DNA of 30,211 bases from a virus. The notes under the pieces are model-generated. The model saw nothing but the letters and a program-made list of their open reading frames with translations, had not been told where the DNA came from and searched no databases. This document shows, piece by piece, positions 1 through 30,211 of this stretch; the first letter of the stretch is position 1; the number at the start of each line of letters is the position of its first letter. Position numbers and translations under genes: made by a program. Location of the stretch: positions 1 through 30,211 of the IMG/VR virus record IMGVR_UViG_3300037481_000423. One strand, written 5' to 3'.

Positions 1-141
1 TGTACTTGTTTACCTCAGCTTTCATTCTGTTCTTCTTAGAGATTACTGGCAAGTCATAAACTTCTACTTCCATAGTCACCTTCCTCAGACTATATATTCA
101 GCCGTCAGAAAACTGAGGTAAACAAGTACAACAAACTTTGT
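1..141. repeat. Terminal redundancy of the circular assembly, with a short fold-back at the left tip
   Basis: Bases 16-141 are identical to 30086-30211 (126 bp), so the sequence closes into a 30,070-bp circle. Bases 1-15 do not continue the genome. Together with 16-18 they form the reverse complement of 113-130 (tgtacttgtttacctcag against ctgaggtaaacaagtaca). The right end stops exactly at the base equivalent to position 141, so the first 141 bases behave like one assembler k-mer with a chimeric fold-back tip. I therefore read the repeat as an assembly overlap and not as proven physical termini. Bases 16-73 duplicate the first codons of the RusA-like gene. Confidence 0.85.
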
Positions 142-146
142 ATAAT
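141..146 (+). promoter_or_regulatory. Perfect -10 box (TATAAT) on the plus strand
   Basis: TATAAT at 141-146 points away from all phage genes and towards the stem-loop cluster ending at 267. No good -35 box is visible 16-18 bp upstream. The overlapping minus-strand sequence has a weaker arrangement, TTGAGG, 18 bp, TATACA, facing the RusA-like gene, so the site could be a divergent promoter pair. Confidence 0.45.
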
Positions 147-152
147 AAGAAC

Positions 153-267
153 AGAAACAGCTCCTCAACTATCACTAGCTGAGGAGCAGAAGCAGCCCTT
201 AAAATCCTATCAAGTCCAACTGCTTTGTTTTGAAGCTCGGTGTATCTGGAACACCGAGCTTTTTTTT
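153..267 (+). ncRNA. Candidate small plus-strand RNA with three stem-loops
   Basis: Starting about 7 bases after the TATAAT box, the plus strand reads as roughly 115 nt with three successive hairpins. Stem 1 is 160-167/180-187 (GCTCCTCA with TGAGGAGC, 8 bp). Stem 2 is 190-195/220-225 (AAGCAG with CTGCTT, 6 bp). Stem 3 is the terminator 233-243/251-261 followed by Ts. It runs opposite to every gene and would be antisense to the leader of the early operon if that is transcribed from further upstream. The layout (about 110 nt, three stem-loops, T-run) recalls the antisense RNAs that control plasmid replication, but that is an analogy. Expression is inferred. Confidence 0.5.
233..267 (+). terminator. 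Rho-independent terminator, plus strand
   Basis: AAGCTCGGTGT (233-243) pairs perfectly with ACACCGAGCTT (251-261) around a 7-base loop, and the T-run 260-267 has eight Ts. On the minus strand no T-run follows, so the terminator is directed at a plus-strand transcript although all recognised genes are on the minus strand. Confidence 0.8.
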
Positions 268-640
268 GTCTTTATTTTTAAGAAGTCTGTTATAAATCGT
301 ATGATGAACCTATATAATCTTAAAGAGGAACAAAACCACAACAACCTGACTTCTAGTTATAATGAAACTTAAAGATGCTACCACCAGAGGATGCTAAAAA
401 CTTTGAGGTTAACAGGCTAGAAGTACCGTCCTTACGAATAGGTGTTTCCCTTGGAACGGAAACAGCTCAGGTAAAACTGAGGCAAAGGACTGATAGGCAA
501 CGGATGGAAGATGTGGTTCACCTGGAATAAATCAGCTGATGAAGGTAAGATAAGAAGCTGAGGAATACAGGGATACTGAGGCATAACTAACTGAAGCTCA
601 GTTCAAAAAAATTCTATAACCTATCCCTTGTTGTCTTAAA

Positions 641-678
641 AATTAGAACTAAATACTAATTCTAAATTAGTTCTAATT
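641..678. repeat. AT-rich 12-bp inverted repeat
   Basis: AATTAGAACTAA (641-652) and TTAGTTCTAATT (667-678) are perfect reverse complements. The 14-base spacer itself repeats the TAATTCT word. This could be a dimeric regulator site or an easily melted segment of an origin. No matching site was seen elsewhere. Confidence 0.6.
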
Positions 679-720
679 AATTCTGTAAAAAGATTCTGAG
701 GTAGATATATACTAGTAAGA

Positions 721-773
721 CAGCCTCTTAGATCTCAGCTTTTTGCCTTTTGTAACTGAGATCTAAGAGGCTG
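721..773 (-). terminator. Long 18-bp hairpin just after the last late gene
   Basis: CAGCCTCTTAGATCTCAG (721-738) pairs perfectly with 756-773 around a 17-base loop. It starts 27 bases after the stop of the holin-like gene on the minus strand, so it is placed to end or protect the 3' end of the late transcript. The bases after it on the minus strand are not a clean T-run. It may therefore be an RNA-stability or RNase III-type structure, or a DNA palindrome bound by a protein. Confidence 0.5.
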
Positions 774-799
774 ACTTTTGTCTAAGACTAACATCATCC

Positions 800-1081
800 T
801 CAGATCTTGTCTTTAATGATCTGAATATCTGTCTTAATGTCACTGACAGTGTCTTCTACTTTGTCCAGACGACGGCTCATCACTTCAACTGCATCGATAA
901 ATACTTTGCGGTTGGCTCTACCTTCTTTGATAAATTCGTCCATTACTTTCTGTTGACTTGGAAGCATGTGCTTGATCATGAACCAGCCAAATCCTACTAG
1001 ACAGAGAAGAGCTACTACAGTTGCTGCTGCTGGACCTGCTACAGCTGTCAATAACAGTTCAACTACTTCAGTGTCTTCCAT
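800..1081 (-). CDS. Small one-TM protein, candidate holin
   Basis: The predicted protein has 93 residues. A single hydrophobic segment spans about residues 9-36 (rich in Ala, Val, Leu and Gly), followed by a basic stretch and a charged amphipathic helix to the C terminus that looks like a coiled coil. It is the last gene of the late block, a usual place for lysis functions. The start at 1081 is chosen because AGGAG sits 6 bases upstream; the ATG at 1096 would place that AGGAG inside the reading frame. The size and single TM helix suit a holin or spanin-like membrane protein, but no family motif is recognised and no endolysin gene lies next to it. The role is inferred from position and topology. 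Confidence 0.6.
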   Translation of the reverse strand: MEDTEVVELLLTAVAGPAAATVVALLCLVGFGWFMIKHMLPSQQKVMDEFIKEGRANRKVFIDAVEVMSRRLDKVEDTVSDIKTDIQIIKDKI

Positions 1082-1082
1082 T

Positions 1083-1283
1083 TCAGTCTCCTTCAATTTC
1101 TACTGTATGATTGACAAGAACTTCTCCATCTTTCAGAAATGAACCACTTATAAAGTCCCATACCCAGGAATGTTCAGACCCTTGTAGTGTAGTAAATGGT
1201 GCTGATGCAGATGGGTCGTATCTCAACATCCATTCAGGTGTTGACAGGTCTTGAATATCAAAAATAGTTAGTGTGTATGTCAT
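1083..1283 (-). CDS. Hypothetical 66-residue protein
   Basis: The protein is acidic (pI clearly low from Asp/Glu against few Lys/Arg), with no membrane segment, signal peptide or cysteine. It starts with ATG 8 bases after the end of the 344-residue tail protein gene, with a weak AGGA upstream. It lies one base from the start of the holin candidate, whose ribosome binding site is inside its last codons, so the two are probably co-translated. I do not recognise the family. It could be a small virion component or an accessory lysis protein; nothing in the sequence decides. Confidence 0.65.
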   Translation of the reverse strand: MTYTLTIFDIQDLSTPEWMLRYDPSASAPFTTLQGSEHSWVWDFISGSFLKDGEVLVNHTVEIEGD

Positions 1284-1291
1284 CAGAAATC

Positions 1292-2326
1292 CTAAGGTGT
1301 ATTCATAAATGCTAAGACACGATTGACAGCACTTAGTAAAGAATCATCAGGGAACCAAGTAAAACCAATAGTGGTGGCAGGAGAACCACTTTGAATGGTA
1401 GTTCTTGTCTTCATGTTCTGTGAAACGAAGACACCACGCATTAAATATGGTGAGAAGAAAGTGGCGTATGAACCACCTGATGCATCACTAGCCCAGGCAA
1501 AGGGCTGAAAGATTGCACCACCAGATGTTGCTGCATAGTGTCTTTCAGCGTTATCAGTTTCTAGTGGCCCTGTTCCTCCAGGACGTGTGCTACCACTGCT
1601 ATAAACAAGTGACCTTGTTGCAACGCCAGTCCATCTCCAGAATCCTGCTCGACCTGTACCGTTAGTACCTGATATTAATGCTGAGGTAGCGGTACCTGTT
1701 ACAGTTCCACTTGACATACCTCTTCTTGTCAAGAAGCAAGGAACACCACATTCAGAATTTGCACCGTTTCTCTCTTCACAAGTAGCACTAGGCACATAGA
1801 CATGACCAAAGGCTGCAATGTTGTGTGTAGTTGCTGCCTGTCTGTCTATAATCCACATAACACCATCACCGGTGTAGAGCCAGAAAGCAGTCCAAGGTGA
1901 TGGGAAAGCATGCCAAACTTGGTTTGTACCGTCCTTGTAGTTTGTACCAACATAAGCGTCGTTTGCTGTCTCAATGTTTGCAGGTGTAAATGTGACACCT
2001 GCTCTACCACCATCAGGTACAAAACGCATAAGAATAAAAGAAGAGCTGTTGAACGGTGATTGACCATCAACTGCTGTCTTGTTAGTTGAAGTATTAATCC
2101 GCTCTACAAACAGAATTCTGTATTCTGAATAGAGGTTCGAACCAACAGGAGCACATTCAAAGTATTTGTAACCGGCAGTGGTGGTGCCTGTTGCTGTGAC
2201 AGACCATGTAGTTGATGATGTAACGGCTGCCTGAAGTGAATTGATTGCAGACAAACCACTTGTAGTTGGTGTTACAAGCTGTGCACTTGTCATCTGCCAT
2301 GTTACTGGTGAATAAAATTGTGGCAT
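1292..2326 (-). CDS. Probable tail fibre or receptor-binding structural protein (344 aa)
   Basis: The composition is rich in Ser, Thr, Gly, Ala and aromatic residues with few charges, typical of beta-structured virion surface proteins. Four cysteines cluster in the middle (CEERNGANSECGVPC), which is uncommon in phage fibres. It follows the coiled-coil fibre gene with a TAA stop two bases from its ATG, and a GGAGGA site lies about 10 bases upstream. The distal position in the late block, after all core virion genes, suggests a host-specificity or decoration protein. No enzyme motif or chaperone domain is visible. The function is inferred from composition and context. Confidence 0.65.
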   Translation of the reverse strand: MPQFYSPVTWQMTSAQLVTPTTSGLSAINSLQAAVTSSTTWSVTATGTTTAGYKYFECAPVGSNLYSEYRILFVERINTSTNKTAVDGQSPFNSSSFILMRFVPDGGRAGVTFTPANIETANDAYVGTNYKDGTNQVWHAFPSPWTAFWLYTGDGVMWIIDRQAATTHNIAAFGHVYVPSATCEERNGANSECGVPCFLTRRGMSSGTVTGTATSALISGTNGTGRAGFWRWTGVATRSLVYSSGSTRPGGTGPLETDNAERHYAATSGGAIFQPFAWASDASGGSYATFFSPYLMRGVFVSQNMKTRTTIQSGSPATTIGFTWFPDDSLLSAVNRVLAFMNTP

Positions 2327-2327
2327 C

Positions 2328-2825
2328 TTAAGGGTATCCTCCGCCTGTAGTTGTTATTGATTTTATGATTTCTTTCGTGTGTAATTTTGTGACTGAGATG
2401 ATTGGGTCATCATATGATGGTGGAACGTAGATGCCACCACCAACCTCAACAACAGAAGCAAAGATAAAACGTCCATATAGAGGACTGCTAAGTGCTGCAA
2501 TCTGTGCTTGTAGTACAGCCACTTGCGATTGTAGCGTAGCCACTTGCCCTTGCAGAATTAAGACTTGTGCCTGAAGAGAAGCGATTGTAGCTGCATCTGC
2601 CACAATCTGTGCCTGTGCTTGGGCCAGTGCTGCTTGAGCAGCTGCTAGTTGTGCTTGTAAAGAAGCAAGCTGCGCCTGAAGTACAGTTATCTGTTCAGTA
2701 TCTTCTGCTACAACTTGTGCAACTGTCTCATCTACTATACCTGACATTGGCCGACCACCAACAGCTGACTGAATGGATCGCAAACCTGTTTTTGATTTCA
2801 GATTTGAACGGCCTTGAATAGTCAT
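2328..2825 (-). CDS. Coiled-coil fibre shaft protein (165 aa)
   Basis: Residues about 42-113 form one long Ala/Gln/Leu-rich coiled coil with repeated LQAQLA and LQSQVA words, so the gene itself contains degenerate short repeats. The N terminus (about 40 residues) is basic and could be the virion anchor. The C-terminal 50 residues are a compact Gly/Pro-containing tip ending in GGGYP. Such a layout suits a trimeric tail-fibre shaft or a short spike. The start overlaps the stop of the upstream gene as TGATG, with AGGAG 6 bases upstream, showing translational coupling. The exact role is unknown. Confidence 0.7.
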   Translation of the reverse strand: MTIQGRSNLKSKTGLRSIQSAVGGRPMSGIVDETVAQVVAEDTEQITVLQAQLASLQAQLAAAQAALAQAQAQIVADAATIASLQAQVLILQGQVATLQSQVAVLQAQIAALSSPLYGRFIFASVVEVGGGIYVPPSYDDPIISVTKLHTKEIIKSITTTGGGYP

Positions 2826-3034
2826 CAGCTCTCCTTAGCGATGATTGCATCCAAGATAGCTCTGACAATAGGACGACAAACTGTCACTGAAGGTGATGTT
2901 GAAGATGCAGGGTCATAAGCAGAGGTAATTTGTGCGACTTCTTCGTCACTTAAAACAACTTGAATAGCCCAACCTTCTTCATAAATTTCAGGTAATGTTT
3001 GAAACATTCCTTGAAAGCAAGAATCTATTTGCAT
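2825..3034 (-). CDS. Hypothetical 69-residue protein in the fibre cluster
   Basis: A short acidic protein with two cysteines (residues 6 and 53) and no membrane segment. It has a good ribosome binding site (AGGAG, 7 bases before the ATG). It lies 10 bases after the 266-residue structural gene and is coupled by a TGATG overlap to the coiled-coil fibre gene that follows. It could be a small fibre chaperone or connector, because such proteins are often encoded next to fibres, but no motif supports this directly. Confidence 0.6.
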   Translation of the reverse strand: MQIDSCFQGMFQTLPEIYEEGWAIQVVLSDEEVAQITSAYDPASSTSPSVTVCRPIVRAILDAIIAKES

Positions 3035-3044
3035 AATAATCTCC

Positions 3045-3845
3045 TTAGCTCAGTTTCGCAATGTTGTATTTAATTCTTGTTACAAGTGCACCACCTGTGG
3101 TGGTAACAGTGCCGTTAGTCGACAACATAATCGCAAGAGCAAGCTGAGAAGATGCCGCACTTGCCCAGGTGTTACCATCACTTCGTGTGTTAACCTGAAC
3201 GGTTGTTGCTGAACGAGCAATGCATGAACCACCAGCCTTACCACAACTACCGATTGCACTACCACCGCTAAACAGCGTTGTTCCTACGCCTGACACAGCC
3301 GAAGCTACAGTTGCAGCAGCTCCAAAGTTATCAGCAACAATGCCTACACCAGGTGTACCAACAGTTGAAGTAAGAAAGTAAACACCTGATGGACGCATGT
3401 TTCCGATAACAGTGCTTGACGCGCTTTCAACTACACAAACTGCAACAAGATACTGACGTGATGCACCTACAGAGAAGTTATCGAAACGAACATCAAGACT
3501 GAAGGCATCACCTACAAGAACAGGACTTCCATCTGAATATGTGAGAGGTGCTCTCCATTTAGGGGACGTGAAGTTTGCACCTGAGATTAGTGAATATGTT
3601 TCGTTTGCTACACCAATTGTGTTTGTGTTGAAAGTATGCGTATCAGTGGCGGTGTCGTAACTGTAACTTGCAAGTGCTACGGCAGCTGTGTCAGAAAAGG
3701 TGTAGCCACCACCGTTAAGGTCACCAAGAGAACGTGTCGCCTGCAGCCCTCCACCACTTACAATGGTAGGCGCTCCGCTTGAATTGTTTGATGACGTATT
3801 GCTATTTCCAATGCCTGCAAAAACGTTGTTAGATGATTGAGACAT
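3045..3845 (-). CDS. Beta-rich virion protein (266 aa)
   Basis: Gly, Ser, Thr, Ala and Val dominate the sequence. The Asn/Ser-rich N terminus (residues 1-30) looks disordered, followed by alternating hydrophobic and polar residues typical of beta sandwiches. Two cysteines sit close together in a Gly/Ser loop (GSCGKAGGSC). It is separated by three bases from the upstream 141-residue gene and has an AGGA site before its ATG. It is probably a fibre, decoration or adhesin-like surface protein of the virion; the family is not recognised. Confidence 0.6.
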   Translation of the reverse strand: MSQSSNNVFAGIGNSNTSSNNSSGAPTIVSGGGLQATRSLGDLNGGGYTFSDTAAVALASYSYDTATDTHTFNTNTIGVANETYSLISGANFTSPKWRAPLTYSDGSPVLVGDAFSLDVRFDNFSVGASRQYLVAVCVVESASSTVIGNMRPSGVYFLTSTVGTPGVGIVADNFGAAATVASAVSGVGTTLFSGGSAIGSCGKAGGSCIARSATTVQVNTRSDGNTWASAASSQLALAIMLSTNGTVTTTGGALVTRIKYNIAKLS

Positions 3846-3848
3846 TGA

Positions 3849-4274
3849 TTATTCCTGTGTGAGAAGTTCGATGCGTCTTACTTGTGCAGTTCCTTGGTCA
3901 AGCTTCCAGAAAAGATAGAGGTTATCAACAACTGTACCTGTTACAGCATTGTGACTGTAAGCAAAGTCAATTGCTACAGTTACTGCACCTTCGGTTGCTG
4001 TAGTAACACCAAGAGATATTGTTGCTGAAACGTCACCAACCATAGTGTCATTACCTGTGGCGTCGCGTGTTAGGCGCATTGTAAGTGTTGGCGTTGCACT
4101 AAGACCTGCAAGCGTGTCAAGCTTTACGTACAGTGTTCTGAGCATAAAACGATTACCAGCGCTTCCACCAGTTAGTCCAGTTACGCTATGTGACCGTGCG
4201 GCTGCATAAGCATTTGTTGCTGCAATATTGACAGCATGAGCACTGTTATAAAAATACGATCCGACTTTTGCCAT
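3849..4274 (-). CDS. Small beta-rich virion protein (141 aa)
   Basis: The protein starts with MAKVGSYFYNSAHAVNIAAT and continues as Thr/Ala/Val-rich strands with few charges, suggesting a small beta-sandwich structural protein. It follows the giant internal protein gene after a 61-base gap and has a strong AGGAG site 7 bases before the ATG. It begins the run of small fibre-region genes. It could be a head or tail decoration subunit or an appendage base. No catalytic motif is seen. Confidence 0.6.
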   Translation of the reverse strand: MAKVGSYFYNSAHAVNIAATNAYAAARSHSVTGLTGGSAGNRFMLRTLYVKLDTLAGLSATPTLTMRLTRDATGNDTMVGDVSATISLGVTTATEGAVTVAIDFAYSHNAVTGTVVDNLYLFWKLDQGTAQVRRIELLTQE

Positions 4275-4335
4275 GTTTTTCTCCTTTCTCCGTCTTCAAC
4301 CGGGAGATGTTCTAAATATAACCTGAAATATGAGC

Positions 4336-7300
4336 TTAGTTTTCTACATTCGTTCCTTGCAGATCTTTAAGTTTGCGTAGTTCTGTTTGGATTTGTTTGT
4401 CGTACACTTGAATTTGTGTTGGAGGTTTGACAGCACGTTGTCTTAAGATCATGTATAGTGCTCCGTTAACGAAGCCTTTAAGACTTGGATCTGCCTGTAC
4501 ACCTTCAAATGCTGTATTCTCAGGGTAGTATCTTGCAAGGTAAGCGCCCTCAGGTGCCATACCAGCAGCAACCATCATGTTTGTGTAGTCGTTCAGTGTG
4601 CGGTTATGACCAGCTGCTGTCAAACCAAACATGAATGTGATGTACTTCTTCTTGCCTGCCTCAGTCTTAAACCTGTATTGCCTGCCTTCGAAAGTAGGTT
4701 CTCCTCTACGCATTTTCTCGATTGGCATTTCTTCGATTTCAAAGTTTGATTGCATTGAAGGCCAAAGACCAGTTGATTGTGCAAATGCTATTTGACGAGG
4801 TGAAACCATGTTACCTTTGTAGGCATCAACAATCTCAAGAATGAATCCCGTATAAGGTGTGTAAGCAGTTTCATTCATTAGACTTTCGAGAGATCCACCT
4901 AATGATTCGCCTCCTGATAGGAAGTAAGAGAAGTTTTCTGCAATATTGGCCATCCAGAATATCTGTCCCATAACAGGATCTCTGAGGTAAGTGTATGTTG
5001 CAGGTTTCTCACCGATAGTTTGCTGTTGCTCAACGAACAGAGATTCCAATTCAGCTTGACCAGGTGCATAAACACCTGAATACTTTGCCATGTCTCTGTG
5101 ATATCTTGCCAATCTTAGAATGTTCTCTGTACTTTCACCTCTTGTTAAGCCCTTAAGAATTGCAGTTGACATTGAGGCTGAGAAGCTGAGGAACATGAAA
5201 GGTGCCTTTAGCGACTTCAGCTGGTCAGGTAAAATTCTGTCAAGCAATCCGTAGTCAAGCAAAGTTTCACGTGCAATGGTTGCTGCCTCTTCAGCAGTAG
5301 CACCACGCCTCAGGGCTTCTTTAAACAGTGCTTGTCTAAACGCCATGTCAGTGTTTTGTGCAACAGTCATTGGAATCGAAGCAGTTCCTGAAGGTGCAAA
5401 GTCTTTAAATCTTCTTGCAGTAGCAGTCATAAGTTTGTTATCAGCACCTACCAATTGTGAAAGCTGCTTTAACTGTGCTATTGACTGAGGACGAAGTACA
5501 GTTTCAGCTTGACCTGCACCAACACGTGCCTGTGTGAAAAGTCTCCACAGTTCTGCGTTAGTTATTTGCTCACCACTTGGTGTAACAATAGCAACCTTGT
5601 TTGGAAAGCTGAGAGCAGGCTGATAAAGGTCAGAAGTATAACCACCAAATCTACCGAATTCACCGCCAACCAAACCAGTTGCTGTTTTCCCTGCCATCTT
5701 AGGAACGTTCTTGATAACAGCATCAACGTATTTAGGATTTGTAACAGCAGCAATTAGCGGTGTAGTAAAGACGTTCTCTGAAAGATATGTGACGTTAGGA
5801 ATAACCTTACCAGCAAGCATACCTTCAGCAATGTTCTTATGAACATAACCTGCGAATGCACCAATATCTCCCCAGATTCTTGACATAAGACCAGGTGACT
5901 GACGCTCGATTGTGCCAATCGTTTCAATAAGTCTTCCACTTCTTATTGGATCTCTACCAATTGTCTTTAGAGATTCTTTGATTACTTGAATATCTTTAGA
6001 CATCTGAACAGGCAAGTAAGCCAAAACACCAGGCTCTATTTCTTGAAGCTGTAGGTTTAGTCTTCTTAGAATCTCTGAGCCTGATGCAGATTCAAAGCCG
6101 TGTGTACCTCTTAGAATATCAATGTAGTAATCATTGACCGTGCTAACAAGCGCATCACCATTAGTTCTGATAATATCATCAGATATGCCTGCTTCTTTCA
6201 TTGCTCCTAAGATGTCATCACTACTAGAATATCCATTCAGTCTTGCTACCAGTCCTGAATCAATTGCTTTGATAATGTCTCTCTTAGGAAAGTCTTTGTT
6301 TGCAACATCAAATTTTGCAAGTGCACTGTTGTCGTAGATAGCATTTCTGTTTTTGCTAATGATATCAGCCAGCACTTTTTCTTGTGTCTTGTTAGTTGCA
6401 AGACTGAGGATAGTGTCAGGCAAAGAATCTGTGCGAACAGTTCTAGCACCATATGTTCCTTGTGCAACAACTTCTTGGTCTTTAATTTCAGGAAACCTTC
6501 TAACAATGTCATCTCTAATCTCTCTTGCACGTGAAAGGAAGAGAGAAGCATTTGTATTAGGATCAATGAATGACACCTTTGCGTATTCATTCACCATCTT
6601 ATCGATTGCTTTTCCTTGTGGTGTTTTTGTAGTGTAGTTAAACTGTGCTCTCATTACGTCTTTAAGTGCAGCGGTTGCCTGACCATTAGTCATAGGTGTA
6701 ACAACCTCAGATACAGTTGCAACACCTTGTGGCTGGTTAATCGCTTTGTTTAGAACTTGACCGTAGATCTCGTCAGCTTTGAATCCTTTTTTGCCAAGTG
6801 CAGATATTGTCTGAGAGAATTGTGCAGGGAAAGATTCCAACGCACCAGCATAACCTGAAATCATGTCAGCTACGTAGCGCTTAACAGGTGCTCTTGCAAA
6901 AGATGTCTTAGCAATTTTGTCAATAAGTTTTTGTCCTTCTTGACCAATCTGCTTTCCATACTGAAGAATAGAAGAACGAAGAACTTCAGGCTCAGTAGCA
7001 GATGTATAAGCTCTACCAGTTCCTTCAGCTTTGAATGCACCAAGTTTAAATTCTCTTGTTAGTGTTCCAATTCTGCTTTCAGATACTAGCGTATGCAAAG
7101 CCTTGTATTGTTCTGGAGACATTGTGTCACCGACTGACAAGCCTTTGAAAAGTTTTTCGTAGTATCTAAGTCTTTCATTTGGAGAATAAACAAGAGATTG
7201 TTTTAGAAGGTTCTTAACATTGATTGACTGATTAAGTTTAAATGTTGCTTCTTGACCAACCTCTGCAACATCAACATAGTTCTTCATGTTAGAAGCGATA

Positions 7301-9597
7301 TCATCAGCAACAAACTGAACTACATTCTTACCTTTAACAGGTGAAGGTGACTTAGCAAGTTTGGTTGACACAACAATGCTGGGTGTCAAGAATGTCCATT
7401 CACCCAAGATAGTGTTTGACAAACTTTCTTGCAAAGAAGTTTTAAGAGCTCTTCTTGGTGCATCAAGAATGTTAAGTGTTTGTGCCTGATTAATTGATGA
7501 TGCACCTCGTGGAATTCCTAGACCTTCTTTGATTGTTGTGTCGATTATTCTGTTTGCATCTCTTACAATCGCGTTGTTAGACTTAGCAACTTCTTTTAGA
7601 ACTGCATTGGCAAGAACCTTTGGCTGAACTTGACCTGACTTCATTGCAGTCATAATCTCAGGAGACAGGTCATCAAGCTTAGTCACAATCTCTTTGTATA
7701 GAGGATTTGTAAGTAAGTCATCAGGTCCTTTAGCAAGGATTCCAAGTACCGTGTATCTATCGCCAGCATGTGATGCTTCAATAGAAGAGACCCTGTTGCT
7801 ATCAATTAATGCATCAGTAAGTTTTGTTGACCTTCTTATTTCATCTGCTGTAGTTACACCTGCTTTCTTAGCAGCATCAGCAAGAGGACGCCACAATGTA
7901 TTGTCAGTAACAACTGTATTGTAAAGACCGATTGGAATCTGAAGAGGTGTCTCAAGAGCTTCACCTACTTTTGCAACATCACTGAACATCTCAGCAACAG
8001 AGCCAGGAACAATCTCTGAAAGTTTAAGTGCTTTGGCACCAGCACGTCCGGCACGAGCGCCTATTCCTGCAACTTTACCAGGCACTGAAAAGATGTTGAT
8101 AGGTAGAGCAACTTCAGACAGAATACCAACAGCTCTATATTTAGATTCATCTTCAGGTCTAACAGCAGATTGTGCAGCTAAGTCATCACCAAGTGAACGA
8201 GCAGTTGCAATCTCAACAGCAATCTCTCTCATTTGGTCTTCGAAAGGATTGTCTGAAGGTTTAGCGATGTATGACTTGCCCCATGCTTCTTCTTCTTTAC
8301 GACCTGTTCTTTCACGAGGAATAAGACCGAAGTCATCAGGATTAATTTTGGTGTCTGTGCCAGGTACAGCATCATACATTGCTGCATCGAGCAAAGGATT
8401 AAATACAAAGCGAGAGATACCAGCAAGGTCTCTGACAATTGTTAGTGGTAGTGATTCAACTACAGCTTCTGTTTTAGGTGTTAGTCCTAGTTTGTTCTTT
8501 AGATCTTTATAAACCTGAGGATCGTATTTATCTGATGCTAAGAATGATAGAGCCGCACCGGCACCTTGCTTAATTTTCTCATCAATCTGAGCACGACCAC
8601 TTGATGCCAAACCTGCAATTCCAAATGCAGCTTCATCTTCGTCACGCCCAATCTCATAAGCGTATTCATCAGGCAGTGATGTCTTAAGAAAGTCAAGATA
8701 CCTTTCTCTTGCTAAAGCATCGTAGTCTGAAGGTGTAGATGTGAAGCCGATTTCACGAACAGCATCTTGATAATAACTAACTTGTACTTCTTTGAGGATT
8801 TGTTTCTTGGCTTCTTCTTGACTAATACCTTTAGTGGATGCCAGTTCAACAGCATTTCTGTCTAGTTCAATTCTGTTCTGCTCAGACTGTTTACGTGCTT
8901 TTGTCTCTTCAGGTGATTCCATTTCCTGAGGTAGCAATGCACGACCAATTGCTTCAAATGCTCCCATCTGCTCTACTTGACTTGGATCTTTAGCAATTGT
9001 CTGAGGTGTTGCAACAGGAGCAGAAGGAGCAAATTCTGCAGTTCTTGGCATACGAGCAGGTGCAACAACTTGCATTGCACGCTTCTCAGCATAGTCTGCT
9101 TTGGCCACTTCTTCTTCAAGTCGCTTGTTAAACTGAGGATCGAGAACACCAAGACCTTCAGTCTGCAATTCGCCAGTAATCTGCAAAATAACGTCTTGCT
9201 TTGTTGGAATGCCTTGCTTAACAAACTGTGCTGTCTGTGCTTCAAGTGCTTTAAATTCTTCAGCAGCAATGTCAGCTTCAGTAGGCTTTGGCGCAAATTC
9301 ACCTACACCTAAACGAGCAGTAAGCTCAGTTGGCGTTGGTGGTTTAAATGTAGGTTCTTCTACAACAGGCTGAACAACAGCCTTAACAGCAGGTTCAGCA
9401 GGCGGTTCAAGAGATAGACCGGTCAGGTCAAGTTGTTCAGGTATTGCTGATACTTGTGGCTGAGCACTAACAGAAATGCCCATATCTTTGACGTAGTTAT
9501 CAAAGAATTTATCAGCCTCAGCTTCGCCTAGCGTTGCTTTAATCTGCTCATAAGTTGGTTGTTTACGAGCAGGCAGAATTGAAATATCACGAGCCAT
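4336..9597 (-). CDS. Giant internal virion / DNA-ejection protein (1753 aa)
   Basis: At 1753 residues this is the largest gene and takes up about a sixth of the genome. The first 230 residues are Pro/Ala/Glu-rich and look flexible. Most of the rest is helical and charged, with two more hydrophobic Gly/Ala-rich stretches near residues 495-520 and 1460-1485 that could contact membrane. It follows two other helical proteins in the order of T7 gp14, gp15 and gp16, the proteins ejected into the host cell with the DNA, and I call it the gp16 counterpart on position, size and composition. T7 gp16 carries an N-terminal lytic transglycosylase domain; I see no such catalytic motif here. AGGAG lies 6 bases before the ATG. 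Confidence 0.65.
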   Translation of the reverse strand: MARDISILPARKQPTYEQIKATLGEAEADKFFDNYVKDMGISVSAQPQVSAIPEQLDLTGLSLEPPAEPAVKAVVQPVVEEPTFKPPTPTELTARLGVGEFAPKPTEADIAAEEFKALEAQTAQFVKQGIPTKQDVILQITGELQTEGLGVLDPQFNKRLEEEVAKADYAEKRAMQVVAPARMPRTAEFAPSAPVATPQTIAKDPSQVEQMGAFEAIGRALLPQEMESPEETKARKQSEQNRIELDRNAVELASTKGISQEEAKKQILKEVQVSYYQDAVREIGFTSTPSDYDALARERYLDFLKTSLPDEYAYEIGRDEDEAAFGIAGLASSGRAQIDEKIKQGAGAALSFLASDKYDPQVYKDLKNKLGLTPKTEAVVESLPLTIVRDLAGISRFVFNPLLDAAMYDAVPGTDTKINPDDFGLIPRERTGRKEEEAWGKSYIAKPSDNPFEDQMREIAVEIATARSLGDDLAAQSAVRPEDESKYRAVGILSEVALPINIFSVPGKVAGIGARAGRAGAKALKLSEIVPGSVAEMFSDVAKVGEALETPLQIPIGLYNTVVTDNTLWRPLADAAKKAGVTTADEIRRSTKLTDALIDSNRVSSIEASHAGDRYTVLGILAKGPDDLLTNPLYKEIVTKLDDLSPEIMTAMKSGQVQPKVLANAVLKEVAKSNNAIVRDANRIIDTTIKEGLGIPRGASSINQAQTLNILDAPRRALKTSLQESLSNTILGEWTFLTPSIVVSTKLAKSPSPVKGKNVVQFVADDIASNMKNYVDVAEVGQEATFKLNQSINVKNLLKQSLVYSPNERLRYYEKLFKGLSVGDTMSPEQYKALHTLVSESRIGTLTREFKLGAFKAEGTGRAYTSATEPEVLRSSILQYGKQIGQEGQKLIDKIAKTSFARAPVKRYVADMISGYAGALESFPAQFSQTISALGKKGFKADEIYGQVLNKAINQPQGVATVSEVVTPMTNGQATAALKDVMRAQFNYTTKTPQGKAIDKMVNEYAKVSFIDPNTNASLFLSRAREIRDDIVRRFPEIKDQEVVAQGTYGARTVRTDSLPDTILSLATNKTQEKVLADIISKNRNAIYDNSALAKFDVANKDFPKRDIIKAIDSGLVARLNGYSSSDDILGAMKEAGISDDIIRTNGDALVSTVNDYYIDILRGTHGFESASGSEILRRLNLQLQEIEPGVLAYLPVQMSKDIQVIKESLKTIGRDPIRSGRLIETIGTIERQSPGLMSRIWGDIGAFAGYVHKNIAEGMLAGKVIPNVTYLSENVFTTPLIAAVTNPKYVDAVIKNVPKMAGKTATGLVGGEFGRFGGYTSDLYQPALSFPNKVAIVTPSGEQITNAELWRLFTQARVGAGQAETVLRPQSIAQLKQLSQLVGADNKLMTATARRFKDFAPSGTASIPMTVAQNTDMAFRQALFKEALRRGATAEEAATIARETLLDYGLLDRILPDQLKSLKAPFMFLSFSASMSTAILKGLTRGESTENILRLARYHRDMAKYSGVYAPGQAELESLFVEQQQTIGEKPATYTYLRDPVMGQIFWMANIAENFSYFLSGGESLGGSLESLMNETAYTPYTGFILEIVDAYKGNMVSPRQIAFAQSTGLWPSMQSNFEIEEMPIEKMRRGEPTFEGRQYRFKTEAGKKKYITFMFGLTAAGHNRTLNDYTNMMVAAGMAPEGAYLARYYPENTAFEGVQADPSLKGFVNGALYMILRQRAVKPPTQIQVYDKQIQTELRKLKDLQGTNVEN

Positions 9598-9623
9598 GGA
9601 TTCTCCTGTTTAAATCTTAACGA

Positions 9624-11405
9624 TTAGATATCAGACTTAAATAGGTCTTCGATTGTCAACTGTTGAAGGCGCTTTAAGGCTGTGTCTGTAGAAGGTTTAG
9701 TTGCTACAGGAGCTTTTGAACTTACACGTCTTGGAGGAACATCAAATCCTGATGGGAATTCTTCCTGTCCTTGTGCAAGCTTCAGACGCTCAGCTTCAAG
9801 CATTTCATTAAGCGGTTTAGAATATACTGGGAATAGTGCTCGACGCAGGTCTGCACGTTCTGCTGCAAAGATTGCAGGATCGTACTGAGGTTTGTTGTAT
9901 TCAGTGCGTAGCGTATCCATTCCAGCCATTAGGTCGTCATACTTTTGCTCTTGCTCAGGTGTGAAGTTTGCAATGCCAATTTTGTCAAGTGCATCTTTCT
10001 GCTTAACAAGATCAACCATTCTGTCAGTGATTGCTTGACGTACACCAATATCTCTTTCAACTTCTGCAAGACGCTCTTCTCTACCGCCGCCTTTCAAACG
10101 ACCAGGACCTGGCAGCTTGTCTGCATCACCAAGTCTCTGAGGCTCAACAAGTGCAGGAACAGGCTCAGGAAGAATTTCTGATGGACCGGTCCTTTCATCA
10201 GAGCCTTCCATCTGAATCTTATGGAAAGCAATAAGGAATTCGTCGCGCTTCTTCTTGTCGCCATCAGAAAATTTAACAGCCATGTCAATTGCTGCCTGAC
10301 GACGCTCAGCCTTTGAAACATCAAGAGGCACGTAGTTGTTGATGAACAGTTGAGCAGCTGTTACAGCACTTGGATTAAGTTTGATTTTGCCTTGTTTTGC
10401 AGCCTGAATCGCATCATAGTGAAGAAGCTTTTCCTTGTCAGTTCCAAGTATATCACGAGCAAATTGCTCTTTCATAAATCCAGGTGATTCAAAGCCATAC
10501 TTCTCAGCAGCTCTTTTTCTAACATCAGCTTCTGCAGGCTGAAATGGTACAGGTGGTTTTGACAGTTCTTCTCTGATTTTATCCAGTTGTGCTTTTTCAG
10601 GTGCAAGAGCCGCATCTATTTCTGCTTGTTTAGCAGCAATTGCTTCAGGACTACCTTCTTTCTTTAGCGCTTCAAGTTCTGCTAGCAATTGTCTAAGAGC
10701 CGAAACACCATAAGCGCCGCCTTCTTGGGCAAGTAGCGCATCTTCTTCTTTCTTTATCAAAATATCCTGAGGTGTGTCAAGCAGTGCATCACCACTAACA
10801 CCACCGATATTAACTGCATCAAGTCCAAACTGTGCAGTGATGCTTTGCTCAAGCGCGTCTTTATCAGCAGTAGTTAGTCGGTCCCAAGTCTTGTCAGTCT
10901 TTAGCTGTTTCCAAAGTTGCTGAGCTGCTGATGCAGCGCTTCTGGTTCCACCTTTTATAGACGCAGCCACATCAGTAACTTGACCTTCAATCAACGCTTT
11001 TACGCCAGCAGGATCGACAATCAAACCGCCTGAAGTTGCAAGTGTGTTTGCAGATTCAGCCAGCTTAGTTTTTGCAGCCTGAGGAACTTCTAGCTGACCT
11101 TGAAGCCCTTCTCTTATTTTAAGACGAGAATCTCTTCCCTCGTTTTGTGATGATATTATCGCTTGATTAAGTGCTCTTCCTTCTTTTATAAGCTCTAGTT
11201 TGTTAATTCCTTCTTCTTCACCTTTTCTTGCTTTGTTGATAGCATCTTGCAAAACCTTTTCTCTTTCACGCAATGCTTCTCTGTATTCAGCATCCATCTT
11301 TTTTTGAAGAATAAGTTCCTGATATGCTTCATCTCTAAACTTAGCATAGCGTTCTTCATGTGACTGAAGGTAAGTAGTAAAGTATTGTAGTCCGTTTGAA
11401 GCCAT
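9624..11405 (-). CDS. Internal virion protein, gp15-like (593 aa)
   Basis: This is an almost wholly helical, highly charged protein with long coiled-coil stretches (about residues 15-75 and 220-290) and no cysteine-rich or enzyme motif. The ATG at 11405 is chosen because AGGAG lies 8 bases upstream; a TTG two codons earlier also exists. The start follows the TGA of the gp14-like gene by two bases. The middle position in a trio of internal proteins and its size between the 196- and 1753-residue partners match the T7 gp15 role as a tube-forming ejection protein. The assignment is by context and composition; sequence similarity was not tested. Confidence 0.6.
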   Translation of the reverse strand: MASNGLQYFTTYLQSHEERYAKFRDEAYQELILQKKMDAEYREALREREKVLQDAINKARKGEEEGINKLELIKEGRALNQAIISSQNEGRDSRLKIREGLQGQLEVPQAAKTKLAESANTLATSGGLIVDPAGVKALIEGQVTDVAASIKGGTRSAASAAQQLWKQLKTDKTWDRLTTADKDALEQSITAQFGLDAVNIGGVSGDALLDTPQDILIKKEEDALLAQEGGAYGVSALRQLLAELEALKKEGSPEAIAAKQAEIDAALAPEKAQLDKIREELSKPPVPFQPAEADVRKRAAEKYGFESPGFMKEQFARDILGTDKEKLLHYDAIQAAKQGKIKLNPSAVTAAQLFINNYVPLDVSKAERRQAAIDMAVKFSDGDKKKRDEFLIAFHKIQMEGSDERTGPSEILPEPVPALVEPQRLGDADKLPGPGRLKGGGREERLAEVERDIGVRQAITDRMVDLVKQKDALDKIGIANFTPEQEQKYDDLMAGMDTLRTEYNKPQYDPAIFAAERADLRRALFPVYSKPLNEMLEAERLKLAQGQEEFPSGFDVPPRRVSSKAPVATKPSTDTALKRLQQLTIEDLFKSDI

Positions 11406-11407
11406 TA

Positions 11408-11998
11408 TCAATCTCCTAAGAAGTCGTCTTCGTATGCACTTTGAACTGCACCTTTTCCACGCCCGGAAGGAACGGTACCAGTAAGCTCTTTAAATCTGCG
11501 TAGTTCTAGTCCTGCACCAAATGCCTGAGCGCCAACATCAGCAACACCTCCAATAATAGCAGCAGCTCTCTTAGCTTTTGCTTCGTCTTGTGCTGATGAC
11601 AACTTTCTCATTTCAGCTTCTTGCTGCAATTGTAGTTCAACATCAGCCTGCGTTAATTTAGCCTGAGCCTCAGCAAGACGGCGTTGCTCTGCTTCCTGTG
11701 CATTTAGCATTGCCTGAAAGTTTTGACCTGCACCACCGCCAGTTGTAGCAGTAAGTGCTCTTTGATCAAGCATTTGCTGAGATGCAAGTGCCTGTGCTGG
11801 TGCAAGAAGCTGACGTCTTAGGACATCTTCTTGTGCAGATGTGAAGCCAAGTGTGCCCATAGCAGCACGTCTTTCAAGCTCTGCTAGCCTCTCTTTCTCA
11901 GACTTTCTAAAGCCTGCACCGGCTTCAACAATGCTAGGAATAGTTGATAAGGCTGATGCTGCAGTTCCAATTATTGCTGATGTTGGTATAATTGCCAT
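11408..11998 (-). CDS. Internal virion protein, gp14-like (196 aa)
   Basis: Residues 1-30 are hydrophobic and Ala/Ile/Ser-rich, followed by a Gln/Ala/Glu helix region (about 35-145), a second Ala/Gly-rich segment (AAIIGGVADVGAQAFGAG) and an acidic tail. Podoviral gp14-type proteins of about 200 residues have the same make-up and insert in the outer membrane during ejection. It sits immediately before the two larger internal proteins, as in T7-like phages. Its stop nearly overlaps the start of the next gene. The call rests on size, composition and order. Confidence 0.65.
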   Translation of the reverse strand: MAIIPTSAIIGTAASALSTIPSIVEAGAGFRKSEKERLAELERRAAMGTLGFTSAQEDVLRRQLLAPAQALASQQMLDQRALTATTGGGAGQNFQAMLNAQEAEQRRLAEAQAKLTQADVELQLQQEAEMRKLSSAQDEAKAKRAAAIIGGVADVGAQAFGAGLELRRFKELTGTVPSGRGKGAVQSAYEDDFLGD

Positions 11999-12019
11999 GT
12001 TTCCTCTCCTCTAATTATG

Positions 12020-12682
12020 TTAGTCGTAGTGAGCTTCGATTGTGAAACTAAGAGCCTTCAGAAAGAAAGCCTGTGAGCCACAATGTCCAACTAAATAGAT
12101 TGTGTGCTCTCCAGCTGCAAGGTTACTGACAACAAAATGTCCGCCATATGAACGACGCTTTTCCCAACCAGGAATAGCTCCACCAACGAAGCTAGCTCCC
12201 CAGTCGTTCTCTTCTTCAAATACGAATTTTGTTGATGAATAGAAGTTATCATCAACTGCGATGAATATCTGAGCTGCAGAAGTGCTGAATGGAGCCTGTG
12301 TTTCTGATTCATATCCTTTAACAGCCATGTCAAAACGGATGACAACATCTCCTGTTTGCTTCATGTAGAATGTTGTGCCTGTTTTTGGAATTGACTTAGG
12401 TGACACAGTCAAGTTTCCAAAGTATTTTGTAAGAGCACCAACAAGCATTGATGGAAGTTCTTGTGCACCAATCTCATGACCACTTGTCATGTCGTAGTCA
12501 ATGTTTGTAGACAAGTATTCGCCATTCATAATATGCTGCATATCAATGGCTGCAGTAGCACTGATATCAGCAGCGATTATTCCACCATTGATCTGCCTTT
12601 TAATAGCGTCATTGTTTGCTTCAACTTGAGCAGCACTAATTGTTGTGCCGTTAGTAAATACGTTTGGAATAGCTAGTGTCAT
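12020..12682 (-). CDS. Tail appendage protein with N-terminal anchor motif (220 aa)
   Basis: The N terminus reads IPNVFTNGTTISAAQVEANN and continues to NGGIIAADIS. This pattern (F.NGT.ISA.QVN.N..A....NG.I....I) is common at the virion-attachment end of phage tail-fibre proteins. The remaining 170 residues are beta-rich with aromatic residues and a Gly-rich loop, suggesting a compact receptor-binding or decoration head. The GAGG site is 5 bases before the ATG. It is the last of three adjacent genes whose N termini look related, so these may occupy equivalent positions on the tail. Confidence 0.7.
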   Translation of the reverse strand: MTLAIPNVFTNGTTISAAQVEANNDAIKRQINGGIIAADISATAAIDMQHIMNGEYLSTNIDYDMTSGHEIGAQELPSMLVGALTKYFGNLTVSPKSIPKTGTTFYMKQTGDVVIRFDMAVKGYESETQAPFSTSAAQIFIAVDDNFYSSTKFVFEEENDWGASFVGGAIPGWEKRRSYGGHFVVSNLAAGEHTIYLVGHCGSQAFFLKALSFTIEAHYD

Positions 12683-12689
12683 CTTAACC

Positions 12690-13709
12690 TCATGCCATTG
12701 TGTTTCTGTAGACGATTACTTGTAAGTATGCTCTTTCAAATCCAAAGGTACCGCTAACACCGTATCGAGGCACGCTTGGATCACAGTCTTGGTCTTCAAG
12801 AAACAGAGCAGGACCAGCAGGTGTAGCACCGTCTGATGTCATTCTCCATGCTCCACTAAAGAAGAGCTGACTTCCAAAGAGCGTGTAGTTTCCGTTAGAT
12901 CTGAGCATGTATTCACCTTGACAAGCAAGTTCGTTGAAAAGATATGTGCTAATTGCGTATGAAGCAGGAGCATTGCCAGCTGTCATAATAAATTCAGGAA
13001 TCATTGTTGCATGGTCAAATCGTCCTCCAAAACAAGGTACTGCACCACCAATGCCAGGTAGTACAGCAGGAGGATCAACAAGAGCAACACCGCTGATAAC
13101 AGAAAGTGGAGCAAAGTTTGCATCAATGAGGGCGTTACTTGTGATATTTACTTTAGGATAAACAAGAGCACACCATTCACCTACACCACTTCCGTTTGCT
13201 CCGCCAAGAGGACGAGCACCTGTAAAGATTAGTTGTGAAGAATGGTCGGCTGCATTTGAACCATTGGCTGTTGTAATGTTGAAGTGATTAATCCACCAAC
13301 GAAAGCGAACTACGTCACCAGGACCGAGGGCAAGACCGGTTGCACCAAATGAAATCTTTGTTCCTTGACCAGCAGCTGTATTTGTAGCTCCAGTTGCATC
13401 ATGGTTAATCGGCCATTCAGGTGTGTTGATCACTTTACCACCAAATGGTGAAGCCTCAGTATAAAATGGATAATGTGCACCGGCTGCTGGCACGGCAGGG
13501 AATGTGAGATTATATCCATTCTCTTGCTTCAGTGCTGATATAACCATGCTTTTGCCACCAACATTTCTCGTATCAACACCTTCAACGCGGATATTTTCTT
13601 TGTTGATAAGGTTGGCACCAGTCTGTACCGCAGTGTAATTTGTGTTTACTGCAGGTGCTGAGGTGAGGGGATTGTTTGGATAAAAGTCGGTTGTTCTGAC
13701 TTCGGACAT
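12690..13709 (-). CDS. Tail appendage / receptor-binding candidate (339 aa)
   Basis: The N terminus (PAVNTNYTAVQTGANLINKE, then NIRVEGVDTRN) resembles the anchor region of the two neighbouring genes. The rest is Gly/Ala/Asn/Phe-rich, with few charges and several aromatic residues, as in beta-rich virion surface proteins. The ATG overlaps the TAA stop of the upstream gene (TAATG) and AGGAG lies about 7 bases before it. No enzyme motif such as a depolymerase fold repeat is obvious. The role is inferred from the shared N terminus and the position next to the nozzle gene. Confidence 0.65.
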   Translation of the reverse strand: MSEVRTTDFYPNNPLTSAPAVNTNYTAVQTGANLINKENIRVEGVDTRNVGGKSMVISALKQENGYNLTFPAVPAAGAHYPFYTEASPFGGKVINTPEWPINHDATGATNTAAGQGTKISFGATGLALGPGDVVRFRWWINHFNITTANGSNAADHSSQLIFTGARPLGGANGSGVGEWCALVYPKVNITSNALIDANFAPLSVISGVALVDPPAVLPGIGGAVPCFGGRFDHATMIPEFIMTAGNAPASYAISTYLFNELACQGEYMLRSNGNYTLFGSQLFFSGAWRMTSDGATPAGPALFLEDQDCDPSVPRYGVSGTFGFERAYLQVIVYRNTMA

Positions 13710-14395
13710 TATCTTCTCCTATTGAATGCGTGAACTTGACCACCAACGAATGACAGGATAACCTGTGTGTCAGCATCATCTTTTTGTGGTCTAAGCTCTA
13801 CGCCTAGTTCAATTAGACCATCACCTGCAGGAACTGGGAATGTAGCTGTGTGTGTTCTTGTCAGCCACATCTGATATTCCCAGTCTCCTGTATAGACAAC
13901 TACGCCATTATACCTAATGAATATCCTAAAGTTCTTTCTTGCTACTGTTGAAGCTGCTCCTGAAGCATAAAAGTATGTCCAGTATTTTGGAATAAACGAT
14001 GACTGGGTGTATGTGATTGTCATCATTCCTTCTTCTACATCTACAACCTGCAGGGACTTCCAGTAAGAAATACCACCGCCACCGTTTACCTTGTCTGAAT
14101 CATAACGAAAGCCAATGATGAAGTTGTTCTTTGGATTGTTTGCACCTGCAGCAAAGATTGCGTCACCATCAAGAAATGCTTTGTCAGGAACGTTGTTACC
14201 AAAGATATAGTGTCGACCGCTATTGTAGACAGCAGCCTGTGACCTGTCATTAAGCTGAACGCCACCAACAGGCAAGTTCTCGCGGTCGATACCACCATTC
14301 AGTGTGTCAACATAAGTGTCCAATGCCACATCGAATTCACGTGACTGAACAATGTTCTTGTCTTCTATTGTTCTAGCTGAGAATGTATAAGCCAT
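13709..14395 (-). CDS. Tail appendage protein, first of three related genes (228 aa)
   Basis: Residues 1-50 contain the segment YVDTLNGGIDRENLPVGGVQ, which resembles NGGI/NLINKENI segments in the two following genes and suggests a common virion-anchoring domain. The C-terminal 150 residues are rich in Tyr, Phe, Trp, Val and Gly and look like a beta sandwich. Start and stop overlap both neighbours as TAATG, so it is translated with the nozzle gene upstream and the 339-residue gene downstream. It may be a fibre adaptor or a short fibre. Confidence 0.65.
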   Translation of the reverse strand: MAYTFSARTIEDKNIVQSREFDVALDTYVDTLNGGIDRENLPVGGVQLNDRSQAAVYNSGRHYIFGNNVPDKAFLDGDAIFAAGANNPKNNFIIGFRYDSDKVNGGGGISYWKSLQVVDVEEGMMTITYTQSSFIPKYWTYFYASGAASTVARKNFRIFIRYNGVVVYTGDWEYQMWLTRTHTATFPVPAGDGLIELGVELRPQKDDADTQVILSFVGGQVHAFNRRR

Positions 14396-16506
14396 TATGC
14401 CCTCTTTGCGCCGATAGTTTCTTGAGGTGAAGTGTTAAGTTCAACAGCATAACCTGTGAAAACAACAGGTGCCTTTGTCTCAAATTCGAATGCAAAGTCA
14501 GAGCAACCAAGTTGTCCGACGTCGATTCTGATTTGTGTCATAAACTTGTCTTGCCATCTGTCTGTGCCCCAGATCGCCTTGCCGTAAACAGGCTGATCAG
14601 GATGGTCAGCTCTTTGAATAATTGTTGATGGAGATGTGATTGAACCAATAGGTGTCCAATCTCTGTCACGATACCAACTGACTTCAATCGGCTCGTTACC
14701 TGTTGTCCACAGATAGAGGTAAATGTACTTGACGTGCTTCTTAATTGCTGGATAACCAAAGTCGTGCCAACGACTTCTGAATGTAGATTTAAGTGTCCCG
14801 ACTTGGACTGGCGGATCATTAATAACTGCACCTGCAACATAGCCACCATTTCTTAGACCGCTAAGTACAAAAAGTCCGTTACCAATCTGTGTGCCAGGTG
14901 TGCCACTTGCTGGAACACCGATATCAGAGCCAATGATGGCGTTGTTAGAGCCGTCGATTGTAATTGCTGATACGTTAAATCCTTGACGTGTGCTCCAAGT
15001 TCCTCTTTCGTGATAGACAATACCAAGAGAAAGACGAGGATCACCACCTACAGAGATGTAGCACTGCCATTCTTTCCATTCAGGATGCCAAGCAGCTACA
15101 CAACGAGGAAGCTGTGCTCTGTTCATTCTTTCGAATATCTCGTCGATTGGACCGCTCACCTTGTTGATGTCAAGCTTTAGTGCCTGAAAGTTACCACTGA
15201 TTAAGTAGACACCATCATCACCAAGGAAGATGACACCTACGTTTGGAATAACGGTGATTGTACTGGGAGAGCGTGTTCCAACTGAATCGATGAATGGCGT
15301 AATCTGAAAGCCGTTAACAGGATCGCCAGTCACAATGTCAATTGCTCTTTCACGAAATACGAGAAGAACATCGTAGTAAGCATAGAGACCTGTGACGCTT
15401 CCACCTTGACGTGTACCTACATCAAAATAATCAAAGGCACCAAATGTGTCTGGTTGTAGAGGCTTACTGAAGAATACGCGTGTAGGATTAGATCTTCCTC
15501 CGTCAAGGAAGAGGCATCCTTTGAAAGTGGCACAGACCTGAGCTGTAGGAGCAGGGAATGGAATTGATTCAGTTTCATCAGGAGCAGTAGCACCCAGCTC
15601 ATCATCACCAATGTAGTCAACATATTTCGTCTCTTTGTTTCCAGTCAGAATATTGCAGAAGAAGTAGTCGTTTCCGTTTCTACGTGTGCGATAAATCTTT
15701 CTGTATGATGTACCTGGAGGACCAACAAATATGTCATCAAGAAGAACAGCAGTTCTGCTCTCAACGTTGCCTGAAGGCTTTGTGATGGTGACTGTTTCCC
15801 AGCGAATTGGTCCGGTGAATGTTGATAGTGGACTTTCACTACCAGCCTCATTTACTGCTGAAACTTTGTAAGTGTAAGTATTGAAGTCACCAGTAGTTAG
15901 TGAGCCAAGGCAAGGGAATTCCTGGTCCTGTGCAGCACCACCACCAAGTTGACCAACCTGTGGCTGCGCGTAATCAGCAGGCGACTGAATGAAGTACTGG
16001 TTACCGATGAGAGGAAAGGTATCCTCAGGTGAGAATGCAATTGGATTTGCTGTCTTAAATGACCAGCCAAGTGGCATGACCTGGCCACCGCGGAACTTAA
16101 ATGGAGCAAATCTGCCGCCACCGACACAGATTACGTAAGGCCCAAATTCACAGAACTGAGCAGGAGGTTGGTTTAGGACAGGAGGTTTAACGTTTGTTAG
16201 AAGTGTTTCATATCCTTCAGTACTACCGTTGACGTAGCGAATTGTACCACCTTGCTCGAAGATGATGAATTGCTGAGCACCTTGGTGACGTGTGTAGCTG
16301 TAGAGAGAATCGACCCTGCCAGTTGGAGCTGCAGGAAAAAGAGACTGGTTACTGAAGAATTTCTCTATACCAAAGTGATTGTGATACGCTTTTGTTTGGT
16401 CATCGTATTTGAAATTCTCAAGCCTGTTGCAGCTATCATCAGGACTGGGATATCCGAGATATGTGCCCCCAAGGATAGGTGTCTGAACTTTACGGTCTGT
16501 TTTCAT
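14395..16506 (-). CDS. Tail nozzle / tail tube protein B, beta-propeller type (703 aa)
   Basis: A large beta-rich protein. Repeated blade-like segments in the second half (for example CLFLDGGRSNPTRVFFSKPL, GLYAYYDVLLVFRERAIDIV and VIFLGDDGVYLISGN) fit the beta-propeller found in the distal tail nozzle of podoviruses (T7 gp12, P22 gp10). A fibronectin-like stretch lies near residues 210-230 (YKVSAVNEAGSESPLS). It comes directly after the adaptor gene, as tail tubular B does in T7. AGAGGA sits 5 bases before the ATG. Its job would be closing the short tail and holding the fibres. The family call is good; no search was made. Confidence 0.75.
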   Translation of the reverse strand: MKTDRKVQTPILGGTYLGYPSPDDSCNRLENFKYDDQTKAYHNHFGIEKFFSNQSLFPAAPTGRVDSLYSYTRHQGAQQFIIFEQGGTIRYVNGSTEGYETLLTNVKPPVLNQPPAQFCEFGPYVICVGGGRFAPFKFRGGQVMPLGWSFKTANPIAFSPEDTFPLIGNQYFIQSPADYAQPQVGQLGGGAAQDQEFPCLGSLTTGDFNTYTYKVSAVNEAGSESPLSTFTGPIRWETVTITKPSGNVESRTAVLLDDIFVGPPGTSYRKIYRTRRNGNDYFFCNILTGNKETKYVDYIGDDELGATAPDETESIPFPAPTAQVCATFKGCLFLDGGRSNPTRVFFSKPLQPDTFGAFDYFDVGTRQGGSVTGLYAYYDVLLVFRERAIDIVTGDPVNGFQITPFIDSVGTRSPSTITVIPNVGVIFLGDDGVYLISGNFQALKLDINKVSGPIDEIFERMNRAQLPRCVAAWHPEWKEWQCYISVGGDPRLSLGIVYHERGTWSTRQGFNVSAITIDGSNNAIIGSDIGVPASGTPGTQIGNGLFVLSGLRNGGYVAGAVINDPPVQVGTLKSTFRSRWHDFGYPAIKKHVKYIYLYLWTTGNEPIEVSWYRDRDWTPIGSITSPSTIIQRADHPDQPVYGKAIWGTDRWQDKFMTQIRIDVGQLGCSDFAFEFETKAPVVFTGYAVELNTSPQETIGAKRA

Positions 16507-16514
16507 TTAATCCT

Positions 16515-18035
16515 CTAAGGCTTGTAGTTTAGTTTACGGAATGCCTCTCCATAAATAGGTCCTACGTTGTATGCTGCCTTAATGTAAGGACCTGCTCGTG
16601 TGGTTAAATGGCGCTTTCGGATTCCGTCTAGTTCTAGTTGTGCTTTCTTCTGGTAGAAGAGCGCTTGTTGTTCTTCTTTATGCTTTTGGAAAAGTTCTAC
16701 ACAAGCTGCATAAACAAGGTAGCGATGTATATCTGTAGGACACTGAGGCATGTCTACATCATTTGCTAAACTGTAGAAGCGTTTGTTATATCTGAGCCTG
16801 ACAGGATAGCCTACGAATGCATTTGTTGCGCTTCGTGTACCAGTAGCAGCGATTGCTTCCCGCTCACCGGCAGGATGTGGATTTAACCGTATTTGCCAAA
16901 CAGAGCCTGAATTGTCGGGTGCTCTTGGCAATGACTTTAAGTATGCAATACCTGGCCTTAGGCCAGTTGTAGCGTTTGGATAGTTTAATGAAGTGTTATC
17001 ATCATCAATTATGACGTAAGGAATGTTTTGTGTGCCAAGCAGACCTGTGTTTACATCGGCATTATCATCTGGAAGAATTGTTGCGCTTAGATCTCTAAAG
17101 TGTTCGTCACTGTAGAAAACACCACCACCAAGATTGATGTTTTTCAGTCGTACATAGATTTTCTTTCTGATGCCGAACTGAAGACCAAGTGTTGTATCAC
17201 GTGTAACGAAGCGCAAGTTGTTTGCAGCACCAACGTTTACGAATTCAATAGCTTCAGAGAGCGGACCTTCTTGTCCTCTAAAGACATAACAGAATTTAAA
17301 TTCGTAAGTTCCTTCAGGCCATGGTGTACCAGCACCAGTTGCGATAGATGAAACTACAAGGTCACCTGGAAATGGAGCAAAGTCTGCGACAGTTGTTACT
17401 TTTTCTGGAAACTGAGAATATGCAATCCATTCAGTTGGCTGCCCATTAACGTCAAGTCGAAGGTTAAGCTCTTCATCTTGTCTTTTTGTAAGCTGATAGA
17501 AATGTCTAAATCCATCAGTACCACTTTCTGCCTGGTTTCTTACGCCGATTGAAATTGGTTCATTACAGTCAGCAGGAAGAGGAAGGTAACGCTGAAGAGC
17601 TACTGCTCTTGCCTGACCAGCAGCATGAAAACCTGCAATTTTGTTTGCAGCTTTTGCAAGCTTAGAGACATAAGTAAGGTTATTTCCGTTGTCAAAGTCA
17701 CACTTGTCAATGATGTATTCGCCGTTGTCTCTTTTATCTGGCGCATCATGAATGGTGAGGATACTTCCTTCATGTCTGTAAGTAAGAAAGTTTGCAGTGT
17801 TTGCGATAAATTTAACTGGAATGGCGGTTGAAGTTGTTAGTGCAATTGTCCCAAGATCGACGTCTGGAACTGTATACTGATCAACTTCTGCTTGTGACCA
17901 CTGCCAAGGATGCATTCCGAAAAGGTCGTCATAAACTTCATTTACGATTCGATTAACCTCAGACTTATAAGAATCTACCTGCGGATCGTAATCAACAATT
18001 GATCCAATCATATTTCTAATTTCTTTAAGGTTCAT
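16515..18035 (-). CDS. Head-tail adaptor / tail tube protein A, gp11-like (506 aa)
   Basis: The N-terminal 50 residues are a helical domain (LKEIRNMIGSIVDYD, SEVNRIVNEVYDDLFG) typical of the adaptor that docks under the portal ring. The rest is beta-rich. T7 gp11 is about 200 residues, so this protein is much longer and has an added domain of about 300 residues. It precedes the nozzle gene and follows the capsid genes, as in other podoviruses. The ATG follows a GGAGA site (7 bases), and a strong hairpin lies 38-68 bases upstream. Confidence 0.7.
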   Translation of the reverse strand: MNLKEIRNMIGSIVDYDPQVDSYKSEVNRIVNEVYDDLFGMHPWQWSQAEVDQYTVPDVDLGTIALTTSTAIPVKFIANTANFLTYRHEGSILTIHDAPDKRDNGEYIIDKCDFDNGNNLTYVSKLAKAANKIAGFHAAGQARAVALQRYLPLPADCNEPISIGVRNQAESGTDGFRHFYQLTKRQDEELNLRLDVNGQPTEWIAYSQFPEKVTTVADFAPFPGDLVVSSIATGAGTPWPEGTYEFKFCYVFRGQEGPLSEAIEFVNVGAANNLRFVTRDTTLGLQFGIRKKIYVRLKNINLGGGVFYSDEHFRDLSATILPDDNADVNTGLLGTQNIPYVIIDDDNTSLNYPNATTGLRPGIAYLKSLPRAPDNSGSVWQIRLNPHPAGEREAIAATGTRSATNAFVGYPVRLRYNKRFYSLANDVDMPQCPTDIHRYLVYAACVELFQKHKEEQQALFYQKKAQLELDGIRKRHLTTRAGPYIKAAYNVGPIYGEAFRKLNYKP

Positions 18036-18072
18036 CTTGTCTCCATGAAGTTTATGAACAATCTATAACACA

Positions 18073-18103
18073 GGCTGCCTGGGAGAAATACTTCCAGGCA
18101 GCC
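18073..18103 (-). terminator. Strong hairpin between capsid and tail genes
   Basis: GGCTGCCTGG (18073-18082) and CCAGGCAGCC (18094-18103) form a perfect 10-bp GC-rich stem around an 11-base loop, 22 bases after the decoration-protein stop. The T-run is poor on the minus strand (TGTGTTATAG follows), so it probably acts as a partial terminator or as an mRNA-stabilising end that favours capsid over tail expression. Confidence 0.55.
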
Positions 18104-18124
18104 TTATCTTAACTGTCTTTTTGA

Positions 18125-18853
18125 TCAGAAGCCGCGTTTGAGCATAAACACTTCGGCCTTGTTACCGACCTCAGCGCTAAGAGCAACAGCCACGGGACCA
18201 GCAATGGCACCGGCCTGCTTCTCTGCAGCGGAAAGACGGATAGCAACAACACGATAAACTTTGTTGGTTGTGACCGTGAAGATAGCGTTGGTCGAGGTGT
18301 GAGCGCCGGTAGTGACGGTGTAGGCACCAATGGTAGCTACGTTGAGGTCGTCAGGAATGGCGAACACAAGGTCAGGAACAACACCGAGACCGTGAGCAGT
18401 GTTCTGTGCTGCACCAGTGCCTGTTACAGGAGCGCTGATGAAAACACCAGAAGTGGAGGTAGCAGCATTTGCAAGTGCGGCAAAGCGACCTGCAGTTGCA
18501 CCAACCACTAGAGCCTGACCTGCAGCAACGCCGGTCTCAACATCGGCCGAGGCAACATAACCTGTGACAACAACGTTGACCTTGCTGCCTGCGGTTAGAG
18601 AGCCATCGGAATCTGCTGAACCAATGCAAACGCCCATTACGAGAGCGCCGCTGTTAGCAGGAGCCTCGATAACGGTAACAGCTTTTGTAGCACCAGTTTT
18701 GCTGACGTCAAGAGCAACGGCATCGCCAACTGCGACGGTGCCACCTGCAAAGAAGGTTTCAACCTGTCTGCGGTTAGAGGGTGAAGCACCAAGCGAAGCG
18801 CCTGTAACAGCGTCGGTTGTTTCGAGATACTGAATAAGTGTAGAAGTAGCCAT
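18125..18853 (-). CDS. Capsid decoration (cement) protein, DUF2190-like (242 aa)
   Basis: Residues about 33-110 (GGTVAVGDAVALD, SGALVMGVCIG, GSKVNVVVTGYV) read like the DUF2190 type of capsid decoration protein, a small beta barrel that binds the outer capsid. The C-terminal 100 residues (HGLGVVPDLVFAIPDDL, YRVVAIRLSAAE) form a second domain. It lies 31 bases after the major capsid gene and has AGGAG before the ATG. Its codons are richer in G and C at third positions than the neighbouring genes, as in the capsid gene, which fits very high expression. The order MCP-decoration is less usual than the reverse. Confidence 0.7.
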   Translation of the reverse strand: MATSTLIQYLETTDAVTGASLGASPSNRRQVETFFAGGTVAVGDAVALDVSKTGATKAVTVIEAPANSGALVMGVCIGSADSDGSLTAGSKVNVVVTGYVASADVETGVAAGQALVVGATAGRFAALANAATSTSGVFISAPVTGTGAAQNTAHGLGVVPDLVFAIPDDLNVATIGAYTVTTGAHTSTNAIFTVTTNKVYRVVAIRLSAAEKQAGAIAGPVAVALSAEVGNKAEVFMLKRGF

Positions 18854-18884
18854 TTTATTTTCTCCTTTTAGGTTAGTTTAAGAA

Positions 18885-19895
18885 TCAAGTTTCAGCGTTA
18901 GCAAGAACTGCCTGGCTAGCAAGGTGGTCGAGGTAGAGCTGAGCTCTAACGTAGACGTTTGCTGAACGAGCGGCATATCCACTTACGTGCTCGAAATCGC
19001 TCATGGTGAAATCAGCATCGCTATCCATTGCAAGCTTGATGTGCTTGGTGTCAAGTAGATAAGCTGAAACAGTTTGACCACCACTACCAGCAACTGGTAG
19101 GTTAGGATCAACGAACATCATAGCACCGTGGAATGCTAGAGCAAGCTTACCACCGTCGAGGGTCTTCTCGTCGATGAAACGCTCTTTATCGAACAGAAGT
19201 TGCTTGTATGCACGATACATGATTGGTGAGCAGAGGATGAGGTTAGGAGCCCCACCGTCAGGGTTTCTGAGCTGTGACTGAATGTAGAGGTCAGTTAGCT
19301 GACCAATACCGTCGGTGCTGAAAGCGAGACCGCCTGCAGTAGCACTGAGGAATTGGTTCTGGTAGTCAGCGGGGAAGGCTGCCTTTGAGATACCACCAAC
19401 GCTGTTGGTCTGTGTACCGAAAGCTGCACATTCGAAGAATCCACCAGCAACTGCACCGTTTAGTGTGTTGAGGTCAGAAAGAATGGTTGAGGTACCAGCA
19501 ACTGACTGCTTCTCAAATTCACGCTTGAGGAGGCCCATGACTGATTTCATACGAGCTTCGGCAATCGAAACGATTGCGCGTTCGCCACGGTTAGAAAGTT
19601 CTTCTTTCTTGTTAATTACGATTGGAGCAACGAAGTCACACCAGTTGTAAGAAGCATTGCGAAGAGCATCCTGAACAGCGAGGTTAACGGGCTCGTAGCC
19701 GGTTGAAAGCTGTGTGATGGTGCTGTGCTCAGCGAGGATTAGAGGAACGTCGACGCGCTGACCGCCGTCGAAGTATTCAACACCGCCCTGTTTCTTCATT
19801 TGGTCGAGAAGAGGAACGGCCTTAAACAAGTTGTCTGTTTCCTGATCGAGCAGGATACGTAGGGTAGAACTGAGAATATCATTTGAAATTGCCAT
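18885..19895 (-). CDS. Major capsid protein, HK97-type fold expected (336 aa)
   Basis: The length, absence of an enzyme motif and position directly after scaffold and before the decoration gene identify the major capsid protein. Segments such as LSTGYEPVNLAVQDAL near residue 65, the long helix EEARMKSVMGLLKREF-like around 110-130, and CSPIMYRAYKQLLFDKERF near 225 resemble the E-loop, spine helix and A-domain layout of HK97-fold capsid proteins. The ATG has AGGAG 8 bases upstream. The 140 bases between scaffold and this gene hold two small inverted repeats and AT-rich sequence that may carry a promoter. Codon use is more GC-rich than elsewhere. Confidence 0.85.
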   Translation of the reverse strand: MAISNDILSSTLRILLDQETDNLFKAVPLLDQMKKQGGVEYFDGGQRVDVPLILAEHSTITQLSTGYEPVNLAVQDALRNASYNWCDFVAPIVINKKEELSNRGERAIVSIAEARMKSVMGLLKREFEKQSVAGTSTILSDLNTLNGAVAGGFFECAAFGTQTNSVGGISKAAFPADYQNQFLSATAGGLAFSTDGIGQLTDLYIQSQLRNPDGGAPNLILCSPIMYRAYKQLLFDKERFIDEKTLDGGKLALAFHGAMMFVDPNLPVAGSGGQTVSAYLLDTKHIKLAMDSDADFTMSDFEHVSGYAARSANVYVRAQLYLDHLASQAVLANAET

Positions 19896-20036
19896 CTTAT
19901 TGTCTCCTATATAGATGATGGATGTGTATTAACTAATTTTTTTGCTTGTCCTGAACAACCAGGGGCGTTTGATTTGTTTCAACAGTTATCCTCTAACAGG
20001 GCTGTTAAAATAGATATAAACTACAAAATGAGCAAA
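19896..20036 (-). promoter_or_regulatory. Leader of the capsid gene, possible internal promoter
   Basis: This is the longest gap inside the late block (141 bp). It contains a small hairpin (AACAG/CTGTT near 20000), a second (CCTG/CAGG near 19960) and AT-rich stretches. No convincing -35/-10 pair is visible. A promoter or RNA-processing site here would explain how capsid genes get extra expression, but that is inference. Confidence 0.3.
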
Positions 20037-20867
20037 CTACTTCGCTTGCTTTTGCTTGCTGAACCACTGGTAAAGCTCATGACCTTTTAGACCAGGAGGC
20101 GGTTTCAAAGTACCAGTGTTTCTACCATTAGAAGTCTTCAGCCCGTACTGACGTGCTGATTCACGAAGTGCGGAAAGTTCTGATGCTTGTGCAGCCTGTT
20201 CTCGAATAATCACATCTGCTTTGACTAGCTTATATGCAGTAGGCAAATCAAGTGCAGGATTTTCATCAAGAAGTTTTTTAACACCAGTTTTTATTTCAGG
20301 CTGAAGCAAGTCAGGATTTTCTGACTTAAATCTTTCGTACTTCATGCGCATTTGGTCAAGTTGATACTGCTCTTCTAGAGGCTGTACCATCTCTCTCATT
20401 CGTTTTGCAACTTCTTCCTGAATTTTATTCTCGAAAGATTTTGGATCGTAAGGATCTAGCTCTGTTTGTCTATCAGCTACTTCATTAAGTTTTTGTGTGA
20501 ATCCACTTTTTGATAGTGCTTCCATCTGTGACTGAAGAGATTTTTTTTGTTCAGCTAGTTCCTGTGTCTTCTTAGTGAAAGATGACCGCATATTGGCAAG
20601 CAACTTTTGTGCATCCTCAGGTAGTTCCTGAAGAACACGGTTGTAGTCAATACCTTTATGCTCACCTTCAGGCAAAGTTGCAGTTGTAAGGTTTTCGATG
20701 CTGATATCATCAGGCATCTTTGGCGGCGCACCAGCTTTTGCTTGGTTCATTGCCTTACCAATTCTATCATTAAACTTGTAGGATGCAGGGGTTTCACTTG
20801 CAGCTGCATCAGTCTCTTGAGCAGCTGAAGTAGTGGCAGTGCCAGTTTCAGCGTTCTGATCAAACAT
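20037..20867 (-). CDS. Capsid scaffold protein (276 aa)
   Basis: A charged, mainly helical protein with a disordered acidic/Ala/Thr-rich N terminus (residues 1-30), long coiled-coil segments (about 95-130 and 145-200) and a basic Gly/Pro-rich C terminus (TLKPPPGLKGHELYQWFSKQ) that could bind the coat protein, as scaffold C termini do. It lies immediately before the major capsid gene, the standard place. No protease motif is seen, so maturation would not involve a scaffold-encoded protease. A strong AGGAG site precedes the ATG. Confidence 0.8.
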   Translation of the reverse strand: MFDQNAETGTATTSAAQETDAAASETPASYKFNDRIGKAMNQAKAGAPPKMPDDISIENLTTATLPEGEHKGIDYNRVLQELPEDAQKLLANMRSSFTKKTQELAEQKKSLQSQMEALSKSGFTQKLNEVADRQTELDPYDPKSFENKIQEEVAKRMREMVQPLEEQYQLDQMRMKYERFKSENPDLLQPEIKTGVKKLLDENPALDLPTAYKLVKADVIIREQAAQASELSALRESARQYGLKTSNGRNTGTLKPPPGLKGHELYQWFSKQKQAK

Positions 20868-20880
20868 TTATCTTCTCCTG

Positions 20881-21045
20881 TTATTTGTTACCAATCTGTA
20901 ACGTAATGAATGTAATAATTTCGGCAAGATCGCCGAGCAAGTCTTCAGCTTCTGTCTTATCAATCCCACCACGGGATGCTTTAACAAGCTTTCCAATTAG
21001 CAATCCGATTTGTGACCAAGGAAGTTTGATAGTCTCTGGTCTCAT
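20881..21045 (-). CDS. Small 54-residue protein before scaffold
   Basis: The frame starts with ATG at 21045-21043 inside an ATGA overlap with the stop of the acidic protein gene, and ends with TAA at 20881-20883, 13 bases before the scaffold start. The sequence (MRPETIKLPWSQIGLLIGKL, then acidic, ending ITLQIGNK) is predicted to be helical with an amphipathic N half and no TM segment. The overlap and tight fit make it a real gene in spite of its size. The family is not recognised; position suggests a head assembly accessory. Confidence 0.7.
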   Translation of the reverse strand: MRPETIKLPWSQIGLLIGKLVKASRGGIDKTEAEDLLGDLAEIITFITLQIGNK

Positions 21046-21566
21046 GACATTCTCTTCATCATGTCATCGTCAGACATTTCTTCTTCCTCTTCCTCTCCCT
21101 CCATCATATCCTCAGTCATCTCAGTAGCTTTGGTTTCAGGAGCAGGTTCTTTTAGAAACTTAATGAATCCTCTATCAGCAAGAGCTTTGGTCATTTTAGA
21201 CAGCTCAATCAAAGCTGTCTTGTCATCGACCATAGCATCTACTTTAATCAGTGGCTCACCTTCATAGTCTTCGTAAGCAGCATTTACCATCTGAAGAGCT
21301 TGAACAACTTCAACAGGCATAGGCTCTTTCTTCAAGTCAACCGCTTCTACTTTGAGAGGAGGTGCCTCGAAAAGTGGCATTGCTTTATTGATAGCTGAAA
21401 CAATAGCTTTAACGGTACCTGCACGAACTGTGACATCAGGTACAGCACTAATTGTCATTTCAATTTCAACTTTGTCAAGTTCTTTTGCAGCTTTCATTCC
21501 ACCATCATCATCAGGTGAACCACCTTCTTCTAACATAAACATTTCTTTATCTGACATTACAGCCAT
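21042..21566 (-). CDS. Acidic head-region protein (174 aa)
   Basis: Strongly acidic, with a run of eight-odd Glu/Asp residues near the C terminus (EGEEEEEEMSDDDMM) and many methionines. A central part (residues 35-150) has mixed alpha/beta character. AGGAG lies 8 bases before the ATG. It follows three extremely basic small proteins and is coupled by ATGA to the 54-residue gene. The charge complement suggests it could bind or neutralise those basic proteins, or act as a co-scaffold or head protein. No family is recognised. Confidence 0.65.
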   Translation of the reverse strand: MAVMSDKEMFMLEEGGSPDDDGGMKAAKELDKVEIEMTISAVPDVTVRAGTVKAIVSAINKAMPLFEAPPLKVEAVDLKKEPMPVEVVQALQMVNAAYEDYEGEPLIKVDAMVDDKTALIELSKMTKALADRGFIKFLKEPAPETKATEMTEDMMEGEEEEEEMSDDDMMKRMS

Positions 21567-21602
21567 TGTATGCTCCTTAAGTGTTGTTTTAAATATATAG
21601 AT

Positions 21603-21875
21603 CTATTTCTTCTTCTTTTTTGGAGAAGTCTTTTTGCCCTTGATAATATCTTTGTCAACTTTTGCCGCAGGACCACCAGTAAAAGCACTTCTAACACGAG
21701 CTGCTGCCCATGCATGAGGACCTACACCTGGACGGCTTCCACTTGATGCGTGTGCTGCTAGTCCACGAGCATAAACCTTTTTAACTTTTGCTGGTGTTGT
21801 TCCGTATTTCTTAGCCATACTTGTGTAGCTAACTTTCTTTTTAGCGGGTCTTTTTGCTTTTGCTTTTGCGGGCAT
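21603..21875 (-). CDS. Very basic small protein 3 (90 aa), DUF5824-like motif
   Basis: Lys/Ala-rich at both ends (KAKAKRPAKKK, KGKKTSPKKKKK) with a central segment (YARGLAAHASSGSRPGVGPH, then AWAAARVRSAFTGG). This resembles a short domain (K.Y..GLAA...G.RPG..QH.WA.ARV.SF) that I recall as DUF5824 and that recurs in phage and other viral proteins; the name is from memory. It overlaps the upstream basic gene by 35 bases and has a GGAG site 8 bases before its ATG. A DNA-binding or DNA-condensing role in the head is plausible. Confidence 0.65.
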   Translation of the reverse strand: MPAKAKAKRPAKKKVSYTSMAKKYGTTPAKVKKVYARGLAAHASSGSRPGVGPHAWAAARVRSAFTGGPAAKVDKDIIKGKKTSPKKKKK

Positions 21876-22080
21876 AGCTTTTCTCCATTTTGTTTCTTAG
21901 TTTAAAGGCTGCAGACTTCTTTCCGCTCTTGTAAAGTGCTGATGCTTTTCTCAGTCCCTTCTCACGAGCAGAACCTCGTGGTGCTTTGTATTGTGAAGGC
22001 AATGCTTTCTTCTTGCGTTTCATCTTTTTTCTTCCTTTAATTTCTAGTGTTGATGCCTTGATGTCGTATGTAGTTGCCAT
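21841..22080 (-). CDS. Very basic small protein 2 (79 aa)
   Basis: More than a third of the residues are Lys or Arg, spread across the whole length, with no cysteine and no hydrophobic core to speak of. The ATG at 22080 overlaps the TAA of the upstream gene (TAATG) but has a weak ribosome binding site. An internal ATG at 22023 has AAGGAAG 7 bases upstream, so a 60-residue form starting MKRKKKALPS is possible. It probably binds nucleic acid or acidic virion proteins. I do not recognise the family. Confidence 0.6.
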   Translation of the reverse strand: MATTYDIKASTLEIKGRKKMKRKKKALPSQYKAPRGSAREKGLRKASALYKSGKKSAAFKLRNKMEKSYARKSKSKKTR

Positions 22081-22349
22081 TATCGTCTGCTCTTTTTGCC
22101 ACTACAGCGCCATTTCTTGCGACTGAGATTATTGGGCGAATTTGGATCTCTTGCTTTCTTAGCAGACTTGCCACCTTTCTTCAGCATTTCTTGTTTGATA
22201 CCGTAAGAACGAGCACAGTAGCTGTCGCCCTTTGATGTGCCAGGACTAATCTTGTATCCTCTTGCACCGTAGCCAACACGCTTTGTTCTACCAGTCTTTG
22301 GATTCTTGACAACCTTCACAAACTTTTTTCCCTTAGGAACACGTGCCAT
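22080..22349 (-). CDS. Very basic small protein 1 (89 aa)
   Basis: Lys/Arg-rich with two cysteines (in GDSYCARSYGI and KKWRCSGKK) and the segment DPNSPNNLSRKKWRCSGKKS, a motif I have seen in small proteins of marine tailed phages, though I cannot name the family with certainty. It starts right after the zinc-ribbon gene stop and is coupled to the next basic gene by TAATG. The trio of basic proteins lies between portal and scaffold genes, so a head location with DNA contact is likely. Confidence 0.65.
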   Translation of the reverse strand: MARVPKGKKFVKVVKNPKTGRTKRVGYGARGYKISPGTSKGDSYCARSYGIKQEMLKKGGKSAKKARDPNSPNNLSRKKWRCSGKKSRR

Positions 22350-22823
22350 TTAACCTCCTACATCTTCTTTAAGTATACCGTCAGACTTCATCCGCTCTAC
22401 TGAGAATACTTCGGCAAAAGCTTCGCCCATATCAGCACCTGCTGCCATTTTGTCTTGGATTTCGACAGCATCTTTATTGTGCTGAATGTGACCAAGACAG
22501 TCTGTGTCCATGTATGTGTCAGTGACAGTCTCGTATGACTGTCCGTTAAAGGCATCCTGAAAGCGAATGAGACCACGTGCTTTAGCAATCTCATCAGCAT
22601 GTCTTTCACTTCTCACATGGCAACCTAATCCTTTGTTGTAGTAGCCACTGACAACACCTTGGTCGCCCCAAGCACTTGCAGTCTTTGATGGCATAGTGAA
22701 GTCTTTTTTCATAACAGTTGAGCAAGGTTTGCAGACGACATTAGATGATTTCATCTTGTCATAAGACATAATCGTCTCATAGACACCTGTGCATTTAGGG
22801 CAAGACCAAGAATATAGAGGCAT
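22350..22823 (-). CDS. FmdB-like zinc-ribbon protein (157 aa)
   Basis: Residues 1-40 (MPLYSWSCPKCTGVYETI, then VVCKPCSTVMKK) carry two CxxC pairs, Cys8/Cys11 and Cys31/Cys34, in the FmdB-type zinc ribbon layout. The remaining 115 residues are an unrecognised, acidic helical extension. FmdB-like ribbons are found in many phages next to the portal gene; the function is unknown, possibly assembly or regulation. The ATG lies three bases after the portal stop, with an AGGA site 8 bases upstream. Confidence 0.75.
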   Translation of the reverse strand: MPLYSWSCPKCTGVYETIMSYDKMKSSNVVCKPCSTVMKKDFTMPSKTASAWGDQGVVSGYYNKGLGCHVRSERHADEIAKARGLIRFQDAFNGQSYETVTDTYMDTDCLGHIQHNKDAVEIQDKMAAGADMGEAFAEVFSVERMKSDGILKEDVGG

Positions 22824-22826
22824 AGA

Positions 22827-24482
22827 TTATCCTAGTAGTTGTGCGGCAGCGCGACCGCCAGTAGAACCGCCAGCAGCGGTTTGTGCTAAGTTACCAGCTG
22901 AGGCTGCTTCAGCCTCGTCAGGAAGAACGTTGATGTTTGCTTCACCGGAGCCAACAACTGAAGGATTGGCACCAGGTGCGGCAGACTGCATTATTGTATC
23001 AGGTAGACCTAAGGCTCGTACAACTTCGCTTAGCAGTTCTTTGTTTGGAACACCTAGTGACTGAAGCAGAGGAATTGACTGGAGCAGTTCTCTCTTTCTT
23101 ACAGATTCTGAGATAGGTGTGCTTGCTTGGTCAAGTGCGTAGATAACGAATTCATCGTTCAAGTCTCTAGCACGAATAAACATGACTTCATTGTCAATAA
23201 CAACACCTTCAGGATTGCTCTCTTCAAGGTAAAGACCAATCATACCAAGGTAAGTACGAGCGATGTATTCAATTGTTTTGTCACGCTCACGAGCCATTCT
23301 ACCGACTTCTGAAGAAGTATAAGCAGCAAGCGCTACAATCTCGGTGGCCGACGCTCTAGTACTTTCTCCACGTGTGAATGGAGCAAACATAGAGCCTTTG
23401 TCCTTATCTGACTGAACCATTTGGTAGTAAGCTTGTAGCTCTGAAGGCATTGGATTCTGTGGGATAGGAGAAATGATACCAGCCAAACTATCATCGTCCA
23501 CTTCAATAAAAACACCATCAATGCCACTTGTAATCTGAGACATCTGTTCTTCATCAAGTGCTCCTTTTCTGACTAGATATTGACGACTTGCTTTTCGGAC
23601 AGCGTTTGCTTGGAATGATCTGATGACATTCGTCTCAAATACTTGGTCATAGATTCGGCACATGGCACTGTAACCATCAAGCGGCTTATCAGGAATGCGG
23701 TTGAAATACATGGGAACGATGTTGATGATAGGCTCACCGTTAGCTGAGAAGAATGGAGCTGGCCCCTTCTCTAGCCATTCCTTGCCCTGCTTATACTGAG
23801 GTGACCAGAAGTAGAGCTGGTTGTTCAGCAGATCGTAGATTTCATAGAGGCGAATATATCTGAATAGGTCATCACCTTCAGGACGCTCATCAGCATTACG
23901 TCTTTCTTTATTGTCGAAATAGTCTTCCATGTCCAAGCCGTCAAACTTCTTGTCGCCAAACTTTTCTCTGGCATCTGACAGAGAGCACCAGTAGACATGA
24001 CCCATGTACTTCTGCTCGTCAAATCGACGTGCATTTCTGTCTAGAATAATTTCCCAAGGAGGAACAGCAACAGCTGAAATGCGGCGGAGAGGATCAGCGG
24101 ATTCACGAGGAGATAGTTTAAGGAAGGACATTGGATAGATAAGAGCAAGACGAGCCGCATCCTCAATGACTTCACGCTGATTAAGCAAGAAGCTGTTAGC
24201 AAGAGCAGCCGCTTTCTTTGGATCGCCTCCACCTCTAATACCTTTCTTGACGATGACGCCAGGATTACGGGTAAAGAGACTGTTGACAAAGCTTTCGATG
24301 TAGCCAAAGGCATCAGCAGTTTCAATGACTATCTGCGTACGGTCGTATTGTTCATCATCCCAAAAACGTGTCTCATAAGCACGCTTGTATTTGTAGAGAG
24401 AACTTTTCTCATCGTCCCAATACTTGTCATGTGCATCAACAATCTGATGAATATTCTCTTTAGTTACAGAAATTTTTGGCAT
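22827..24482 (-). CDS. Portal protein (551 aa)
   Basis: The protein forms the dodecameric ring through which DNA enters and leaves the head. It has the usual podoviral length. The N-terminal half has helical charged segments and the wing-like region with FRYIRLYEIYDLL-type strands near residue 215. A long segment around residues 340-410 (SDKDKGSMFAPFTRGESTRA, then ATEIVALAAYTSSEVGRM) matches the stem and crown-proximal pattern of portals, where a T.RA.ATE motif is common. The C-terminal 50 residues are Ala/Gly-rich and disordered. It follows terL by 27 bases, with AGGAG before the ATG. Confidence 0.85.
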   Translation of the reverse strand: MPKISVTKENIHQIVDAHDKYWDDEKSSLYKYKRAYETRFWDDEQYDRTQIVIETADAFGYIESFVNSLFTRNPGVIVKKGIRGGGDPKKAAALANSFLLNQREVIEDAARLALIYPMSFLKLSPRESADPLRRISAVAVPPWEIILDRNARRFDEQKYMGHVYWCSLSDAREKFGDKKFDGLDMEDYFDNKERRNADERPEGDDLFRYIRLYEIYDLLNNQLYFWSPQYKQGKEWLEKGPAPFFSANGEPIINIVPMYFNRIPDKPLDGYSAMCRIYDQVFETNVIRSFQANAVRKASRQYLVRKGALDEEQMSQITSGIDGVFIEVDDDSLAGIISPIPQNPMPSELQAYYQMVQSDKDKGSMFAPFTRGESTRASATEIVALAAYTSSEVGRMARERDKTIEYIARTYLGMIGLYLEESNPEGVVIDNEVMFIRARDLNDEFVIYALDQASTPISESVRKRELLQSIPLLQSLGVPNKELLSEVVRALGLPDTIMQSAAPGANPSVVGSGEANINVLPDEAEAASAGNLAQTAAGGSTGGRAAAQLLG

Positions 24483-24509
24483 TGTGTCTCCTGGTCATAA
24501 GTATTCACT

Positions 24510-26048
24510 TCATCGCCAACTTGCAGGACGAAATGGAATTTTTTGTTTAAGTATTCTGTTTGACCTAACCTTTTTCTTCCACTGATCGATTAACTTGGTG
24601 CGTGTTTCATAATCAGCAAAGTTCGGTATCGATTCTGCACATTCTAATGCAAGAGCTAATGACATAACTAGGTCGTCGTGTTTGCCCTTTTTGGCGGCAG
24701 CCGAACCTGTCTTTGTAGGTACAAGACTGATAATCTCATCAACAAGGTCTTTGTGTAGTTCCTGAAAGTGGTTGTTCTCCAACATCTCTCTCAGGCGTTC
24801 CATAATCCTTATTTTAGATGTCTTGTTTGTGAGCCAGTCTTTGCCCTTGTCATCTTTCCACAAGTCAAGGCCCCACTGTTCCAAGAGGCCGATGACAACG
24901 GCGCCCATACTGTTTCCTTCACAGAGAACCAACGCATCGTTCCAGTGCGATTGCTGTTCAAATACTACCTCAGCAAACTTAAATGGTGGAATGTCGTTGC
25001 TGTGATAGTGATAGACTGGCTGACGTGTAGTAGTGCTGACAACAGTAATTGTACTGTAATCACCACCGGTGCCACCACTAACATCAACGCCCATCGCATA
25101 CTTCTCACCTTCAATTGGCTCTTCGTATTCGTAGTGCGGTCCTCTGCCCATATGAACTGACTGAAGACCAGAGAGCGCTTCTCGGCTCAACCAGTTTATA
25201 GACTTAGTGTAGAAGGCTTCATCAATGGTGGCAGGAAATTCACGGTGGAACTTCTCATAGCCCATTGACTTGATTTGCTGATGGCGCCAGTAAAGCTGAG
25301 AGAGATTGATGCCCAAGTCTTTGCGGACTTTCTGTTCTTCCTCAGATGTCTTAGGTACTGCACCTTGACCAAAGCGGGGCTGTGACTTGTACTTGTCTTC
25401 TTTGTGCCAAGGAAAGAAGGCAAGCGTCCATTCGTTCGTCTTGTCTTTGGCACCTTTGACCAAGTTGTGGTAGAAGTCGTCTGCTTCTTTGACTGTAGTC
25501 TCAATGACTATTTGTCCGTCACCAACTGAAGAGATGACGTTGGATAGAAGTTCGTTCTGATCGTCGAAGAAAGCAAATTCAGAAATGTGTGCTGAAGTGA
25601 AGCTGTAAGAGCGTGTTGCTCCTGCCTTACCTCCTGCTGAGAAACACTTGAGCTCAGATCCTGTATCTGAAAACTTAAGTGTGCCTTTGCTGTCGTTTGA
25701 TAAGCGTCGTTGCAAAGCCTTTGGCAAGGAGATGTAGAAGCTCTTGTCGATGCTGTGTAAGTGGTTCGCTGATTCACGTGTATAAGAGATGACGGCGTGT
25801 TTGAGAGGTTCTCCACTGCGCCAAGATTTCCACAAGAACCAAGCTCGTGTAACGGTAGAAATACCAAGTTGTCGTGCTTTAACAATGACAATCCTATTCG
25901 AGGTTTCAAGTATACGGAGATATTCTTCTTGCGTAGGTGTAAGAACAAATGGCACAAGCTTAGAGGCGTTGTTGTCAAACACCTGAAGTAAAGAGAAGAA
26001 AGCACGAGGATCTTCTCGTAGCTTGGCTATTGCTTCGGATTTAGACAC
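24510..26048 (-). CDS. terL: Terminase large subunit, ATPase and nuclease (512 aa)
   Basis: TerL packages the DNA into the prohead and cuts the concatemer. The Walker A variant KARQLGIST is at residues 57-65, Walker B HISEFAFF at about 154-161 with Glu157, and the coupling motif IETT at 182-185. The RNase H-like nuclease domain has Asp322 in MGVDVSGGTGGD, Glu377 in LVLCEGNS and Asp458/459 in KHDDLVMSLA. All key residues are present, and the segment REFPATIDEAFYT is typical of the family. The start codon is GTG inside a TAGTG overlap with the small-terminase candidate, so it depends on coupling. Confidence 0.95.
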   Translation of the reverse strand: MSKSEAIAKLREDPRAFFSLLQVFDNNASKLVPFVLTPTQEEYLRILETSNRIVIVKARQLGISTVTRAWFLWKSWRSGEPLKHAVISYTRESANHLHSIDKSFYISLPKALQRRLSNDSKGTLKFSDTGSELKCFSAGGKAGATRSYSFTSAHISEFAFFDDQNELLSNVISSVGDGQIVIETTVKEADDFYHNLVKGAKDKTNEWTLAFFPWHKEDKYKSQPRFGQGAVPKTSEEEQKVRKDLGINLSQLYWRHQQIKSMGYEKFHREFPATIDEAFYTKSINWLSREALSGLQSVHMGRGPHYEYEEPIEGEKYAMGVDVSGGTGGDYSTITVVSTTTRQPVYHYHSNDIPPFKFAEVVFEQQSHWNDALVLCEGNSMGAVVIGLLEQWGLDLWKDDKGKDWLTNKTSKIRIMERLREMLENNHFQELHKDLVDEIISLVPTKTGSAAAKKGKHDDLVMSLALALECAESIPNFADYETRTKLIDQWKKKVRSNRILKQKIPFRPASWR

Positions 26049-26302
26049 TAGTCTTTACCGCCCTCAATTACCTTGAGCCAGTTGTCGTCATCTTTCAGAA
26101 CACCATTGCCCTCAAGCTTCTTAATCTTAGTTAGAAGCTCAGCCATCTCAAAGAGATTACGAGGCGACATCTTGTAGTCTTCCAGTGCATTAGCATCTAA
26201 ACCAACAAGCATCAGTTCCTGAAGGAAGATCTCTATTTTGTTATTCTTCAGCGCAGTCTTCATACGCTTGATACGTTGTGCAAATGTTACCGGTCTGGCC
26301 AT
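26048..26302 (-). CDS. Candidate terminase small subunit (84 aa)
   Basis: A small, helical, basic-then-acidic protein directly upstream of and translationally coupled to terL, the place of the DNA-recognition subunit. At 84 residues it is shorter than usual small terminases (about 140-180), and a clear helix-turn-helix is not obvious, so it may be a minimal form with only the oligomerisation helices. The ATG at 26302 is preferred because AGGAGG lies 6 bases upstream; the ATG at 26308 touches the same AGGAGG. The repeat-rich region just upstream could be its binding site. Confidence 0.6.
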   Translation of the reverse strand: MARPVTFAQRIKRMKTALKNNKIEIFLQELMLVGLDANALEDYKMSPRNLFEMAELLTKIKKLEGNGVLKDDDNWLKVIEGGKD

Positions 26303-26304
26303 GT

Positions 26305-26343
26305 TCATCCTCCTGTGGAGGTTTCACATTCGTTACACTTCAT
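26305..26343 (-). CDS. Leader peptide of the late operon (12 aa)
   Basis: ATG at 26343-26341 follows GGAGG by 6 bases and opens a frame encoding MKCNECETSTGG, ending in TGA at 26307-26305. Its last codons contain the AGGAGG used by the next gene. The message can fold twice: TACACT/AGTGTA with the leader ATG in the loop, and CCTCC-ACA-GGAGG, which hides the next ribosome binding site. Translation of the leader would open the second hairpin. The peptide has a CxxC pair, which may be chance. Confidence 0.5.
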   Translation of the reverse strand: MKCNECETSTGG

Positions 26344-26357
26344 AGTGTACCTCCAAT

Positions 26358-26368
26358 GATACATATTA
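26358..26368 (-). promoter_or_regulatory. Promoter-like element TAATATGTATC before the late operon
   Basis: The 11 bases TAATATGTATC occur on the minus strand 15-25 bases before the leader ATG, and again in the same setting at 28726-28736. TTTTGG precedes both at slightly different distance. This could be a -10 region or a phage-specific activator site for late transcription; no good -35 is visible. Confidence 0.45.
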
Positions 26369-26571
26369 CACCAAAATTGCACTTTTTCTTTCAGCCAAAA
26401 AAAATTTTTCACATAATCACATTTTTATCATTAGTCATCAAGTGATCATCATTTTTATCATAGCATCATAGAGAGAACGTCAGTTTAAAAAATGCTCGGG
26501 AATCTCTCGGGCCTATTTCACCATACTGACAACTTGTACAATTTGGGCCCCCCATAGTCGTATACGCGCTG

Positions 26572-26615
26572 ACCGACCACTACACACCGACCCCGCTCCA
26601 CCGCATGCACCGACC
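26572..26615 (+). repeat. Three ACCGACC repeats, with inverted copies at the far side
   Basis: ACCGACC is at 26572-26578, 26586-26592 and 26609-26615. The reverse complement GGTCGGT occurs twice, overlapping, at 27293-27303, so the repeat region is bracketed by inverted copies. Confidence 0.55.
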
Positions 26616-26804
26616 GCCATCCCCATGTACACGCCACACGGCTCCCTTTCCCCATCCACGGTAGAGGGCGTACACCATGGTCCCTTCATCTAGAGACAGA
26701 GAGACAGACATCCATAGACAGACACCGTGACAAGGGGACATTCATAGTCTATCATAAGCCGAAGTCAGGAGGTTTACAAGTCTATAGAGACAGACAGATA
26801 CAGA

Positions 26805-26823
26805 GCGCGCCGGTCAGCGCGCC
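26805..26823. repeat. GC palindrome 1
   Basis: GCGCGC (26805-26810) and GCGCGC (26817-26822) flank CGGTCA. This is an imperfect member of a set of three; the other two have perfect 8-bp arms. Confidence 0.7.
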
Positions 26824-26842
26824 TCATAGCCTCAGGCGGTGG

Positions 26843-26864
26843 TCATCATTATCAGAGGTCATCA
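26843..26864 (+). repeat. 22-bp direct repeat, copy 1
   Basis: Bases 26843-26864 are identical to 27045-27066. The unit contains TTATCA and AGAGGTCATCA. Both copies lie near a GC palindrome and a GA tract, so a larger module seems to be duplicated. Confidence 0.8.
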
Positions 26865-26962
26865 TATAATAGAGAGAGAGGGAGAGAGACATTGAGATGG
26901 TCACGAAGGGATGAGACATTATATAATCATCTTTTCATATTTACAAGAGGAGAGGGGGAAGA

Positions 26963-26980
26963 GCGCGCCGGACGGCGCGC
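26963..26980. repeat. GC palindrome 2
   Basis: GCGCGCCG and CGGCGCGC are perfect 8-bp arms around the dinucleotide GA. It lies 158 bases from the first copy. Confidence 0.8.
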
Positions 26981-27044
26981 CCCCAGTCTCTCTAACCAAA
27001 TATAGAAAGATAGTCATATAAGATAGAGAGAGAGACGCCGACTA

Positions 27045-27066
27045 TCATCATTATCAGAGGTCATCA
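27045..27066 (+). repeat. 22-bp direct repeat, copy 2
   Basis: Identical to 26843-26864. It opens the dense TTATCA array that runs to 27255. Confidence 0.8.
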
Positions 27067-27255
27067 AGTATTATCATAATCATCAGACATCATCAATCAT
27101 TATCAATCATTATCAAAATTATCAGAGACTGAGAGAGACTGTGAGCGCGCCGACCGGCGCGCCCTAAGAGACCGAGACCTTATCATCATTATCATCATGT
27201 CTTATCATAATCATCAATCATCAAATGTACAAGTCGACCGGCAAGTTCCTTATCA
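27051..27255 (+). repeat. TTATCA iteron-like array
   Basis: TTATCA occurs nine times here (27051, 27071, 27100, 27110, 27119, 27180, 27189, 27202, 27250), with three more at 26425, 26455 and 26849. All have the same orientation, and neighbouring copies are often 9-10 bases apart, about one helical turn. Such same-strand arrays are typical of iterons or initiator-binding sites. The word resembles the left half of a DnaA box (TTATCCACA), but no full box is seen. Confidence 0.65.
27145..27162. repeat. GC palindrome 3
   Basis: GCGCGCCG and CGGCGCGC are perfect 8-bp arms around the dinucleotide AC, 182 bases from copy 2. As in copies 1 and 2, GA precedes the left arm. Confidence 0.8.
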
Positions 27256-27391
27256 TCGATAAATCTGTAAATCGTTTTGTTGTAAATCTGAGGGTCGGTC
27301 GGTAGGCCAGGCAAGTGACACTGATCGAGAGATTAATTTACTGTGACTGACTGACTGAGAGACTGAGACACTGAGACTGAGAGACTGTGCC

Positions 27392-27637
27392 TTAAAGAAT
27401 GGAGACATCTTCGTCATTGAAGTAGAGCCATGCAGTTCCCTTGTCACCTCTCAGTATCTTGACAAAATGCCCTCTAGAATTGTGTGTATGCTTCTTCTCT
27501 GTACAGGCAGCTATTAATTGACGTGGGTCATCTGATTCCCATCCCCGTGGATCTGAAGAGATGATGAGAGATGTTTCTACTTCTCCTTTGAATCTGCTCC
27601 ATTGAATGACGTCTCCTACCTTTGGCTCTCTCTTCAT
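27392..27637 (-). CDS. Hypothetical small beta-rich protein (81 aa)
   Basis: The sequence begins KREPKVGDVIQWSRFKGEVE and alternates hydrophobic and polar residues, compatible with a small SH3-like or Tudor-like barrel. Two Trp and one Cys are present, with no membrane segment. GAGGAGG lies 7 bases before the ATG. It is the last gene of the early block, followed by the repeat region. The function is unknown; an early accessory or host-takeover protein is possible. Confidence 0.6.
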   Translation of the reverse strand: MKREPKVGDVIQWSRFKGEVETSLIISSDPRGWESDDPRQLIAACTEKKHTHNSRGHFVKILRGDKGTAWLYFNDEDVSIL

Positions 27638-27746
27638 AGCTCCCCCTCCTCTCTTATTGTTTTTTCTATGTGTCGACTACGCTCAGTCCCCTCATCTCTC
27701 TCTATCAGACTAAGGGATTTCTATAATATACCGCCCCCAGACCGCT
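27638..27746 (-). promoter_or_regulatory. Leader of the last early gene
   Basis: A 109-bp gap with a TATATTATAG segment on the minus strand (around 27722-27731), preceded by GGGGGCGG. It could be a separate promoter for the 81-residue gene. A very short frame MRGLSVVDT is also present but has no good ribosome binding site. Evidence is weak. Confidence 0.3.
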
Positions 27747-28076
27747 TTATTCCTCTCCCGAACTGGGTTCATAATCGGCATCTTGGAGATGTTTTTGTAT
27801 ATTTTTGGCTGTATTAAGCTGCTTTAGATACATCTTAATGAAGTCGTCAAGGTCAGCAATCTTCTTCTGGTGGTCATTCTTCCTCTTGACAAACTTCGCC
27901 AGTTCTTTCTCTAACTGCTTCACCTCTTCAGGCATTGTCTCTTTGGTGTCACATTCCTTGCATACACGTCTGAGGTATGATGATGTTTCACTTGGTCCCC
28001 ATGCAATGTTGAATGCTGTCCAAGGTTTGATCGCTCTACATGTAACGCACTGTCTCATCTCTTTAACGATTTTCAT
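27747..28076 (-). CDS. Zinc-binding coiled-coil protein (109 aa)
   Basis: Cys10/Cys13 and Cys39/Cys42 (RQCVTCRAIKPWTAF, then RRVCKEC) form a zinc ribbon of the type found at the start of many phage HNH-endonuclease and DNA-associated proteins. No HNH catalytic residues follow. Residues 50-95 are a charged coiled coil. The start at 28076 is chosen for its AGGAG 7 bases upstream; an ATG at 28115 also exists. It overlaps the preceding small zinc gene by 14 bases. It may bind DNA or a host protein. Confidence 0.65.
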   Translation of the reverse strand: MKIVKEMRQCVTCRAIKPWTAFNIAWGPSETSSYLRRVCKECDTKETMPEEVKQLEKELAKFVKRKNDHQKKIADLDDFIKMYLKQLNTAKNIQKHLQDADYEPSSGEE

Positions 28077-28260
28077 CTGCTTCTCCTTCAGGTGTTTGAC
28101 GGTTTGGGTTTTCACTGCACTGTTCGAAATGCCAGCGGAACATTACGTTTCCTCTTCCCTCTACATAGCAGTGAGGGCATGTGACTTCGGGATATTGGGC
28201 TCTTGGTTTGCTCTGCTTCCCTCCCTTCTTCATTCCCCCTCCTCTATAAGCTCTCTTCAT
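28063..28260 (-). CDS. Small zinc-finger protein, CPHC-H-C type (65 aa)
   Basis: The segment CPHCYVEGRGNVMFRWHFEQ followed by Cys gives Cys28, Cys31, His44 and Cys48. It matches a zinc motif (CPHC...G...M.RWHF..C) often attached to phage homing endonucleases and found alone in many phage genomes. Here it stands alone after a Lys/Arg/Gly-rich N terminus. The ATG at 28260 is supported by the ATGA overlap with the upstream stop and by AGGAG 8 bases before it; another ATG at 28233 has a very strong GAGGAGG. It is likely to bind nucleic acid. Confidence 0.7.
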   Translation of the reverse strand: MKRAYRGGGMKKGGKQSKPRAQYPEVTCPHCYVEGRGNVMFRWHFEQCSENPNRQTPEGEADENR

Positions 28261-28562
28261 AGTCTTGCTCCTTCGCCCTTGACAAACACGACTTCTTGGA
28301 CTTCTCCACTGACTAGACACTGGGCTGCAACTACCTCGTTGTAAATGTCAGGAACCGCCCGAAGCATACTGTCTACTGCCATTCTGTATTTGTTTGCAAT
28401 ACTTAGTGCGCCTCGGGTCACAAGCAGACCAACACATTCTTTATCGATTAGGAGAGAGACATAGTCGCTGTTGTCTAAGTAGTCGACTAGCAGAATAGGA
28501 TGAGGTGTTAGCCTCTTGAAATTCAGTAGTGTCCCAGGTGGATGTACAGATTCAGTGTTCAT
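28257..28562 (-). CDS. Hypothetical early protein (101 aa)
   Basis: A mixed alpha/beta protein (starts MNTESVHPPGTLLNFKRL) with no recognisable motif, two Cys and no membrane segment. The ATG at 28562 has GGAG 8 bases upstream; another ATG two codons earlier is too close to that site. It overlaps the 52-residue gene before it by 11 bases and the zinc-finger gene after it by 4 (ATGA), so it is part of a tightly coupled operon. Function unknown. Confidence 0.65.
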   Translation of the reverse strand: MNTESVHPPGTLLNFKRLTPHPILLVDYLDNSDYVSLLIDKECVGLLVTRGALSIANKYRMAVDSMLRAVPDIYNEVVAAQCLVSGEVQEVVFVKGEGARL

Positions 28563-28710
28563 CTTCATCTCTCCAGTTCTGAGGATTGGACATAAAGTCT
28601 CTCTCTCGTAGTTCAACCTCTATCAGATGTGCAATCGCCTTTAGTTGTCCCTCATCCAGAACATTTAAGTTGTCTAAAAACCTTTTGACTGTCTGTGCAA
28701 AGTCTTCCAT
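28552..28710 (-). CDS. Small acidic early protein (52 aa)
   Basis: MEDFAQTVKRFLDNLNVLDE, followed by a helical segment and an acidic tail (NWRDEDEH). The reading frame extends upstream, but ATG at 28710 has a very good AAGGAGG 6 bases before it, and it lies just after the TAATATGTATC element. It is the first gene of the unit that starts beyond the terminator at 28779-28814. A short helical protein with no recognised family. Confidence 0.65.
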   Translation of the reverse strand: MEDFAQTVKRFLDNLNVLDEGQLKAIAHLIEVELRERDFMSNPQNWRDEDEH

Positions 28711-28725
28711 TACCGCCTCCTTATA

Positions 28726-28736
28726 GATACATATTA
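28726..28736 (-). promoter_or_regulatory. Promoter-like element TAATATGTATC before the second early unit
   Basis: Identical 11 bases to the element before the leader peptide of the late operon (26358-26368). It lies between a strong terminator and the first ribosome binding site of the next unit, where a promoter is expected. On this copy TG plus one base precedes TAATAT, as in an extended -10. Confidence 0.5.
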
Positions 28737-28778
28737 CCATCACGCCCAAAAATCTACATTTCTTATAAAATAAAAGGC

Positions 28779-28814
28779 AAAAAAAAGACGCCCCCACACC
28801 ATTGTGAGAGCGCC
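28779..28814 (-). terminator. Rho-independent terminator of the first early unit
   Basis: On the minus strand a 12-bp stem with three G-T wobbles (28803-28814 with 28787-28798) and a 4-base loop is followed directly by eight Ts (28786-28779). It lies 60 bases after the stop of the 59-residue gene and separates the nuclease unit from the small-protein unit. Confidence 0.8.
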
Positions 28815-28874
28815 TTAATTGAAGAGATTCACGTTCTTTAATAAGTTTGTGGTGTTGTCGCCACATCTCGCATC

Positions 28875-29054
28875 TTACAGTGTATCTCTAGATTGTTCAT
28901 AACTAAATGAACCACACACATAAGTTTTTAGTTTGATTATCTGCATCTGCATCTTCAGGACTTGTGTCTCCATCTCTTCAATCTGAAAGATGATGCTGTC
29001 AAATTCGCTCTTACTTTCAGCAGCTCTCGCCTCAAGGTCTCCATATGTCTCCAT
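28875..29054 (-). CDS. Small coiled-coil protein (59 aa)
   Basis: The frame METYGDLEARAAESKSEFDS continues as a Met/Gln/Glu-rich helix with heptad-like spacing (IIFQIEEMETQVLKMQMQII). The ATG lies two bases after the nuclease gene stop, and its AGGAG is inside the last codons of that gene, so the two are coupled. The stop is TAA at 28875-28877, followed by the terminator. It could be a partner or inhibitor of the nuclease. No family is recognised. Confidence 0.65.
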   Translation of the reverse strand: METYGDLEARAAESKSEFDSIIFQIEEMETQVLKMQMQIIKLKTYVCGSFSYEQSRDTL

Positions 29055-29056
29055 CT

Positions 29057-29548
29057 CTATTCTCCTTTTACCATTGTAAGAAATCCTGGTAACGACTTAC
29101 CTTCTACACCACCGTTCCAGCTGAATAAGCCTATCCATCCTCTTGCGTCTTTACAACCGTTGTCAGCTCTTGTCAACCTTCCATCATATTCTTTCAGGAA
29201 CTTGATAACCTCTTGTGCCTGATAGAGAAACCATGTGTTGCAGCTTCTGTCCTGAAAAGCTATGATGTCTACATCAGGATGGAACCAGTGAGGACGTCTT
29301 GTTTGATTATCATCCGCCCAAACTTCAACACAAACAGTTGGATATCCGCCAGCCAAAGACTTTACTTCAACAGTTCTGTCAACAGTTCCCAGTCCAGTTT
29401 CGATAGTCACCCGAAGATCATAAGGATAACGACTGTGGTCTACCTTCTGTATTGCACGAACTGTGGTCATCTTGGTCTTTAGAACCTGTGCAAAATCTCT
29501 TTCAGCCTTCTCACCTAACTTTAAGTCAATGTCAAATGTTCTAGTCAT
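29057..29548 (-). CDS. PD-(D/E)XK family nuclease (163 aa)
   Basis: The motif pattern is Glu13/Glu16 in LGEKAERDF, Asp44 in RYPYDLRV and Glu61-x-Lys63 in TVEVKSLAGG, followed by VDIIAFQDRS and LYQAQEVIKFL. This is the order of the PD-(D/E)XK fold, as in Holliday-junction and recombination nucleases. The frame is open further upstream, but ATG at 29548 has AGGAG 7 bases before it. Together with the RusA-like protein it would process recombination or replication intermediates, or degrade host DNA. The exact substrate is unknown. Confidence 0.75.
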   Translation of the reverse strand: MTRTFDIDLKLGEKAERDFAQVLKTKMTTVRAIQKVDHSRYPYDLRVTIETGLGTVDRTVEVKSLAGGYPTVCVEVWADDNQTRRPHWFHPDVDIIAFQDRSCNTWFLYQAQEVIKFLKEYDGRLTRADNGCKDARGWIGLFSWNGGVEGKSLPGFLTMVKGE

Positions 29549-29738
29549 CTTATCTCCTATGTTAGTAAGTAGGAGACTGCTTCTGACTAAGGCGAGCAGT
29601 TTTGTTCCTACGAATTTACATAGGTTGTGACAAAAGATTTTGACAAAAATGTACAAACTTTTTTTGTAAATAGTTTGACTTCATCTGATTCACGAGAATG
29701 ACTTCTGTTGAGGCTCGTTCTCCAATTGATAATCTATA
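29549..29738 (-). promoter_or_regulatory. Intergenic region with candidate sigma70-type promoter and palindrome
   Basis: TTGTCA (29641-29646), 18 bp, TATGTA (29617-29622) reads as a promoter for the nuclease gene on the minus strand. Just upstream lies the palindrome TACAAA-CTTTT-TTTGTA (29652-29668). A similar ACAAA-C-TTTGT palindrome occurs at 131-141, near the start of the RusA-like gene, which hints at a shared operator. The 190-bp gap holds no gene. Confidence 0.45.
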
Positions 29739-30143
29739 TTAGTTAAGGGCACAAGGTGGTAGGAAAGGAAACGTCGTGACTTCTGAGGTAGGTGTAATGT
29801 CTTTGGTGACAGTGATCTTCAGACACCACCGCTTACCATAAACCTTACGCATCTGAAGAGAAGTAATTTGACTATCGTCTTGGTAGACCAGTTCATTCAT
29901 CACATCACAGACTGTGTCACTAAAATTCTGAAGGTCTCTCTTTCTCTTGTCAGGAACAGTCACTTCTATTTTGACAGCTACATCTCCACTTTCTATCATC
30001 TCACCTCGCCACTGAGACTGAATAGCATCGAACAAGTCTCTCTCAAAAGAGACAACGACTTGGTCTTTGTAAATTCTACCTCTAGCAGCTTTCATTCTGT
30101 TCTTCTTAGAGATTACTGGCAAGTCATAAACTTCTACTTCCAT
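29739..30143 (-). CDS. rusA: RusA-like Holliday junction resolvase, altered active site (134 aa)
   Basis: The segment KRKRDLQNFSDTVCDVMNEL followed by VYQDDSQITSLQMRK aligns with the core of RusA (RDxDNxxK...DALN...DDsqI....K). RusA enzymes cut Holliday junctions as dimers. In E. coli RusA the residues Asp70, Asp72, Asp91 and Lys76 are needed. Here the first Asp and the later Asp-Asp pair are kept, but the second Asp is Gln and the Lys position is Asp. The ATG at 30143 is preferred over a GTG two codons earlier; GAGGAAGG is just upstream. It is the first early gene. Confidence 0.8.
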   Translation of the reverse strand: MEVEVYDLPVISKKNRMKAARGRIYKDQVVVSFERDLFDAIQSQWRGEMIESGDVAVKIEVTVPDKRKRDLQNFSDTVCDVMNELVYQDDSQITSLQMRKVYGKRWCLKITVTKDITPTSEVTTFPFLPPCALN

Positions 30144-30211
30144 AGTCACCTTCCTCAGACTATATATTCAGCCGTCAGAAAACTGAGGTAAACAAGTACA
30201 ACAAACTTTGT

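Follow-up and report, generated by a model that had tools for sequence, protein, structure and literature searches.

Plasmid copy-control antisense RNAs, such as ColE1 RNA I and R1 CopA, are about 100 nt long, carry several stem-loops and end in a terminator. Small antisense RNAs are also described in phages, for example lambda OOP, P22 sar and the c4 RNA of P1 and P7 (reviewed in PMC12197685), while the putRNA of phage HK022 acts in cis on the transcription of the downstream early genes (PMC9378689). The GOLLD and ROOL RNAs, which are far larger, are often located near tRNA genes (PMC12286853).

The window analyzed here, i.e., the whole stretch of 30,211 bases of the IMG/VR virus record IMGVR_UViG_3300037481_000423, contains a predicted plus-strand small RNA (sRNA) of about 115 nt (153..267) and, some 75 nt beyond it on the same strand, a conserved RNA of about 210 nt (344-554, perhaps to 676). 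Like OOP, sar and c4, the sRNA would be a short phage RNA, and it resembles OOP in its dedicated promoter and terminator, its position opposite the main genes and its place in an early control region, but it covers no opposing target gene, and no sequence or family relation to these RNAs was found. Its size, several stem-loops and terminator are similar to those of RNA I and CopA, whereas its neighbour is RusA, and not a replication primer or the mRNA of an initiator. The likeness to putRNA lies in a folded RNA of the early region in a phage using the host RNA polymerase (PMC9378689), although here the plus strand has no gene downstream, and both size and structure differ. The conserved RNA, in turn, is comparable to GOLLD and ROOL as a conserved structured RNA carried by phages, of unknown function and found by covariation (PMC12286853), but the window has no tRNA genes and Rfam finds neither family. 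Judged from the covariation in its alignment, the segment at 344-554 is a new structured RNA family with no Rfam match, and it is a stronger result than the sRNA.

The virus is small and uncultured, of the short-tailed phage type, and its host is probably a bacterium, for which the hairpin-plus-U terminators found at the sRNA and at 28816-28785 would speak. Every credible gene lies on the minus strand, so that the strand of the sRNA is free of genes, as the preliminary description had stated. A RusA-like Holliday-junction resolvase (29739..30149, minus strand; Pfam PF05866, E 9e-15) heads the leftward early operon, and the other recognized genes encode a weakly matched endonuclease-VII-like protein, a terminase, an SU10-type portal and a major head protein. 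Most of the remaining window proteins that were searched matched no family with a known function, no polymerase gene was recognized among those searched, and no replication initiator or primer was seen. A search of bacterial and archaeal genomes with the large terminase subunit (TerL) returned one relative, of 46% identity and in a Euryarchaeota MAG, which is too weak for naming the host; this 29-kb contig (L142, WTIT01000131.1) also carries further window-like genes, and may represent either a binning error or a hint of the host.

The two ends of the window share a 126-nt repeat (16-141 = 30086-30211), and positions 1-15 repeat 116-130 in reverse complement. As a de Bruijn graph with k = 127 has vertices of 126 nt, the repeat is read as the sign of a circular assembly, in which the true circle would probably be of about 30,070 bp, with bases 1-15 as an assembly fold-back, i.e., a 15-nt chimeric tip, and the inverted repeat 1-23/108-130 is probably an artefact. 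The alternative is a genuine 126-bp terminal repeat instead of a circular closure.

The sRNA would be transcribed from a sigma-70-type promoter at 119..146 on the plus strand (TAAACA 119-124, 16 nt, TATAAT 141-146), which scores 10/12 in a consensus scan of 1-15000, where seven other sites equal it and none of these has a perfect -10. There are eight perfect TATAAT hexamers on the plus strand, three of them within 141-363. This promoter spans the closure of the circular-looking assembly (141 is the end of the repeat) and is intact in the left copy. With its start placed 7 nt past the -10 and its end at the T run, the plus-strand transcript would comprise stem-loop 1 (160..187, GCTCCTCA/TGAGGAGC, 8 bp plus inner pairs), which in the minus-strand direction also looks like a weak terminator, stem 2 (190-195/220-225, AAGCAG/CTGCTT, 6 bp, with a 24-nt loop) and an intrinsic terminator (233-261, AAGCTCGGTGT-ATCTGGA-ACACCGAGCTT) of 11 Watson-Crick pairs followed by T8 at 260-267, a T run that serves plus-strand transcripts only. 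The TATAAT, the stems of 8, 6 and 11 bp and the eight Ts of the preliminary description were thus all confirmed by sequence inspection and folding.

The folding energy of 153-270 is -40.9 kcal/mol (z = -4.59), a value that none of 200 shuffles equalled. When a strict terminator was defined by at least 10 Watson-Crick pairs, at least 5 of them G-C, and a T run, the sRNA terminator had no counterpart on the two strands of the window, nor did one arise in 300 first-order Markov shuffles of the genome. The interval is considered noncoding because it holds no useful ORF. From this anatomy we infer transcription, and a plus-strand RNA of about 115 nt that ends near 267 is likely if the host is bacterial; the terminated RNA gene that had been proposed is well supported by the same anatomy. 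No Rfam 15 family reached the gathering threshold in the window, L138, L146 or L004, and the matches at loose E-values were chance matches only. A 17-base pattern taken from the sRNA matched 50 contigs, with little similarity beyond the pattern itself. The hexamer CTGAGG, with 6 copies in 101-716 against 0.3 expected for the word, was considered as an iteron and dropped, because shuffles often give 6 copies of some word and CTGAGG is common throughout the genome.

The TerL search returned three close relatives (71-75% amino acid identity) and many at about 50%, and L004 is the only close relative that covers the control region. There, RusA occupies the equivalent place, two ORFs lie opposite the RusA strand and the sRNA is absent; this region was rejected as a homologue, as the two ORFs belong to no known family and the conserved RNA has no match in it. 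Nested inverted repeats (GGCAGCGGGAA..., GGGAAGTGGCA..., CCGAGG...) were also observed in L004 at 5544-5615 on the minus strand, just upstream of an opposite-strand ORF of about 224 aa, and their stems would be mutually exclusive or pseudoknotted. A RusA query in IMG/VR found no relatives, while a search with the protein of the late end found L138, L139 and L140. The L138 group contains the conserved RNA, and both the sRNA and the terminator preceding the conserved RNA are absent from it. Neither L004 nor the L138/L144/L146 group therefore has the sRNA in its comparable region, contrary to the expectation that relatives would keep the stems, and the sRNA is probably a real gene kept in none of the comparable relatives.

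The conserved RNA came from a blastn search of the junction against L138, L139 and L140, in which positions 347-553 matched L138 10594-10810 with 67% identity (E 1e-4), an unexpected result well downstream of the sRNA. When an invariant stretch was used as a search pattern, L144, L145 (identical to L144) and L146 were recovered, while L143 had the pattern alone. The RNA is thus present in four other IMG/VR contigs, as three distinct sequences of about 67% nucleotide identity, its plus-strand core at 344..554 corresponding to L138 10590-10811, L144 5122-5347 and L146 617-835, in addition to L145. A second pattern (TTATAATGA...) gave no new members, its extra matches being coding-looking and scoring poorly with the covariance model.

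Six plus-strand helices make up the core. P1 (349-358/415-424, 10 bp, with 2 compensatory pairs) encloses P2 (368-374/401-407) and P3 (377-382/389-394) in a unit at 349..424, and P4 (426-432 with 495-497 and 500-503, also with 2 compensatory pairs) encloses, at 426..503, P5 (443-449/458-464, 1 compensatory pair), P6 (466-470/477-481, 3 compensatory pairs) and the invariant, unpaired CAAAGGA at 483-489. The paired changes include ACUUCUAG/CUAGAAGU vs. ACUUUUAA/UUAAAAGU, GUUUCC/GGAAAC vs. GUCUCC/GGAGAC, and CUCAG/CUGAG vs. UUAAA/UUUAA. A more weakly conserved 3' part (617..676, plus strand) consists of TAACCTAT at 617-624, which is conserved, and an A/T-rich hairpin at 643-676 that is found at the matching position in L138, L144 and L146. 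Upstream, the motif TTTGTATAA(T/A) occurs in both lineages, and a second perfect TATAAT (313..318, plus strand), with a poor -35, may be the RNA's own promoter.

The structure was drawn by hand from four sequences (six helices, 46 pairs) and tested on the same alignment; 9 of the 46 pairs are changed on both sides and 97.2% of the cells are paired, as in none of 500 shuffles, and slid versions of the structure used as controls gave 0-1 double changes. Only two independent lineages carry the RNA, as the members of the L138 group count as one. The hits of a covariance model at E-values of 1e-49 or better were confined to L145 and the members from which it was built, with nothing else credible among 80 loci and 17 whole records, and single-sequence folds were weakly or no better than shuffled ones. 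A 51-aa ORF at 375-530 was rejected as coding, as the members differ by indels of 1, 2 and 5 nt, which break any frame. The prediction of stems kept by compensatory change thus failed for the sRNA, for which it was made, and holds for this separate plus-strand RNA outside the original finding. Between the two RNAs there is no complementary word of at least 8 nt, and the direct word GAAACAGCTC that they have in common may be due to chance.

The layout is divergent in both lineages, the early genes running leftward on one side and the RNA rightward on the opposite side. The conserved RNA of the L138 group lies between rightward early genes and a leftward unit made up of a gene of 62-66 aa, a GIY-YIG-like gene and a homologue of the 164-aa protein of the window, whose gene is likewise divergent from the conserved RNA. 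Past the conserved RNA, the plus strand of the window has only the end of the convergent late operon, and the RNA is therefore not the leader of a conserved downstream gene.

The reading that we tentatively prefer is that of a small short-tailed-type phage whose divergent control region contains a joint rightward noncoding unit in a regulatory role. The host RNA polymerase would transcribe the early operon leftward, with RusA first, and in the rightward direction would start at the TATAAT of 141-146 and stop at the terminator at 267, which would yield a stable noncoding RNA, either a terminated leader or an sRNA. The sRNA and the conserved RNA would then form one rightward unit, the latter being produced by partial readthrough of the terminator or from the second promoter, and the conserved RNA may act in trans as a regulator, or as a scaffold, on the host RNA polymerase, the ribosome or a phage protein. 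The two RNAs need not form one unit, however, because in the L138 group the conserved RNA occurs alone.

Given this, the sRNA may instead be an independent RNA that regulates host or phage transcripts in trans and has no connection with the conserved RNA, as such phage sRNAs are known (PMC12197685) and it has its own promoter and strong terminator, three stems and no ORF; its retention by no relative makes this reading a doubtful one. It is improbable that the RNA has no role, being either a short spurious transcript or the by-product of a terminator that shields the late operon from rightward transcription, given that two extra stems between promoter and terminator, and a folding z of -4.6, exceed what an insulator needs, even if the location between divergent and convergent units and the one-way T run are those expected of one. 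Still less probable is that 344-554 works in cis as a minus-strand leader that regulates the early operon, instead of as a plus-strand RNA. On its minus strand, the element does lie upstream of the first leftward gene in both lineages, but the plus strand is favoured because its G-U pairs add 13 paired cells (176 of 181 vs. 163 on the minus strand), and the leftward gene of the L138 group has a TATAAT-like site within about 35 nt of its start, which would leave the element upstream of that transcript.

The least probable reading of all is the one in the preliminary description, in which the sRNA would be a copy-control antisense RNA of the ColE1 RNA I, R1 CopA or lambda OOP kind, opposing the leader of the early operon. 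Its size, three stems and terminator fit the type, as does the failure to recognize a polymerase gene among the searched proteins. The first opposing gene, however, encodes a RusA-type Holliday-junction nuclease, neither a replication initiator nor a primer, and the sRNA is not retained by the relatives. The target transcript is itself putative, as there is no consensus minus-strand promoter between 100 and 600 (the nearest is at 639-611), and as the RusA ATG is at 74, a promoter directly upstream of it would give no overlap with the sRNA. No replication-gene leader or primer complementary to the sRNA was found, the minus-strand promoters being those of the consensus scan only. The original interpretation is thus upheld in part.

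Small proteins similar to sigma-70 region 4 are encoded in or close to the divergent early region of L139, L140, L155 and L156, and a tblastn search with one of these found relatives in about 20 loci, some of them copies of one record, and none in the window, L138, L144, L145, L146 or L004. This is only suggestive of an exclusion between the sigma-like gene and the RNA, as the contigs other than the window are fragments. No polymerase or transcription regulator was recognized in the phages with the conserved RNA. It is very unlikely that the structured RNA has replaced a phage sigma-like transcription factor acting on the host RNA polymerase, with the sRNA added as a switch in one line. While the sRNA by itself would be one further phage small RNA, a conserved RNA in the place that a sigma-like gene takes in relatives offers a testable case of the control of a phage early switch by RNA.

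Finally, other features of the window were observed. Where the late operon ends (717-777), a 22-bp inverted repeat (95%) is possibly a two-way terminator. The region at 26320-27390, about 1.1 kb with no credible genes, has the palindrome-like AGCGCGCCGG..GCGCGCC three times, as well as TCATCATTATCA repeats, and is a candidate origin or packaging site. A second strong terminator-like hairpin is located inside the early operon (28785-28816, minus strand), and its TCTCACAATGGTGTGGGG core is kept at the equivalent place in L004, which suggests a conserved mid-operon terminator or attenuator.
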